From Desulfuromonas acetoxidans DSM 684 (lineage in GTDB: Bacteria > Desulfobacterota > Desulfuromonadia > Desulfuromonadales > Desulfuromonadaceae): a stretch of DNA of 64,000 bases. The stretch spans positions 1-64,000 of the forward strand of contig NZ_AAEW02000010.1 in assembly GCF_000167355.1 (NCBI RefSeq), read 5' to 3'. Below the pieces are notes generated by a model. That model saw nothing but the letters and a program-made list of their open reading frames with translations, was not told the DNA's origin and made no database searches. The translations under genes and the position numbers were made by a program. Shown here piece by piece: positions 1-64,000 of the stretch. Numbering within the stretch: the first letter of the stretch is position 1; each line of letters opens with the position of its first letter.

Positions 1-103
1 TTTTGAAAATCTTGCTCTCATGATAGCCCAGAACATGGTTTATGTCAAGAATTAAATATTAGAAATACCTATGTAAAACAGCATTATAAATGTTTCTTCT
101 TAT

Positions 104-129
104 AGAGGCAGTTTCTCTAATAGGCCTCT
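104..129. terminator. Possible terminator-like hairpin at the left edge
   Basis: AGAGGC at 104-109 pairs exactly with GCCTCT at 124-129 across a 14-base loop, and a CTTTTA stretch follows shortly after. It could end a gene lying to the left of the window. The stem is short and the T-run is interrupted, so this is weak. Confidence 0.3.
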
Positions 130-188
130 GAGTCCTTTTACAAAAGTAAAACAAACAGCGGGTTGTTGCGCTCATTGTTATATTATAA

Positions 189-420
189 TGTCTAAGCACT
201 TGAGTCTGTTCGCCTGTTGGCGTTAGTTTGTATCTGTTTTTTTTCGGTGATTATAAACGGTTATCTAAATAATAGACATTTGTTAGCCAGCCTTTGTGCT
301 AAGTGTCTATCCTGCCGTGAGTGAGATTCACCATCATAGAAAGTTAAAATGCTATATAAATAAGACCGTTATGGTTGACAATGGACATGTCTAAGTTCAT
401 GATGCCTAGTGGTTTGTCTA
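189..420. promoter_or_regulatory. Cluster of TGTCTA sites upstream of the repressor gene (candidate operators)
   Basis: The hexamer TGTCTA occurs at 189-194, 304-309, 388-393 and 415-420, and in reverse (TAGACA) at 273-278. About 0.1 occurrence would be expected by chance on both strands of 230 bp. The copies at 273 and 304 face each other, and the copy at 388 overlaps the palindrome GACATGTC. The region has no gene. Because the next gene encodes a CI/LexA-like repressor, the sites are inferred to be its own operators; nothing shows binding directly. Confidence 0.5.
375..403 (+). promoter_or_regulatory. Candidate sigma70-type promoter of the repressor gene
   Basis: A perfect TTGACA box at 375-380 is followed after 17 bases by CATGAT (398-403), which matches four of six -10 consensus positions. 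A TGTCTA site lies in the spacer (388-393) and another just beyond the expected start (415-420), the usual geometry for a repressor that blocks its own promoter. About 100 bases of leader would then separate it from the gene start. Confidence 0.45.
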
Positions 421-504
421 ATGCGAAAGATTCGGTGGCCGAATATGTGCGGAAGCCGAAGCGATGAGTTCGTGTGGATAGAGCACTTAACAACGGAGGT
501 CGTT

Positions 505-1137
505 TTGAAAACGATTGGAGAGAGACTGCGCTTTTTGCGCGGCAAGCAGAAACTTCCTGACTTTGCGCAACGCTTTGGTGTCAGTAAAAGTACCCTTGGG
601 CGCTACGAGAAAGGGATCAGCCTGCCGGATGCCGGCTTTTTAGCCGCTATTTGTCAACAATTGCACGTGTGTCCGCAGTGGCTGTTGATGGGTGGCGAGA
701 AGCCCTGCCAGCCTTTTGTCAAAGATTGCCCCAGCGGAGCTTGTGATGACAGCGGTCCGTCCTGTATTGTCCGGGATTATGCAAATTTGTCGTCCTTTAA
801 AACCTTTATGGATTTTTTTCAGAACTGGGTTGTTGATCAGGGGTTTGAAGTAGACAAACTGCTTTCGGTACGAGTTACCGGTGACAGTATGGCTCCGACT
901 TTTGCTGCCGGGAGTCTGGTTCTGGTTGATATGAATCAGCCAGACTTGTCAGCGGATGCTATTTTTGCCTTACGCCAGGACGAAAAAGTGATCGTTCGCC
1001 GTTTGCAGAAAATGGTGAATGGGGATGTTCATGTCAAAACAGACAATCCACGTTATGAAGATCAGATTGTCCGGAGTGAATCTCTGCCAATTCTTGACAT
1101 TGTTGGGCGAGTTGTCTGGGCGGGTGTCCATCTTTAA
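505..1137 (+). CDS. CI/LexA-like repressor: HTH plus S24 peptidase-like domain
   Basis: A 210-residue transcriptional regulator. Residues 1-60 form a lambda-repressor-type helix-turn-helix (core FGVSKSTLGRYEKG, about 24-37); residues 120-208 form an S24/LexA-like domain with the nucleophile Ser128 in VTGDSMAP. The usual catalytic Lys of the VKRL motif is Arg165 (IVRRL), and no Ala-Gly cleavage pair lies in the linker, so self-cleavage is doubtful and the domain may serve only for dimerisation. Six Cys (50, 56, 68, 75, 80, 87) cluster in and before the linker, suggesting metal or redox sensing (inference). The start is a TTG at 505 because GGAGG at 495-499 sits 5 bases upstream; an in-frame GTG at 409 would add 32 residues unlike the family. 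Probably autoregulated through the TGTCTA cluster. Confidence 0.8.
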   Translation: MKTIGERLRFLRGKQKLPDFAQRFGVSKSTLGRYEKGISLPDAGFLAAICQQLHVCPQWLLMGGEKPCQPFVKDCPSGACDDSGPSCIVRDYANLSSFKTFMDFFQNWVVDQGFEVDKLLSVRVTGDSMAPTFAAGSLVLVDMNQPDLSADAIFALRQDEKVIVRRLQKMVNGDVHVKTDNPRYEDQIVRSESLPILDIVGRVVWAGVHL

Positions 1138-1532
1138 GTGCCATTGCCAAACTGCGCCAACCTCCTAGTGTCGTTAATTCCCCTTTTTTTACAGTAAATA
1201 TCATTTCTGGTAAGTTATTCCCTTTTTAAGATCTCCGGCGTCATTGTGTTCATCAACAATGAGGAGATTCCCACCGTTGCTTCGTTCTAAATAAAATGTG
1301 CTGTGATTGTACTGACGGATTGATCGCTGCAATAAGTCCGAATCGCTCTAATATGGTGCCTGATTTTGATTCGTTGATGGCTGCTGTTGCTGTTTTGATG
1401 AGACTTTCAATGGATTGATTTTTTTTTATGATAAAATAGAATTCTAACCTGTTAATTGAAGGGTGGAGTAGAGGTGTTCATGTCTGTTGTGTGAATGTTT
1501 CTGAGAATGGCTCATGTTGCAGAGGGGAAATA
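1138..1532. other. Intergenic region, no feature recognised
   Basis: About 395 AT-rich bases between the repressor and the small Cys-rich protein. No ORF, convincing terminator or RNA fold was seen. The right part presumably holds the promoter of the next gene, but no clear boxes can be chosen. Confidence 0.4.
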
Positions 1533-1922
1533 ATGGCGCGCGTTCCGTTTAAAATTTGTCCCTGTTGCCAGGAAGTCTGGCAGACGCGGGATGATTTTTT
1601 AGAAGATATGCATTTGCAGTTGAACGGATATAAAGCCGATTTTGCCAAGTTGGAGTATGGCCTGTTCTTTTTCACCCATCAAAAAGAGGGCTGTTATTCA
1701 ACCATGGCACTGGAAGTTGCAGATTTTCTTGATTTGCATCGTGGAACGGTTTGTGAGCACAATCGGGATTATGATGAAAATTGTCCCCGTTCCTGCCGTG
1801 AGAAAAGGAAGTTAGAGGCACGCCAAGACGTATGTGAATGTGCTTTTGCGCGTGAGGTGTGTGACCTGGTCAAACTACGTCGCAATAAAAAACATGTGGC
1901 AAACAGTCAGGCTGACGATTGA
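1533..1922 (+). CDS. Small Cys-rich hypothetical protein (possible zinc-binding)
   Basis: A 129-residue protein that I do not recognise. It begins with a CPCC knuckle (FKICPCCQEVW) and has further Cys in the C-terminal half (CEHNRDYDENCPRSC and CECAFAREVC), so a structural zinc site or two is likely. There is no signal peptide or membrane segment and the charge is mixed, so it should be cytoplasmic. The start at 1533 is chosen because AGAGGGGAAATA directly precedes that ATG; the longer in-frame reading from 1491 lacks a ribosome site. It stands alone between a repressor and a response-regulator gene. Confidence 0.6.
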   Translation: MARVPFKICPCCQEVWQTRDDFLEDMHLQLNGYKADFAKLEYGLFFFTHQKEGCYSTMALEVADFLDLHRGTVCEHNRDYDENCPRSCREKRKLEARQDVCECAFAREVCDLVKLRRNKKHVANSQADD

Positions 1923-2039
1923 GCGAACGCCATGTTTTTCAGCAGGATACATTTATCCGCAGTGTGACGTGAATTGCTGCTGCGGCCTGAGCTTTAGTTG
2001 ATTGTTTACGGACGGATTCAAGCAAAAGGAAAAGACCCT

Positions 2040-3386
2040 ATGGCAGATTCTGAACAAGCGGATACGGTGGAAGAGTCTTACCCCATTGTTTTATGCGTCG
2101 ATGACGAGACCAGTATCTTAAGGGCGTTGCGGCGTTTGTTGATGGACGAGGAGTGTGAAGTTGAGATTGCTTCTTCCGGAGCCGAAGGGCTGCACCTCTT
2201 ATCAGAGATTGAGATTGATCGCGTTGCCTTGATTTTTTCCGACCAACGCATGCCCGAGATGACCGGGGTGGAATTTTTACAACAGGCCAAAGAAAAAGCT
2301 CCAGATGCTTTACGCGTAATGTTGACCGGCTATGCGGATCTCGACGCGACAATGGCCGCGGTCAATCAAGGACAGATCTGGCGTTACCTGACCAAACCCT
2401 GGGATGATAAACAGCTGACTTTATTGGTTCGTGATGCTTTAAAACAATATCATCTGGCCAGAGAAAATGAACGGCTGCAGTCGGTTGTCCATGAACAGAA
2501 CGAAGAGTTGAAAAATTGGAATGATCGTTTGAAACAACGGGTTCTCGATCAAACGGATCGAATTCGCCAGAAAAGTGAAGATCTGGCACGAAGCAACAAA
2601 TTGTTGCGCAGCAGTATCGATCATGTCTTGGAATCTTTTGCCTGCATGATTGAGTTGAGAGATGAAAGTTTACGTCACCATGCTCGAAACACGGCAGCTA
2701 TCGCAGAAAAGATGGCCGAATGGAGTCGTATGACTCCGGCTGAAATTCGCCAGGTTCGGGTTGCGGCCCTGTTGCACGGTGTTGGTAAGTTGGGAATGGA
2801 TGATTTGATTCTCAAAAAAAATGAGCAGGATCTGTCTGACGAAGAGCGTAAGGTGTATGAGCAATTTCCGATCCGCAGTCAAACGGCACTGGGGCCCATT
2901 GCTGAGTTGCAGGAGGCGGGAGTACTGATCCGACATCTCTTGGAACGATTCGATGGTGAGGGCGGTCCGGATCAACTGGCCGGTGAGGCGATCCCTTTGG
3001 GGAGTCGGATCCTGGCCATGGCGGAGAAGCTCGATCGCGATATGAATGAAACCAGTGATTCCCTGGATGTTGTCCTGGAGCGGATGAAATCCGATCTCGG
3101 CAGCCGTTTTGATCCGGCTTTGATCAAATTTTTGCACGATGCCGCCAAGGCCCATTACAGTGCCCTGGACAGTGTGCTGGAAAATGCCACGCGCAAAGAG
3201 TGTGGACCCAGAATGTTACGTCCAGGAATGATGATTTTGCGCGATGTTTACAGTGGTACCGGACTTTTGTTGTTGAAAAAAGGGGTTGTCCTCAACGAAG
3301 GGAATATCAACGCACTCAAGCGATATTATGACATTGATACACCGGAGCAGGATGTGCTGGTTCTTTTTAAAGATGATGAGAGCTAA
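2040..3386 (+). CDS. Response regulator with degenerate HD-GYP-like output domain
   Basis: A 448-residue cytoplasmic protein. Residues 15-130 are a receiver domain (VDDE near the start, phosphoacceptor Asp68 in FSDQRMP, KPWDD loop), followed by a coiled coil (about 135-190) and an HD-type domain (about 200-390). RpfG-like HD-GYP proteins of this layout degrade c-di-GMP. Here the signature is damaged: HD is His246-Gly247 (LLHGVGK), the later HHE is HLLE, and GYP is GGP. Metal binding and phosphodiesterase activity are therefore unlikely, and the domain may act by protein contact. A last segment (about 395-448) has no clear family. The start at 2040 is preceded by AAAAGGAAAAG. It faces an HDOD gene and shares the REC class with the next operon. 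Confidence 0.75.
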   Translation: MADSEQADTVEESYPIVLCVDDETSILRALRRLLMDEECEVEIASSGAEGLHLLSEIEIDRVALIFSDQRMPEMTGVEFLQQAKEKAPDALRVMLTGYADLDATMAAVNQGQIWRYLTKPWDDKQLTLLVRDALKQYHLARENERLQSVVHEQNEELKNWNDRLKQRVLDQTDRIRQKSEDLARSNKLLRSSIDHVLESFACMIELRDESLRHHARNTAAIAEKMAEWSRMTPAEIRQVRVAALLHGVGKLGMDDLILKKNEQDLSDEERKVYEQFPIRSQTALGPIAELQEAGVLIRHLLERFDGEGGPDQLAGEAIPLGSRILAMAEKLDRDMNETSDSLDVVLERMKSDLGSRFDPALIKFLHDAAKAHYSALDSVLENATRKECGPRMLRPGMMILRDVYSGTGLLLLKKGVVLNEGNINALKRYYDIDTPEQDVLVLFKDDES

Positions 3387-3435
3387 TGGACCCGCTTTGT
3401 GTACCCTGCAGGCGTGATGCGTCGCGGTGTCTGTT

Positions 3436-4311
3436 TCAGGCCGAAAGAAGTGTCTGGATATTTTTTTGATAGAGAGCGTTGAACTCATCAAGAAGCTGTT
3501 GAGGCTTAATTTGCTGTGACGATAGAAGGGTTTTATTCAAATGTTCGTCCAGTGTCTTGTTGCAGACTGGCTGGGTGTTGCCGATATGCAGTTGACAACA
3601 AAGACAGCGACTGACAAAAACCAGATGGGCGAGACGAGAAGTTTCCGGGGCCATATCCTGCGGGTGGTTAGGTTGACAGGAATAGAGCGTACACAGGACC
3701 AATTCCGATGAAAATTTCCAATGTGCCAGAATCGCCGCTCCCATTTGGCTAAAAGACCAGGGGAAATGGTGGCGAGATAACTCTTCACGAGAACACTGGG
3801 CGGTGACCTTATTCTTTAGACAGTTGTGATAGGCGTGTGGATTTTGTTGCAGAAAAAACAACTCACCGATGTTGGCCAGCAAGCCGGCTAAAAACGCCTC
3901 TTCCGGATCTGCAACAGCATATGTTGTTGATAAAAACTGACTGCCCAGAGCATGAGCCATGGATTCTTCCCAGAGCATTTTTTCGCTGGGATCACTCAGC
4001 CGGTATAGCCCTTTGAGGGCCATGGTCAAAACCAGGTTGCGCAGTGTCTTCTGGCCGAGAAGCACGGTGGCATCAAGAATTGTTTTAATCTGGCGGGAAA
4101 ACCCATAATAGCTTGAATTGGCCACCCGTAAAACACGGGCCGCCAAAACCGGGTCGCTGGCAATAATTCGGGCAAGCTCTTCGGTGTCATTTTCCTGCTG
4201 GTTGAGAAGGCGCAACATGGCCGCAGCGATATCGGGAAGCTGAGGCAGGGCATCCAGCTCGTCTAAGATCTCAGTGAGTTCCGGTAGGTGTTGATTCTGT
4301 GTCGCCATCAT
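3436..4311 (-). CDS. HDOD domain protein
   Basis: A 291-residue protein dominated by one HDOD domain (about residues 15-215), recognised by LPQLPDIAAAMLRLL, ASDPVLAARVLRVANSS and the AFLAGLLANIGELF segment. HDOD domains resemble HD hydrolases but lack metal ligands and act as signalling scaffolds, often beside receivers and GGDEF proteins. The gene starts 8 bases after the stop of the REC-PAS gene on the same strand, so the two form an operon. The C-terminal 75 residues have no recognisable family. The partner of the HDOD domain is not evident from sequence. Confidence 0.85.
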   Translation of the reverse strand: MMATQNQHLPELTEILDELDALPQLPDIAAAMLRLLNQQENDTEELARIIASDPVLAARVLRVANSSYYGFSRQIKTILDATVLLGQKTLRNLVLTMALKGLYRLSDPSEKMLWEESMAHALGSQFLSTTYAVADPEEAFLAGLLANIGELFFLQQNPHAYHNCLKNKVTAQCSREELSRHHFPWSFSQMGAAILAHWKFSSELVLCTLYSCQPNHPQDMAPETSRLAHLVFVSRCLCCQLHIGNTQPVCNKTLDEHLNKTLLSSQQIKPQQLLDEFNALYQKNIQTLLSA

Positions 4312-4318
4312 AACAATC

Positions 4319-5134
4319 TCAACGTGGGGTTAGAGAAATAATCATTCCCCGTTCCTTGTTGTTATCCAGAAACGAGCCGATTCCGGTCACCTTTGTGTTC
4401 TTGCAGTCAAGCTCCATGTGGGCATTTCCATCGCGTTTAATCTGCTCTACCAGTTCCATCAACCCAGGAGGAAACGTACTCTTCACTGATGCGCCCAACA
4501 GGATTTCTCCCTCATCGGCTAAAAGATCAATCCCTTGCTGGTTGATTTGGACGATCTGATCCTCAAGATCAATACCAAGAACCGCAATGGGTAAACTGTC
4601 GAGAATCTCCTGAGCCAACTGCAACACCTGACTGCGCAGACGCAGTGATGCCGTGCGTTTTTCAACCTCTTTTTCCAACCCGCTGTTCAGCTCTTTGAGC
4701 TCTTTATTCCGTTTCTCAAGTGCATCACTGAGCTGACGGTTTTTCTTGTCAAGAAGCACTGTTTCGACGGCATTGTGAATGTCAATACGTAGCTGGTCAT
4801 CGTCCCACGGCTTGGGGATGAATTTGTAAATATGGCCAATGTTAATCGCTTCAACAACGGCGGCGGTATCGGCATAACCGGAGAGAACGATCCGGATGGA
4901 ATGGGGTAACAATTGGGTGGCCTGAGCCAAAAATTCCACTCCGGTCATTTCAGGCATCCGGTAGTCGGAAATGATAACGAGGATATCATTATTCTCCTTA
5001 ATGATTTCGAGACCTTCCATTCCAGAAGATGCCGTCAGGATGTCGTAGTCCTCCTCGTCCAGAAATAAGCGGCGCAGCGATTTTAAGACATTTGCTTCAT
5101 CATCAACAAAAAGAATTTTAAAAAGTTCAGCCAT
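4319..5134 (-). CDS. Response regulator with coiled coil and PAS domain
   Basis: A 271-residue protein: receiver (about residues 5-120, acidic pair VDDE, phosphoacceptor in IISDYRMP, KPWDDDQ after beta 5), a coiled coil (about 130-165), then a short PAS-like domain (about 175-270, with LPIAVLGIDLEDQIVQINQQ). It has no DNA-binding or catalytic output, so it probably relays through PAS or the coiled coil to a partner such as the HDOD protein encoded next. The start at 5134 (MAELFK) is preceded by GCGAGGCTGAA; a longer reading from 5170 lacks a ribosome site. It is divergent from the histidine kinase gene, its likely phosphodonor. Confidence 0.85.
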   Translation of the reverse strand: MAELFKILFVDDEANVLKSLRRLFLDEEDYDILTASSGMEGLEIIKENNDILVIISDYRMPEMTGVEFLAQATQLLPHSIRIVLSGYADTAAVVEAINIGHIYKFIPKPWDDDQLRIDIHNAVETVLLDKKNRQLSDALEKRNKELKELNSGLEKEVEKRTASLRLRSQVLQLAQEILDSLPIAVLGIDLEDQIVQINQQGIDLLADEGEILLGASVKSTFPPGLMELVEQIKRDGNAHMELDCKNTKVTGIGSFLDNNKERGMIISLTPR

Positions 5135-5282
5135 TTCAGCCTCGCGCAGACAATGTGGACGTGAGCACAATCAAAACTTTGTGGTAAGGTTTTAATGTCT
5201 ATAGTGTAACGAGTTTACCAGAGCATGATAAACTGTACAGAATCTATCTTCGTTGGACGAAATTTAATGATTAGAGGCGGCG

Positions 5283-7292
5283 ATGACAAATTCCAGCAAA
5301 GACGCACAGTCTTTACCGTTGGTGTTAGACGAATTGGAAAAAATGTCCGAGCAGCAGCGAGACCTTCTCTTCCGTAGTGTCAATCGCTTTGGTCGCGAGG
5401 TTGTCTGCTGGTTCGACAGTGATGAAAATCTTCGATATATCTCACCGAACTGCTTGAAACTGTTCGGCTGGAAAATGGAACAATTTCTTGACCAACCTCA
5501 GCTTTTGGAGCAGATGATTCATTCCGATGACCGCTTATTGTGGGAGCATCATCAAACCCATCCTGCCGGTCATCAAGATGTTGAGATCCGCATTTTGACT
5601 TCCGGTGGGACGTTGGAATGGATGGAGTACCGTTGTCTGCCTCTCGTGGATAAACACGGTAAGCGCTGTGGCCGTATTGCCACCTTTATGAATATCAGTC
5701 GTCGCCATGAGGCGCAATTTAGGACACAGGCGCTTGCCCTGGCTCTCGAGCAGAGTCCAACAGGGATTGTTGTGACTGATAATGACGGAAATGTGCTGTA
5801 TGCCAATGAAGCCTTTCATGGGTTGCAGTGTCGTACCCTCGGCGCGATACAAGGCCGGAAACTTGACCTGTTTTCCCGGGAACACCGCGGCCAACTGCCC
5901 GATTTGTGGCCTTGTCTGGTGACAGGGGAAACCTGGAAAGGGGAAAAAGTATGTTTTTTTGAGGAGCAGAAGCGGGTCGTCGAATTGGTTGTCACTCCGG
6001 TACTTGATCAACAGAACGAGGTGACGCATATTCTTTTTCTGATTCAAGATGTGACGCGCCAGCGCCAGGACCAGCAACTTCTCCACCAACAACATAAACA
6101 GTTGCGGCAATTATTCGATGACGTTGAAAAAATCAGCCGGGAGTGGGCACTGAGTTTTGATTGTATTGATGACATTATGTTTCTGATGGATGGAGCAGGG
6201 CATATTCAGCGCATTAATCTGGCCGTTGAGAAGCACTATGGGCGTTCGATCAAAAAGCTCACAGGCACGTCAGTGAATGACCTTTTGCCGCAAGATGTGA
6301 CACGGCAATTTTTTGATCACGGCCAAGGCGAATTTTACGATGACCGCATTAAAAAATGGTTTTCATGGCGAGCGTTTGATTTTTTGGAAAAAGATGAAAA
6401 AAATCAAGATATCCGGGTTGTGACTTTGCATGATGTGACCGCGCTTCATCAGTTGACTGAGCAGTTAGAGAAAAGCTATGAATCGCAGAAGGTTGCTCAA
6501 AGTCAACTGGTACAACAGGAAAAGATGGCGTCGATTGGACAACTCGCCGCTGGTGTTGCCCATGAAATAAACAATCCTGTTGGCTTTATCCACAGTAACC
6601 TCAACACGCTTGGCAAGTATCTACAGCGTATCACTGCTTATATGGATTCGTTGGAACAGATTATTCATCAATCCGGCCACGATGACCTTCTCCAACAGGC
6701 CAAAGAGTGTCGCAAGGGCAGTAAGGTTGATTATCTTCTCGAAGATACGGCTGATTTGATCAAAGAATCAATTGAGGGAACGGACCGTGTCAGTGTGATC
6801 GTGCAGAACCTTAAGAGTTTTTCCCGTGTTGATGATGCTGGTTTGCACTGGACTGACCTGCATGACTGTCTTGAAGCGAGTCTCAGTATTGCCTGGAACG
6901 AGATCAAGTATAACTGCAGGATTGAAAAAGAGTATGGAGTCCTTCCCCAGGTTCTGTGCAATCCTCAGCAACTTAACCAAGTCCTGCTCAATCTGCTGGT
7001 CAATGCTGCGCAAGCTATTGAGCAACAGGGGGTGATTATCCTCAAGACCTGGGCCGACGAACAATGGGCTCATATCACTGTGAAGGATAACGGTTGCGGT
7101 ATGTCTGACGACGTTAAGTCACGTATTTTTGATCCATTTTTTACCACCAAAAAAGTCGGCGAGGGGACTGGGCTGGGATTAAGTATCTGCTACGATATTA
7201 TTGGCAAACATCATGGCTTAATCTCCGTCGACAGTACCCTTGGTGCAGGGACAGAATTTCATTTAAAGCTCCCTTTAAACTCCTCTGAATAA
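5283..7292 (+). CDS. Soluble PAS-domain sensor histidine kinase
   Basis: A 669-residue cytoplasmic kinase with no membrane segment. Three PAS domains (about 35-140, 150-265, 285-400) are followed by a coiled coil and a HisKA dimerisation domain with phosphoacceptor His427 in [12 protein letters not shown]. The ATPase domain has an N box ([16 protein letters not shown]), a G1 box (DNGCGM) and a G2 region ([14 protein letters not shown]). It lacks an attached receiver and should phosphorylate the separate REC proteins encoded on either side; it is divergent from the REC-PAS/HDOD operon with about 150 bases between. The start at 5283 is preceded by AGAGGCGGCG. The signal is unknown. Confidence 0.9.
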
Positions 7293-7793
7293 CACTTATA
7301 AGTCTCCCACGTAACCACGAGCGGTGCGTTTTTAATGGATGGGCTTGGCTCTTCCCACCTCTATTTTTTTGCTCTCACTAAAAGAGAAAAAACTTCCTGT
7401 TGATGTGGCAAAGCCTCATGTTTAATGAGATTTAGGCCTAGTTTTCTGCAGTCCATTATTTGATGATTTATACAATTTCTGGATGTTAGCGGACTCTTGT
7501 GGTGGTTTTTAGAAATTTTTTTATCCTTAAAAAAATATCTATTAAATATATGAACTATGCAAATATAGCGAGTATACGTTTTTATTTCTATAAAATTTTC
7601 TCTTTAAATTTCAGGGCATTTATCGTTTTTATAGACAAAGTGGCGGCAGCTTGATTTTTCTTGAAAGCAAATGGTGTTTGGTCTCATAAATGAATTTAAC
7701 TTAATTTGAACTTTATTTTCATTGTCTTGTTGTAGTTTTTTACAAATTTTGTAGTTTTATAAAGATGGAAAGGCTAAAAAAACGGAGGGGGCT
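7293..7793. other. AT-rich intergenic region upstream of the chemotaxis operon
   Basis: About 500 bases without an ORF, noticeably richer in A and T than the flanks. Near its right end the perfect palindrome TACAAATTTTGTA (7741-7753) lies about 40 bases before the first gene of the chemotaxis cluster and could be an operator. No clear sigma28 or sigma54 promoter was found. Confidence 0.4.
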
Positions 7794-8144
7794 GTGGCGT
7801 GTGTTGTTGTTTTTGATCCAACTACCAGGGGGCGCAGTGATGTTTTTCGCCTTCAGTTAAATAACTATGAGGTGGTAGTTTTTAAACATGTGGAAGAGAC
7901 GGTGAATTGGTTGAGTACTTGCCGAGCCAATCTTATCGACGTTGCTGCACTGGTCATTACATCCAAAGATAAAAGCCCTCTTTTTTCTCAAATGATCATG
8001 ACGGGAGTTCCGACATTTTTTGTTGGTTTCAGTGAACAGGAAAAAACGGAAATTGAAACTTCGCTGGAAGGTTTGGCGCACACTGCACTGTGCTTTTGTC
8101 GGCGAGAACAGTTTATCGACGATTTATCAAAAGTCATTGGATGA
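7794..8144 (+). CDS. Small receiver-like protein of the chemotaxis operon
   Basis: A 116-residue protein that begins with a beta strand and a possible acidic position ([10 protein letters not shown]) and alternates strands and helices like a receiver domain. It lacks the paired acidic residues, a clear phosphoacceptor Asp and the conserved Lys, so it would be a pseudo-receiver at best. The assignment rests on pattern and context. It starts at a GTG with ACGGAGGGGG just upstream, and its stop lies 20 bases before the chosen start of the MCP gene, implying co-transcription. Function unknown. Confidence 0.5.
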
Positions 8145-8164
8145 GAAAGGACAGGAACGGACTC

Positions 8165-9358
8165 ATGGCGGTTAATGTAAAGTGGGGGTGTCTTATTCTT
8201 GCCTTGGTGCAACTGGTGATGCTCGGTTTGGCAGTGATGCAAAGTGATCTCATTGCCGTCGTTTTGGTCGTCGTAACAGCGCTCAGTGGCTGGGGGCTGT
8301 ATTGGCTGTCGTTCTCCGCAGAAAAAACATCTGCCACTGTTGTTTTGGACGAGCACAGTACACCCTCAGAAAATTTGCTCATCAGTGAAACAAAAACCCT
8401 GTTAACGAGTTTACAACAGGAAGTAACAGCGCAATGTCAGGACGGACAAAACGAAAATATTCAGGTTCAGACAATCCTGGCAGATGCGATTGAAAAGTTG
8501 ATTGCCAGCTTTACCAAGTTGGAAAACCTCACAGATGAGCAAAAGACCCTTGCGTTGGGAATTATTCAAGGTGGGCGTCAGACAGATGGCGGCGATTCTC
8601 TTTCGTTTCAGCAGATGTTTAAAGAAATCGAAGACGTTATGCAGCGTCTTCTTGATGCCACCATCGAAAACAATAGCCAGACCACCGAATTAATGACGTC
8701 CATGGATGCCACCCAAGAGCAGTTCCAAAAAGTTCTCGGCATGCTCGGTGAGGTGCGAAAAATTGCCGACCAGACCAATCTTCTGGCTATCAATGCCGCC
8801 GTGGAAGCTGCCCGGGCCGGAGCTGCCGGAAAGGGGTTTGCTGTTGTTGCTGAAGAAGTACGCAATTTGTCCATTCGCTCGAATCGCTTCAGTGAACAGA
8901 TTGATGCTTCGGTCCAGCAAATTTCCAGAGCGTTTGGTGAAGTGAGCCTCTCCATTAAATCATTGTCCCAGCGTTCGGACCAACTGGTTGAGGAGGAGCG
9001 GGACCATATCGGTCGTGCCATGACGCAGGCCCATGATTTTAACGCGGTGGTTGAACGCAGCGCCCGAGATATTTCTGGACTTGCAGAGGCCGTATCACAG
9101 CAAGTGCGTCAGGCGGTGACCAATTTACAGTTTCAGGATATGGCGACTCAGGTTATTGGAACCGTCAGTAAGCGCTTGGATTCTTTAGACCGACTCTTCG
9201 CTGATCTTAATAGCACCCTGGATCAGAGCGATTCTACAGAAAACACAACACAACGGCTCGAAAAGTTCCTGCTGGAGTCGACAGATCTAGTCAAAGCAAG
9301 TCACCATAACCCGGTGTCGCAGAAAAACATGGACGAAGGTGACATTGAGCTTTTTTGA
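8165..9358 (+). CDS. Methyl-accepting chemotaxis protein without periplasmic sensor
   Basis: A 397-residue receptor. Two hydrophobic segments near the N terminus (about 6-26 and 31-50) are separated by only a few residues, so there is no periplasmic ligand domain. The rest is a cytoplasmic signalling coil with the conserved hairpin tip [20 protein letters not shown] that contacts CheA and CheW. Any input must come from the membrane, the cytoplasm or a partner. The start at 8165 is preferred because AGGAACGG precedes it; an ATG at 8141 overlaps the previous stop but lacks a ribosome site. It ends 56 bases before cheY. Confidence 0.85.
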
Positions 9359-9414
9359 GCTAGTCTAGAAAACATCGGAAAATTGGATAGATAAGGAAAG
9401 GGAGAACAGACTCT

Positions 9415-9780
9415 ATGGCAAAAACAGTGTTAGCGGTCGATGATTCAAAATCGATCCTGCAGATGGTGTCCTTCACTCTCAAAGGTGCCGGTTATCAGGT
9501 GATTGAAGCCGGCAACGGTCAGGAAGCTCTCGCCGCCGCGCAAAAACACAAAGTTGACCTGGTGCTCACCGACCTCAACATGCCGGTGATGGACGGGCTG
9601 ACCCTGGTACAGAAACTGCGCGCCGCGCCCACCTACAAATTCACCCCGATTCTGATGCTCACCACCGAAGCCGGAGCCGACTTCAAGGCCAAAGGCAAAG
9701 CCGCGGGGCTTACCGGCTGGCTGGTCAAACCCTTTGATCCGCAAAAACTTCTCGGTGTCGTCAAAAAAGTGCTCGGCTAA
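9415..9780 (+). CDS. cheY: CheY-type single-domain response regulator
   Basis: A 121-residue stand-alone receiver. It has the acidic pair Asp9-Asp10, the phosphoacceptor Asp53 (LTDLNMPVMDG), Thr83/84 after beta 4 and Lys105 (LVKPFDP), so all switch residues are present. It should accept phosphate from the CheA encoded downstream and act on a motor or another output. The ribosome site AAGGGAGAAC is strong. From here to cheW the codons end in C much more often than in the flanking genes. A block of hairpins follows the stop and separates it from the STAS gene. Confidence 0.9.
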   Translation: MAKTVLAVDDSKSILQMVSFTLKGAGYQVIEAGNGQEALAAAQKHKVDLVLTDLNMPVMDGLTLVQKLRAAPTYKFTPILMLTTEAGADFKAKGKAAGLTGWLVKPFDPQKLLGVVKKVLG

Positions 9781-9924
9781 ACAGGCTGTTGAAAAACAGC
9801 CTGTTTAGCCCATGGACGGGCGACCAAAATCAAGGACAGGTTTTCAAGCCCTTGATTTTGTAAGCAAGACGGAAATCGCATTTTCGGCTTGCGTCATTGA
9901 AAAGGCCCTGGATGGGACCTTTTC
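9779..9924. repeat. Block of four adjacent palindromes (REP-like intergenic element)
   Basis: Four stem-loops follow each other in 146 bases: a 14-bp perfect stem with a GAAA loop (9779-9810), CAAAATCAAGG pairing with CCTTGATTTTG (about 9827-9861), an imperfect stem closed by GCAAG/CTTGC (about 9868-9897), and GAAAAGG pairing with CCTTTTC (about 9899-9924). The first could work as an attenuator after cheY although no T-run follows. The density of palindromes suggests a dispersed REP/BIME-type element. Its copy number cannot be judged from this window. Confidence 0.6.
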
Positions 9925-9958
9925 AACATCCTGCTAGACAGGCCACAACGGAGAAGCC

Positions 9959-10327
9959 ATGTTTGAACTGGAAAGCAAAACCATTCAAAACAGTGACGGC
10001 GCAGCCTATCAACTGCTGATTGTCAGCGGTGATCTGGGTATCGCCACCATCGGCCAACTTAAAAACGATCTGCTCAGTGCCCTGCAGAGCCATGACCACG
10101 TGATTCTCGACATGGCCGCCGTCACCGATGTCGATTACAGCGTGTTGCAGCTCTTATGCAGCGCCAACAAATACGCTCAGAAGTATGGCAAACACTTCCA
10201 GATCAAAGGTCAATGCACCGAAGCCTTTATCGATCGTGCTCAATCCCTCGGCTTCTTTCGCGATCAGGCCTGCAACGAGGCCGAAGATCCGATGAAATGC
10301 CTGTGGATACCGGAAAACCTCACCTAA
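9959..10327 (+). CDS. STAS domain protein (anti-sigma-antagonist-like)
   Basis: A 122-residue protein that is one STAS domain, recognised by the LLSALQSHDHVILDMAAV and TDVDYSVLQLLCSANKYA segments. In SpoIIAA-like proteins a Ser in the motif D(x)SG is phosphorylated by a kinase partner; here the position reads DYSV, so Ser may still be available. In chemotaxis operons such proteins are sometimes found beside CheA, but their role is poorly defined. It lies 27 bases upstream of cheA and uses the same C-ending codons. No matching anti-sigma kinase is encoded nearby. Confidence 0.8.
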   Translation: MFELESKTIQNSDGAAYQLLIVSGDLGIATIGQLKNDLLSALQSHDHVILDMAAVTDVDYSVLQLLCSANKYAQKYGKHFQIKGQCTEAFIDRAQSLGFFRDQACNEAEDPMKCLWIPENLT

Positions 10328-10354
10328 AACCGCCGAGCAAAGACGAGGACGCCC

Positions 10355-12475
10355 ATGCAGGATGCCCCACAAAATGCCTTTAAGGAAGAAGCCTACGAAC
10401 TGCTCAGTGAACTCGAAGATTCGCTGCTAGAGCTTGAAGAACAGCCCGACGACCACGAGACCATCAGCAAAGTGTTCCGGGCCATGCACACTATCAAAGG
10501 CTCCGGTGCCATGTTCGGGTTTACCACCATCTCCGAATTCACCCACGAAGTTGAAACCGTCTTCGATCTGGTGCGTAACGGTGAGTTGCCCGTCACCAAA
10601 CAACTCGTTGATCTGTCGCTCAAGGCCCGTGACCATATCCTTGCCCTGCTCGATTGCGACGCTGAAGAACAGGGGCAATACGCCGCCCAGGGTGCAGACC
10701 TCGTTGCACAGTTCCAGGCTCTTGCCAGAGGCGGTAGCGCACCGTTGTCACCGACACCGACACCGACACCGACAACAGCCACCGCTGGCAATGCCGACAA
10801 AAAAGACGAACCCACCACCTACCGTATCCGCTTTCGGCCATCACTTGATATTATGCACAACGGCACCTCCATTGCCCAACTGCTCGATGAACTCGCCGAA
10901 CTCGGTGACAGCCGCACCATTGCCCACAAAGCAGATATCGTTGATCTTGAAAATCTCAATCCCGAAGACTGCTACGCCTGTTGGGATATTATCCTCACCA
11001 GCGACTGTGGCGAAGACGCCATCCGCGACGTGTTCATCTTCGTCGAAGACGACTGTGAATTAACCATCAAGCGCATTGATCTCGGCAGCGATGACGATGA
11101 TATGGAAAAAAAGCGCCTCGGCGATATTCTCGTCGAACGTGGCGACATCAGTCAGGAGCAGATCGACGACGTCCTCGCCCACAACAAACGTATCGGCGAT
11201 CTGCTCGTCGAAGCGAATCTTGTCAGTCGTGACCAAGTCGACTCCGCCCTGCTCGAACAGCAGGAGATTCGAAAACTCAAAGAAAAGAAAAAAGAAAAAA
11301 GCCAAGGTGCCAGCAGCCTGCGCGTCCCCGCTGACAAACTCGACGACCTCGTCAACCTCGTCGGCGAAATGGTCACCGTTCAATCGCGCCTCAGCCAAGT
11401 CGCCAACCAGCGCCACGATGCCGATTTGCTCTCCATCGCCGAAGAAGTCGAACGCCTCACCGAAGACTTACGCGACAGCACCCTCAACATCCGCATGCTA
11501 CCCATCGGCAGCACGTTCAGCAAATTCAAACGCCTCGTGCGCGACATCAGCGCCGATCTCGGCAAAGAAGTCGAACTCAAAACCACCGGCGCCGACACCG
11601 AACTCGACAAAACCGTCATCGAGCAACTCGGCGACCCCCTCGTCCACATCATCCGCAACAGCATGGACCACGGCATCGAGATGCCCGACGACCGCGTTGC
11701 CGCCGGCAAGCCCCGCACCGGCCAGGTCCACTTAAGCGCCGAACACTCCGGCGACAGCGTCATCATCAACATCAGCGACGACGGCAAAGGCATGGATCCC
11801 GAAGTGATCCGCCAAAAAGCCATCAGCAAAGGCGTCATCGGCGCCGACGACCAACTGAGCCACACCGACCTGCTCAACCTCATCTTCGCCCCCGGCTTCT
11901 CCACCGCCCAGCAAGTCACCGGCCTGTCCGGGCGCGGCGTCGGCATGGACGTCGTCAAACGCGCCATCGAATCATTACGCGGCAGCATCACCCTCGACAG
12001 TCAAAAAGGCCAGGGCAGCACCGTTAGCCTGCGCATCCCCCTGACCCTCGCCATCATCGAAAGCCTGCTCGTCCAGATCGGTGACGGCCGCTACGTACTG
12101 CCCCTGTCCGCCGTTGAAGAATGCATCGAACTCACCGCCCAAGACATCCACGACTCTCACGGCCGCAATCTCGCCAAGGTTCGCGGCCACCTGGTGCCCT
12201 ACGTTCCGTTACGCGAAGAATTTGCCATCGACGGCAACCGGCCCGCAGTACAGCAGATCGTCATCACCCAGATCAACGGCCAGCAGCTCGGTTTCGTCGT
12301 CGACAACGTCATCGGCGAACACCAGACCGTTATCAAATCCCTCGGCCCCATGTATCGCGATGTGCAGTGTGTCTCCGGCGCCACCATCCTCGGTGACGGC
12401 AGTGTTGCTCTTATTCTCGACATTGTCTATCTGATGCAGAAAGCCAGTGAGGAGGGGCGTGTCAGCCAACCGTAA
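10355..12475 (+). CDS. cheA: Chemotaxis histidine kinase CheA with a central MshEN-like insert
   Basis: A 706-residue kinase. Residues 5-105 are the Hpt domain with phosphoacceptor His45 (MHTIKGSGAMFGF). A Pro/Thr-rich linker follows (about 130-145), then a region of the CheY-binding P2 kind (about 155-248). Residues 250-302 contain two tandem motifs, RLGDILVERGDISQ and RIGDLLVEANLVSR, resembling the c-di-GMP-binding MshEN/GspE N-terminal repeats. P3 dimerisation starts at about 316 (VPADKLDDLVNLVGEM). The ATPase has N (IIRNSMDHGIE), G1 (DDGKGM) and G2 (GRGVGMDVVK) boxes, and a CheW-like domain ends the protein. It autophosphorylates in response to MCPs and feeds CheY. Codon use is strongly C-ending, unlike the receptors on both sides. 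Confidence 0.95.
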   Translation: MQDAPQNAFKEEAYELLSELEDSLLELEEQPDDHETISKVFRAMHTIKGSGAMFGFTTISEFTHEVETVFDLVRNGELPVTKQLVDLSLKARDHILALLDCDAEEQGQYAAQGADLVAQFQALARGGSAPLSPTPTPTPTTATAGNADKKDEPTTYRIRFRPSLDIMHNGTSIAQLLDELAELGDSRTIAHKADIVDLENLNPEDCYACWDIILTSDCGEDAIRDVFIFVEDDCELTIKRIDLGSDDDDMEKKRLGDILVERGDISQEQIDDVLAHNKRIGDLLVEANLVSRDQVDSALLEQQEIRKLKEKKKEKSQGASSLRVPADKLDDLVNLVGEMVTVQSRLSQVANQRHDADLLSIAEEVERLTEDLRDSTLNIRMLPIGSTFSKFKRLVRDISADLGKEVELKTTGADTELDKTVIEQLGDPLVHIIRNSMDHGIEMPDDRVAAGKPRTGQVHLSAEHSGDSVIINISDDGKGMDPEVIRQKAISKGVIGADDQLSHTDLLNLIFAPGFSTAQQVTGLSGRGVGMDVVKRAIESLRGSITLDSQKGQGSTVSLRIPLTLAIIESLLVQIGDGRYVLPLSAVEECIELTAQDIHDSHGRNLAKVRGHLVPYVPLREEFAIDGNRPAVQQIVITQINGQQLGFVVDNVIGEHQTVIKSLGPMYRDVQCVSGATILGDGSVALILDIVYLMQKASEEGRVSQP

Positions 12476-12532
12476 AAAACACCTACAGGTTTTAGACAAC
12501 ACGATTAAGCATAAGGGGAAAGGAGAACCACC

Positions 12533-13024
12533 ATGTCCGCAGAAGATTTGGAGCAGATGAACCAATATCTGACCTTCAAGCTCGACGAAGAAGTCTTTGC
12601 TCTCGAAATCGCCAAAGTACGCGAAGTCCTCGACTTCACTGATGTCACCAAAGTGCCGCAGACTCCCATCTTCATGCGTGGCGTTATCAATCTGCGTGGC
12701 AGCGTTGTCCCCGTCGTCGACATGCGGGTCAAATTCAGCATGCGTGAAGCCGAAGCCACCGTCAACACCTGCATTATCATCACCGAAGTGGTCATGGACG
12801 GCGAACCCAGCGTGCTCGGCGCCCTGGTCGACTCAGTCCAGGAAGTGCTCGAACTCGACCCCGACCAGATCGAACCACCGCCACGCATCGGCACCAAGCT
12901 TGATACGGAGTTTATCCGTGGCATGGGTAAGCACAACGACGAATTCATCATTATTCTGGATATTGACCGGGTATTCTCGGCCGATGAAATTTCGCTGATT
13001 CAGGCTGTTGATAGCGATTCTTGA
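12533..13024 (+). CDS. cheW: Chemotaxis coupling protein CheW
   Basis: A 163-residue CheW that bridges MCP signalling tips to CheA. It shows the family's segments YLTFKLDEEVFALEIAKV, FMRGVINLRGSVVPVVDM and a LGALVDSVQEVLEL stretch over its whole length, with a short N-terminal leader. It begins after AAAGGAGAACCACC and lies between cheA and the large receptor gene, sharing the C-ending codon bias of cheY-STAS-cheA. The C terminus (DSDS) is a few residues longer than typical. Confidence 0.93.
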   Translation: MSAEDLEQMNQYLTFKLDEEVFALEIAKVREVLDFTDVTKVPQTPIFMRGVINLRGSVVPVVDMRVKFSMREAEATVNTCIIITEVVMDGEPSVLGALVDSVQEVLELDPDQIEPPPRIGTKLDTEFIRGMGKHNDEFIIILDIDRVFSADEISLIQAVDSDS

Positions 13025-13071
13025 AAACTAACTGGATACGGTATGTTCCTTTTTTGTAAGCAGGAGGTTTT

Positions 13072-15105
13072 ATGCGCTGGAAAGATTTAAAACTCAACGG
13101 TAAGTTTTTTGTCGGTTTCGGTCTGGTTCTGGCGATGATGCTGGGAGTGGGATTGTGGAGTATCTCGGGGATCAGCGACATTGTCAGTAATGCCAGTGAA
13201 GTTATTGATGGCAACAAGCTTAAAGGGGAGATGGTTCAGCGGGAAGTTGATCACCTCAATTGGGCTAATGAGGTGAACTCGTTGTTAACCGATGATCATG
13301 TGACCGAATTGACTGTTCAGACCGATCCGCATAAATGTGCTTTTGGCAAGTGGTATTACGGCGAGGGGCGTAAACAGGCCGAAGAGTTGGTTCCTGAATT
13401 GCGTGCTTTGCTGGCAGAAATCGAGCAATACCATAATGAACTCCACCATTCCGCCAAGAGAATCGGCGATACATTCCGTCAGGCCGATGTGACACTGCCA
13501 AAATTTTTGGCGGAGAAAGAGGTTGATCACCTGGTGTGGGCCAACACCATTCTTAAGTATTTTTCCAGTGAACAGAACGAATTAAGTGTACAGGAAAATC
13601 CGGAATTATGTGGGTTAGGTAAATTCCTTTATGGCGTCCAAGGTAAAGAAGTTGCCAAGAGTGATCCGGAACTGGCGCATTTGCTTGAAGCGATCAAGGA
13701 ACCCCACGCTCGTTTGCACCAGTCGGCAAAACAGATCAAGCAGTTACCCAAGAAGGCCGCCCAAGAGGTGTTTGAAAAGGAAACGCTTGTTGCCTTGAAG
13801 GAAACACAGGCTATTCTGTCTAAAATAAAAGATCGGGCCGATGAACGTGTGTCTAGTATGAATGCGGCAAAGAAAATTTACGCGACGGAAACGGTTCCCA
13901 ATCTTAAGCAGGTGCAAAAAATTCTCGGCGAGGTTTCGCACACAACGGATGAGCACATTATGACCGATGAAGAGATGCTCCTCGCGGCATCCAACACGCG
14001 TCAGGGGGTTATCTGGAGCCTGACCGCCGCATTTCCCATTGCGATCCTGCTTGCCTTTGTTATTGCCCGCGGCATCATTGGTCCTTTACAGAAGGGGATC
14101 GCTTTTGCTCAGGAGATTGCTCAGGGTAATCTTGAAGCCACCATTGATGTGGAACAAAAAGATGAAGTGGGTAAAATGGCCGACGCTTTGCGCGAGATGA
14201 TTGAGAAGCTCAAAACGATCGTTGGCGATGTGCGAGCGGCCTCCAATAATGTGGCTTCCGGTAGTCAGGAACTGTCTGCCAGCTCTGAAGAGATGAGTCA
14301 GGGTGCGACCGAGCAAGCGGCTGCGGCCGAAGAAGCTTCGTCGTCGATGGAAGAGATGGCGGCGAACATCAAGCAGAACGCTGATAATGCCATGCAGACC
14401 GAGAAGATTGCCCTTAAATCCTCTCAGGACGCTCAGGGTGGTGGCAAGGCGGTCGAAGAGACGGTCAAGGCGATGAAAGATATTGCCGAGAAGATCTCCA
14501 TCATTGAAGAAATTGCCCGCCAGACAAACTTGCTGGCGCTCAACGCGGCGATTGAGGCGGCACGTGCCGGTGAACATGGTAAGGGCTTTGCCGTTGTTGC
14601 CTCGGAAGTGCGCAAATTGGCCGAACGTAGCCAGAGTGCTGCCGCCGAGATCAGCGACTTGTCATCTAGCAGTGTGGAAGTGGCTGAAACCGCTGGTGAA
14701 ATGCTGGCCAAGATGGTTCCGGATATTCAGCGCACTGCCGAGTTGGTGCAGGAGATTGCCGCAGCCAGTAAAGAGCAGGATACCGGAGCCGACCAAGTTA
14801 ACAAAGCGATTCAGCAGCTTGATCAGGTGATTCAGCAGAATGCTGCTGCTGCCGAAGAGATGGCGTCTACCTCTGAGGAACTCAATGCTCAGGCCGCTCA
14901 GTTGCAGGATACCATCTCGTTCTTCAAGCTGGATTCTGCGGGAGCCAAACAGCTTAACAGCCCCAAAGCCCCCCCTAAGGCTCCCAAGCTTAAAGAAACT
15001 CTTCCGGGCAAAAAAGTCGCAGCGGCCAGTCCGGGTAACAGTGGCTTGATGCTTGATATGGGCGCGGGGAAAGATTCTTTGGACAGTGAATTTGAAGAAT
15101 ATTGA
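13072..15105 (+). CDS. Methyl-accepting chemotaxis protein with tandem N-terminal CZB domains
   Basis: A 677-residue membrane receptor. TM1 spans about 11-31 and TM2 about 305-328 ([20 protein letters not shown]), so about 270 residues face the periplasm. That part contains two chemoreceptor zinc-binding units with conserved ligands His61, Cys89, His121, His125 and His153, Cys180, His212, His216. CZB domains bind zinc and respond to oxidants such as hypochlorite in known cytoplasmic cases; here they are outside and doubled. HAMP (about 330-380) and the signalling coil (tip [20 protein letters not shown]) follow. No obvious CheR-docking pentapeptide ends the protein. The ribosome site GCAGGAGG is strong. 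Codon use returns to the genome norm here. Confidence 0.92.
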
Positions 15106-15127
15106 TATGATTGTGAAATATTAAGTT

Positions 15128-15163
15128 GCGAGGCGACAGGCGATTGCCTTGTCGCCTCGTTTT
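15128..15163 (+). terminator. Terminator-like hairpin between the receptor gene and cheR
   Basis: CGAGGCGACAGGC pairs with GCCTTGTCGCCTCG (one mismatch or wobble) around a GATT loop and is followed by TTTT at 15160-15163. It may end most transcripts after the receptor, leaving cheR at lower level by read-through. The cheR start lies only 16 bases beyond. Confidence 0.65.
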
Positions 15164-15179
15164 GGGCGAGGGATGTTGA

Positions 15180-16010
15180 ATGAGTCTGACCCAGCGTGAT
15201 TTTGACCGTCTCAGCCGTTATATTTATCAAGAGCTTGGCATCACATTGTCAGACTCCAAGAGATCTATGCTGATGGGGCGTTTGACTAAACGTGTCAGGG
15301 CTTTGAAGCTCTCTTCCATCAGCGAATATTGTGATTTTATTTTTACCGAAGAGGGGCAAAAGTTTGAACGGGTTCACCTGTTCGATGTGATCACGACCAA
15401 TAAAACGGATTTTTTCCGCGAAGCGAATCACTTTGATTATCTGACCCAGACAATTCTTCCCTCTTGGCAAAGGGAACTGCCTCGACGTCGTTCATTCAAA
15501 ATTTGGAGTGCCGGCTGTTCCTCCGGGGAAGAGCCCTATACCATGTCCATGGTATTAGCAGATTATGCCGAGAAGCAACCTGCGGGGGACTTTAATTACG
15601 AGATTATTGCCACAGATATCTCCACCAAAGTTCTCGATCATGCCAAAAAGGCCATTTATCATGCAGATCGGATTGTGCCGGTGCCGATGGAGATGCGTTC
15701 GCGCTATTTGTTGCGCAGCAAGGATCGCAATAATCCACTGGTGCGTATTGCCCCCGTGCTGCGTAAGAAAATCCGTTTCGGGCGTCTGAATTTCATGGAT
15801 GCGGATTTCAGTCTGCCGCACCCGATGGATGTCATTTTCTGCCGCAATGTCATTATTTATTTTGATAAAGAGACGCAGGAGCGTCTGGTCAGGAAGTTCT
15901 GTCGCAAGTTACAGCCGGGAGGTTTTCTGTTTCTCGGTCATTCAGAGTCGTTACATGGCTTTGATCTCCCTTTGACTCAGGTGGCTCCGACGGTGTATCG
16001 CGTTGACTGA
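15180..16010 (+). CDS. cheR: Chemotaxis protein methyltransferase CheR
   Basis: A 276-residue SAM-dependent glutamate methyltransferase that adapts the MCPs. The all-alpha N-terminal domain (about 1-75) carries MSLTQRDFDRLSRYIYQE; the catalytic Rossmann domain has FKIWSAGCSSGEEPYTM (SAM-binding) and PMDVIFCRNVIIYFD. Length and layout are normal and the gene looks intact. What follows is only a decayed cheD-cheB remnant, so the opposing methylesterase is missing from this operon. It could be supplied elsewhere in the genome. Confidence 0.93.
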   Translation: MSLTQRDFDRLSRYIYQELGITLSDSKRSMLMGRLTKRVRALKLSSISEYCDFIFTEEGQKFERVHLFDVITTNKTDFFREANHFDYLTQTILPSWQRELPRRRSFKIWSAGCSSGEEPYTMSMVLADYAEKQPAGDFNYEIIATDISTKVLDHAKKAIYHADRIVPVPMEMRSRYLLRSKDRNNPLVRIAPVLRKKIRFGRLNFMDADFSLPHPMDVIFCRNVIIYFDKETQERLVRKFCRKLQPGGFLFLGHSESLHGFDLPLTQVAPTVYRVD

Positions 16011-16055
16011 CCTCCTATCCACGCACGACTCTCTCTGAAACCCGGAGAACTTTGA

Positions 16056-16462
<407 letters not shown>

Positions 16463-16529
16463 TCTTTTATCTCATGAGGCACTTTGATTTGAATTGTTGT
16501 GTCTGTATTCATTGGAAGTGGGTGTGAAG

Positions 16530-19394
16530 ATGAAAATCCGCAGCCTGTTTATGCTGGTCGCACTGCTGGCTTGTATGATTTCCATGTCGGCAACGCTTGT
16601 TTTTTTTAATGGCAAAGTCAAAGAAAACATCCGTGGCCGCCTTACGGCACAGGCGCGAAATATCTGTTCTCTGTTATCCCTCTATCAAAACCAATGTCGT
16701 TCAAGTCTTTTGACGGATCAGGACCCGCCGTCTGTCCATAGAAAAAATTTGCTGGGCGAATCGGCCACTAAACTGTCTCAAACCGGCCAGGGTGATATTC
16801 ATATCCGCTATGCCGCACGTTTTCCGCAAAATATCCAGTACCAGGCGCTGGATTCAGACCTTTCCCTGATCCATCTGTTTAAACACAATCGGCAAATGGA
16901 TGAATATAGTGAAATGGTTGAGTTTCCGACGCCAATGTTTCGCTATGTTCAGCCGATTTTTTACCAGGAAACCTGTTTTAGTTGTCATCAGAAAACACAA
17001 GGTTCTTCTCTGCAGGATGTTGCGCCGGCATTGCTGATCGTTGAGATTCCCAATGTGTCATTCAGTGATGAACAAAAAAGCAAATTTCTCGCCTTGGCTG
17101 CGATCAATGTTGTCGGATATTTCATGACATTTGTCGTGCTGGTGGCGTTATTGCAGCGCACTGTCCTTAAACGGCTCAAGGGACTGAAATCGGCAGCCCT
17201 GTGCCTGGAACAAGGAGACTACGATCAGGCGATCCTGACCTATCGGGAGAATGCACAAAACGAGTTCGATGTTCTGGCCAATGCTTTTTATGAAATGAAA
17301 AACGCTGTGAAGGGCCGGGAAGAGAGGTTGAGGCAAAAAAGGCAACAAATCTACAGCATGTTTCATGTACATCAATCGATTATGTTTCTGGTTGATGTTG
17401 AAAATTATCACGTTTTGGATGCCAATGTCGCGGCAGAGCGGTTTTACGGCATGTCGGCTCAGGCGCTTAAAGCCAAATGTTTTTACGGCTTGCATGGCCT
17501 TGACCGCCAGGAATTGGCTGAGCTGTTAACCGTTTGTCTCAATGGCCGACAAGAGTTTATTGAATTGCCCTATCAGGATGTTGGAGAACTGCGCTGCCTG
17601 GAGGTGCGGTTGAGTCCTGTCGATGTGGATCAAAAAGCCTGCTTGTTTCTCATTATTCACGACATTACGGCCCAGAAGAATGCCCGTCAGCAGATCCAAA
17701 AAGAACATGAGTTTTTCCAGACGGTGATTGACAATATGGTGGATCCTGTTCTGGTTCTGGATACCTCTCGCCACATTAAGAAAGCTAATCGTGCTGCCCT
17801 GGCTCTGGCAGACGGTAAACTCGATGATCCTGAAGAGGTGTGCTGTTATGAGGCTTTCCAGCGTGGCAGTCTGCCGTGTGATTGTCGATCCAAGTCGTGT
17901 CCCATGCATACGGTTTTGAAAACAGGAAAACCCGCATCCATTATCGAGCACATCGATTCGAAGAATAAAATCTATGAAATTCAGGCGGCTCCCTACTTTG
18001 ATGAGAGTGGCAACATGTTGGGGGTGATTGAATCGTTTCGTGATATCACCAAACGCCTTGAGGTTGAAAACAGCCTGATTGAACAGGAACGAAAAATTTA
18101 CGATTTAACCCATTACGATAATCTGACCGGCCTGCCCAATCGTTCTGTCTTATTGGACCGGGTCAACCAAGCGATTTATCATGCGTTAATAAAAAATACC
18201 CACTTGGCTCTGATCAGCCTGACTTTGGATCGTTTCAAAAAAATCAACGAGACGTTGGGGCACCATGTGGGGGATTGCCTGTTGCAGGAGGTTGCTCAGC
18301 GCTTGAACACGTTGGTTCCGCAAGGTCAGACGGTGGCAAAAGATTCCGGGAGTCAATTTTTTATCCTGTTGGAGGAAGTGCCTCAGCAGGAGGATGTGGT
18401 CGATCTGGCCGACGTGGTGTTGAAAGGAATTAAACAAAGTTTCCATGCCAATGGTCATGAGTTGATCCCTTCTTGCAGTCTCGGCATCGCTTTTTACCCG
18501 GAACAGGCTGAGAACTCCACCGAGCTTTTGGCACGGGCGGATGTAGCTATGCGGACCTCCAAGGATGATATGGGGGGCGGAGCTGTCACTGTGTATGACC
18601 CGAAATATGGCGAGATTGCCCCGCAGAGCTTACGTATGGAAGCCGACCTCAAACATGCCATAGAGAATGATAAACTCCATATTCACTATCAGCCGCAATT
18701 TAACCTTGAAAATGACGTCTTAGTTGGGTTCGAAGCTCTGGTTCGCTGGAATCACCCTGCAGAAGGGCCTGTTTCTCCCGGCGAGTTTATTCCCCTTGCC
18801 GAAGAAACCGGCCTGATTCACTCCCTGGGCCGGTGGGTGTTACGCCAGGTCTGTCAGCAGATTCACAGTTGGGAGCAGGCCGGAATTTCGGTTGTGCCTG
18901 TTGCCGTGAATGTTTCCAGTTTGCAGATGAAAAAGAATAACTTTGTTCACATTCTCGAAGAATGTCTGAATGAATTTCAAATCACTGCGCAACTGATTGA
19001 ATTGGAAATTACCGAAAGTGCCGTCATGGATCGCCTGGAAAAGTCCATGGAGCTTTTAAGCGCGATCAGGGGGCTGGGAGTCAAGTTAGCCATTGACGAT
19101 TTTGGCACCGGATATTCCTCTTTGAGTTATTTGAAAAGCTTTCCTTTTTCAAAATTGAAAATAGATCGCTCTTTTGTCATGGATCTGGAAAATGATGAAA
19201 ATGATGCCGCCATTATTACAGCGATTATTTCCATGGCAAAAAGCCTTGGCTTGAAAACGATTGCCGAAGGTGTTGAGACGGAGCTGCAAAAACAATTTCT
19301 GATCAAGCATGGCTGTGACGAAGTGCAGGGCTTCCTGATGAGCCGTCCACTGCCTGTCGAGGCGATTGAAACAAACTATCTCTCGTCGAAATAA
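16530..19394 (+). CDS. Heme-sensor PAS-GGDEF(degenerate)-EAL protein, probable c-di-GMP phosphodiesterase
   Basis: A 954-residue inner-membrane protein. TM1 is about 5-25; a periplasmic DUF3365/Tll0287-like domain follows with the c-type heme motif Cys149-x-x-Cys152-His153 (CFSCH), then TM2 (about 180-202), HAMP, two PAS domains (about 275-395 and 405-515), a GGDEF domain (about 520-690) and an EAL domain (about 700-945). The GGDEF signature is lost (KDSGSQFF near 605), so no cyclase activity is expected. EAL residues are all present: Glu735 in EALVRW, NVSSLQ, ITES, DDFGTGYSS, and AEGVET. It likely degrades c-di-GMP in response to heme redox or gas binding. The start at 16530 follows GGAAGTGGG. 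Confidence 0.88.
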   Translation: MKIRSLFMLVALLACMISMSATLVFFNGKVKENIRGRLTAQARNICSLLSLYQNQCRSSLLTDQDPPSVHRKNLLGESATKLSQTGQGDIHIRYAARFPQNIQYQALDSDLSLIHLFKHNRQMDEYSEMVEFPTPMFRYVQPIFYQETCFSCHQKTQGSSLQDVAPALLIVEIPNVSFSDEQKSKFLALAAINVVGYFMTFVVLVALLQRTVLKRLKGLKSAALCLEQGDYDQAILTYRENAQNEFDVLANAFYEMKNAVKGREERLRQKRQQIYSMFHVHQSIMFLVDVENYHVLDANVAAERFYGMSAQALKAKCFYGLHGLDRQELAELLTVCLNGRQEFIELPYQDVGELRCLEVRLSPVDVDQKACLFLIIHDITAQKNARQQIQKEHEFFQTVIDNMVDPVLVLDTSRHIKKANRAALALADGKLDDPEEVCCYEAFQRGSLPCDCRSKSCPMHTVLKTGKPASIIEHIDSKNKIYEIQAAPYFDESGNMLGVIESFRDITKRLEVENSLIEQERKIYDLTHYDNLTGLPNRSVLLDRVNQAIYHALIKNTHLALISLTLDRFKKINETLGHHVGDCLLQEVAQRLNTLVPQGQTVAKDSGSQFFILLEEVPQQEDVVDLADVVLKGIKQSFHANGHELIPSCSLGIAFYPEQAENSTELLARADVAMRTSKDDMGGGAVTVYDPKYGEIAPQSLRMEADLKHAIENDKLHIHYQPQFNLENDVLVGFEALVRWNHPAEGPVSPGEFIPLAEETGLIHSLGRWVLRQVCQQIHSWEQAGISVVPVAVNVSSLQMKKNNFVHILEECLNEFQITAQLIELEITESAVMDRLEKSMELLSAIRGLGVKLAIDDFGTGYSSLSYLKSFPFSKLKIDRSFVMDLENDENDAAIITAIISMAKSLGLKTIAEGVETELQKQFLIKHGCDEVQGFLMSRPLPVEAIETNYLSSK

Positions 19395-19419
19395 CACATG
19401 TTTTAATGGAATGATATAT

Positions 19420-20526
19420 ATGGACGTAATCGTCTGGAATGAAAATTTTGAAACAGGTCTTGATGATGTTGACCAGCAACATCGTCACCTGGTTGAGATC
19501 ACCAATCGTTTTGGCCGCATTCTTTTCGACAAGAATGCGCTTTGCAAAGAGATGGAAGAGATTTTTGCTGAGCTGGTTTCGTATACACAGTATCATTTTT
19601 CCGAAGAGGAAAATCTGATGGAAACCATCGGCATTGATGAGCGTCATGTTGACTATCATAAAAATGAACATGCCAGCTTTTTGCAGAGTGTCCTTCATCT
19701 TTACGGTGAGAGTAAACTGGGGCGGGACACGGGAAAGCCGTTATTTGAATTTTTGATGAACTGGCTTGTCTACCACATCCTCGGCTCGGACCGAAGTTTT
19801 GGCGAGCAGTGTACTCTGATTGAACAAGGCAACAACCCGCAGCAAGCGTATGAACATTGTGAACATCAGGCGGATGGGGCAAAAGGGGTGTTGCTCGAAG
19901 CTCTCAATCGCTTGTTTCACCAGGTGCTCAATCGCAACCATGAATTGCGTGACCTGAATCAAACCCTTGAACGGCGGGTTGATGAAAGAACTCAAGAGCT
20001 GGTTGAGGCCAATCAACAGTTGGGCGAATTGGCTATGACGGATTTTTTAACCGGGCTGTATAACCGTCGTCATGCCCTGTTGACTCTCGAAGCACTTTGG
20101 GACGAAGCGCAACCAGAAGGGTTGGATTTGGCGTGTATCATAATTGACACCGATGGTTTTAAAGAGATTAATGATACCTACGGACACGATGTTGGAGATC
20201 AAGTGCTGTGCCTGCTGGCCCGTCAGCTCAAAGAGATGGTACGTACCGATGATATTGTGTGTCGAATGGGAGGGGATGAATTTCTGATCATCTGTCCGAA
20301 GACGGACATTGTAGGGGCAATGCACGTCGGGGAATTATTGCATCAGGCGATTAACGAGTTACAGTATCCACTTGGGAACGATTTACGTCAGGCCAGTACC
20401 AGTATTGGAGTGGCTGCGATGATGGACAATGTGCAAACACTTGAAGCTCTGCTCGTGGCGGCTGACAAAGGGGTTTATGAAGCCAAAAAAGCTGGAAAGA
20501 ACTGTGTGAAAAGTCTTCAGGCGTAA
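19420..20526 (+). CDS. Bacteriohemerythrin-GGDEF diguanylate cyclase
   Basis: A 368-residue soluble protein. Residues 1-135 form a bacteriohemerythrin with di-iron ligands in DVDQQHRHLVE, YHFSEEE, YHKNEHASF and the HILGSDRSF helix, which bind oxygen or sense redox. After a long coiled coil (about 150-205), the GGDEF domain (about 210-365) has an intact RMGGDEF (GGDEF at 284-288) and an RTDD I-site five residues upstream, so it should make c-di-GMP under product inhibition. It starts 25 bases after the previous stop; the longer reading from 19366 would overlap that gene. Di-iron input and cyclase output in one chain imply oxygen-controlled c-di-GMP. Confidence 0.9.
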   Translation: MDVIVWNENFETGLDDVDQQHRHLVEITNRFGRILFDKNALCKEMEEIFAELVSYTQYHFSEEENLMETIGIDERHVDYHKNEHASFLQSVLHLYGESKLGRDTGKPLFEFLMNWLVYHILGSDRSFGEQCTLIEQGNNPQQAYEHCEHQADGAKGVLLEALNRLFHQVLNRNHELRDLNQTLERRVDERTQELVEANQQLGELAMTDFLTGLYNRRHALLTLEALWDEAQPEGLDLACIIIDTDGFKEINDTYGHDVGDQVLCLLARQLKEMVRTDDIVCRMGGDEFLIICPKTDIVGAMHVGELLHQAINELQYPLGNDLRQASTSIGVAAMMDNVQTLEALLVAADKGVYEAKKAGKNCVKSLQA

Positions 20527-20555
20527 ACTGACGGCGCAAGGGATTGGAGCATTGT

Positions 20556-23342
20556 ATGACCCACAGAACATCGACAAAGGGGTTGTGGTTCACCCTGTTT
20601 GTTCTATGGTCGGGACTTATTTTTTATGGCGCCTGGTCAGAATACACAAGTCAGCAACAGCTTATTATCGATCTGGCAAAGGCCGAAGCCGCAGGTAGCT
20701 TTAACAAGGATGTCGTTTATCGGCGCTGGGCTGCTAAGCAGGGTGGGCTTTATGTTTCCGTCAGTGATCATACGCCACCCAACCCCCACCTTGATCATGT
20801 TCCCCATCGAGACGTGGTTACTCGCGAGGGTCAACATCTGACTCTGGTCAATCCTGCCTATATGACTCGCCAGGTTCATGAACTCGGGGCTGTTCAATAT
20901 GGTGCAAAAGGACATATCACCAGCCTGAATCCTCTGCGTCCCGAAAATACGCCCGATCCTTGGGAGAGGGACGCTCTAGAGCAGATGGAAACGAGTCCTG
21001 AAGAGGTTGTCTCTGTTCAACTTCTGGATGGAAAAGAATATCTGCGTCTGATTCGTCCGATGTATACCGAGTTGATGTGTTTGAAATGCCATAGCAGTCA
21101 GGGCTATGAGGTCGGAGACGTGCGCGGTGGGGTGAGTGTCTCAATTCCTCTTGCGCCTTACCGTGAGGCGCAATTGAACCTGTTTCGCAAAGATATGACA
21201 CATCATGCCTTGCTGTGGGCGCTTGGCGTTGCCGGTTTACTTTTTCTCCGCCATCTTGTTCAAAGCCGCCTGCGCCGCGAAGACGAAGTGCAGCAGGAGA
21301 TTGCTCTTTCAGAAGAAAAATACCGTGCTCTGTTTAGAGATTCTCTGATTGGAATTGCTATTGCCGATTGTACCAGTGGCAGAATCATTGAATGTAACAA
21401 AAAGTTGGCTCATCTGGTGGAGCGAACGCCGGAGGAGTTGATTGGTAAACCTCAGGATATTCTTCATCCCAAGTTTGAAAAAGACCAGGGCTCTGCTGTT
21501 ACCCAAACGTTCAAAAAGCATCAGGATGAAGCACATGGCGAGGTGCTTGGATCTTATTTGATTACAAAGAGTGGTCAACTCAAAGATGTTGAGATTCAGG
21601 GTGGTACTGTGTCGTTTGGTAATCAAAATTATCAGTTTGGCCTGTTTCTCGATGTCACTGAACGGAATAAGTTTGAACAGCAGAACCACCGCTTGCTACA
21701 GGCGATAGACCAAAGCCCGATTTGCATCTTAATGACCACCTGCGACGGCAGGCCGGTTTATCTCAATCAGTTTTTCAAGGAAAAAACCGGTTATTCTTTG
21801 GATGAATGCTCTCATCCAGACAACCCTATATACCAATTTATACAACAACGGATCCCCGCACAGTGTGGATCAAACGATGGCCGAAACTATGATGAACCCT
21901 GGTTAGAGGAGTTGGAAATCCGCTCAAAAGATGGTGGAATTCATTGGGAACGTATCTCCATCTCTTTGGTTTATGATCTAAAAGGTCAATGTTCGCACCT
22001 GATTGTCATTGGTGAAGATATCACTGAAGAGAAGAAGAATGCGCAGCACTTTGAATTTTTGGCAACCCATGACAGCTTAACGGGATTGGCAAATCGGTTA
22101 TTGCTTCATGATCGACTGGATCAGGCCATCTTAAAAGCCAAGCGGGTTCATGGGACTGTGTTCTTGATCTTGCTGGATGTTGATCGTTTTAAAATGATTA
22201 ATGACAGCATGGGCCATGACAATGGTGACAGGCTCCTACAACTGATCGCCGACCGCCTTTTGAAGGTTGTACGTGAGTCGGATACGGTTGTCCGGTTGGG
22301 CGGGGATGAATTTGTCGTTCTGCTCAGCGAGGTTGAAACGCTGGATGACGCACTGTGTGCAGCAGAAGCGATTCACCGTGAGCTTTCCGAACCTTTTACT
22401 GTGAGCGAGCGACAAATCCCTTTAACTGTCAGCGCTGGAATCTGCAGTTATCCTGACCATGGGATGAGTTCTTTGGAGTTGTTGCGTCATGCGGATGTGG
22501 CCATGTACAAGGCCAAGGAAACGCACAGTCAGACCTGTATCTTTGAATCATCAATGGATGGTTTGGTTCTGGAATCTCTGGAACTGGAAGCGGAACTGCG
22601 CCAAGCCATTGTCAAAAACGAATTGCACGTGTACTACCAGCCTAAGGTGGATGCCGGTAGTGAGAAAATCGTTGGATTTGAAGCACTGTTGCGTTGGGTT
22701 CACTCGGATAGAGGTATGATTTCCCCCGGTGTGTTTATTCCTCTGGCCGAACAGACCGGATTGATTCACGAAATTGGCTTATGGGTGATTGAGGATGTTT
22801 GTCGTCAATTGAGGCAATGGGCTGATCAGGACTATGCCATTGTTCCGGTCGCGGTCAATCTTTCGGCAAAACAGTTTCAGTCGGTGGATCTTGCTAAGCA
22901 GGTTGCAACGATCCTGGATTCTTATCACATTGATTCAAGCTGGTTCGAGTTTGAATTGACGGAAAGTATGATTATGCAGAATCCGTTGTCGTCGATTCGC
23001 ATTATGAAGGAGTTGAAAGATCTGGGACTTCGTCTTGCCGTCGATGATTTTGGGACGGGGTATTCGTCTTTAAATTATTTACGGCGCTTACCGTTGGATT
23101 ATTTGAAAATCGACCGTTCTTTTATTGATGATGTAACACAGGATTTAAGTGCTGATGCCGTGGCGACGAGTATTATCGGTATTGCCAGGAGCCTTGGTAT
23201 GCAGACCATTGCAGAAGGGGTGGAAACGGCTGAACAATTGATGTTTTTGAAAGACAATAACTGTGATTTTATTCAGGGCTTTTATTTCTACCGGCCTATG
23301 CCGGTTGATGATGCGACCAGCTTGCTGGAGCGGTCCTGCTGA
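20556..23342 (+). CDS. Heme-sensor PAS-GGDEF-EAL protein
   Basis: A 928-residue membrane protein built like the protein two genes upstream. It has TM1 (about 7-27), a periplasmic DUF3365-type domain with Cys175-x-x-Cys178-His179 (CLKCH), TM2 (about 220-240), two PAS domains (about 258-375 and 380-500), GGDEF (about 505-670) and EAL (about 680-925). Here GGDEF is intact (582-586) with an RESD I-site, and EAL is intact (Glu709 in EALLRW, DDFGTGYSS, AEGVET), so it may be bifunctional or switch between activities. The ATG at 20556 has GGAG 7 bases upstream; a TTG at 20544 is less likely. Only 29 bases separate it from the previous gene. Confidence 0.9.
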   Translation: MTHRTSTKGLWFTLFVLWSGLIFYGAWSEYTSQQQLIIDLAKAEAAGSFNKDVVYRRWAAKQGGLYVSVSDHTPPNPHLDHVPHRDVVTREGQHLTLVNPAYMTRQVHELGAVQYGAKGHITSLNPLRPENTPDPWERDALEQMETSPEEVVSVQLLDGKEYLRLIRPMYTELMCLKCHSSQGYEVGDVRGGVSVSIPLAPYREAQLNLFRKDMTHHALLWALGVAGLLFLRHLVQSRLRREDEVQQEIALSEEKYRALFRDSLIGIAIADCTSGRIIECNKKLAHLVERTPEELIGKPQDILHPKFEKDQGSAVTQTFKKHQDEAHGEVLGSYLITKSGQLKDVEIQGGTVSFGNQNYQFGLFLDVTERNKFEQQNHRLLQAIDQSPICILMTTCDGRPVYLNQFFKEKTGYSLDECSHPDNPIYQFIQQRIPAQCGSNDGRNYDEPWLEELEIRSKDGGIHWERISISLVYDLKGQCSHLIVIGEDITEEKKNAQHFEFLATHDSLTGLANRLLLHDRLDQAILKAKRVHGTVFLILLDVDRFKMINDSMGHDNGDRLLQLIADRLLKVVRESDTVVRLGGDEFVVLLSEVETLDDALCAAEAIHRELSEPFTVSERQIPLTVSAGICSYPDHGMSSLELLRHADVAMYKAKETHSQTCIFESSMDGLVLESLELEAELRQAIVKNELHVYYQPKVDAGSEKIVGFEALLRWVHSDRGMISPGVFIPLAEQTGLIHEIGLWVIEDVCRQLRQWADQDYAIVPVAVNLSAKQFQSVDLAKQVATILDSYHIDSSWFEFELTESMIMQNPLSSIRIMKELKDLGLRLAVDDFGTGYSSLNYLRRLPLDYLKIDRSFIDDVTQDLSADAVATSIIGIARSLGMQTIAEGVETAEQLMFLKDNNCDFIQGFYFYRPMPVDDATSLLERSC

Positions 23343-23374
23343 ATGCTTTTTCCAGATGCCCGAGGGGGGTCATT

Positions 23375-24646
23375 TTGCTTCAGACTGGAAAAAATAAAAA
23401 GATACTTGCCTTAACCGGTGTTTTTCTCGGCATCGCCATGGTGGCGTTGATCGTGCTGTTTCACACGGTGATCCACAAAAGCCAGATGCTCAAGGCACAG
23501 GAGGCCGTTTATAACCTGCTGCAGGTGCAATTGGCTATTCGCGAGTATGTGCATGATACGATTCGTCCGGAGATCTACCGTCTTCAGGACCAAGGGGTCA
23601 TGCAAGCGGATTATTTTTCTCCGGAACTGATGTCCCGCTCATATATTTCTCGCGAAGTTTTGAAAACTTTTCTTGATTTGCAGGGCAAAGAGTTTTCGGC
23701 GTCTATTTTTCGCTATGCTTCCCGGTCCCCCCTTAACCTCGAAAATCAGGCAACCGCTTTTGAAGAACAATTGCTGAGCAAGTTTGAGAACGACGAGATC
23801 AGCGAATATTGCGAAGAAATTGTTCAAAATGGTCAGGCCGCTCTTTTTTATGCGGTTCCGCTTGGGCGTTTTGATTCAAGCTGCCTGCTTTGCCACAGTG
23901 ATCCCGCCATTGCTCCGCCCTCTTTAGTTGCCCGTTACGGCGACAGTCACGGTTTTTATCGCCAGGAGGGGCAGTTATCCGGGTTGATGTCGATCAGTAT
24001 TCCCCTGGCCAGATTCAATGCGCAATGTGTAAAAACTTCAACCGTCGTCGCTTTTTTGACCGCCCTTGGCTTTGTTGCTGTTTATTTTATGATTCGGGCA
24101 CTGTTGGTCAAAAAGGATGGTCAGGATTTGCTCCTCGAACAGCAAAACAGAGAGTTGGATCGTTTATCGACGACAGATCCGTTGACCGGCCTGTGGAATC
24201 GCCTGCGTTTTAACCATGAAACTCCGCGCTATATTGCACAGGCGCAAAGCAGAAAAGAGTCGTTGGCCATGGCCGTGATCGATATTGATCATTTTAAAAA
24301 GATCAATGACACTTTCGGCCATAGTATTGGCGATGAGGTCCTGAAAATTTTCAGTGCCTATTTGCAGGAAAAATGTCGCAAAACCGACTTTCTTGCGCGG
24401 CTCGGTGGCGAAGAGTTTGTGATTTTGACCCCCGCTATCACCAAAACAGAGCTTGAGCATTTTTGCCAGCGTTTACTTGAGGGGATGATTGTCGTTGAAT
24501 ACCCCCATAATCTTAAGTTGACTGCAAGTGTGGGTGTTGCCCTTTATCAGGATGGCGAAGACCAGTCTCTTTTCTTCAGTCGGGCTGATCGGGCCATGTA
24601 TGAGTCGAAAGAAAAGGGCCGTTACTGCTACACCATAGCCGAATAG
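23375..24646 (+). CDS. Heme-sensor GGDEF diguanylate cyclase
   Basis: A 423-residue membrane protein. TM1 (about 9-30), a periplasmic DUF3365-type domain with Cys170-x-x-Cys173-His174 (CLLCH), TM2 (about 222-242), a short coil, then a GGDEF domain (about 255-420) with GGEEF at 344-348 and an RKTD I-site. It should synthesise c-di-GMP under control of the heme domain; attaching the heme needs export and the cytochrome c maturation machinery. The start is a TTG at 23375 supported by CGAGGGGGG. It is the third gene of the block with a CxxCH periplasmic sensor but the only one of them without EAL. Confidence 0.88.
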   Translation: MLQTGKNKKILALTGVFLGIAMVALIVLFHTVIHKSQMLKAQEAVYNLLQVQLAIREYVHDTIRPEIYRLQDQGVMQADYFSPELMSRSYISREVLKTFLDLQGKEFSASIFRYASRSPLNLENQATAFEEQLLSKFENDEISEYCEEIVQNGQAALFYAVPLGRFDSSCLLCHSDPAIAPPSLVARYGDSHGFYRQEGQLSGLMSISIPLARFNAQCVKTSTVVAFLTALGFVAVYFMIRALLVKKDGQDLLLEQQNRELDRLSTTDPLTGLWNRLRFNHETPRYIAQAQSRKESLAMAVIDIDHFKKINDTFGHSIGDEVLKIFSAYLQEKCRKTDFLARLGGEEFVILTPAITKTELEHFCQRLLEGMIVVEYPHNLKLTASVGVALYQDGEDQSLFFSRADRAMYESKEKGRYCYTIAE

Positions 24647-24746
24647 GGGGCGTGTTTTGTGCTGTTGCCCATCCCTGGGGCGGCGAGCCTTTTGCCGGTA
24701 GTCTGTTGGTGCCGGAATGGAAGAACCATAAACTGGGGGCTGATGA

Positions 24747-25604
24747 ATGAAAATCCGGTTATTGATTGTGATGTTTTTCGTGTTGGCTGTTCCTTTGTGC
24801 TCGTTCGCAATGACTGCCAAGCCGTTGGTGTTTGTCGTACATCCTTTTTTGTCTGCATTAGAGCTGCATGAGCGTTTTCAGCCTCTCGTTGATGAACTTT
24901 CTGTGCGTATCGGTCATGAGGTCGTTTTACAGGTTTCAAAAGATTATCCTACCCATGTTGACACATTATGCTCTGGACGGGCGGATATCGCTTTTCTAGG
25001 GCCCTCGATCTATGTCAACGCATTTGACCGCAATCCCGATATTAAACTATTGGGCGTGCTCAACGGCCGGGTCCCGATGTTGCGGGGTGTTATTGTGGTT
25101 AGAGCAGATAGCCCTCTGAAAAATCTGTCCGATCTCAACCGGCACTCGATTGCGTTTGTTTCGCGCGAATCGACCATGGGATTCAAGCTCGCTTGCGCCG
25201 AATTGCATAAAGTGGGGATTTCTCTTGAAAGCCTGAGTTCATATGCGTTTTTGGGGAATCATGAAAATGTGGTTTTTTCGGTGCTGGCGGGAAAGTTTGA
25301 TGCCGGCTCAGTCAAATATGAAGCCTATGAAAAAATGAGCACCAAAGGGCTGCGAATTCTGGCGGTTCAGCCGAAAGTGGCTGACCATGCTTTTGTGGCC
25401 TCCTCTTCGCTTGAAGAGGAGGTTGCCCTGAAGATCAAAGAGGTTTTGTTGCATCTCAACGACACAAAGGCAGGTCGAAAAATCCTGCACAAGTTGCGCT
25501 CTGATGCCGTTGCTATCCGGCCTGTTCACAATGAGGACTATGATCCCTTACGATTGTGTACGGATTGTTTTAACCAGATAAATGTGGATGACAATGAAGA
25601 GTAA
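24747..25604 (+). CDS. PhnD/PtxB-like periplasmic substrate-binding protein
   Basis: A 285-residue exported protein. Residues 1-22 form a signal peptide (hydrophobic core LLIVMFFVLAVPLC, cleavage near SFA). The mature part matches PhnD-type binding proteins (YPTHVDTLCSGRADIAFLGP, then IAFVSRESTMGFKLACAEL), which bind phosphonate, phosphite or other small anions. No ABC permease or ATPase genes are nearby. Instead its last codons overlap the start of a membrane PAS-GGDEF-EAL gene, so it probably acts as a sensor subunit that delivers ligand information to that protein (inference). The ligand is unknown. Confidence 0.85.
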   Translation: MKIRLLIVMFFVLAVPLCSFAMTAKPLVFVVHPFLSALELHERFQPLVDELSVRIGHEVVLQVSKDYPTHVDTLCSGRADIAFLGPSIYVNAFDRNPDIKLLGVLNGRVPMLRGVIVVRADSPLKNLSDLNRHSIAFVSRESTMGFKLACAELHKVGISLESLSSYAFLGNHENVVFSVLAGKFDAGSVKYEAYEKMSTKGLRILAVQPKVADHAFVASSSLEEEVALKIKEVLLHLNDTKAGRKILHKLRSDAVAIRPVHNEDYDPLRLCTDCFNQINVDDNEE

Positions 25605-28545
25605 TAGAGCTGGCTTAAAAAGCGTGATGACCTACCGGCGTGTGGCATTAATGCTGGCTGTTTTGTTTTGCCTGTTTATCGGGCTGGCAGGTCTTGTGTC
25701 ATCCATGGCACGCGAAAAGCAATTGGAACAGGCTCTGCAACAGAGTTTCAACCTGGAACAGGAACTGATCACTTCGATGCTGAGCGAAGCATTGCTGCGC
25801 AGTGACTATGTTCAGGTTCGTAAAATGCTCCATGATTATTTTGAAAAGCATCCTGAATATATCGCAATAACCCTGACATCACCCAATGCGTTTGAAATTT
25901 TTTCAGCCAACCGGCAAGGGGATTCAGAGAAAGAATTTCGCAGTGCAAAAACGCAGATCCTGGTCAAAAATGTCAATGAAGGGATACTGGAGCTCAAAAA
26001 ACAGGACCAGGTCAAGACTCTGGAGTGGCTGAATCATGCCGGAACCGTTGTTGTGGTCGTGACTGTTCCGCTGCTTTTTTTGGCGCTCCTTGTGTGGGTG
26101 ATCGTTAAAAAGCTCGGTCTCGATCCGCTCTATTTTGAAGCGGAGAGTCAGGCCACATCCTATGAAGCCCTTTTTAAGCAAAGCAAAGAAGCGATACTGA
26201 TCCTTTCTGAATCCGGTGACATTGAAAAAATGAATCCTGAGGCTTTAAACCTTTTCCATATCCAGGCGGAACGTTTGCCGATCAATCTTGAAAATCTTCA
26301 TATGCCGGAAAGTTGTCTCTCGGTAAAAGAGTTTGTGAATACGGCCCGTGAGAAAGGTTTCTGTAGTGATGTGGTTCATTTGCCTGCCAGGGATTTATAT
26401 CTTGAGGTTGTTGCCAGTCTTATGACGGTGCAGGGGGCGCAAAAGATTCAGTTTCTTCTCCACGATGTTTCTGATGTGCATCGTTATAAAGAAAAACTTG
26501 AGAGTTTAAGTGTTGAACTGAAGAACAGCCTGAGAACCTACCAGGACCTTTTTAACACTGTTGCTGACGGTTTGGTTGTGCGTGATGTTAACGGTCATTT
26601 TTTGATGGCTAATCAGGCATTTTTATCTTTACTTGGCTACCGGGAAGAGGAGCTGATTGGCACGCACTGCACCAAAGTTTGCAAAGATAAAAATTGTGAG
26701 CGTTTTGCAGAAATTCTGCAGGGCCGAACCATTGTGTTTAAAAGCACGCACACAACAAGGAATGGTGAAAAAATTCCTGTGGAAGTCAACAGTACCTTGG
26801 TCTCTTTCAAAGGGGACACCGCTGTCTTGAGTTCGGTGCGGGATATCCGTGAGCGTTTGGAAAAAGAGGAACAGCTCAAACAGCTCATGACCGTGGTCGA
26901 AAACAGCAATGACGGGGTTTTAGTTACTGACGTGACCGGTAGTATTATTGCTGTTAACAGGGCGTTCTGCAGGATTAGTGGTTACGATGAAGAGGATGTT
27001 CTGGGTAAAACTCCGCGCATGTTTCAATCCGGGATCCATGATAAGTCCTTTTATCAAGCCATGTGGAATGAACTGGCTCAATACGGTCAATGGCAGGGAG
27101 AGATCTGGAATCGCAACAAAGATGGGGAGAGCTATCCGGAAATGTTGTCGATTCGTGCCCTGACCGACGATGCCGGGACTGTTTATCGCTATGTCGGTAT
27201 CTTCGCGGATCTGAGCAATGAAAAGGCGTTGGAGAAAAAAGTGCTTCATCTGGCTCAAACAGATCCACTGACCGGCATGGCCAACCGAGTTCTGTTTCGT
27301 GATCGACTCCAGCAGGCGATCAAGCATGCCCAGCGCCATGTGACGACTCTTGCTGTTTATTCTTTGGGGTTGGACCATTTTAAAAAAATCAATGACAGTC
27401 TTGGGCATGTTATTGGCGACAAGATCCTTATCGAAGTTGCCAAACGGCTAAAAAAATGTCTCAGAGGTGAAGACTCTTTCTGCCGCCACAGCGGCGATGA
27501 ATTTACGTTGATGACCTATGGTGGCGCTGATGCCATGGATGCCTCTACAGTTGCGACTAAGATTCTCAACGCGATTCGACTTCCCTTTATCGTTGATGGG
27601 TCAGAACTCTTTTTGACCGCAAGTATCGGCATTGCCCTTTTTCCCAGAGACAGCAGTGACGATCTTGGACTCATGCAAAAAGCCGAAAACGCCATGCACC
27701 AATCCAAAAAAAATGGTCGTGATTGTTTCTGCTATTTTTCACGGGAGTTTTCTCAACAGGCGGAACAAGCGCTCCATCTAACCAACATGTTGCATAAAGC
27801 GCTTGAAAAAGAGGAGCTGCAGCTCTATTACCAGCCTCAAGTTGATCTTGAAAGCAGAGCAATTATTGCTGCAGAAGCCCTGCTTCGTTGGCACAATGAC
27901 GAAATGGGCTGGATTTCCCCTGCGCAAATGATCCCGATTGCGGAAGAGAGCGGCTTGATCCTTCCGATTGGGCAGTGGGTGCTTGAGCAGGTTGCGCAAC
28001 AGATTCGCAGTCACTATGAAACAAACAAAGAGTGGCTGCCGATTGCCGTGAACATTTCTGTGAAACAATTTATCACCGATGATTTTATTGAAATGGTCAT
28101 GAAGATTATTGACGCGCACGCTATTCCTGCCAGATGTCTGGAACTTGAATTAACGGAAAGTTTGATGTTGGCCGATGTCGAGCTGGCGGTGAAAAAGATG
28201 GGTGAACTGCATACGTTGGGAGTGCCTCTGGCGCTGGATGATTTTGGTACCGGCTATACGTCGCTCGCTTACCTGAAACGATTCCCTGTCAATAAGATAA
28301 AGCTCGACCGTGCCTTTGTTACGGATATTCATCACAGCAAAGGTGACGCCGCATTGGCAAAATCATTGGTGGCTTTTACTCGCGAAATGGAATTCGAACT
28401 GATTGCCGAAGGGATTGAGGAAGAAATTCAGGGGGAATATCTTAAAGCGATGGGCTTCCGTTATGGCCAGGGATACCTCTATTCTCGGCCATTGCCCAAA
28501 GAAGAGTTCTCGAAGTTATTTACGAATCAAATGCTTACTGCATAA
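25594..28545 (+). CDS. Membrane PAS-GGDEF(degenerate)-EAL protein coupled to a binding protein
   Basis: About 983 residues. TM1 (about 16-36), a small periplasmic segment (about 37-145), TM2 (about 148-170), three PAS domains (about 190-300, 310-425, 430-550), GGDEF (about 555-720) and EAL (about 730-975). The GGDEF motif is HSGDEF (632-637), so cyclase activity is doubtful; it may bind GTP as a regulator. EAL is intact (Glu761 in EALLRW, NISVKQF, ELTES, DDFGTGYTS, AEGIEEE). The start is uncertain among in-frame ATGs at 25582, 25588 and 25594, all overlapping the stop of the PhnD-like gene, which implies coupled translation. The small periplasmic part could dock that binding protein. It ends the c-di-GMP block. 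Confidence 0.87.
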   Translation: MKSNRAGLKSVMTYRRVALMLAVLFCLFIGLAGLVSSMAREKQLEQALQQSFNLEQELITSMLSEALLRSDYVQVRKMLHDYFEKHPEYIAITLTSPNAFEIFSANRQGDSEKEFRSAKTQILVKNVNEGILELKKQDQVKTLEWLNHAGTVVVVVTVPLLFLALLVWVIVKKLGLDPLYFEAESQATSYEALFKQSKEAILILSESGDIEKMNPEALNLFHIQAERLPINLENLHMPESCLSVKEFVNTAREKGFCSDVVHLPARDLYLEVVASLMTVQGAQKIQFLLHDVSDVHRYKEKLESLSVELKNSLRTYQDLFNTVADGLVVRDVNGHFLMANQAFLSLLGYREEELIGTHCTKVCKDKNCERFAEILQGRTIVFKSTHTTRNGEKIPVEVNSTLVSFKGDTAVLSSVRDIRERLEKEEQLKQLMTVVENSNDGVLVTDVTGSIIAVNRAFCRISGYDEEDVLGKTPRMFQSGIHDKSFYQAMWNELAQYGQWQGEIWNRNKDGESYPEMLSIRALTDDAGTVYRYVGIFADLSNEKALEKKVLHLAQTDPLTGMANRVLFRDRLQQAIKHAQRHVTTLAVYSLGLDHFKKINDSLGHVIGDKILIEVAKRLKKCLRGEDSFCRHSGDEFTLMTYGGADAMDASTVATKILNAIRLPFIVDGSELFLTASIGIALFPRDSSDDLGLMQKAENAMHQSKKNGRDCFCYFSREFSQQAEQALHLTNMLHKALEKEELQLYYQPQVDLESRAIIAAEALLRWHNDEMGWISPAQMIPIAEESGLILPIGQWVLEQVAQQIRSHYETNKEWLPIAVNISVKQFITDDFIEMVMKIIDAHAIPARCLELELTESLMLADVELAVKKMGELHTLGVPLALDDFGTGYTSLAYLKRFPVNKIKLDRAFVTDIHHSKGDAALAKSLVAFTREMEFELIAEGIEEEIQGEYLKAMGFRYGQGYLYSRPLPKEEFSKLFTNQMLTA

Positions 28546-28576
28546 GTTCTTATGCTTCGCGTTTCAGCTTTTTAAA

Positions 28577-28650
28577 ACAATAAAAAACCCGATACAACTC
28601 AATGTATCGGGTTTTATCTTCATTTGGTGCCGAAGGCGAGACTCGAACTC
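28577..28650. repeat. Left copy of 74-bp direct repeat (attachment site of the retron island)
   Basis: These 74 bases are identical to 30992-31065. They contain the last 26 bases of a tRNA-Leu including CCA (28625-28650, minus strand) and its terminator. Past 28650 the sequence no longer matches the tRNA, so this is a displaced tRNA 3' end, the classic mark of site-specific integration into a tRNA gene. The repeat defines a 2,415-bp unit. Confidence 0.9.
28582..28616 (-). terminator. Copied tRNA-Leu terminator within the left repeat
   Basis: AAACCCGATACA pairs with TGTATCGGGTTT, followed on the minus strand by a T-rich tail. It now ends transcription of the retron reverse transcriptase gene from the right, and may also stop the EAL gene from the left. 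Confidence 0.8.
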
Positions 28651-28754
28651 ACCCACTATGTGGTAATATTATACCGTTAACACCAATTATTACCCTAATT
28701 GACCCACTCTTTTAAGTTTATTGATTGTAATCTTAAACTACGCAATAAATCAAG

Positions 28755-30512
28755 TTATGAATTGACAAATTTCTTATGATATTTAATTACCTTTGCAATA
28801 CGCAATAGTAATGGAATAAAACCATCGAAATTGATTTCCTTATGTTTGTCTTTGACGACTTTGAGTGAAAAAGTATTTTTACCATATTTTGTTGTGCTAT
28901 CGTATTCGTTGCTTGGTTCAAATTCCCTTCCATCAATTTTATAGCTTAGAGCTTTATCGTCAAATAAATTCTCCATCATACTATCATTACCATTATCACG
29001 AGGGGTTAAGATGAGATATAAGTTTGACACTATATGTATAAAATCAGAATTTCTGATACTGTTGTTCTTATTATCTTCTTCAATCTTTGGAAATATTATT
29101 TTCTGTGAAGAGAGCCAACCGATTAGTCCATTTGGGCCATTGTCGTTGTCAAGCACTAGTATGACAGGGTTTTGTGGTGTTTTTACGTTGTAATATTTTA
29201 GGCTTTTCTTATATCTCTGTGAGAAGAACTTTAAATAATTCCCACCACCATATAGGTCTAGAAGATAACGTGTTCTTTTTGTGTAATCAAAAAGACTGAC
29301 AGGCAGTTCTAACTGGTCATTGTCGTTTTTTGTCGGCTTTAGTTCATTGGAGGTGTTGGATTTGCTTTTTAACGCATATTTTATATAGATATTGTCTGTC
29401 TTTCCTTCAAATAAAAGTGTTGGTTTATTGTTAGCTATGAAATTCTTGTAGTAAAGGAAATCACTAAAAGTAGACTCTCTTCCATTTAGCTTTTCTCTGT
29501 GTGTATCAATGCCCCTATCTTTTAGAGAATATCTGTGATCTAGTGATTCTTTACAGTTGTAGTGGTTATATCTGTCAATTGAATCTATAAAATTAAGCTT
29601 TCCGTAAAGCTCATCTATTGTACCTTTTCTGAGATTTCCATTTTCATTTATTGTGAATTCTCCTGTCTTAAAGAGACTGTGACACATTGCTCGTGTTTCT
29701 CTCCAGTATTCTCTTTTAATGTTTATTTTTTTGTTTACAATTAGTCCTGTTACATCTTGACGTGAATCAGCGAACTGGAGTCTTGTCTTTTTGTGGTTAA
29801 TGTTAAATCCTGATCTTCTAATCTCTTCTTTTAGCTTTTTACTAAGGGTAACTTTTTTGTTTTCTATTGAAACAATTTTTTCTGAGAAATTTCTTTCTCT
29901 TGTTGAGAAAGTAATATCGTCAGCATATCTTGTGTAAACACTGCTGGATTTTTTTGCAAGCTGTGCAAGTCGAATATCTAGTGGATGGGTAATTAGGTTG
30001 GTGATTACAGGTGAACATGGACTTCCTTGCGGAAGAGTGTCGTTTAGACAAGCTATTTTTGCAATTATTGTTGCTATATTTTTATCTAGTTTAAAGTTGT
30101 TGTTTTTAAGAAAAAAACCTCTAACTCTTCCAAAATTAAAACTTCCGAAAAAATCTTCAAGATCAATATTTAATACATTTTTTTGTCTTACATGGAGCCG
30201 GGCATTTGTGATTATAGAGCGTTTTCGAACAAAGCCATGTGATAGTGTAGAAATTATTTCTTTTTCTTTGTTGATGTCGTCAATGCAGTCTAGAAGTAGA
30301 TTTGATAGTCGTGATTGAAGGTCTTTTAATTCTGCTGTTGGTGCATGAATCGTTCGGAATCCACCACTTCGTTTTGGGATTTGGAATTCCTCGTATTGGT
30401 CTTCTATTGGGGTGAGATATAAAGTGTTGGTTAAAAAAACGGTACTGACTTTTAATAACTTTGCAAAATCTTTTTTGTCTTTAGCGAGTCTGATTCTTTC
30501 AAGTTTAGTCAT
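28755..30512 (-). CDS. Retron reverse transcriptase fused to a TOPRIM domain (Ec67-like)
   Basis: A 585-residue protein. The first ~330 residues are a retron-type RT: NIDLEDFFGSF, LPQGSPCSPVITN, catalytic YADD (Tyr196, Asp198, Asp199) and the retron Y-region DVTGLIVN. The C-terminal ~225 residues carry a TOPRIM fold signature, LLFEGKTD with Glu369 and VLDNDNG with Asp455 and Asp457, as in topoisomerase/OLD-type nucleases. This fusion and length match the E. coli retron Ec67 (Eco2) protein as I remember it. Such retrons make msDNA and act as anti-phage abortive-infection systems, the fused domain being the effector. The matching msr-msd gene lies 31 bases upstream. The gene is much more AT-rich than its surroundings, in keeping with transfer. 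No standard ribosome site is visible. Confidence 0.92.
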   Translation of the reverse strand: MTKLERIRLAKDKKDFAKLLKVSTVFLTNTLYLTPIEDQYEEFQIPKRSGGFRTIHAPTAELKDLQSRLSNLLLDCIDDINKEKEIISTLSHGFVRKRSIITNARLHVRQKNVLNIDLEDFFGSFNFGRVRGFFLKNNNFKLDKNIATIIAKIACLNDTLPQGSPCSPVITNLITHPLDIRLAQLAKKSSSVYTRYADDITFSTRERNFSEKIVSIENKKVTLSKKLKEEIRRSGFNINHKKTRLQFADSRQDVTGLIVNKKINIKREYWRETRAMCHSLFKTGEFTINENGNLRKGTIDELYGKLNFIDSIDRYNHYNCKESLDHRYSLKDRGIDTHREKLNGRESTFSDFLYYKNFIANNKPTLLFEGKTDNIYIKYALKSKSNTSNELKPTKNDNDQLELPVSLFDYTKRTRYLLDLYGGGNYLKFFSQRYKKSLKYYNVKTPQNPVILVLDNDNGPNGLIGWLSSQKIIFPKIEEDNKNNSIRNSDFIHIVSNLYLILTPRDNGNDSMMENLFDDKALSYKIDGREFEPSNEYDSTTKYGKNTFSLKVVKDKHKEINFDGFIPLLLRIAKVIKYHKKFVNS

Positions 30513-30542
30513 TTATTGTCTTTGGAGAGAAGGGGGGAGGGT

Positions 30543-30672
30543 GCTTATGGGCACTCCTACGCATCTATTTTAGTCATGTGACCAGTAACATTGAAGGGCC
30601 GCTATCGGGCGAATGATGCGACACCATTTTTTCACTGATTGCAGAAACGCAATCCAAAATCTGCCCATAAGC
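30543..30672 (-). ncRNA. Retron msr-msd RNA gene
   Basis: Read on the minus strand, GCTTATGGGCA (a1, at 30662-30672) and TGCCCATAAGC (a2, at 30543-30553) are perfect inverted repeats that bracket about 108 bases directly upstream of the retron RT. After a1 comes a G suitable as branching base (GGCAGATTTT), then an msr hairpin GATTGC/GCAATC with a short loop followed by CAGTG. Further on CGCATC pairs with GATGCG across the msd part, and a2 is preceded by AGGAG. The order a1-msr-msd-a2-RT is that of known retrons, and several short blocks resemble what I recall of Ec67. The branching position and msDNA length are not proven. Confidence 0.85.
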
Positions 30673-30804
30673 GTCAATCAGGTTACTATTTCCGATCCTT
30701 GGTGTCAATCAATTGGGTTTAACTTCTGAGAAGAATTTATTTTAAGCTTTTCTTCTTTTTTTGAATCTCACCAAGTGACTCTCTCGACTATGCATAACCT
30801 TGGA

Positions 30805-30831
30805 ATAAAAAACTCCTGTAAAATAGGAGCT
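30805..30831 (-). terminator. Terminator beside the internal tRNA remnant
   Basis: On the minus strand CTCCT pairs with AGGAG around ATTTTAC and is followed by TTTTTTATT. It sits just downstream of the decayed tRNA 3' end at 30847-30864, copying the tRNA-then-terminator layout but with a different stem sequence. It would insulate the retron from transcription of the tRNA. Confidence 0.65.
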
Positions 30832-30846
30832 GTTTTGTATTTGGGG

Positions 30847-30864
30847 GGTGCCGAAGGCGAGACT
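30847..30864 (-). repeat. Third, decayed copy of the tRNA-Leu 3' end
   Basis: These 18 bases (GGTGCCGAAGGCGAGACT) repeat the acceptor and part of the T-arm of tRNA-Leu found at 31041-31058 and 28626-28643. The match ends after them and the CCA is altered. The copy suggests an older or nested insertion at the same tRNA, leaving a ~130-base GC-rich noncoding remnant (30865-30991) between it and the intact gene. Confidence 0.7.
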
Positions 30865-30991
30865 TGCCCACTTGGTCACCGCCGTCGTGGCGGTTCCTGC
30901 GTCGGCTTCTCTCCATTCGCTGACGCGCCATCCCTGGCCGCCATTCCGACATTAAGTCAGCGCTCACTGCGCTTCAAGTCTCAACGCATAG

Positions 30992-31065
30992 ACAATAAAA
31001 AACCCGATACAACTCAATGTATCGGGTTTTATCTTCATTTGGTGCCGAAGGCGAGACTCGAACTC
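30992..31065. repeat. Right copy of 74-bp direct repeat, inside tRNA-Leu
   Basis: Identical to 28577-28650. It covers the 3' 26 bases of the intact tRNA-Leu and the terminator after it. In a tRNA-targeted insertion this half is usually supplied by the incoming element, restoring the tRNA, while the original 3' end is pushed to the far side. Confidence 0.9.
30997..31031 (-). terminator. Terminator of tRNA-Leu (and of the gap-to-secG unit)
   Basis: The stem AAACCCGATACA/TGTATCGGGTTT with a CTCAA-type loop and a T-run on the minus strand lies 9 bases beyond the tRNA CCA end. It is an exact copy of the one in the left repeat. Confidence 0.85.
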
Positions 31066-31126
31066 GCACGACCAATTGGCCACCACCCCCTCAAGATGGC
31101 GTGTCTACCAGTTCCACCACTTCGGC
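31040..31126 (-). tRNA. tRNA-Leu (anticodon GAG)
   Basis: Read on the minus strand the gene starts GCCGAAG and ends CTTCGGC plus ACCA, a perfect acceptor stem with encoded CCA. The anticodon arm CCATC/GGTGG encloses the loop TTGAGGG, giving anticodon GAG for CUC and CUU codons. A long variable arm and the T-arm GCGAGTTCGAGTCTCGC fit the class II tRNA-Leu type; total 87 nt. It lies downstream of secG, the same arrangement as secG-leuU in E. coli, where leuU is also the GAG isoacceptor. Its 3' end is the integration site of the retron island. Confidence 0.96.
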
Positions 31127-31230
31127 GCTAACGAGGTTGTATTTATACTGATTTGACCGGGTTTTTGTCAATAGAGAATCCGGTCGATGAGCACTTTTTT
31201 TTTGCCGTGAAGTTGCGGCAGAAAAATTAT

Positions 31231-31530
31231 CTATTCAGCGCTCTGTTGTTGCTGGGTTTGTACCGGTTGAACCTGGTCCGGCATCAGGCTGTCAGAGCCG
31301 GGCTTGCCGTACAGATAAGCCAGAGACAAACTGGTCAGCATGAAAAGGCATGCTGCAAACGTGGTCATTTTGCTCATGAAGCTGCGGCCGCCGGAAGCGC
31401 CAAAAACGGTTTGACTGGCACCAGCACCGAAAGAAGCACCGGCTTCGGCCCCTTTACCAGCCTGAAGCAGAACGATTACGATAAGTGCAATGCACACCAG
31501 AACATGTACCGTCAGCAAAAAAGGAATCAT
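31231..31530 (-). CDS. secG: Preprotein translocase subunit SecG
   Basis: A 99-residue inner-membrane protein with two transmembrane helices (about 3-23 and 53-73) and the conserved loop LLQAGKGAEAGASFGAG between them. SecG assists SecYE and SecA during protein export. The Gln-rich tail (QTQQQQSAE) is unconserved. It follows tpiA on the minus strand and precedes tRNA-Leu. Confidence 0.93.
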   Translation of the reverse strand: MIPFLLTVHVLVCIALIVIVLLQAGKGAEAGASFGAGASQTVFGASGGRSFMSKMTTFAACLFMLTSLSLAYLYGKPGSDSLMPDQVQPVQTQQQQSAE

Positions 31531-31652
31531 GGTGAGCTTGATCTCCTGTTAGGGTCATTAGTCGGGTATCCATAATCAATAAGAATACCGGTTCGCGAAC
31601 AGCGAAGCACTCTAACACAACTTTGGCGTTACTGCCAAGGGGTGTTTTTATC

Positions 31653-32429
<777 letters not shown>

Positions 32430-32458
32430 TGAAACATTCTCCTGTGAGACTGGATGGT

Positions 32459-33649
32459 TTATTGATCGGTCAGCGCGGCGATGCCGGGCAGGGTTTTGCC
32501 TTCGAGAAATTCCAGTGATGCACCGCCACCAGTTGAGATGTGGGTCATCTGGTCGTTGAGACCGGCCTGGTTGACTGCCGCCACCGAGTCACCACCGCCG
32601 ATGATGGAGATGGCATCCGATTTTGCCAGCGCTTCGGCGACAGCAAAAGTGCCTTTGGCAAACGCCGGGAATTCAAACACGCCCATGGGGCCGTTCCAGA
32701 CCACGGTTGCGGCTTCAGTCATTTTAGCGGCATAGGCCTGGGCGGTTTGTGGACCGATATCGAGTCCCATCTCGTTAGTCGGGAACGCCTCGTTGGTATA
32801 GACGCTTGCCGCAGCCTCTTTATCAAACGCCTTGGCGGTAACATGATCAACGGGCAGCATTAGTTCAACGCCGTTCTTTTCGGCCTTGGCCATCAGTTCT
32901 CGAGCTAGGTCGAGCTGGTCGATTTCCACTAATGAGGTGCCGATTTCAACGCCTTGTGCTTTCAGGAAGGTGTAAGCCATGCCGCCGCCGATGAGCAGGG
33001 CGTTGACTTTGTCGAGCAGGGTGTCGATAACGGTGATTTTGTCGCTGACCTTGGCGCCGCCGATCACGGCAGCAAACGGACGCTTGGGGGCGTCGAGGGC
33101 TTGCCCCAGATATTCAAGTTCTTTGGCCATCAGGAAACCGGCCGCTGCCGGTTGCAGCAGGCGGGCAATCCCTTCCGTGGAAGCGTGTGCGCGATGAGCG
33201 GTGCCGAAGGCATCATTGACATAGATGTCGGCCAGTTCGGCCAGTTCGGCGCAAAATGCTGGGTCGTTCTTCTCCTCGCCGGGATAAAAGCGCATGTTTT
33301 CCAGCAGCAGCACATCGCCGTCGTTCATGGCCGCGATCTGTGCTTTGACCTCATCGCCGACACAGTCTTTGGCCATGGTGACCGGCTGATCGAGCAATTT
33401 GCTCAGATAGGGCGCCACCGGCGCCAGGCTGGATTCCGGTTTGAAGCTGCCTTTGGGGCGACCGAGATGAGAGGCGAGGATCAGCTTGCCGCCCTGTTCA
33501 ATAATATAGCGAATCGTAGGCAATGCAGCGACAATCCTGGTGTCATCGGTAATGGTTTGAGCGCTGTCGAGAGGAACGTTGAAGTCGACGCGGCAGAAAA
33601 CCCGCTTGCCTGTTAATTCAAGTGCGGTGACAGAAATTTTGTTGAGCAT
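32459..33649 (-). CDS. pgk: Phosphoglycerate kinase
   Basis: A 396-residue two-domain kinase transferring phosphate between 1,3-bisphosphoglycerate and ADP. Signatures include [13 protein letters not shown] near the N terminus, [18 protein letters not shown], the hinge region and the C-terminal GGGDSVAAV with [13 protein letters not shown]. The start at 33649 (MLNKIS) fits the family; a reading from 33742 adds 31 unrelated residues. AGGAG lies 11 bases upstream. A terminator hairpin in the gap-pgk interval may lower its expression relative to gap. Confidence 0.97.
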
Positions 33650-33715
33650 GTGCCTGTGTTCTCCTGTTGCTTGTCGTGTGCTCCTCATCGGTGAGGAGGT
33701 GGTTGTCTTTTGATG

Positions 33716-33748
33716 TAAAAACAGGAGATGCCGCCATGGCATCTCCTG
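33716..33748 (-). terminator. Terminator/attenuator between gap and pgk
   Basis: On the minus strand AGGAGATGCC pairs perfectly with GGCATCTCCT around a short loop and is followed by TTTTTAC. A second hairpin, CTCCTCA/TGAGGAG (33681-33698), lies between it and pgk. Partial termination here would give more gap than pgk-tpiA message. Confidence 0.75.
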
Positions 33749-33768
33749 ATGGATTGACTGTGTTTTAT

Positions 33769-34770
33769 TTAACTGCGGGCGACATAACTGATCAGGTCAA
33801 CCACGCGTGCTGAATAGCCCCATTCGTTGTCATACCACAACAGAACTTTGACAAGGGTTTCGTCCATGACTGTGGTGGACAGGGAATCGAAGATGGCGGA
33901 TGCCGGATGACCGTTAAAGTCAATGGAGACCAGCGGCTCATCACAGTATTCGAGGACGCCTTTGAGCGGGCCGTCGGCGGCTTGGGCCATCAGGGCGTTG
34001 ATCGCTTCAACACTGGTGGGTTTTTCCGTTTCAATGACCAGGTCGATGAGGGAGACATTGGGGGTCGGTACCCGTACCGACAGGCCGGTCAGCTTGCCTT
34101 TAAGGCCCGGCAGGACCTGACCCACGGCTTTGGTGGCGCCGGTGGTGGTCGGGATCATTGACAGGGAGGCGGCGCGGGCACGACGTAAATCCTCATGAGG
34201 TAAATCGAGGATACGCTGATCATTGGTATAGGAGTGGATGGTGGTCATGCTGCCACGCTCAATACCGACTGAATCCAACAGCAGTTTGGCCACCGGGGCC
34301 AGGCAGTTGGTGGTGCAGGAGGCATTGGAGATGATGTCGTGCTGTGCCGGGTCGTACTGGTCAAAGTTAACGCCGCGAACAACCGTGACATCGGAATTTT
34401 TGCCCGGAGCACTGATCAGGACTTTCTTGGCACCGGCGGTGAGGTGCTTGGCGGCATCTTCCCGCTTGCGAAAACGTCCGGTGGACTCGACAACGATTTC
34501 TACGTCCATCTCCTGCCAGGGCAGATTTTCGGGATCGCGTTCGCAGGTGATTTTAATGGCCTGACCGTTGACGTAGAGTGTGTCACCCTCAGCCTTGACT
34601 TCGCCGGCGAAGGTGCCGTGAACCGAATCATATTTGAGCAGATGGGCCAAGGTGGGCGCATCTGTCAGATCGTTAATGGCGACGATGTTGAAATCCGGGT
34701 GTCCCTGAGCGATGCGCAGTACATTACGGCCGATGCGACCGAAGCCGTTGATGGCGACTTTTGTTGCCAT
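33769..34770 (-). CDS. gap: Glyceraldehyde-3-phosphate dehydrogenase, type I
   Basis: A 333-residue NAD-dependent enzyme. It has the Rossmann motif [13 protein letters not shown] at the N terminus, the catalytic Cys152 in [11 protein letters not shown], and the [16 protein letters not shown]-terminal signature. The start at 34770 follows GAAGGAGGGCTGACC; the longer reading from 34953 adds 61 residues foreign to the family. It is the first gene of the gap-pgk-tpiA-secG-tRNA series on the minus strand. Confidence 0.97.
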
Positions 34771-35234
34771 GGTCAGCCCTCCTTCAGATAAGATTAAATA
34801 AAAAAGACAGGATGGAACGTTTGTCCGCCAACGACGCAAATCATATAAAGGGGTTGGGGGTTCGTCAAGCGTTAAGCCTGAGAAAACAGGGAATTTCTTG
34901 TCATAAAATGAAATGCTCGTTCTGACGGGAATGGATTGCCGTGATCCCATCACGACGTAGCATAAGAAAACAGTGGCTTCTTTCTCCAGAGCCGGTGTAA
35001 AAAGCCCCGGCAGATACCTTGCCCTTTTATGGTAGCTGTGCTATTTAGAGCCTGACTGAACAATCCGCGAAAATGGTAGCGGTGGCGGCTGAAATAGCGA
35101 CGTTTTTTCCTTGCTGCTGACGCTGATTTCCGGTATACCCGAGAACGTTTTTGACGGGCCGTTCTAATTGTACGGTCTGACTTAACGAGAAAACCCGAAT
35201 GGTCGGTGGACCGGTTTCGGTTGGAGAGTCTGAC
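34771..35234. other. Divergent intergenic region between gap and the hydrolase gene
   Basis: About 460 bases that must contain the promoters for gap (leftward) and for the metallo-beta-lactamase gene (rightward). A 99-codon ORF on the minus strand (34950-35249) is Arg/Ser-rich, lacks a ribosome site and is not believed. No repeat, RNA or confident promoter was recognised. Confidence 0.4.
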
Positions 35235-36011
35235 GTGCGAATCTGTCAACTGGCCAGTGGCAGCAAGGGAAACTCACTGTATATAGAAAGTGAAAAGACC
35301 CGCATCTTGATTGATGCTGGTCTTTCTGCGTTACAGATCAGCTGTCGCCTCGAACAGATCGGTGTGGATGCTGACAGCCTTGATGCGGTGTTTGTGACTC
35401 ACGAGCATTCGGATCATTGCCGCGGTCTGGGTCCGTTGTCGCGCCGCCATAAACTGCCGATTTTTTTCCATCCCGACACCCATGCGGCCATTGTCAAGCT
35501 GGGCAAGGTGGAGGAGCGTTTTTTTGATATTGGCGAGACGGTGGTGTTTCAGGATGTTTTGATCCAACCGTTTCCCATCACTCACGATGCAGCAGCGCCG
35601 GTTGGCTTTGTCGTTGATACCTGTGACGGGAAAATCGGTGTGGCCACCGACATGGGCATCGCCACCCGTCTGGTGCAACAGAGCTTGCAGCAGTGCCGGG
35701 TTCTGGTGCTGGAGACCAACCATGATGAGGAGATGCTGCGTGATGGGCCTTATCCCTGGCCGTTGAAACAGCGCATTCGCAGTCACCATGGCCATCTTTC
35801 CAACGCTGATGGTGCCCAATTGTTACAGCAGGTGTTGTGGGATGGGTTGGATGCCGTGTTTCTGGCTCATTTAAGCGAGACCAATAACACGCCGCAACTG
35901 GCGCAACAGTCTGTTTCTCGGGTGCTTAGCGCACAGAATCACTGTCAACCGCAGATGATTACCGGCGCTCCCCATGTGGTGAGTTGTTGTTTTGACTCGA
36001 CAATGGTGTGA
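35235..36011 (+). CDS. Metallo-beta-lactamase fold hydrolase (YycJ/WalJ-like)
   Basis: A 258-residue cytoplasmic protein with the metallo-beta-lactamase signature THEHSDHCRG, an N-terminal QLASGSKGNSLYIES as in YycJ-like proteins, and later metal-binding positions TDMG, ETNHD and HLSETNN. YycJ members are exonuclease-like enzymes connected with mismatch repair or DNA processing in Gram-positives; the role in this group is unknown. A GTG at 35235 is preferred because GGAGAG precedes it; a reading from 35199 adds 12 unlikely residues. It is followed by a 178-base gap before purL and seems to be a single-gene unit. Confidence 0.82.
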   Translation: MRICQLASGSKGNSLYIESEKTRILIDAGLSALQISCRLEQIGVDADSLDAVFVTHEHSDHCRGLGPLSRRHKLPIFFHPDTHAAIVKLGKVEERFFDIGETVVFQDVLIQPFPITHDAAAPVGFVVDTCDGKIGVATDMGIATRLVQQSLQQCRVLVLETNHDEEMLRDGPYPWPLKQRIRSHHGHLSNADGAQLLQQVLWDGLDAVFLAHLSETNNTPQLAQQSVSRVLSAQNHCQPQMITGAPHVVSCCFDSTMV

Positions 36012-36189
36012 AAGTGAATAAAACGTGCTTTGTTCTGAAATCAGGCAAGGCACGTTGTTGTGTCAGGTTTTGTTGCCGTATTTTGATTTAAAAAGAGCTT
36101 TTTACAAAAAGTTCACTAGAGAAGATAAACACGTTTCCCGAGTCGGTTGACTGGGGAAGTCACTTCCTTTTTTCTGCCAAGGAGACTCT

Positions 36190-39171
36190 ATGGCCAGCAG
36201 AATTGTCGTCGCCCTGAAAGATGGCGTTCGCGATGCCCGCGGTGAGCGGGTGCGTCGTGAGATTCACGAACACCTCGGAATTCAACTGGATCAGGTTCGT
36301 ACCATCGATGTTTATACCGTCGATGCCGCACTCAGTGACGAAGAACTGACCGCCGCGGCCGAGGGGCCGTTCAGCGATCCGGTGATTCAAAATGTCGCCA
36401 TCAATCAACCTTTGGCCAAAGATTTTGACCTGCTGGTGGAAGTTGGTTTTCGTCCCGGTGTGACCGATAACGTCGGTCGTACCGCACGTGAGGCCATCCA
36501 GTACCAGACCGGTCGTCGCTTTAACGATGACGAAGCGGTTTATACCTCGGTGCAATATCTGCTCAGTGGTCCCATTGATAAAGAGGTCGCTGAAAAAATT
36601 GCTTGCGGTTTTCTTGCCAATGGCTTGATTCAGCGCTGGACCATTGTCAGTCGCGACGAATTCGACCAGACCAATGGCCTCACGGTTCAGCCGCCTAAAG
36701 TGGTCAGCACGGCCACGCCGCAGATCCGCCCCATTGATCTCAATGTCAGTGATGATGAGTTGATGCAGATCAGCCGCGATGGCATGCTCGCCCTCAACCT
36801 CGAGGAGATGAAGACCATTCAGGCGTTTATCGCCGATGCCGAGGTCCAGAAACAGCGTGCTGCCGCCGGCGTACCCGCCCAGCTTACCGATGCCGAACTT
36901 GAAGCTTTGGCCCAGACCTGGAGCGAGCACTGCAAGCACAAGATCTTCTCCGCTGAAATCAGCTACGACGATGGCGAAGGTAACACCGAGACCATCAATT
37001 CCCTGTTTAAAACCTATATCATGGGTGCCACCCGCGATATTCGCGCTGCCAAAGGCGACAAAGACTTCTGTCTGTCCGTGTTCAAGGACAACGCCGGAGT
37101 CATTGAGTTCACCGATGAGTGGAGCATGGTCTACAAGGTGGAAACCCACAACTCACCGAGTGCTCTGGATCCTTACGGCGGTGCATTGACCGGCATCGTC
37201 GGTGTTAACCGCGACCCGTTCGGTACCGGCCGCGGCGCGCGTTTGATTTTCAATACTGACGTGTTCTGTTTTGCCTCGCCGTTTTACGACCAGCCGCTAC
37301 CGCCGCGTCTGCTCCATCCTCGCCGCATTTTTGAAGGCGTGGTTGAAGGCGTGGAACACGGTGGCAACAAAAGCGGTATTCCGACGGTTAATGGTTCACT
37401 GGTGTTTGATGACCGCTTTGCCGGCAAGCCGCTGGTCTACTGCGGTAGCGCCGCCTTGATGCCGACCGAACTCCACGGGCGTCCCGGTCATGAGAAAAAA
37501 GCCGAAGTGGGTGATCACATCCTGATGGTCGGCGGTCGCGTCGGCAAGGACGGTATCCACGGAGCAACCTTCTCTTCCGAAGAGCTCAACGAGGATTCGC
37601 CGGTCACTGCGGTTCAAATTGGTGACCCCATCACTCAGCGGCGCATGTTTGACTTTTTGATCATCGCCCGCGACAAAGGACTCTATACCGCGATTACCGA
37701 CAATGGTGCGGGTGGCTTGTCCTCTTCGGTGGGTGAGATGGCTGAAGATACCGGTGGTTTTGAGATGCACCTGGATCGCTGTCCTCTGAAATATGCCGGT
37801 CTGCAGCCGTGGGAGATTCTCATCTCCGAAGCCCAGGAGCGCATGACCTTGGCGGTTCCGCCCGAGAAGGTGGACGAATTTATTACCCTGGCCAAAGAGA
37901 TGGACGTCGAGGCGACGGATCTCGGTCTGTTTACCGATTCCGGTTATTACCACTGTCTCTATCAGGGCGAAACAGCGACCTATCTGCCGATGTCCTTCCT
38001 CCACGAAGGCGCCCCGCAGATGAAGATTCCTGCCAAGTGGGAGGTGAAGCAGCACGCCGAACCGACCGCTGCGGATCTGCCGGCTGCGGACGAAGCGCTG
38101 GAAACGCTGCTCAGCAGCCTCAATGTCTGCTCCAAAGAGTGTGTGGTGCGGCGCTACGATCACGAAGTTCAGGGCGCGACGGTGCAAAAGCCGCTGACCG
38201 GTGTCGACAACGACGGCCCGGCCGATGGTTCGGTGGTGCGGCCACTGTTTGATTCCTTTGCCGGCATCTCCACCGCTCACGGCATCTGCCCACGCTACAG
38301 TGACATCGACACCTATCACATGATGGCCTGTGCCATTGATGAGGCACTGCGTAACTATGTGTCCGTCGGCGGCAACATCGATCACGTGGCCGGTCTCGAT
38401 AACTTCTGCTGGTGTGATCCGGTCAAGAGCGAGCGCACACCGGATGGTGAATACAAGGCCGCCCAACTGGTGCGTGCCAACAAAGCCCTCTACGAGTACT
38501 GCCTGGCCTTCGGCGTGCCGCTGATCTCCGGCAAGGACTCGATGAAAAACGATTACCAGATCGGCGACACCAAGATCTCCATCCCGCCGACGGTGCTGTT
38601 CTCGGTGATCGGCAAGGTGGATGATGTGCGCCAGACCGTAAGCATGGATGTCAAGCGCCCCGGCGATAAGGTCTACCTGCTCGGCATGACTAAAGCCGAA
38701 CTCGGTGCCTCGGAGCTCTACACCCAGCTCGGATTTGTCGGCAACAGCGTGCCGACCGTCGATGCGAAAACGGCTTTGCTGCGTTATCGCACCCTGAATC
38801 GTGCACAGCAGGCTGGCCTGATTGCCTCCTGTCATGACTTGTCTGACGGCGGTCTTGGCGTGGCGGCTGCCGAAGCGGCGTTTGCCGGTGGCTTTGGTGT
38901 TGATATTGATTTGAGTCAGGTCCGTTGTGACGGCACGCTCAGTGATGTGGAGATCCTCTATTCTGAATCGCAGAGTCGCCTGCTGGTGACCGTAGCGCCG
39001 GACAAGGCTGAAGAGTTTGAGAAACTGTTCGCCGGTCAGGAGGTCAGTGTGCTCGGTGAGGTGACTGAGCAACCCCGCCTGAAAGTGACTGGCCTTGATG
39101 GTTCGGTGATTATTGATCGTGACAACGCTGTCTTAAAAGAGGCCTGGCAAGCGCCTCTGAGGGAGATGTAA
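36190..39171 (+). CDS. purL: Phosphoribosylformylglycinamidine synthase, synthetase subunit
   Basis: A 993-residue ATP-dependent FGAM synthase, the fourth step of purine synthesis. The first ~150 residues hold two PurS-like halves (RIVVALKDGVRDARGE; DLLVEVGFRPGVTDN), so PurS is built in. The catalytic AIR-synthase-like part has SEHCKHKIFSAE, THNSPSALDPYGGA, GVGEM-type loops (SSSVGEMAEDTGG) and SGKDSMKND. It lacks a glutaminase domain, supplied by PurQ one base downstream. This length class is typical of anaerobic deltaproteobacteria and clostridia. The ribosome site AAGGAGACTCT is strong and starts the pur-pyrE operon. Confidence 0.95.
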   Translation: MASRIVVALKDGVRDARGERVRREIHEHLGIQLDQVRTIDVYTVDAALSDEELTAAAEGPFSDPVIQNVAINQPLAKDFDLLVEVGFRPGVTDNVGRTAREAIQYQTGRRFNDDEAVYTSVQYLLSGPIDKEVAEKIACGFLANGLIQRWTIVSRDEFDQTNGLTVQPPKVVSTATPQIRPIDLNVSDDELMQISRDGMLALNLEEMKTIQAFIADAEVQKQRAAAGVPAQLTDAELEALAQTWSEHCKHKIFSAEISYDDGEGNTETINSLFKTYIMGATRDIRAAKGDKDFCLSVFKDNAGVIEFTDEWSMVYKVETHNSPSALDPYGGALTGIVGVNRDPFGTGRGARLIFNTDVFCFASPFYDQPLPPRLLHPRRIFEGVVEGVEHGGNKSGIPTVNGSLVFDDRFAGKPLVYCGSAALMPTELHGRPGHEKKAEVGDHILMVGGRVGKDGIHGATFSSEELNEDSPVTAVQIGDPITQRRMFDFLIIARDKGLYTAITDNGAGGLSSSVGEMAEDTGGFEMHLDRCPLKYAGLQPWEILISEAQERMTLAVPPEKVDEFITLAKEMDVEATDLGLFTDSGYYHCLYQGETATYLPMSFLHEGAPQMKIPAKWEVKQHAEPTAADLPAADEALETLLSSLNVCSKECVVRRYDHEVQGATVQKPLTGVDNDGPADGSVVRPLFDSFAGISTAHGICPRYSDIDTYHMMACAIDEALRNYVSVGGNIDHVAGLDNFCWCDPVKSERTPDGEYKAAQLVRANKALYEYCLAFGVPLISGKDSMKNDYQIGDTKISIPPTVLFSVIGKVDDVRQTVSMDVKRPGDKVYLLGMTKAELGASELYTQLGFVGNSVPTVDAKTALLRYRTLNRAQQAGLIASCHDLSDGGLGVAAAEAAFAGGFGVDIDLSQVRCDGTLSDVEILYSESQSRLLVTVAPDKAEEFEKLFAGQEVSVLGEVTEQPRLKVTGLDGSVIIDRDNAVLKEAWQAPLREM

Positions 39172-39172
39172 T

Positions 39173-39997
39173 ATGGCACAACAGGTACGGGCAATTGTCA
39201 TTTCCGGAAACGGAACCAACTGTGAGCGCGAAGTCGCTAACGCCTGCCGTCTGGCTGGTGCAGATGTCGCTGATATTGTTCACATCTCCCGTCTGCTGGC
39301 TGGAGAGGTCGATCTCAACGACTACCATTTCCTCAACTTTGCCGGTGGCTTTCTCGATGGTGATGACCTCGGCAGCGCTAAAGCCGGTGCCAATCGTCTC
39401 AACAGTGCCGTGATCGCCGGTAGCGACCAGACTCTAGCCGATTCGATTCGCGCTTTTGTCGCCGCGGGCAAGCTGGTGATGGGCGTGTGTAACGGTTTTC
39501 AGCTGATGGTTAAAATGGGATTGTTGCCGTCTCTGGATGGCGATCACTCTCAGACCACCACCCTGACGTTTAACGACGGTGGCCGTTTTGAGGATCGCTG
39601 GACCTATCTTAAGGTTGATCCCGACTCCCCCTGTGTGTTTACCAAGGGTCTGAAAGGCATTTATCTGCCGGTGCGTCACGGTGAGGGCAAGTTTGTCACC
39701 GAATCTCCGGGCATTCTTGACGAACTTGAGTCGCGTCATCTGACGGTGCTTAAATATTGCGATGCCGATTATCAGGCACCAACCATGGATTATCCGCTCA
39801 ATCCCAATGGTTCCAGCGCTGCTATTGCCGGGATCTGTGATCCCAGCGGACGTCTGTTTGGCTTGATGCCGCACCCGGAAGCCTATGTTCATCGTACCCA
39901 CCATCCGCGTTGGACCCGTGAGGAGTTGCCGGAAGAGGGGATGGGCCTGTGGCTGTACCAGAATGCGGTCACTTTTATTCGTGAAAATCTGCTCTGA
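39173..39997 (+). CDS. purQ: FGAM synthase glutaminase subunit PurQ
   Basis: A 274-residue class I glutamine amidotransferase that supplies ammonia to PurL. It has the nucleophile Cys106 in GVCNGFQLM, the PVRHGEGKF region and a catalytic His/Glu pair in MPHPEAY. It begins one base after the purL stop, so the two are translated together. It is longer than the ~225-residue B. subtilis PurQ, as is usual when paired with the long PurL. Confidence 0.95.
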
Positions 39998-40014
39998 TCT
40001 GGAGAAACAACCCG

Positions 40015-41427
40015 ATGTTTGACAAGTTTGAAGATGAATGTGGCGTGTTCGGTATCTATGGACATCCCGAAGCGGCGAACCTGACCTATCTCGGTCTTTA
40101 TGCCCTGCAGCACCGTGGTCAGGAAAGTTGCGGGATTGTTGCTTCCGATGGCGTGTCCCTGCGTGCCTATCGCAAAAACGGTCTGGTTGCCGATGCCTTT
40201 AGAAATAATGAGGTGTTTGACAAATTGCCGGGCCAGAACGCCATTGGTCATGTGCGTTATTCCACGGCGGGCGGCAACGATCCGAAAAATATTCAGCCGA
40301 TCATGGTTGATTACGTGCGTGGCAGTATTGCCGTGGCTCACAACGGTAACCTGGTGAATGCTCAGGAACTTCGCAACGAACTGGAGCAACTTGGTTCAAT
40401 CTTTTCCACCGTTGCTGACACCGAAGTCATCATGCATCTGTTGGCACGGGCACAAAGCGACAGTCTGGCTGACCGGGTGGTCGATGCCCTGAAACGGGTG
40501 CGTGGCGCTTACAGCTTGGTGTTTCTCACCGAAACCCGTATGGTGGCCGTGCGCGATCCCAACGGCTTCCGGCCGCTGATTCTCGGCAAACTCGATGGTG
40601 CCTATGTGGTCGCTTCAGAAACCTGTGCCCTGGATCTGATCGAAGCTGAGTTTGTCCGTGAGCTTGATCCCGGCGAGATGATTGTTGTCGATAAGGATGG
40701 TTTGCACTCCTATCATCCGCTGGAGGAAGCCAAACCGTCACCTTGTATTTTTGAATATGTTTACTTTGCCCGTCCCGACAGCACCATTTTTGGACGTGAA
40801 GTCTACGGTGTGCGTAAGGAGTATGGTCGTCAACTGGCCCGCGAGTATCCGGTGGATGCCGATGTGGTGGTGGCGATTCCCGATTCCGGGGTGCCTGCGG
40901 CCATCGGTTATGCTGAAGAGTCGGGGATCCCTTTTGAATTGGGACTGATCCGCAACCATTATGTGGGTCGTACTTTTATCGAGCCGCAACAGTCGATCCG
41001 CCACTTTGGCGTCAAGATTAAACTGAACCCGGTGCGCGAAGTGATTGAGGGCAAGCGGGTGGTGGTGATTGACGACTCCATCGTCCGTGGTACCACGGCG
41101 CGTAAAATCATCAAGATGATCCGCAATGCCGGGGCCAAGGAAGTACATGTGCGCATCTCCAGTCCGCCGACCAGCTATCCCTGTTACTACGGGATTGATA
41201 CGCCGACCCGTACCGAGCTGATCGCCTCTACGCACACCATCGAGGAGATCAACCGTTATGTCACCTCTGACAGCCTCGGATATCTGTCGGAAGAGGGCTT
41301 GCACAAGGCGACCGGCAGCTGTGAAGGTGGCAGTTGCGAGGGGCAGTTCTGTACCGCCTGTTTCAGTGGCAACTATCCGGTGAAATTTCCCCGTCTCAAG
41401 GCGGACAAACAATTAGGTCTGTTTTAG
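40015..41427 (+). CDS. purF: Amidophosphoribosyltransferase
   Basis: A 470-residue enzyme catalysing the first step of purine synthesis (PRPP plus glutamine). A short propeptide (MFDKFEDE) precedes Cys9, the N-terminal nucleophile, as in the B. subtilis type. The C-terminal phosphoribosyltransferase domain shows [13 protein letters not shown]. Cysteines near the end ([15 protein letters not shown]) fit the 4Fe-4S cluster of oxygen-sensitive PurF. It lies 17 bases after purQ and 20 before pyrE. Confidence 0.96.
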
Positions 41428-41447
41428 TCGCATCCAGGAGAGAAGCA

Positions 41448-42005
41448 ATGACGGAAAATGAACGCAGTGAACTGATGGAGATTATTCGCGAGCTGTCTTA
41501 TGAGCAACGCGAAGTGACCCTGGCATCCGGTCGCAAAAGCAACTTTTATTTTGACGGTAAACAGACCACTCTGCATCCGCGTGGTTCAGTGCTGGTCGGT
41601 AAAGCCTTTTACAAGGCATTGGAAAATTTTGATGCCACAGTGGACGGCGTTGGCGGCCTGACCATGGGCGCGGACCCTATTGCCACAGCTGCGTCACTGA
41701 TCAGCTCTCTGGAAGGCACGCCGATTCCGGCCTTTATCATCCGAAAAGAGCCCAAAGGACACGGCACCGGCCAATGGCTGGAGGGGCGTAAGAATGTTCC
41801 TCCCGGATCTAAGGTGGTGATTGTTGAGGATGTTGTAACCACCGGTGGTTCCTCTATGAAGGCCATTGAACGCGCCCAGGCCGAAGGCCTCGAAGTCCTT
41901 GGCGTGGTGACACTGGTCGATCGTGAAGAGGGTGGTCGTGAGTTTTTTGAAGAAAACAAGGTGCCTTTTTTCGCGATTTTCACCAAGTCCCAAGTGGCCG
42001 GTTAG
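41448..42005 (+). CDS. pyrE: Orotate phosphoribosyltransferase
   Basis: A 185-residue enzyme joining orotate and PRPP to form OMP in pyrimidine synthesis. The PRPP-binding motif VVIVEDVVTTGGSSM and the Lys-rich loop RKEPKGHGTGQWLEG are intact. The start at 41448 follows CAGGAGAGAAGCA; a reading from 41334 would lie inside purF. It ends the pur operon, with a terminator 28 bases downstream. Confidence 0.95.
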   Translation: MTENERSELMEIIRELSYEQREVTLASGRKSNFYFDGKQTTLHPRGSVLVGKAFYKALENFDATVDGVGGLTMGADPIATAASLISSLEGTPIPAFIIRKEPKGHGTGQWLEGRKNVPPGSKVVIVEDVVTTGGSSMKAIERAQAEGLEVLGVVTLVDREEGGREFFEENKVPFFAIFTKSQVAG

Positions 42006-42032
42006 AACCCGCTCTTTGGCACATTGATCTAT

Positions 42033-42066
42033 TAAGAGGTCCCGAACATGGGGCCTCTTGGTGTTT
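42033..42066 (+). terminator. Terminator of the purLQF-pyrE operon
   Basis: AAGAGG pairs with CCTCTT, extended inward by C/G pairs around GAACAT, and the stem is followed by GGTGTTTTA. A moderate terminator in the expected position. Confidence 0.65.
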
Positions 42067-42222
42067 TAGCGCCATTTCTCCACTGGCATCCTCGGGTCGA
42101 CAATGGTACATATAGAGACCAATTGACTCACGTTTCAGACATGGACAAATTTTACTGACTCATATGGCTTGTCGAGCCGCACCCTGTTGCGGTGATGAGC
42201 GTTAAAAATAAAAAGGTTCGTT

Positions 42223-42888
42223 ATGCTACGACATCGTCTTATCTCTTTTGTGATGTTTTTGGCTATTTTGATAAGTGTTCCGCCACTGAGTTGGGCCAAT
42301 TCCTGTTTGCAGGGCACTGGCCTTCTGGGGCAACAGCAACGCACTCTGGCCGCATTTGATCATATTGTGCTCCAAGGCAGTTTTACGCTCAAGGTGCGTG
42401 TGACAGGGCAAAACCTTTGTACGGTGAGTGGTGATGAAAATCTGCTGGATGAGGTGGTGACGCAGGTGGAGGATGGTGAGCTGTTGATTGCGCCTAAAAC
42501 TGCTTTGCAGCTTAAACAACCCATGGTGATTAATCTGGAGGTTGCCGATCTGGCCGGAGTGACGGCTGAGGGCGCTCACCGTGTTGAGATTGATGACTTG
42601 CTTTGTCCGGCGTTTGTTCTGACTTTGGATGGGGCGTGCAGTGCTCGGTTGACTGGGTTTGCGTCGTTGCTGGAAGCGGAATTGTCCGGGGCGTCTACGC
42701 TGGAAGCGGAACATCTGGAATGCTGCGATGCCTCGGTTGTGGCGAATGGTACTACCGTGGCTAAACTTCAGGTGAAGAAGAGTCTTGGGGTTCATGCCAG
42801 CGGGATTGCCGAGGTGCTTTATCGTGGTGAGCCGGAACTGGCTGTGGTTGATTTGACCGGGCGGGCTCGGGTTGCTCCTTTGGACTAA
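42223..42888 (+). CDS. Secreted GIN-domain (DUF2807) protein
   Basis: A 221-residue exported protein. Residues 1-25 form a signal peptide (FVMFLAILISVPPL core, cleavage near SWA). The mature part has the repeating beta pattern of the DUF2807/GIN family (FDHIVLQGSFTLKVRV, then GDENLLDEVVTQVEDGEL, LSGASTLEAEHL), a right-handed beta-helix found in putative adhesin heads. Function is not established for this family. It stands alone between the pyrE terminator and a repeat region. Confidence 0.8.
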   Translation: MLRHRLISFVMFLAILISVPPLSWANSCLQGTGLLGQQQRTLAAFDHIVLQGSFTLKVRVTGQNLCTVSGDENLLDEVVTQVEDGELLIAPKTALQLKQPMVINLEVADLAGVTAEGAHRVEIDDLLCPAFVLTLDGACSARLTGFASLLEAELSGASTLEAEHLECCDASVVANGTTVAKLQVKKSLGVHASGIAEVLYRGEPELAVVDLTGRARVAPLD

Positions 42889-42924
42889 TTCTTTTTATTT
42901 ATCTGCTTAAGTCAATCAGTACAA

Positions 42925-44230
42925 AACAAGATCAAGGTCGCCGGGTTTCGTTCCGGCAGCCGACAAAACGGGTGGGCAGTGCTCACCCTGTCTGGGTTTG
43001 TTATTTAGCACCAAAGCTCTCCCGTTCAGCAGCGCCGAATGTAAGGAGTGTCGCTGTGATGGTCGTCGGCAAACTGTTTGAGCGCTAGCGAGTTTTTGCC
43101 GACATCACGGCGTAAGCGACTGGAGTGAGGGAACCCGTAGGGCGCAATGACGGGAGTCGATTTTGCCTCCCTTTTGTCGACGCAAAAGGGAGCCGACGGG
43201 CGGGCGCGGAAGCCCGCGTCACGTGGGTACCGTCATCGCGAACGGATGATGTTCGCCAGCGCGATTTGTTCCGAATTGCGAACCACTTAAAAACAAGATC
43301 AACGTCAAGGTCGCCGGGTTTCGTCCCGGCAGCCGACATACTTTTGACTAGCCGCTCAAAAGTATGCAAAAGCCAGCTTGAACTTCTCCTGAACCTGGAC
43401 TTACCGACACTGAGTCTGTTTCCGTGATGCTTTACAGATTCGGCTCGCCGCCCTTTAGGTCGGCGAATTGTGCTACTCATCATCTTTGGCGTAAAACGTT
43501 GATAACGGTTTGACGCAGCTCCCTATTTCTTCCGTGGCAACGATTAAACGGGTGGGCAGTGCCCACCCTGCCTGGGTTTGTTATTTAGCAACCAAGTTCT
43601 CCCGTTCAGCAGCACCGAACGCAAAGAGCGTCGCTGTGATGGTTGTCGGCAAACTGTTTGAGGACAGATACAGACTGGGTGAGTTTTGCCGACATCGCGA
43701 TGTAAGAGAATGGAGAGAGGGAACCCGTAGGGTGCAATGGTCGGGAGTCGATTTTGCGCCACTTTTGTCGACGCAAAATGTGGCCCGAGGTGTGGGCGCG
43801 GAAGCCCACGTCACGTGCGTACCAGAATTGCGAACGGATGAAGTTTGCCAGCGCGATTCGTTCCGAATGACGAACCACTGAAGATCAAAGTCAAGAGCAA
43901 GGTCGCCGGGTTTCGTCCCGGCAGCCGACATACTTTTGACTGGCCGCTCAAAAGTATGCAAAAACCAGCTTGAATACCTCCTGAACCTGGATCAACCGAC
44001 ACTGTGTTTGTTTCCGTCATGCTTCACTGATTCGGCTTGCCGCCCTTGAGGTCGGCAAATCATGCAACTCATCATCTATGGCGTAAAACGTTGATAACGA
44101 TTTGACGCCGCTCTGTATTTCTTCCGTGGCACCGTTCAAACGGGTGGGCACTGCCCACCCTTGCGGCCGCTTGTTCTTTAGTTTCAAGCTCTCCCATTCA
44201 GCCGTGCTGAACGCAATGAGCGTCAGTCCA
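42925..44230. repeat. Noncoding tandem repeat, period about 590 bp, rich in hairpins
   Basis: The gene-free stretch 42889-44322 holds diverged tandem units. CGGGTGGGCAGTG recurs at 42969, 43549 and (as CACTG) 44141; GGTCGCCGGGTTTCG recurs at 42939, 43309 and 43901; the first copy lacks an internal segment. Each unit contains perfect palindromes: GGGTGGGCA/TGCCCACCC, CATACTTTTGA/TCAAAAGTATG and CTCCCTTTTG/CAAAAGGGAG. Several overlapping ORFs on both strands change with the unit and lack ribosome sites, so they are not believed. Origin unknown; it could be a remnant of a mobile palindromic repeat family. Confidence 0.75.
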
Positions 44231-44322
44231 CATTACATGGTGTCGATATCGTCATGATTCATTGAGACTTACCGCCCCTGAGACAAGGCTTTCATCGTAT
44301 TGACCCGTCTTGTCAGGCCACT

Positions 44323-45873
44323 TCATTGCTTGCGGATAAACTCATCGTCCTGCGGTGGCTCCTGAAGATAATGGAACAGGTTGTCAAACAACAGTGGATC
44401 GTCAAAATGTTCACGGCCAATCAGGGTGATGGGCTGATGCCCTCGTTGGCGCATGCTGCCCACTTCCGGGATACCCATGGAAAATAAGAGTCCTGCTTCG
44501 ATACGCTTGGTGCCGGGAACGATGCCCCGTTCATCGAACAGACTGGTAAAGGTCCCATCGCCGACAGGGAGCAGCTCCAGTTCTTCATAGGGGCGCAACT
44601 GATAGTGATGCTCCGTTGCGTTTTCTTTTGTGGCCATACGCGCATTGAGCAGCAGGTGGCGTGGGCTGAAAGTGAACAGCAGGCGTTGTCGTTGCGCCTG
44701 GTGGGGGAGTGTTTGCAGGATCTGATCACGTTTGTCAGTGTCTTTGAGATTTTCCAGGTCAAAATAGTCGGCATCGGGAACCATACCGTAATAACAGCCG
44801 CAATTGTTGATCAGATCAACCATCACCGGTCGGCCGTTGCGGTCAAGGGTGTAGCGCAGGGTGATGCCGTCGAGATGGCCGCGCTCAATCCATGAGGATT
44901 CACCATTGTAGCGTCCCGGATACCAGAACACATAGTTGATCTGCAGGGCGGGTACCCTCTGCAACATGATTTCACTGAAGTAGTAATAAACCACCGGGGT
45001 GTCGGTTTCGACGGTAAAACGCACTGTGTCGTCATCCTGCGCGACCGCTGTAATAGCACCGATCAGGTCACTCTCTTTGTCGCGAATCTGGCGCAGCTCG
45101 GGAGCGAAACTCGCCGCCAGACGCTGGCGGTCACCATCATTGAGTTGATGCAGACCGGCGGCATTGTCGCGCGATGATGTGACAATGGCTTTGATCGCTT
45201 TTGCGGCCAGGGGTTGTTTGGTTTGTGGGGTATACCACAACGTGTGCTCCGGGACGAGATTGGCCTCGCTGAAGGATTCAACCTGCTGATGGATCTCCTG
45301 GTGGGCGTTGTTGGCCAGATAACCGACCGGCAGGATAAACAGGGGGTATAAACCAAGAGTGCGCTGCCAGAAACGGTAATCATCCTTGATCTCCATGGCC
45401 TGTTGCAGGCGTGAGTAGACGATTTCGTCGGCAAAGTCATCACGCATCAGTTGTGCCGAGCAACGGGACAGGGTGGCCTTGAGTGCAACCGGGTTGGGAC
45501 TCGCCGCCCGGAGGCTTAATTCCTGTTGGGCCTGTTCTGCCAAGCGCAGCAACTCCCGGTAACGGGCGTCCAGGTCACGCTGGCGCATCTGTTGGGCGAG
45601 AAAACGCTGGCTGTTTACAGTGTCGGCCTGTCTCATCCGGTGGGCGAGAAAGCGGTCACTGCGCAGATAGCTGAATCCGTCGATGGATTGGCTGGCGACA
45701 TCACGAACACCGGCGGTCGAAACCTGCTGATCAAATTCCTGCCAGAGCTCGGTGCAGGTCGTATGCTCTGTTGTTGGCGATAGCGGGATCTGAGAGGCGC
45801 ACCCGGACATCAGCAGGACGGCGATCCACGATAGAAGGTGCTGGAGGCGACGGGTAATAGGGGCTGGCAGCAT
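44323..45873 (-). CDS. Unrecognised lipoprotein
   Basis: A 516-residue protein that I cannot assign to a family. It starts with a lipoprotein signal peptide (hydrophobic LLSWIAVLLM, lipobox LMSGC), so it should be anchored in the inner or outer membrane facing the periplasm. The rest is a mostly soluble alpha/beta sequence with a helical early part (about 80-130, many QQMRQRD-type residues) and a later region rich in aromatic strands (VFWYPGRYNGESSW). The start at 45873 (MLPAP) has AGGAG 6 bases upstream. It is a monocistronic gene divergent from secA. Confidence 0.6.
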   Translation of the reverse strand: MLPAPITRRLQHLLSWIAVLLMSGCASQIPLSPTTEHTTCTELWQEFDQQVSTAGVRDVASQSIDGFSYLRSDRFLAHRMRQADTVNSQRFLAQQMRQRDLDARYRELLRLAEQAQQELSLRAASPNPVALKATLSRCSAQLMRDDFADEIVYSRLQQAMEIKDDYRFWQRTLGLYPLFILPVGYLANNAHQEIHQQVESFSEANLVPEHTLWYTPQTKQPLAAKAIKAIVTSSRDNAAGLHQLNDGDRQRLAASFAPELRQIRDKESDLIGAITAVAQDDDTVRFTVETDTPVVYYYFSEIMLQRVPALQINYVFWYPGRYNGESSWIERGHLDGITLRYTLDRNGRPVMVDLINNCGCYYGMVPDADYFDLENLKDTDKRDQILQTLPHQAQRQRLLFTFSPRHLLLNARMATKENATEHHYQLRPYEELELLPVGDGTFTSLFDERGIVPGTKRIEAGLLFSMGIPEVGSMRQRGHQPITLIGREHFDDPLLFDNLFHYLQEPPQDDEFIRKQ

Positions 45874-46188
45874 AAAAAACTCCTGAGACGCATTGACATG
45901 CATTATGAGGCTTTTGCCAAAGTTTTTTACTTTTAAACCTAACAGCCCGATGGCATTCGGGCAATCTGTTCAATGAGATGTTAGCTCGCCGTAAAATCCT
46001 TGAAACAACATTGGGATACCTCTTGTCGCTGTGATGCGACTGTGGTAAATTTTCTAGTCTTTTAGCAGACAACTGAAATGGTCCCGGACGGGGCTTTTTC
46101 ACGATCCTGTTTGATGGCCTTGTGCCGTACCTCGTCCCTGAAGCCCGTGTGGCCTGTCAGGTGATTCAAAACTTACCGGAGACTTTGA
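45874..46188. other. Divergent intergenic region between the lipoprotein gene and secA
   Basis: About 315 bases. A short hairpin GCCCGA/TCGGGC (about 45948-45965) is present without a T-run. The right part (about 46078-46121) has a GGTCCCGGACGGGGC stretch faintly like the fourth palindrome at 9899-9924. Promoters for both genes must lie here but are not clear. SecA is controlled by a SecM-like leader in some bacteria; none is visible. Confidence 0.4.
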
Positions 46189-48873
46189 ATGATCCGTTCC
46201 CTCTCTAAGAAGATTTTTGGCAGTCAGAATGATCGTGAACTGAAGCGGTTGCGTAAAATCGTCGATCAGATCAATGCGCTTGAAGAGCAGATCGAGCCGT
46301 TGGATGATGCTGCACTCAAAGCGAAAACCGAAGAATTCAAACAGCGCCTGGCTCAGGGCGAGACGCTGGATGACCTGCTTCCTGAAGCGTTTGCCGTGGT
46401 ACGCGAAGCGGCCAAGCGTGTGCTTGGTATGCGTCACTTCGATGTCCAGATGATCGGTGGCATGGTGCTGCACAGCGGCAAGATTGCTGAAATGAAAACC
46501 GGTGAGGGTAAAACCCTGGTGGCGACTTTACCCACCTATCTCAATGCCCTGACCGGCAAAGGGGTGCATGTCATCACCGTCAACGATTATCTGGCCAAGC
46601 GTGACTCCGACTGGATGGGCCAGGTGCACCGTTTTCTCGGTTTGACCGTTGGTTGTATTATTCACGGCATTACCGATGAAGAACGCAAAGAAGCTTACGC
46701 GTCCGATGTGACCTACGGCACCAACAATGAGTTCGGTTTCGACTATCTTCGCGACAACATGAAGTTTGAACTGAGCCAGTACGTGCAGCGCGATCTCAAC
46801 TTTGCCATTGTCGATGAGGTGGACTCCATCCTGATTGACGAAGCGCGGACTCCGTTGATTATTTCCGGCCCCAGTGAGGCGTCGAGTGAACTTTACTATC
46901 GGGTGAACGCGATCATCCCACGCCTTAAAAAAGGTGAGGTGATCGAGCATCGCGACGGCAAGATTGGCCAGACCCTCAAGGAGTTTACCGGTGACTATAC
47001 GGTGGACGAGAAAGCGAAGGCAGCCTCGTTGACCGAAGACGGTGTGGCCTCCGTCGAAAAAATGCTTGGCGTCGATAACCTTTACGACCCGCGTCATATC
47101 GAATTGCTCCACCACGTCAACCAGGCGCTGAAAGCCCATGCGTTGTTCAAAAATGAAGTGGATTACGTGGTCAAAGATGGCGAAGTCATGATCGTTGATG
47201 AATTTACCGGCCGTCTGATGCCGGGACGGCGTTGGAGTGACGGTCTGCACCAGGCGGTTGAAGCCAAAGAAGGGGTGAAGATCGAAAGCGAGAACCAGAC
47301 GCTGGCAACCATTACCTTCCAGAACTACTTCCGGATGTACGACAAACTGGCTGGTATGACCGGTACGGCGGATACGGAAGCCGCAGAATTTAACGAAATT
47401 TACAAGCTCAGTGTTGTGGTGATCCCGACCAACCGGCCCAATCAGCGCACCGATTATGCCGATATGATCTACAAGACTGAGCAGGAGAAATTCAACGCCG
47501 TCATCGAAGATATTCGCGCGTGCCATAAAAGCGGTCAACCGGTGCTGGTGGGGACCATCTCCATTGAAAATTCCGAGCGTCTGGCCGCTCAGTTGAAGAA
47601 ATCCGGGGTACCGCATCATGTCCTCAACGCCAAGCATCATGAAAAAGAGGCGGAGATCGTTGCCCAAGCAGGTCGTCTCGGCTCCGTGACCATTGCCACC
47701 AACATGGCCGGTCGTGGTACCGATATTGTGCTAGGCGGTAATCCCGACATGCTGGCCAAGGACGTGGTCAACGGTGACACGGAAGATGAGCGCTACGCCG
47801 AGTTACTGGAAAAATTCACCGTAGAGTGCGCTGAAGAGAAGCAGAAGGTTCTTGAGGCTGGAGGTTTGTATATTCTCGGTACCGAGCGTCATGAGTCGCG
47901 ACGTATTGACAACCAGTTGCGTGGCCGTTCCGGTCGTCAGGGCGATCCCGGTGCCAGCCGCTTCTACCTGAGCCTTGAAGATGATTTGCTGCGTATTTTC
48001 GGCAGCCATCGGGTGGCGTTTATCATGGATAAACTCAAGATTCCCGAGAATGAGCCGATTGAGCACGGCATGATTTCACGGGCGATTGAAAACGCTCAGA
48101 AGAAGGTGGAAGGACACAACTTCGATATTCGTAAACACCTCATCGAATACGATGACGTTATGAACCGTCAGCGCGAGGTGATCTATGACCAGCGCCGTGA
48201 AGTGCTGGCCGGTGAGAATATCCGTGGCACCTACAACGCTATCATCGAAGAGATGGTGGAAGATATTGTCGCCACGTTTTGTCCTGAAAAGGTTTCGCCC
48301 GAGGACTGGAATGTTTCAAGTTTGGTCGACGACTTTATTTCCCAATTCAACTTTCCACCGGAGATGCCTGATCTGGAGAGCAAGCCGAACACCGAGGAGT
48401 TGACCGAATCGCTGAAAAAGCAGGTGTTCAAACGGTTGATCGACAAAGAAGAAGAGTTTACCCCGGCGGTGCTTGAACACCTGATGACAGTGTTGCTGTT
48501 GCAGGTGATCGACAGCCAGTGGAAGGACCACCTGTTATCCATCGATCACCTCAAAGAGGGGATTGGCCTGCGAGGTTACGGCCAGAAAAATCCCAAAGAG
48601 GAGTACAAGCGCGAGGCCTACAACCTGTTTATGGAGATGATGGGCCGCATTCGTCAGGAAGTGTTGCAGAAGCTGTTTATGATCCAACTGGTCCAACAGG
48701 ATGATGTGGAGCGGATGGAAGAGGAACAGAAAAAGCGCAAAGTGGTCATGAATCGCAGTGACGAGGCCGACAAACCGGCTCAACCGGTGACACGCGATGA
48801 GGATAAAGTTGGCCGCAATGATCCCTGCCCGTGCGGCAGTGGCAAAAAATACAAAAAGTGCTGCGGGCGTTGA
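46189..48873 (+). CDS. secA: Preprotein translocase ATPase SecA
   Basis: An 894-residue motor that drives proteins through SecYEG. NBD1 has Walker A GEGKT (105-109 region) and [12 protein letters not shown]; the preprotein cross-linking domain and NBD2 ([32 protein letters not shown]) follow in the usual order. The C terminus ends with the zinc-binding [14 protein letters not shown], which contacts SecB and lipids. Length and domains are normal. It starts after CCGGAGACTTTGA and is followed by argJ after 27 bases. Confidence 0.97.
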
Positions 48874-48900
48874 GAAAGACCCGCACTTGGGAGATGAACC

Positions 48901-50091
48901 ATGACTGTTCCCGTGATACAAGGATTCACATTTTCCGCGGCAGAAGCCTCGATTAAAGGACCGGGGCGCAACGATTGTGCCCTGATCGTTTCAGAAACTC
49001 CAGCCCGGTGTGCCGGAGTGTTTACCCGCAACAAAGTGATTGCCGCTCCGCTGGTTGTCACCAAACCGCGGATTGCCGAAGGGCTGTGTCAAGCCGTGTT
49101 GATCAACAGCGGCAATGCCAATGCCTGCACCGGTGAAGCCGGTCTTGAGGTGGCGCGCACCAGTGGTGCTGAAGTGGCCAAGGCGTTGTCTGTCGATGAA
49201 AAACTCGTCGCCGTGTCTTCCACCGGGGTCATTGGTGTTCCCCTGCCGGTGGAGCGGTTGACCGCGGCCATTCCGGCGTTGTGCCAGGGCCTGGCTGATG
49301 ACAAGGCAACCGCCGTCGCCGAAGCAATTATGACCACCGATAGTTTCAGTAAAACCTCCTGTCGCACTATCGAGGTGGGCGGCAAAACCTGTCAGGTGGT
49401 GGCGATCGCCAAAGGCGCGGGGATGATTCATCCCAACATGGCGACCATGCTTGGCTTTGTGATGACCGATGCCGATGTGGCCCCGGAACTGTTGTCATCA
49501 ACCCTGACCAAGGCCGTTGACGATTCGTTCAACTCGATTACCGTTGATGGGGATACCTCCACCAACGATATGGTGTTGCTGCTGGCCAATGGCGCGGCCG
49601 GCAACGCAACCGTTCAGCCTGACAGCCGCGAGGCAGATCTGTTTGCCGAGGCGGTGGCTGCGGTTCTGCTTGATCTGGCTAAAATGATCGTCCAGGACGG
49701 GGAAGGTGCCACCAAACTGGTGCAGATTGAACTGTGTGGTGCTAACAGCGATGTTGAAGCTAAGATCGCCGCGCGCAGTGTGGCCACGTCCAGTCTTGTC
49801 AAGACAGCGTTTTTCGGTGAAGATGCCAACTGGGGGCGGATTATCGCCGCTGTTGGTTATTCGGGCGTTGATGTCGATCCGGATAAAATCGATATTTTCT
49901 TTGATGACGTTCAGGTGGTGGCGAACGGTTTGACCACTGGACCCGAGCAGGAAGCTCTGGCTACACAAGTGCTGAAAAAACCTGAGTTCCGTGTCACCGT
50001 GGATCTGCATCTCGGCGCCGGCCGGGCGCATTACTACACTTCGGATCTGACCTACGATTACGTCAAAATCAATGCCGATTACCGGACCTGA
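48901..50091 (+). CDS. argJ: Bifunctional glutamate N-acetyltransferase / amino-acid acetyltransferase
   Basis: A 396-residue ornithine acetyltransferase that recycles the acetyl group in arginine synthesis. It is made as one chain cleaved by itself before Thr182 in NMATMLGFVMTD. Other family motifs include CAGVFTRNKV, SGNANACTG, DGDTSTNDM and EDANWGRI. It follows secA closely, with a terminator about 36 bases after its stop. Whether it also uses acetyl-CoA (bifunctional form) cannot be told from sequence alone. Confidence 0.95.
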   Translation: MTVPVIQGFTFSAAEASIKGPGRNDCALIVSETPARCAGVFTRNKVIAAPLVVTKPRIAEGLCQAVLINSGNANACTGEAGLEVARTSGAEVAKALSVDEKLVAVSSTGVIGVPLPVERLTAAIPALCQGLADDKATAVAEAIMTTDSFSKTSCRTIEVGGKTCQVVAIAKGAGMIHPNMATMLGFVMTDADVAPELLSSTLTKAVDDSFNSITVDGDTSTNDMVLLLANGAAGNATVQPDSREADLFAEAVAAVLLDLAKMIVQDGEGATKLVQIELCGANSDVEAKIAARSVATSSLVKTAFFGEDANWGRIIAAVGYSGVDVDPDKIDIFFDDVQVVANGLTTGPEQEALATQVLKKPEFRVTVDLHLGAGRAHYYTSDLTYDYVKINADYRT

Positions 50092-50127
50092 TCTGACCGC
50101 GACAATCTCTTGATTGATCCGTTGCAG

Positions 50128-50152
50128 AAAGCCCGCTTTGGCGGGCTTTCTC
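50128..50152 (+). terminator. Terminator after argJ
   Basis: AAAGCCCGC pairs perfectly with GCGGGCTTT around a TTTG loop, followed by CTCTGT. A compact strong stem between argJ and deoC. Confidence 0.75.
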
Positions 50153-50168
50153 TGTCAAGGAGCCCCTC

Positions 50169-50840
50169 ATGTCTTTTGTCTCTCCTGCAAGCCTGATTGA
50201 TCATACCCTGTTGGCACCGACTGCCTGTGCCGCTGACTTTGAACAACTGTGTGAAGAAGCCGTTGAGTTTTGTTGCGCCTCAGTGTGTGTGCCCGCATCT
50301 CGTTTGCCGCTGGTGACGGATTTACTGCATGGCTCAGAAGTGGCCGTGGGTACGGTGATCGGTTTTCCGCTTGGTTATGAAACCACCGCCAGTAAGGTGA
50401 TGCAGGCGGCAGAAGCCTGTCACCTTGGTGCCGATGAGGTCGATATGGTGATTCACGGTGGCTGGGCTCAGGAGGGGGACTATGCCCGAATTGAACATGA
50501 GATTGCCGAGATCAACCGCGCCTGCGAAGGGCGTGCGCTTAAAGTGATCATCGAGTGTTGTTATCTGAATGACCAGCAAAAACGGCAATTGACCGAAGTG
50601 GTGATGGCGGCCGGTGCTGCGTATGTTAAAACGTCAACCGGGTTTGGTTCCGGTGGTGCGACCGTTGCCGATGTGACACTGCTGTCTGAAATGGCTCAAG
50701 GGAAGATCGGGGTCAAGGCTGCTGGCGGCATACGGGACTATGCCACGTTTCAGGCCATGGTCGATGCCGGTGCTACCCGCATCGGCTGCAGTGCCACCGC
50801 AACGATTCTTGACCAGTGGCTGCAAATAAAGCACAAGTAA
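50169..50840 (+). CDS. deoC: Deoxyribose-phosphate aldolase
   Basis: A 223-residue class I aldolase splitting deoxyribose 5-phosphate to acetaldehyde and glyceraldehyde 3-phosphate. The Schiff-base Lys154 lies in AYVKTSTGFGSGG and the second active Lys in IGVKAAGGIRD; IDHTLLAP at the N terminus is also typical. The gene starts after CAAGGAGCCCCTC and is followed 11 bases later by deoB, giving a deoxynucleoside-breakdown pair. Confidence 0.95.
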   Translation: MSFVSPASLIDHTLLAPTACAADFEQLCEEAVEFCCASVCVPASRLPLVTDLLHGSEVAVGTVIGFPLGYETTASKVMQAAEACHLGADEVDMVIHGGWAQEGDYARIEHEIAEINRACEGRALKVIIECCYLNDQQKRQLTEVVMAAGAAYVKTSTGFGSGGATVADVTLLSEMAQGKIGVKAAGGIRDYATFQAMVDAGATRIGCSATATILDQWLQIKHK

Positions 50841-50851
50841 CAGGGGGACCA

Positions 50852-52021
50852 TTGTTTAAACGGGTTGTTTTGATTGTTCTTGATGGGGTCGGCTGTGGCG
50901 CCTTGCCGGATGCAGAGCACTATGGTGACAACAATGCCAATACGTTGGCGCATGTTGCTGAACAGGATGGGGCTTTGGTTTTGCCGATACTGCAGCGGCT
51001 TGGATTGGGTAATATCGTTGCTATGCAAGGGGTTCCACCTGCTTCAACTCCTGAAGCCGCCTGGGGGCGGATGGCCGAACAGAGCGCCGGCAAGGACAGT
51101 ACCACGGGGCATTGGGAGATTGCCGGAGCGATTTTAGAGCAACCGTTTGCCACATTTGCTGAGGCCTTCCCTGAACCGATTATTCAAGCATTTACAGAGC
51201 TGGCGGGTGTTGAACCGCTCGGCAATGTGATTGCCAGTGGAACCGAGATCCTGGTTGAACTGGGCGAGGAACACCTGCGCACCGGCCGACCGATTGTTTA
51301 TACCAGCACCGATTCAGTGTTTCAGATCGCTGCCCATGAAGATCTGTGGCCGCCGGACAAACTGTATGAATTGTGTCGTGGCATGCGTCAGGTTCTCAAT
51401 GAATGGCATGTGGGACGGGTGATTGCCCGCCCCTTTGTCGGTGACCAGGCTGATAATTTCAGGCGTAGCGAACGGCGACACGATTTCTCCATGCAGCCCC
51501 CGGCAATGATTCTGGATGGTTTGGCCGAGCAGCAGATTGATGTGTTTGCCATTGGCAAAATTCAGGATATCTTCTGCGGACGGGGCATCAGCAGGCATTA
51601 TCCCACCAAGGACAATGCTGACGGCATGGAAAAAATTGCCGTTGCCTTGCGTGATCTAGAACACGGCCTGATTTTTGCCAATCTGATTGACTATGATATG
51701 CTCTACGGGCATCGCTGTGATGTGACCGGTTTTGCTCGGGCCTTGGAGCAATTTGATCAGTGGCTGGCCGGATTTCTGCCCCAACTTGGCAAGGACGATC
51801 TGTTACTGATTTCTGCCGATCACGGTTGTGACCCGACCACGCCCGGCACTGACCACAGTCGTGAATATGTTCCCTTGCTGGCTTGGCATCGTTCTCTTTC
51901 GAAAGGATGCCCACTTGGCGATCGTGAAACGTTTGGTGATATTGCCGCGACTCTCGGTGAGATCTTTGCCATTGAAACACATTGTGGCAACAGCTTTTTG
52001 CCACCATTGACTGCCAGCTGA
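50852..52021 (+). CDS. deoB: Phosphopentomutase
   Basis: A 389-residue metal-dependent enzyme moving phosphate between C1 and C5 of (deoxy)ribose. Family signatures are LIVLDGVGCGALPDA (metal), GKDSTTGHWE with the phosphate-accepting Thr, DYDMLYGHR and SADHGCDPT with GTDHSREYVPLL. The start is a TTG at 50852, 8 bases after CAGGGGG; the longer reading from 50816 would overlap deoC and add residues foreign to the family. Works with DeoC next door to feed deoxyribose into glycolysis. Confidence 0.95.
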   Translation: MFKRVVLIVLDGVGCGALPDAEHYGDNNANTLAHVAEQDGALVLPILQRLGLGNIVAMQGVPPASTPEAAWGRMAEQSAGKDSTTGHWEIAGAILEQPFATFAEAFPEPIIQAFTELAGVEPLGNVIASGTEILVELGEEHLRTGRPIVYTSTDSVFQIAAHEDLWPPDKLYELCRGMRQVLNEWHVGRVIARPFVGDQADNFRRSERRHDFSMQPPAMILDGLAEQQIDVFAIGKIQDIFCGRGISRHYPTKDNADGMEKIAVALRDLEHGLIFANLIDYDMLYGHRCDVTGFARALEQFDQWLAGFLPQLGKDDLLLISADHGCDPTTPGTDHSREYVPLLAWHRSLSKGCPLGDRETFGDIAATLGEIFAIETHCGNSFLPPLTAS

Positions 52022-52079
52022 TTGTTGTCCGTCGGCAGAGTTGAATAGAAACCGAAAATGTGATTCCACAGGAGGGGTT

Positions 52080-52466
52080 ATGGTAAATATGAAGACTGTT
52101 ATTTTGGCTTTAACACTGATGCTGGTCAGTGTGACGGGCAGTCTCGCGCTGGATGTGGTCGACGCTTCGATTACCACGCGCATTGTCAATCGCGAGCCGC
52201 TTGATTCGTTGAACACTGTTCCTGCCGGAACGGATCAGTTGTACTGTTTTACCCGTGTTAATGGTGCCACTGACGATACCTGGATTACTCATGTCTGGTA
52301 TTGTGAAGACCAGGAACTGGCCCGGGTCCGTTTGCCGGTGCGTTCGTCGAGTTGGCGCACTTGGTCGTCAAAGCGGATTTTGCCGCAGTGGAAAGGGGCA
52401 TGGCGGGTTGAAGTGCTTGATGAACGCGGCGAACCGTTGCTGATTGTGCCGTTTTCAATTTTTTAA
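52080..52466 (+). CDS. DUF2914 domain protein, exported
   Basis: A 128-residue protein with a signal peptide (VILALTLMLVSVTG, cleavage near LALDVV). The mature part is a DUF2914 domain (PAGTDQLYCFTRVNGA, then WITHVWYCEDQELARV, SSSWRTWSSKRI), a small beta-sandwich of unknown function often attached to periplasmic or membrane proteins in proteobacteria. The start at 52080 has GGAGGGG 3-4 bases upstream. It follows deoB by 58 bases and ends at a strong terminator. Confidence 0.85.
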   Translation: MVNMKTVILALTLMLVSVTGSLALDVVDASITTRIVNREPLDSLNTVPAGTDQLYCFTRVNGATDDTWITHVWYCEDQELARVRLPVRSSSWRTWSSKRILPQWKGAWRVEVLDERGEPLLIVPFSIF

Positions 52467-52477
52467 AAATACGAACA

Positions 52478-52512
52478 AAAAAGAGGGGCTGTTTGAACAG
52501 CCCCTCTTTTTT
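52478..52512. terminator. Bidirectional terminator between the DUF2914 gene and mucR
   Basis: AAGAGGGGCTG pairs with CAGCCCCTCTT around TTTGAA, with A-rich sequence on the left and a T-run on the right. It can serve both convergent genes. Confidence 0.85.
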
Positions 52513-52534
52513 ATTTTCATGTGATGCAAAGCGT

Positions 52535-52954
52535 TTACTTCTTCTTTGCGGCGCGGGCTTGTGCCAGTTTTTCGCCAAGGCCCCGCTCAATGGCCATTTT
52601 TTTACGTTGTTCCGAATACGCTTTGGCGGCAAGGGGTTGCGTGCGCGGAATATCAAATTGCTTGCGATATTCTGCCGGAGTGATGCCGTGCACCATGCGC
52701 AGATGGCGACCAAGGGTGGTCATGCCTTTTCCGCAGATCATGCAGTAGACTTTGTCCTTGCCGAAAGCTTTTTTCATTGAAACAGCCGGTTGCTGCTCCT
52801 GGTCTTGCTGTTCAGCGACCTGCTCACCGTTTTCCATTGCTTTAAGCGCAGTATGTATTTCGGCAAGCTCAGCGACCAAGTCTTCTTTGGACATTGTTGT
52901 GGTTGAAGCATGAGCAGAAACAATTTCTACAGCCATTTCCAGAAGCTTTGACAT
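52535..52954 (-). CDS. MucR/Ros-family zinc-finger transcriptional regulator
   Basis: A 139-residue DNA-binding protein. The C-terminal half carries the Ros/MucR zinc finger (CMICGKGMTTLGRHLRMVH) followed by GITPAEYRKQF and a basic tail (AQARAAKKK); the N-terminal half is a helical oligomerisation region with an acidic Gln-rich linker. MucR proteins bind AT-rich DNA and act as global silencers of surface polysaccharide and motility genes in alphaproteobacteria; deltaproteobacterial targets are unknown. It is convergent with the DUF2914 gene. Confidence 0.9.
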   Translation of the reverse strand: MSKLLEMAVEIVSAHASTTTMSKEDLVAELAEIHTALKAMENGEQVAEQQDQEQQPAVSMKKAFGKDKVYCMICGKGMTTLGRHLRMVHGITPAEYRKQFDIPRTQPLAAKAYSEQRKKMAIERGLGEKLAQARAAKKK

Positions 52955-53139
52955 AATGTATTCTCCATATGTGGTGAATTGAATAGAATGTTTTATAATC
53001 TATTACGCTATAAATATATAAAATCAAGTGAAAAAAGACTATTCTGGCTATTGTTCAACAAAAAACATTTTTTTTTATGTAAAATTAATCATCCTGATTC
53101 AAACTGAAGATGATATTTGAAACTCTTTGAGGATGCTTT

Positions 53140-54189
53140 ATGCCATCAAATGCCATACGTCATATGATTGAGCAGCGGGAAAAAGACACCCTTTCTCCCT
53201 TTGCCTGTTGCAGTGCTGATAGTCTTGGTCGTGAGAGAAAAGAACAACCATGTCCGATACGAACATGTTTTCAGCATGACCGTGATCGTATTTTGCACTG
53301 CAAATCGTTTCGTCGTTTAAAACATAAAACACAGGTTTTTTTATCGCCGGAAGGCGACCATTATCGCACTCGTTTGACCCATACCCTTGAAGTGTCTCAG
53401 ATTGCCCGCACGGTTGCCCGGGCTCTGTCTCTCAATGAAGATTTGACCGAGGCGATCACCCTGGGCCATGACCTTGGCCACACTCCGTTCGGCCATGCCG
53501 GTGAACGGGTGTTGAATGAGTTGCTTGGCGGAGGTTTTCATCATGTCCGCCAGAGTGTGCGCGTGGTGGAGCGGCTGGAGAAGAACGGCCGGGGATTGAA
53601 CCTGACCTCTGAAGTGCGTGACGGCATACTCTATCATTCCAAAGGAACCGGGCCGGTAGCAGCCTGTTGCGATGGGGGGCGGGCAAAAACCCTCGAAGGG
53701 CAGATTGTTCGCTTTGCGGATATCATCGCATATGTCAATCATGATCTTGACGATGCCTTGCGCGGCGGGGTGATCACCGTTGATGATGTACCCAGCTCGT
53801 TGTTGACACATCTGGGCGAACGCCATTCCCAGCGTATCAATACGATGGTGTCTGACATGATCCAGGCCTCACAACGCGATGGTGCGATTGAGATTGGCTT
53901 GTCCGACAATGTTCTTAAGTGGGTTACTGATCTGCGCGATTGGTTGTTTGATCATGTCTATCGGGTGCCGAGTGTTCACGATGATTTTACCAAAGCGGCA
54001 CGGGTACTCAGGGAACTGTTCGAATTCTTTATGAAAAATCCCGATCAGATGGAACGTTACGGCGCGGTTTGTCTCGACGGTGACCCGCTCGAAGTCAGTA
54101 TTACCGATTTCATTGCCGGGATGACGGATCGCTATGCCATGAAGTTGTACCAGGAGATCTTTCTTCCCCGGCCGTGGGCGACGCTGTAA
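53140..54189 (+). CDS. dgt: Deoxyguanosinetriphosphate triphosphohydrolase-like HD protein
   Basis: A 349-residue HD-domain dNTP hydrolase releasing triphosphate from dNTPs. It shows RTCFQHDRDRILHCKSFRRL, HYRTRLTHTLEVSQIARTV and the metal pair His110-Asp111 in GHDLGHTPFGHAGE, with DIIAYVNHDLDDA further on. The family's shorter type (about 350 residues, type 2) is matched. It limits dNTP pools and sometimes defends against phages. AT-rich sequence precedes it and its start follows TTTGAGGATGC. Confidence 0.92.
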   Translation: MPSNAIRHMIEQREKDTLSPFACCSADSLGRERKEQPCPIRTCFQHDRDRILHCKSFRRLKHKTQVFLSPEGDHYRTRLTHTLEVSQIARTVARALSLNEDLTEAITLGHDLGHTPFGHAGERVLNELLGGGFHHVRQSVRVVERLEKNGRGLNLTSEVRDGILYHSKGTGPVAACCDGGRAKTLEGQIVRFADIIAYVNHDLDDALRGGVITVDDVPSSLLTHLGERHSQRINTMVSDMIQASQRDGAIEIGLSDNVLKWVTDLRDWLFDHVYRVPSVHDDFTKAARVLRELFEFFMKNPDQMERYGAVCLDGDPLEVSITDFIAGMTDRYAMKLYQEIFLPRPWATL

Positions 54190-54375
54190 GTGTGCATAAC
54201 TTGACGATGTTTGGCTGTTCCTTTCCTTGACAGAATTTTAGCTCTGTGCTAGCGTTTTGCACTTGAAAATGAGAAAATACTGAGTATCTGTCATGGACTC
54301 ATTTTTAGATGAAATAGAGCAATCATGGGGCTTCATAACAGTCGCGAGCTTTTCATAAAAGCTGAGGAGGCATAG

Positions 54376-55719
54376 ATGGGCAAAAAGTTGTTGCTGGCCG
54401 ATGACAGTGTCACTATACAGAAAGTCATCGAAATTACATTTGCTGATAAAGACTATCAGCTCCAGATTGCAGATAATGGTGACCAGGCCTTGAGCATGGC
54501 TCAACAGGATTGCCCTGATCTGATTCTGGCCGATGTGTTTATGCCCGGCAAAGATGGTTACGAATTGTGTGAAGCGCTCCGTGCCGTGCCTGAGCTGGCT
54601 TCGGTCCCTGTCCTGTTGCTGGCGGGCACCTTTGAGCCGTTTGACGAATCCAAAGCCAATGCTGTTGGTGCCACCGATTGGATCGCCAAACCGTTCAGCT
54701 CCCAGGAACTGGTCGATAAAGTCGCAGAAATGCTTTCCAATGCTCCCGCTCAAGATACCTGGAAAGCGACTCCCGGTCAGACTCCGGTGGAAAGTGATCT
54801 GCTTGGTGCCCTCGAAGAGATCAGTGCCAAACAGGCTGAGACACCGGTTGTTGAAGCTCCTGCCCAACCCGAAGCCCTCGAAACTCCTATCGCAGAGCCC
54901 GAGCCGTTGCCTGACTTTGATATGGGCCAACCGGCGGCCACTCAAGAGGAGCTTGCTCCAGCTCAGGAAGACGACAGTTTCAGTTTTGATGCTGTAACCG
55001 AATATGCACCGCCCGCAGGCGAGAAGGTTGAGGAAGAGGCGACAACCGATCTGCCGCCGCTGAGCGAATTCAGCTTTGAAACCAATGAAACGCCGCCGGC
55101 GCAAACCGATGAAGCGGAGACGCCGGTTGATCCGTTTGCCCTGCCTGAAGCGGAAGAAGCTCCGGCAGATGAGCCGGTTGCAGAAACCTCTGAACAATCG
55201 TTGTCATCGCTCGATCCGTTTGCTGCTGCCGAGGAAACATCGACAGTTGAGGAACCTGAGGTCGCAGCCAAAGACCCGTTTGCTGATCTGCCACCGCTGG
55301 GTGATTTCTCCGAACCTGAGGAGGAACAAGCGGTTGAAGCGGCCCCTTCCTTTGAACCGTTGCAGCCCCTTGAGCCGCAAGAGGAGCCTGAGCCTGAACT
55401 TGCACCGGTAGCTGACCTGCCACCGTTGGTTGAGCCTGTTGCCGAGCAACCTGCCGCTGCCGCGCCCGCCGGTGTCATGGATCTCGGTGCCGATGCTATT
55501 GTCGCCGAAGGTGCGTACGGGGCGACTCCGAAGCGGGTGGAAACCCGCGTTGCCTACCTCAGCGACGAGCAATTGACGGAAATTGTTGAGCGCGTTGCCG
55601 GGGCGGTTATCGAAAAACTTGCTTCACCGATCCTGGAAAAGGTCGTATGGGAAGTCGTTCCCGATCTGGCCGAGAGCCTGGTTCGTGAGGAGATGGACAA
55701 GATTAAGCCTGAAGCCTGA
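54376..55719 (+). CDS. Receiver protein with long acidic Pro/Glu-rich tail
   Basis: A 447-residue protein. Residues 1-125 form a receiver (LLADDSVTIQKVIEITF, phosphoacceptor Asp53 in ADVFMPGKDG, IAKPFSSQE). Residues about 135-385 are an unstructured stretch rich in Glu, Pro and Ala with recurring DPFA and LPPL pieces. The C-terminal ~60 residues (EQLTEIVERVAGAVIEKL, then VVWEVVPDLAESLVREE) are a conserved helical end also seen in deltaproteobacterial gliding and polarity receivers. The long tail may be a binding scaffold. The ribosome site GCTGAGGAGG is strong. No kinase is encoded nearby. Confidence 0.85.
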   Translation: MGKKLLLADDSVTIQKVIEITFADKDYQLQIADNGDQALSMAQQDCPDLILADVFMPGKDGYELCEALRAVPELASVPVLLLAGTFEPFDESKANAVGATDWIAKPFSSQELVDKVAEMLSNAPAQDTWKATPGQTPVESDLLGALEEISAKQAETPVVEAPAQPEALETPIAEPEPLPDFDMGQPAATQEELAPAQEDDSFSFDAVTEYAPPAGEKVEEEATTDLPPLSEFSFETNETPPAQTDEAETPVDPFALPEAEEAPADEPVAETSEQSLSSLDPFAAAEETSTVEEPEVAAKDPFADLPPLGDFSEPEEEQAVEAAPSFEPLQPLEPQEEPEPELAPVADLPPLVEPVAEQPAAAAPAGVMDLGADAIVAEGAYGATPKRVETRVAYLSDEQLTEIVERVAGAVIEKLASPILEKVVWEVVPDLAESLVREEMDKIKPEA

Positions 55720-55783
55720 TGTTCTCCTGGCAAGGGTTTTGTCGAAGGCCCACACGCAAATAGTGAACTGAACATTGACGGAT

Positions 55784-55814
55784 AAAAAGGGGATTGCTAA
55801 AATCCCCTTTTTTC
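55784..55814 (+). terminator. Terminator after the receiver gene
   Basis: AAAAGGGGAT pairs with ATCCCCTTTT around TGCTAAA, followed by TTCG. It lies about 65 bases after the stop and ends the receiver transcript before valS. Confidence 0.8.
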
Positions 55815-55911
55815 GTATGGAAGCGTACGGTCTGAAACGTTGTAAAATTCTGAATTTGATCCCAAACTCGGTCGGTTAGACCGATTCTTTTTTTTGAAGG
55901 AAAGACACATC

Positions 55912-58572
55912 ATGGCAGACGAACTGGCAAAAGGCTACGAGCCGCACGACTTTGAGACCAAGTGGTATCAAACCTGGGAAGAAAACGGGTATTTCCATGC
56001 CGACGAAAATTCGGACAAGCCGCCTTATTCGATTGTCATTCCGCCGCCTAATGTTACCGGTGTGCTGCACATGGGGCACGCTCTCAACAATACCATGCAG
56101 GATATCCTTGCCCGCTGGAAACGGATGACCGGTCACGAAGTGTTGTGGATGCCCGGTACCGACCATGCCGGTATTGCCACTCAGAATGTGGTTGAAAAAC
56201 AACTGGCCAGTGAAGATAAGGACCGTCACGATGTCGGTCGCGACGCGTTCATCGAGCGGGTGTGGCAGTGGCGCGAAGAGTCTGGCGGACAGATCATCAA
56301 TCAGCTTAAGCGCCTTGGCGCTTCCTGCGACTGGCAGCGTGAGCGCTTTACCATGGACGATGGTCTGAGCAAAGCCGTACGTGAAGTTTTCGTCAGTCTT
56401 TACGAAGAGGGGCTGATCTATCGTGATAATCGACTGATCAACTGGTGTCCGCGCTGTCATACCGCGCTGTCCGATCTTGAAGTGGAGCACGACGATAAAA
56501 AAGGCAACCTGTGGCATCTGCGTTACCCGGTCAAAGGGACCGACCAGGTGCTGGTTGTGGCCACCACCCGTCCGGAAACCATGCTCGGTGATACCGCGGT
56601 CGCGGTTCATCCTGACGATGAACGTTACGCCGATCTGGTGGGCAAGATGATCGAACTGCCGCTGACCGGTCGTGAAATTCCGATCATTGCTGACGACTAT
56701 GTCGATAAAGAATTCGGCAGCGGGGCGGTTAAAATTACTCCGGCCCACGATTTTAACGACTTTGAAATGGGCAAGCGACATAATCTGGAAAACATCAACA
56801 TCCTTGACGAGTCCGGCTTTGTTAACGAAAACGGCGGAGCTTATCAGGGCATGGAGCGCTATGCGGCACGTGAAAAAGTGGTTGCCGATCTTGACGCGCT
56901 TGGTCTGCTGGAAAAGGTCGATGACCACTTGAACTCGGTGGGGGAATGTTACCGCTGTAAAACGGTCATTGAGCCTTACATGAGCCTGCAATGGTATGTC
57001 GATGTTCAGCCGCTGGCCAAAGAAGCCATCAAAGCTGTGGAAAGCGGTCAGACCCGTATTGTTCCTGCGCAATGGGAAAAAACCTACTACGAGTGGATGT
57101 ACAACATTCAGGACTGGTGCATCAGTCGTCAGATCTGGTGGGGACACCGCATTCCCGCCTGGTTTTGTGATGACTGTGGTGAGATTACCGTCTCGCGCGA
57201 CGATGCGACCTGCTGCGCCAAGTGCCAGAGCACCAATATCCACCAGGAAACCGACGTGCTTGATACCTGGTTCTCTTCGGGGTTGTGGCCGTTTTCGACC
57301 ATGGGCTGGCCGGAGAAAACCGATGCGCTGAACAAGTTTTACCCCACATCCTGCTTGATCACCGGTTTCGACATCCTGTTCTTCTGGGTGGCGCGCATGA
57401 TGATGATGGGCCTCAAGTTCATGGGCGAAGTGCCGTTCAAGGACGTGTACATCCATGCCTTGGTCCGCGATGCTCAGGGCCAAAAGATGAGTAAGAGTAA
57501 GGGCAATGTTATTGACCCGTTGACCGTCATCGACGAGTTCGGCACCGATGCGTTCCGCTTTACCCTGACCGCCTTTGCTGCTCAGGGCCGTGATGTTAAG
57601 CTCTCCACCGAGCGGATCGGCGGCTACCGCAACTTCTGTAATAAGCTGTGGAACGCCAGCCGCTTTACTCTGATGAATCTCGAAGGCTTTGAGCCGGTTG
57701 ACACCCCCAACTGGGATGAGCTCAGCCTGTCCATGGCGGATCGCTGGATCTTGACCCGCCTGACCGAGGTGGAAAAAGAAGCCAACAAGGCGCTGGAAGA
57801 GTATCGCTTCAATGAAGCGGCCAGCACGCTGTACACCTTTACCTGGCATGAGTTCTGTGACTGGTACATCGAACTGATCAAAGGGGCTCTGTACGGCGAT
57901 GACGCCGCCGCCAAGCTCAGTGCCCAGACGGTGGTTTACACTGTTCTGGAGCGCTTGCTGCGTCTGTTGCATCCGATCACGCCGTTCATCACCGAAGAGA
58001 TCTGGCAGAACCTGCCCGGCACCCGTCCGGTTGCATCCATCATGCTGGCCGATTACCCGCAGGGCCAAGGTTTGCTGCAGGACGAAGACGCCACCGCCAA
58101 AATGGAGCAGGTGATGGAGGTTGTTCGTTCCATCCGTAACATCCGTGGTGAAATGGATGTTTCTCCGGCCAAGAAGATCAGTGCACTGCTCGATTGCAAA
58201 AACGAGGCAAGCCTGGCGGTGATGAGTGATGGTGAAGAGTACATCAAAGCCCTGGCTCGCATCGAAGAGCTGACCTGCGGTGTCGCTCTCGACCAACCGG
58301 CCCAGGTCGCCAAGCAGGTGTCCGGCGATGTGGAGATCCTCCTGCCGCTGGCCGGTCTGATCAACGTCGAAGAGGAAGAGAAGCGCCTCACCAAAGAGAT
58401 CGCCAAGGTGCAGAAAGATGTCGACATGTTCAGCAAGAAATTGGCGAACGAGAAATTCGTCGCCAATGCCCCGGCAGCGGTTCTGGAAAAAGACCGTGGT
58501 AAGCTGGCCGCAGCGCAGGAGAAGCTGACTGTACTGCAGGCAAGTCTGGAGAAAATTGTTGCGTTGAAGTAA
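55912..58572 (+). CDS. valS: Valyl-tRNA synthetase
   Basis: An 886-residue class I synthetase that charges tRNA-Val. The HIGH motif is His53-Met-Gly-His56 (VLHMGHALN) and KMSKS is at 525-529. The editing (CP1) domain, the anticodon-binding part and the C-terminal coiled coil (about 825-880, KRLTKEIAKVQKDVDMF) are all present. The start at 55912 (MADELAKG) has GAAGGAAAG upstream; the reading from 55894 is less likely. A long open frame on the other strand is only a codon-bias shadow. Confidence 0.97.
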   Translation: MADELAKGYEPHDFETKWYQTWEENGYFHADENSDKPPYSIVIPPPNVTGVLHMGHALNNTMQDILARWKRMTGHEVLWMPGTDHAGIATQNVVEKQLASEDKDRHDVGRDAFIERVWQWREESGGQIINQLKRLGASCDWQRERFTMDDGLSKAVREVFVSLYEEGLIYRDNRLINWCPRCHTALSDLEVEHDDKKGNLWHLRYPVKGTDQVLVVATTRPETMLGDTAVAVHPDDERYADLVGKMIELPLTGREIPIIADDYVDKEFGSGAVKITPAHDFNDFEMGKRHNLENINILDESGFVNENGGAYQGMERYAAREKVVADLDALGLLEKVDDHLNSVGECYRCKTVIEPYMSLQWYVDVQPLAKEAIKAVESGQTRIVPAQWEKTYYEWMYNIQDWCISRQIWWGHRIPAWFCDDCGEITVSRDDATCCAKCQSTNIHQETDVLDTWFSSGLWPFSTMGWPEKTDALNKFYPTSCLITGFDILFFWVARMMMMGLKFMGEVPFKDVYIHALVRDAQGQKMSKSKGNVIDPLTVIDEFGTDAFRFTLTAFAAQGRDVKLSTERIGGYRNFCNKLWNASRFTLMNLEGFEPVDTPNWDELSLSMADRWILTRLTEVEKEANKALEEYRFNEAASTLYTFTWHEFCDWYIELIKGALYGDDAAAKLSAQTVVYTVLERLLRLLHPITPFITEEIWQNLPGTRPVASIMLADYPQGQGLLQDEDATAKMEQVMEVVRSIRNIRGEMDVSPAKKISALLDCKNEASLAVMSDGEEYIKALARIEELTCGVALDQPAQVAKQVSGDVEILLPLAGLINVEEEEKRLTKEIAKVQKDVDMFSKKLANEKFVANAPAAVLEKDRGKLAAAQEKLTVLQASLEKIVALK

Positions 58573-58601
58573 CCTGGATTGATATCCTTGATGCAAGAAA
58601 T

Positions 58602-58638
58602 AAAGGCCGGTGCTTTGAATGAAGCACCGGCCTTTTTT
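58602..58638 (+). terminator. Terminator of valS
   Basis: AAGGCCGGTGCTT pairs perfectly with AAGCACCGGCCTT around TGAATG, followed by TTTT. A strong rho-independent terminator 30 bases beyond the stop. Confidence 0.9.
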
Positions 58639-58792
58639 AATGGAATTTTCAGCGCGCAATGTGCGTTACCATTTTTGCTGTTTTATCACTGTCGTAACGT
58701 TTGGGCCATCCGTGGGCAGGTGGCTGCATAAGTCTATGCCAATGGAATATTTTTTATCTCCCGTTATACTCAATCAAGACATCACACAATGA

Positions 58793-61030
<2,238 letters not shown>

Positions 61031-61083
61031 ATGGAGAAGATTATTGAGTTGAAGTAGAGGTTTATTTACATAGCTGACTGATG

Positions 61084-61120
61084 AAAAGACCGATGTGTCG
61101 TGTGATGCATCGGCCTTTTT
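61084..61120 (+). terminator. Terminator of katG
   Basis: AAAAGACCGATG pairs with CATCGGCCTTTT (one bulge) around GTGTCGTGTGATG, ending in TTTTT. It closes the last ordinary gene before the mobile region. Confidence 0.8.
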
Positions 61121-61157
61121 CTGTTTAGCGAAATCATTAGAATTATTGATATTTGTA

Positions 61158-61215
61158 GTTTGTTTATATACTCTCGTTGGTGTTTTTTTAGATATTGGTC
61201 TTTGGGGGAAGCCAT
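61158..61215. repeat. First copy of a ~58-bp direct repeat beside the insertion sequence
   Basis: Matches 61306-61362 except for two base changes and one T in a T-run. It starts GTTTGTTTATATA and ends GGGGGAAGCCAT. The sequence after it differs from that after the second copy, which abuts the left end of the insertion sequence. No ORF of note lies between the two. Confidence 0.7.
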
Positions 61216-61305
61216 CTCTAGACTTAACCCTGTCGCTTCATGGGAAAGTGCCGAGTCTCGGGATATAAATGTTGCAACGCAAGACCTGACCCTCTGTCTT
61301 TCTTG

Positions 61306-61362
61306 GTTTGTTTATATACCCTCGTTGGTGTTTTTTAGATATTAGTCTTTGGGGGAAGCCAT
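61306..61362. repeat. Second copy of the ~58-bp direct repeat
   Basis: Close match to 61158-61215. It ends exactly where the left inverted repeat of the IS3-family element begins. It may be an old duplication that the element landed on, or the scar of an earlier copy. Confidence 0.7.
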
Positions 61363-61423
61363 GGGTTCTACCCCGAATTTACGGACACTTCAAAAAAGCC
61401 TATAGTGGGCTAAAGGAGTGTTT

Positions 61424-61711
61424 ATGTCTAAGAGAAGAAAATTCAGTCAGGAATTTAAACGTGGGGCAGTAGAACAGGCTTGCCAGCCTAATGTCAGTTG
61501 CGCTCAGGTTGCAAGAGAACTCGGTATCAATGCCAACCTGCTTTCACGGTGGAAGCGAGAGGCTGAGGCAGAGGGCCGCCATGCCTTTGGCGGGACTGGA
61601 AATCCCAGAGATGATGAGGTTGCAGCTCTTAAACGTGAATTAGCCCGGGTAAAAAAGGAACGGGATTTTTTACGCGAAGCGGCAACGTTCTTTGCCAGGG
61701 AGTCGTCCTGA
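61424..61711 (+). CDS. IS3-family transposase OrfA
   Basis: A 95-residue helix-turn-helix protein ([37 protein letters not shown]) ending in a leucine-zipper region ([20 protein letters not shown]). It recognises the element's ends. The start at 61424 is preceded by AAAGGAG; a GTG at 61418 is overlapped by that site. The A AAA AAG sequence at 61651-61657 lies in frame as GTA AAA AAG, the standard -1 slip site of this family; the -1 frame is open from there into orfB, giving a fused OrfAB. Confidence 0.9.
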
Positions 61712-61755
61712 AGTATCAGGCGGTTCAACGTTGTCGCAATGAATTTCCTATTCGC

Positions 61756-62568
61756 TTGATGTGTCGTTGCCTCAAAGTTTCTCACAGTGGTTATTATGAC
61801 TGGGAGAAAAGATCCCCCAGTACACGACAGATTGACAACGAGCGTCTACTGAAGCGCATTCGTGAAATCCATGAAGACAGCAACGGTGCCATTGGTGTTC
61901 CGCGTATGCATGAAGACCTTCGGGAAACCGGAGAGACTGCAAGTAAAAATCGCATTGCTCGTTTAATGGCTTCAGCCGGACTTCAAGGCTGGCCGCGAAA
62001 GAAAAAACGAGGTCGATATCACACACCAGTTGTAGTCCCTGCCGATGTTCAGAATCAGTTGCAGCGTGATTTTAAGGCATTGGAACCAGAACAAAAATGG
62101 GTCACAGACATCACAGAACTCAAGACCGGCGAAGGAAAACTTTATCTGTGTGTTGTCATCGATCTGTTCAGCAAGTTGGTCGTTGGCTGGTCAATGCACC
62201 ATCGCCAAGACCGGCAGATGGTGATCCGTGCCGTTGAAATGGCCGTGTGGCAACGTCAAGAAAGTAACCATGTGATTTTGCATTCGGATCGCGGCAGTCA
62301 ATTTCGCAGCACGGACTACCAAAGATTCTTGAAGGAGAACGCCTTGGTTTGCTCCATGAGTGCTGTTGGTCATTGTGGAGATAACGCAGCCTGCGAGGGA
62401 TTCTTTGGTGTTCTCAAGCGAGAACGCACAAATCGGATGAGATATCCGACAATGGATGCCGCCAAAGCGGATCTATTCAACTATATTGAACGCTTCCATA
62501 ATCCACGAATGAGGAAAAGGATTGCTAGACGTGATATGGAGTTTCAGTTGTTTTCAAGCCGTCCGTAG
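61756..62568 (+). CDS. IS3-family transposase OrfB (integrase core)
   Basis: A 270-residue rve-type DDE domain with Asp in [14 protein letters not shown], Asp in [12 protein letters not shown] and Glu in [17 protein letters not shown]; an HTH_21-like segment ([18 protein letters not shown]) precedes it. The listed start is only the first ATG; the frame is open upstream to the slip site at 61651, so the working protein is probably the OrfAB fusion of about 380 residues. The gene seems complete. Confidence 0.9.
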
Positions 62569-62585
62569 AAACGGGGTATAACCCG

Positions 62586-62734
62586 GTTTTCACGATTTAT
62601 TGGTAAAATCTGTCGAGAGAGGAAGCTCATACCAACAGATAGTGAACGAATATAACAACCAGCTTGGTTTAGAAGCGCGTGCTTTATTGAAAGCACTTGT
62701 AACCCATCGCGACAGGAGTGCAGGTTTATGTTAA
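62586..62734 (+). pseudogene. 3' end of a gene truncated by the insertion sequence
   Basis: An open frame without a start runs from the IS right end to TAA at 62732-62734. Its 49 codons include YQQIVNEYNNQLGLEARAL and end LVTHRDRSAGLC. The stop overlaps the ATG of the HNH gene (62728), the coupling typical of two-gene systems. Because many HNH genes of this kind follow an ATPase gene, the lost gene may have encoded the ATPase partner, but the surviving piece is too short to name a family. Confidence 0.6.
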
Positions 62735-63588
62735 AGCTTAAACAACCTGCTTATTCAAGTGAGCAAGCAATTGAAATGTGTCGCCAAGGAATCACAGGCA
62801 ATGACAAATTACTGCAAAAAGTGGATAACGACATGCACCTTTTGCAAGCTAGTGCAGTTGGCTATGCCGCGTCAGCCTCTGCAGGAGAACTGTACACTTT
62901 ACCTTCGACTCCTAATGGACGGGATTGTGACCCAGTTGTTGTTGAGCAGCTAAAGAAATCGGATCTGTTAAAGCTGTATAGCACTTACTTTGTAAAAGAG
63001 GGTAAACCTGCCCGCGTAATTTATAATGCCTTGATGGCTGCGGCCAACGAGAAATGTCCTTTTTGCGGTGGTATCGGCCGCCCTCGAAACTTAGATCATT
63101 TCCTGCCCAAAGCGCACTACCCACAATTTTCGGTATTGCCGGTCAACTTGGTGCCCTCGTGCAGAGACTGCAACATGGATGGCAAAGGAGAGAACTTTGC
63201 CACTAGTGAAGCAGGACAAGTACTTCAACCATATTTGGATAACGAGCGGTATTTCAACGAGCAATGGATATTTGCTCGATATATAGCAGATACAGGCGGT
63301 GAACCGGGGGGTATTGAGTACTTCGTTCAACCTCCAGAACATTGGGAGGATACCCAAAAACTTCGAGTGAAAAAACACTTTAATGATTTTAATTTAGACT
63401 TGAGGTTCTCAAAAGAGGCTGGCCCAAGGCTGGTTACTTATTTAGCGCAAATTCAAGCTTTGTTGCAAATTCCATTGGAACTTGAGGTGGCAAAAAACAC
63501 CATTTTGCAGCCCGCAATTGATGCTGCCCCCTTTGTGAACCATTGGGAAAGAATCATGTGTTTAGCACTGATGGCAGAGGTGGTCTGA
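62728..63588 (+). CDS. HNH endonuclease, probable effector of a broken two-gene system
   Basis: A 286-residue soluble protein with a zinc-supported HNH nuclease core: Cys110-x-x-Cys113 (CPFCGG), Asp-His124 in LDHFLPKAHY, then Asn-Leu and Cys145-x-x-Cys148-Asn149 (CRDCN). The flanks are unassigned helical regions. HNH proteins with a DHF/PK core serve in Septu-like, retron Ec78-like and other ATPase-HNH defence pairs, but the exact type is not resolvable here. GGAG precedes the start and the ATG overlaps the stop of the truncated upstream gene. An attC-like site begins 13 bases after its stop, so it looks like the last gene of an integron cassette. Confidence 0.82.
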   Translation: MLKLKQPAYSSEQAIEMCRQGITGNDKLLQKVDNDMHLLQASAVGYAASASAGELYTLPSTPNGRDCDPVVVEQLKKSDLLKLYSTYFVKEGKPARVIYNALMAAANEKCPFCGGIGRPRNLDHFLPKAHYPQFSVLPVNLVPSCRDCNMDGKGENFATSEAGQVLQPYLDNERYFNEQWIFARYIADTGGEPGGIEYFVQPPEHWEDTQKLRVKKHFNDFNLDLRFSKEAGPRLVTYLAQIQALLQIPLELEVAKNTILQPAIDAAPFVNHWERIMCLALMAEVV

Positions 63589-63600
63589 GTGATAACCTCA

Positions 63601-63671
63601 CATAACAAATCGCTGCTGTCGGATAAACTTTCCGCTGCGCTCCAAATTTGCCGCAAAGCGCGGCGTTATAA
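63601..63671. other. attC-like integron recombination site
   Basis: ATAAC at 63602-63606 pairs with GTTAT at 63665-63669, and after four unpaired bases on each side (AAAT and CGGC) CGCT pairs with AGCG. This gives the paired R and L boxes with an unpaired spacer of an attC site; the ~70-bp length and the weakly paired middle also fit. It lies between two unrelated plus-strand genes, as between cassettes. No integrase gene or attI is in the window, so the call rests on structure and position. Confidence 0.7.
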
Positions 63672-63706
63672 AGTGATCTGCACATGGAAATGGAGATTAC
63701 AAAGAA

Positions 63707-64000
63707 ATGCCAAGTGCGCTAATCGAAGTCCGGCAACAATATTCAAGAGACGTCGAATTAGGGATTATGGAAGCGGTACATGCTGCGCTTCGTGAGAGCT
63801 TCAAAATTATGCCTCACGATAGAAATATCCGGCTTTTAGTGCATGAGCCTCACCGGTTTGCATGTCCTCCTGATCGTGAAAACCGGAGTTTTATACTCAT
63901 ATCAGTATTGATTGCTTTGCTGGGCGCTCACTTGATGCAAAAAGAAGTCTTTATCAAGCTATCGTGAATAATCTGGAACCGTTCGGAATTCCCAAAAGCC
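63707..64000 (+). pseudogene. Tautomerase-family gene, frameshifted and cut by the window edge
   Basis: The frame starts MPSALIEVRQQYSRDVELG and resembles small tautomerases (4-oxalocrotonate-type) with the catalytic N-terminal Pro2. Up to about 63877 it matches (LLVHEPHRFACPPDRE); then a one-base loss in an A-run shifts it, and the native continuation EFYTHISIDCFAGRSL, followed by LYQAIVNNLEPFGIP, is found in another frame to the end of the window. The literal frame stops at 63965. Either a true mutation or a sequencing slip in the A-run. GGAG lies about 10 bases before the ATG. It follows the attC-like site, so it would be the next cassette. Confidence 0.75.

Follow-up and report, generated by a model that had tools for sequence, protein, structure and literature searches.

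The window, 64,000 nucleotides of Desulfuromonas acetoxidans DSM 684, belongs to a 3.82-Mb genome of 51 contigs (G000). Between positions 16530 and 28545 it contains six genes in a row, here called A to F, and open reading frames and Pfam matches place all six on the plus strand with the domains that had been predicted for them. Gene A (16530 to 19394) encodes a Tll0287-like domain (c-heme Cache) with PAS, GGDEF, and EAL domains, B (19411 to 20526) a hemerythrin-GGDEF cyclase, C (20556 to 23342) a second Tll0287-like protein with PAS, GGDEF, and EAL domains, and D (23375 to 24646) a Tll0287-like GGDEF cyclase. Gene E (24747 to 25604) encodes a periplasmic binding protein of the PhnD/PtxB/AioX type (Phosphonate-bd, PF12974), and F (25588 to 28545) encodes a membrane protein with PAS, GGDEF, and EAL domains. 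The list of open reading frames gives further-upstream starts for some of these genes. The spacings are 16 bp between A and B, 29 bp between B and C, and 32 bp between C and D; a gap of 100 bp separates D from E, and E and F overlap by 17 bp. A search of the window against Rfam gave no match at gathering scores.

At the GGDEF site, B and C carry GGDEF, D carries GGEEF, A carries SGSQF, and F carries SGDEF, which is kept in five of five sequences compared. RxxD I-sites were found in B, C, D, and F, and A, C, and F each have all of the EAL-domain motifs sought, with residues that we take to be catalytic. The expected mixture of cyclase and phosphodiesterase motifs was found, C having both motif sets intact. 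Genome-wide there are 83 GGDEF matches, two of which are pieces of one open reading frame, a number that in 3.82 Mb suggests a dense c-di-GMP network. Five of the 83 lie within 9.6 kb at A to F, a clustering that was reached in 0.44% of 20,000 trials of uniform random placement, a model that ignores operon structure.

Chemotaxis (che) genes lie upstream and share one direction with A to F. The first recognized gene of the operon encodes a soluble MCP-like protein (8090 to 9358; PF00015, MCPsignal) and is followed by genes for a CheY-like response regulator (9415 to 9780; PF00072), a STAS-domain protein (9959 to 10327; PF13466/PF01740), CheA (10355 to 12475; Hpt, H-kinase_dim, HATPase_c, and CheW domains), CheW (12533 to 13024; PF01584), a membrane MCP (13072 to 15105; HAMP, MCPsignal, and two zinc-binding CZB stretches, PF13682), and CheR (15180 to 16010; PF01739/PF03705), all on the plus strand. 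CheA, CheW, an MCP, and CheR are present together in the window, and the genome holds seven flagellin-type matches and five matches to the CheA dimerization domain. As a side observation, a c-di-GMP sensing review (PMC8846402) links CZB domains in some cyclases to the sensing of zinc and hypochlorite.

Scraps of two further chemotaxis genes lie in the 519 bp that separate cheR from A. A 5′ part of cheD (16026 to 16118, plus strand) was found by tblastn with residues 13 to 43 of the CheD protein of a relative, G007 (67.7% identity; E = 3.5e-10), and a 3′ part of cheB (16113 to 16459, plus strand) was found in two frames, covering residues 238 to 298 and 301 to 353. A CheB family search of the interval matched 16122 to 16313, with one TGA, and 16301 to 16444. 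The scraps stand in the order in which the genes are intact in G007, cheR-cheD-cheB, and look as if they had been joined by one deletion. No intact CheB gene of the operon's own was found in the window, which holds the broken scrap only, and four CheB genes without stops are present elsewhere in the genome. Because cheD and cheB are scraps, the receptors of this operon would be demethylated by CheB from elsewhere, or never.

Predicted heme Cache and hemerythrin sensors

Three of the six genes had been predicted to encode periplasmic CxxCH heme domains and one a hemerythrin cyclase, and Pfam and the invariance of CxxCH support this at the level of sequence. The Tll0287-like domain (PF11845; cut-off, 24.1 bits) scored 95.3 bits in D, 75.0 bits in C, and 27.0 bits in A, a weak match barely past the cut-off. 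CxxCH is invariant among the homologues compared for A (5 of 5), C (6 of 6), and D (4 of 4). In A and D, the motif is bracketed by two membrane segments predicted from hydropathy; in C, the second segment alone is above the hydropathy threshold. A PDB sequence search returned only Tll0287 (5b82) for the D sensor (E = 0.067), gave E values of 0.46 and 0.85 for the sensor part of C, and gave no match for that of A. An AlphaFold model of the D sensor, with three window sequences as input, had a poor mean pLDDT of 49. Compared with the sensor part of D, that of C is 28% identical and that of A 23%, and the description of the three as paralogous heme sensors with opposite outputs applies only loosely.

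A 2026 preprint (PMC12889525) names the domain sCache_heme (DUF3365/Tll0287, PF11845), gives CxxCH as conserved in at least 99%, and also mentions GGDEF/EAL fusions. The one signaling-type member tested there showed NO-sensor properties and formed no stable O2 complex. Geobacter members are argued in a review (PMC8396549) to be redox sensors in which Met is released on oxidation and paralogues differ in potential, GSU0582 and GSU0935 having −156 and −251 mV; the distal ligand of GSU0935 is Met60, and its CxxCH starts at Cys140. A, C, and D likewise match the family, keep CxxCH, and are fused to membrane-anchored signaling modules, but their output is GGDEF/EAL, whereas the Geobacter pair are MCPs. 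Moreover, three such sensors occur here in one operon, and A is a divergent member. As to the original label of an oxygen/redox-facing block, the argument made for Geobacter would fit redox, and the tested member is reported to have the properties of an NO sensor and not of an O2 sensor.

One reading of the locus is a redox-potential circuit in which the heme domains are tuned by their distal ligands to different potentials and feed, as the original prediction proposed, opposite outputs, A being a phosphodiesterase and D a cyclase by motif. All six C sequences compared have a Met corresponding to M103, which precedes the first Cys of CxxCH by 72 residues, and all four D sequences have one corresponding to M86, at a distance of 84 residues. 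A is without such an invariant Met and keeps C46, C56, and H70 instead. A Met in C and D but not in A would, as a guess, fit differing heme ligation, on the pattern of Met60 in GSU0935 and the differing Geobacter potentials. However, the N-terminal parts of the three sensors align poorly, and M103 and M86 fall in different columns in both a D-C profile alignment and a three-protein alignment, so any assignment of distal ligands in A, C, and D is a guess. The NO-sensor properties of the tested sCache_heme member also count against the circuit. A “redox-balanced” function of A to F would be plausible; the potential-tuned circuit itself we hold as a tentative possibility.

B carries PF01814 and PF00990, and its hemerythrin part matched bact_hemeryth at 94.5 bits (cut-off, 84). 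H24, H62, H79, H83, H87, and H122 are invariant in six of six sequences, and the window protein has HxxxE at 62 and HxxxxD at 122. Bhr-DGC of Vibrio cholerae, whose activity a hemerythrin review (PMC9388753) describes as tenfold higher in the diferrous state, has the same architecture of N-terminal hemerythrin and C-terminal GGDEF. B differs from it in being placed inside che operons, and its cyclase activity is predicted.

The binding protein and its GGDEF-EAL neighbor

The 15 PDB sequences listed for E at an E value of ≤0.001 are all of the phosphite/phosphonate type, AioX, or ArrX. PtxB, AioX, ArrX, and PhnD are among the matches, and E is nearer to PtxB, AioX, and ArrX. A polyamine-binding protein of the NspS kind was not found among these 15 matches. 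Three cysteines of E (C75, C271, and C274) are kept by all five homologues compared and could form a metal or thiol ligand site. AioX and ArrX (PDB 6esk and 6x6b) serve a histidine kinase as co-sensors of oxyanions. E is related to both in sequence, but the neighbor of E is a GGDEF-EAL protein.

By analogy, the closest precedent for E-F would be NspS-MbaA of Vibrio cholerae, in which the gene of the binding protein directly precedes that of MbaA, an SGDEF protein reported to make c-di-GMP (PMC8079147, PMC8967002). The E gene likewise lies immediately upstream of a membrane SGDEF- and EAL-type protein. The two pairs differ in that E is of the PhnD/PtxB/AioX kind and F has EAL where MbaA has EVL; the comparison of F with MbaA is one of their GGDEF/EAL domains. 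We considered whether F could be regarded as a safely dead cyclase and rejected this, as MbaA makes c-di-GMP with the same SGDEF motif in those reports. Of the two EAL proteins said to have broken GGDEF motifs, A, with SGSQF, would be a degrader by motif, and F is not safely described as broken.

A second operon and gene order in relatives

Contig C20 of the same genome carries a second operon with genes for a soluble MCP, a CheY-like protein, CheA, CheW, an MCP, CheR, CheB, A, B, C, CheD, a dCache-GGDEF cyclase, and CheV; cheB and cheD are retained there. The window and C20 copies are 88.9% identical for CheA, about 83.3 to 83.6% for CheR, 81.7% for B, 73.1% for A, 71.3 to 71.5% for C, and 68.5% for the soluble MCP. 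In the C20 operon, A-B-C is enclosed by che genes, with spacings of 50 bp from cheB to A, 11 bp from A to B, 21 bp from B to C, and 21 bp from C to cheD. Next to this operon (L009, 514 to 6709) lie genes for two multiheme cytochromes, a NapC/NirT-type cytochrome, a flavodiiron-like (ODP) protein, and a protoglobin-PsiE protein. Such neighbors would be in keeping with a theme of NO or O2.

The order A-B-C also occurs in G007, which carries both operon types. Its C20-like operon is 90.2% (A), 95.1% (B), and 87.9% (C) identical to that on C20, with the cyclase shortened to a 132-amino-acid open reading frame and no CheV after it. Its window-like operon reads cheR-cheD-cheB-B-C-D-E-F, and the trace of A in it is weak (34 bp; 79.4%; E = 0.001). 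In G008, the order is cheR-B-C-E-F, C and E being separated by a degraded remnant of D (342 bp; 74.9%; E = 1.8e-60), and a scrap of cheB or cheD was not found in the cheR-B gap. G002 has cheR-E-F. The matching operon thus lacks A in G007, A and D in G008, and all of A to D in G002. In other genera of the family, the order is cheR-cheD-cheB-E-F (G010) or cheR-cheB-E-F (G011).

The predicted pairing of a binding protein with an EAL protein was recovered well beyond the window. The family has 12 E loci at an identity of at least 39%, and 11 of them, all except G012:C180, were examined: the window, G008, two each in G007, G002, and G013, and one each in G010, G001, and G011. An F-type gene lies next to E in 10 of the 11, the sole exception being G013:C22; at the G007:137 kb locus, F is in two open reading frames. 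Che genes are in the same run as E-F at 6 of the 10 loci (the window, G007, G008, G002, G010, and G011). Four of the 11 E relatives listed from outside the family (31 to 32% identity) were fetched, and none has an F-type gene next to it.

The other genes are less regularly kept. B and C are adjacent at five loci in three genomes but were not seen together at five further B loci (G006, G009, G012, G030, and G013, fetched from eight with at least 39% identity; the G009 and G012 contigs end at B) or at the five best further C loci (G013, G011, G010, G055, and G006). B and C would not need each other, because they are found apart in other genomes. A search with the sensor part of A at an E value of ≤1e-20 matched 4 of the order's 136 genomes, all of one genus, and it matched 7 of 58 relatives at ≤1e-8, the three extra ones at 25 to 26% identity; a contig scan with A as the query gave two loci that match the GGDEF/EAL part only. 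Gene order, named originally as a check, is partly conserved: E-F is kept at most of the family loci examined and B-C at some, A is confined to one genus at the stricter threshold, and relatives have lost A, D, or all of A to D. The widest arrangement is E-F behind che genes, with A to D more variable, and we infer that E-F may be the older cargo.

Our preferred explanation, which we consider probable, is that A to F are c-di-GMP cargo forming the 3′ part of a chemotaxis operon. The idea of the block as a unit of its own was not upheld: A to F are instead the tail of a chemotaxis operon with a sister copy on C20, and an independent redox block as the primary unit was rejected on the second operon and the tie of E-F to cheR/cheB. 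Against the cargo explanation, the 519-bp scar and the 100-bp D-E gap could hold separate promoters, the heme domain of A is a marginal family match, and gene order is only partly conserved, with B and C also found apart from each other. A to F, or A-D and E-F, could thus have transcription of their own, the che genes being mere neighbors and chemotaxis and c-di-GMP not linked. A promoter-like match (10 of 12) lies at 16407 to 16434, in a scan that gave 20 matches against 15.1 expected, and 4 of the 10 E-F loci have no che gene among the neighbors shown. The C20 spacings, by contrast, put A-B-C between che genes, and the gene just before E-F is cheR in G002 and cheB in both G010 and G011. We consider separate transcription unlikely.

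The cargo explanation also has to be set against decay, in which the window operon is a redundant duplicate on its way out and its c-di-GMP genes are weakly constrained. The reduction of cheD and cheB to scraps and the loss of A, D, or all of A to D from the matching operons of relatives would agree with decay. However, the six cargo and remaining che open reading frames match their homologues in length, catalytic and cofactor motifs are retained, and G000 and G007 each retain two operons, which makes decay quite improbable. Least probable is that c-di-GMP took over adaptation, with A to F, controlled by redox, NO, or O2, giving the array feedback in place of demethylation after the loss of cheD and cheB.

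The two CheA proteins of G007 share 94.5% identity and are closer to one another than to their respective counterparts in the genome of the window, and the soluble MCP of the window-like operon of G007 is 67.5% identical to that of the window. Because of these values, we conclude from the sequence comparison that the two operons are not simply descended side by side. In a tree of C, the window groups with the matching operon of G007 (98/97), and G008 is placed beside the C20-type operon (88/92, at a node that is not starred); in a tree of cheR, the C20 operon and the first operon of G007 split from the other four (100/100); and a tree of B gave no resolution. With such trees, there may have been exchange or uneven loss between the two operons.

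Predicted signaling and the 3′ flank

In the cargo explanation, A, C, and D would have c-type heme bound covalently in the periplasm and respond to redox potential or nitric oxide, and B would read oxygen or redox in the cytoplasm via a diiron site. E would bind a small, perhaps oxyanion-like solute, with F controlled as in NspS-MbaA. By motif, B and D are predicted to make c-di-GMP and A to degrade it, and C and F may do both. These outputs would set the balance between motile and sessile states in step with the chemosensory array of the operon. The heme, hemerythrin, and binding-protein inputs would thereby probably let the cell set its “swim or settle” messenger by redox, nitric oxide, or oxygen.

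Chemosensory genes and c-di-GMP enzymes are also joined in the Wsp surface-sensing system, which works via a receiver domain at which WspR is phosphorylated by WspE, as described in the c-di-GMP sensing review cited above (PMC8846402). The Pfam matches of A to F at an E value of ≤0.001 include no receiver domain, and direct phosphorylation of the Wsp type was rejected for that reason. Because of the same absence, a link to CheA through co-expression and c-di-GMP would be more likely than one through phosphorylation.

A search of titles and abstract openings in the open-licence literature found no description of a che operon with heme, hemerythrin, and binding-protein c-di-GMP cargo. The parts are of known kinds and the assembly is unusual: a partly duplicated che operon with c-di-GMP cargo, here without CheB and CheD of its own. 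In a genome with so many GGDEF matches, the question arises how one c-di-GMP enzyme keeps its signal separate from the others, and A-B-C in two copies, with close relatives that are without single genes, offers a ready comparison for local action on motility. The same comparison suits the question of which cue, NO or redox potential, is read by c-heme Cache domains that are joined to GGDEF/EAL outputs.

Downstream of F, a terminator-like hairpin of 13 pairs (28584 to 28615, both strands) lies in a repeat shared with the flank of a tRNA-Leu gene. The scan for terminator-like sites gave 20 against 14.6 expected, and the hairpin is a consensus match only. Identical 74-bp direct repeats (28577 to 28650 and 30992 to 31065), which contain the hairpin and the 3′ end of tRNA-Leu (31040 to 31126), flank a retron-type reverse transcriptase gene of the RT-Toprim type I-C/Ec67 family (28755 to 30512, minus strand). 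The region resembles an element of about 2.4 kb inserted at a tRNA gene; the reverse transcriptase is its sole open reading frame of at least 120 amino acids, and no integrase-sized gene is present inside it. In G008 (L024, 8980 to 10238), about 0.9 kb lies between the end of F and tRNA-Leu, unlike the insert in the window and flanked by pieces of the same repeat, and the tRNA-Leu site behind F is perhaps an insertion hotspot.
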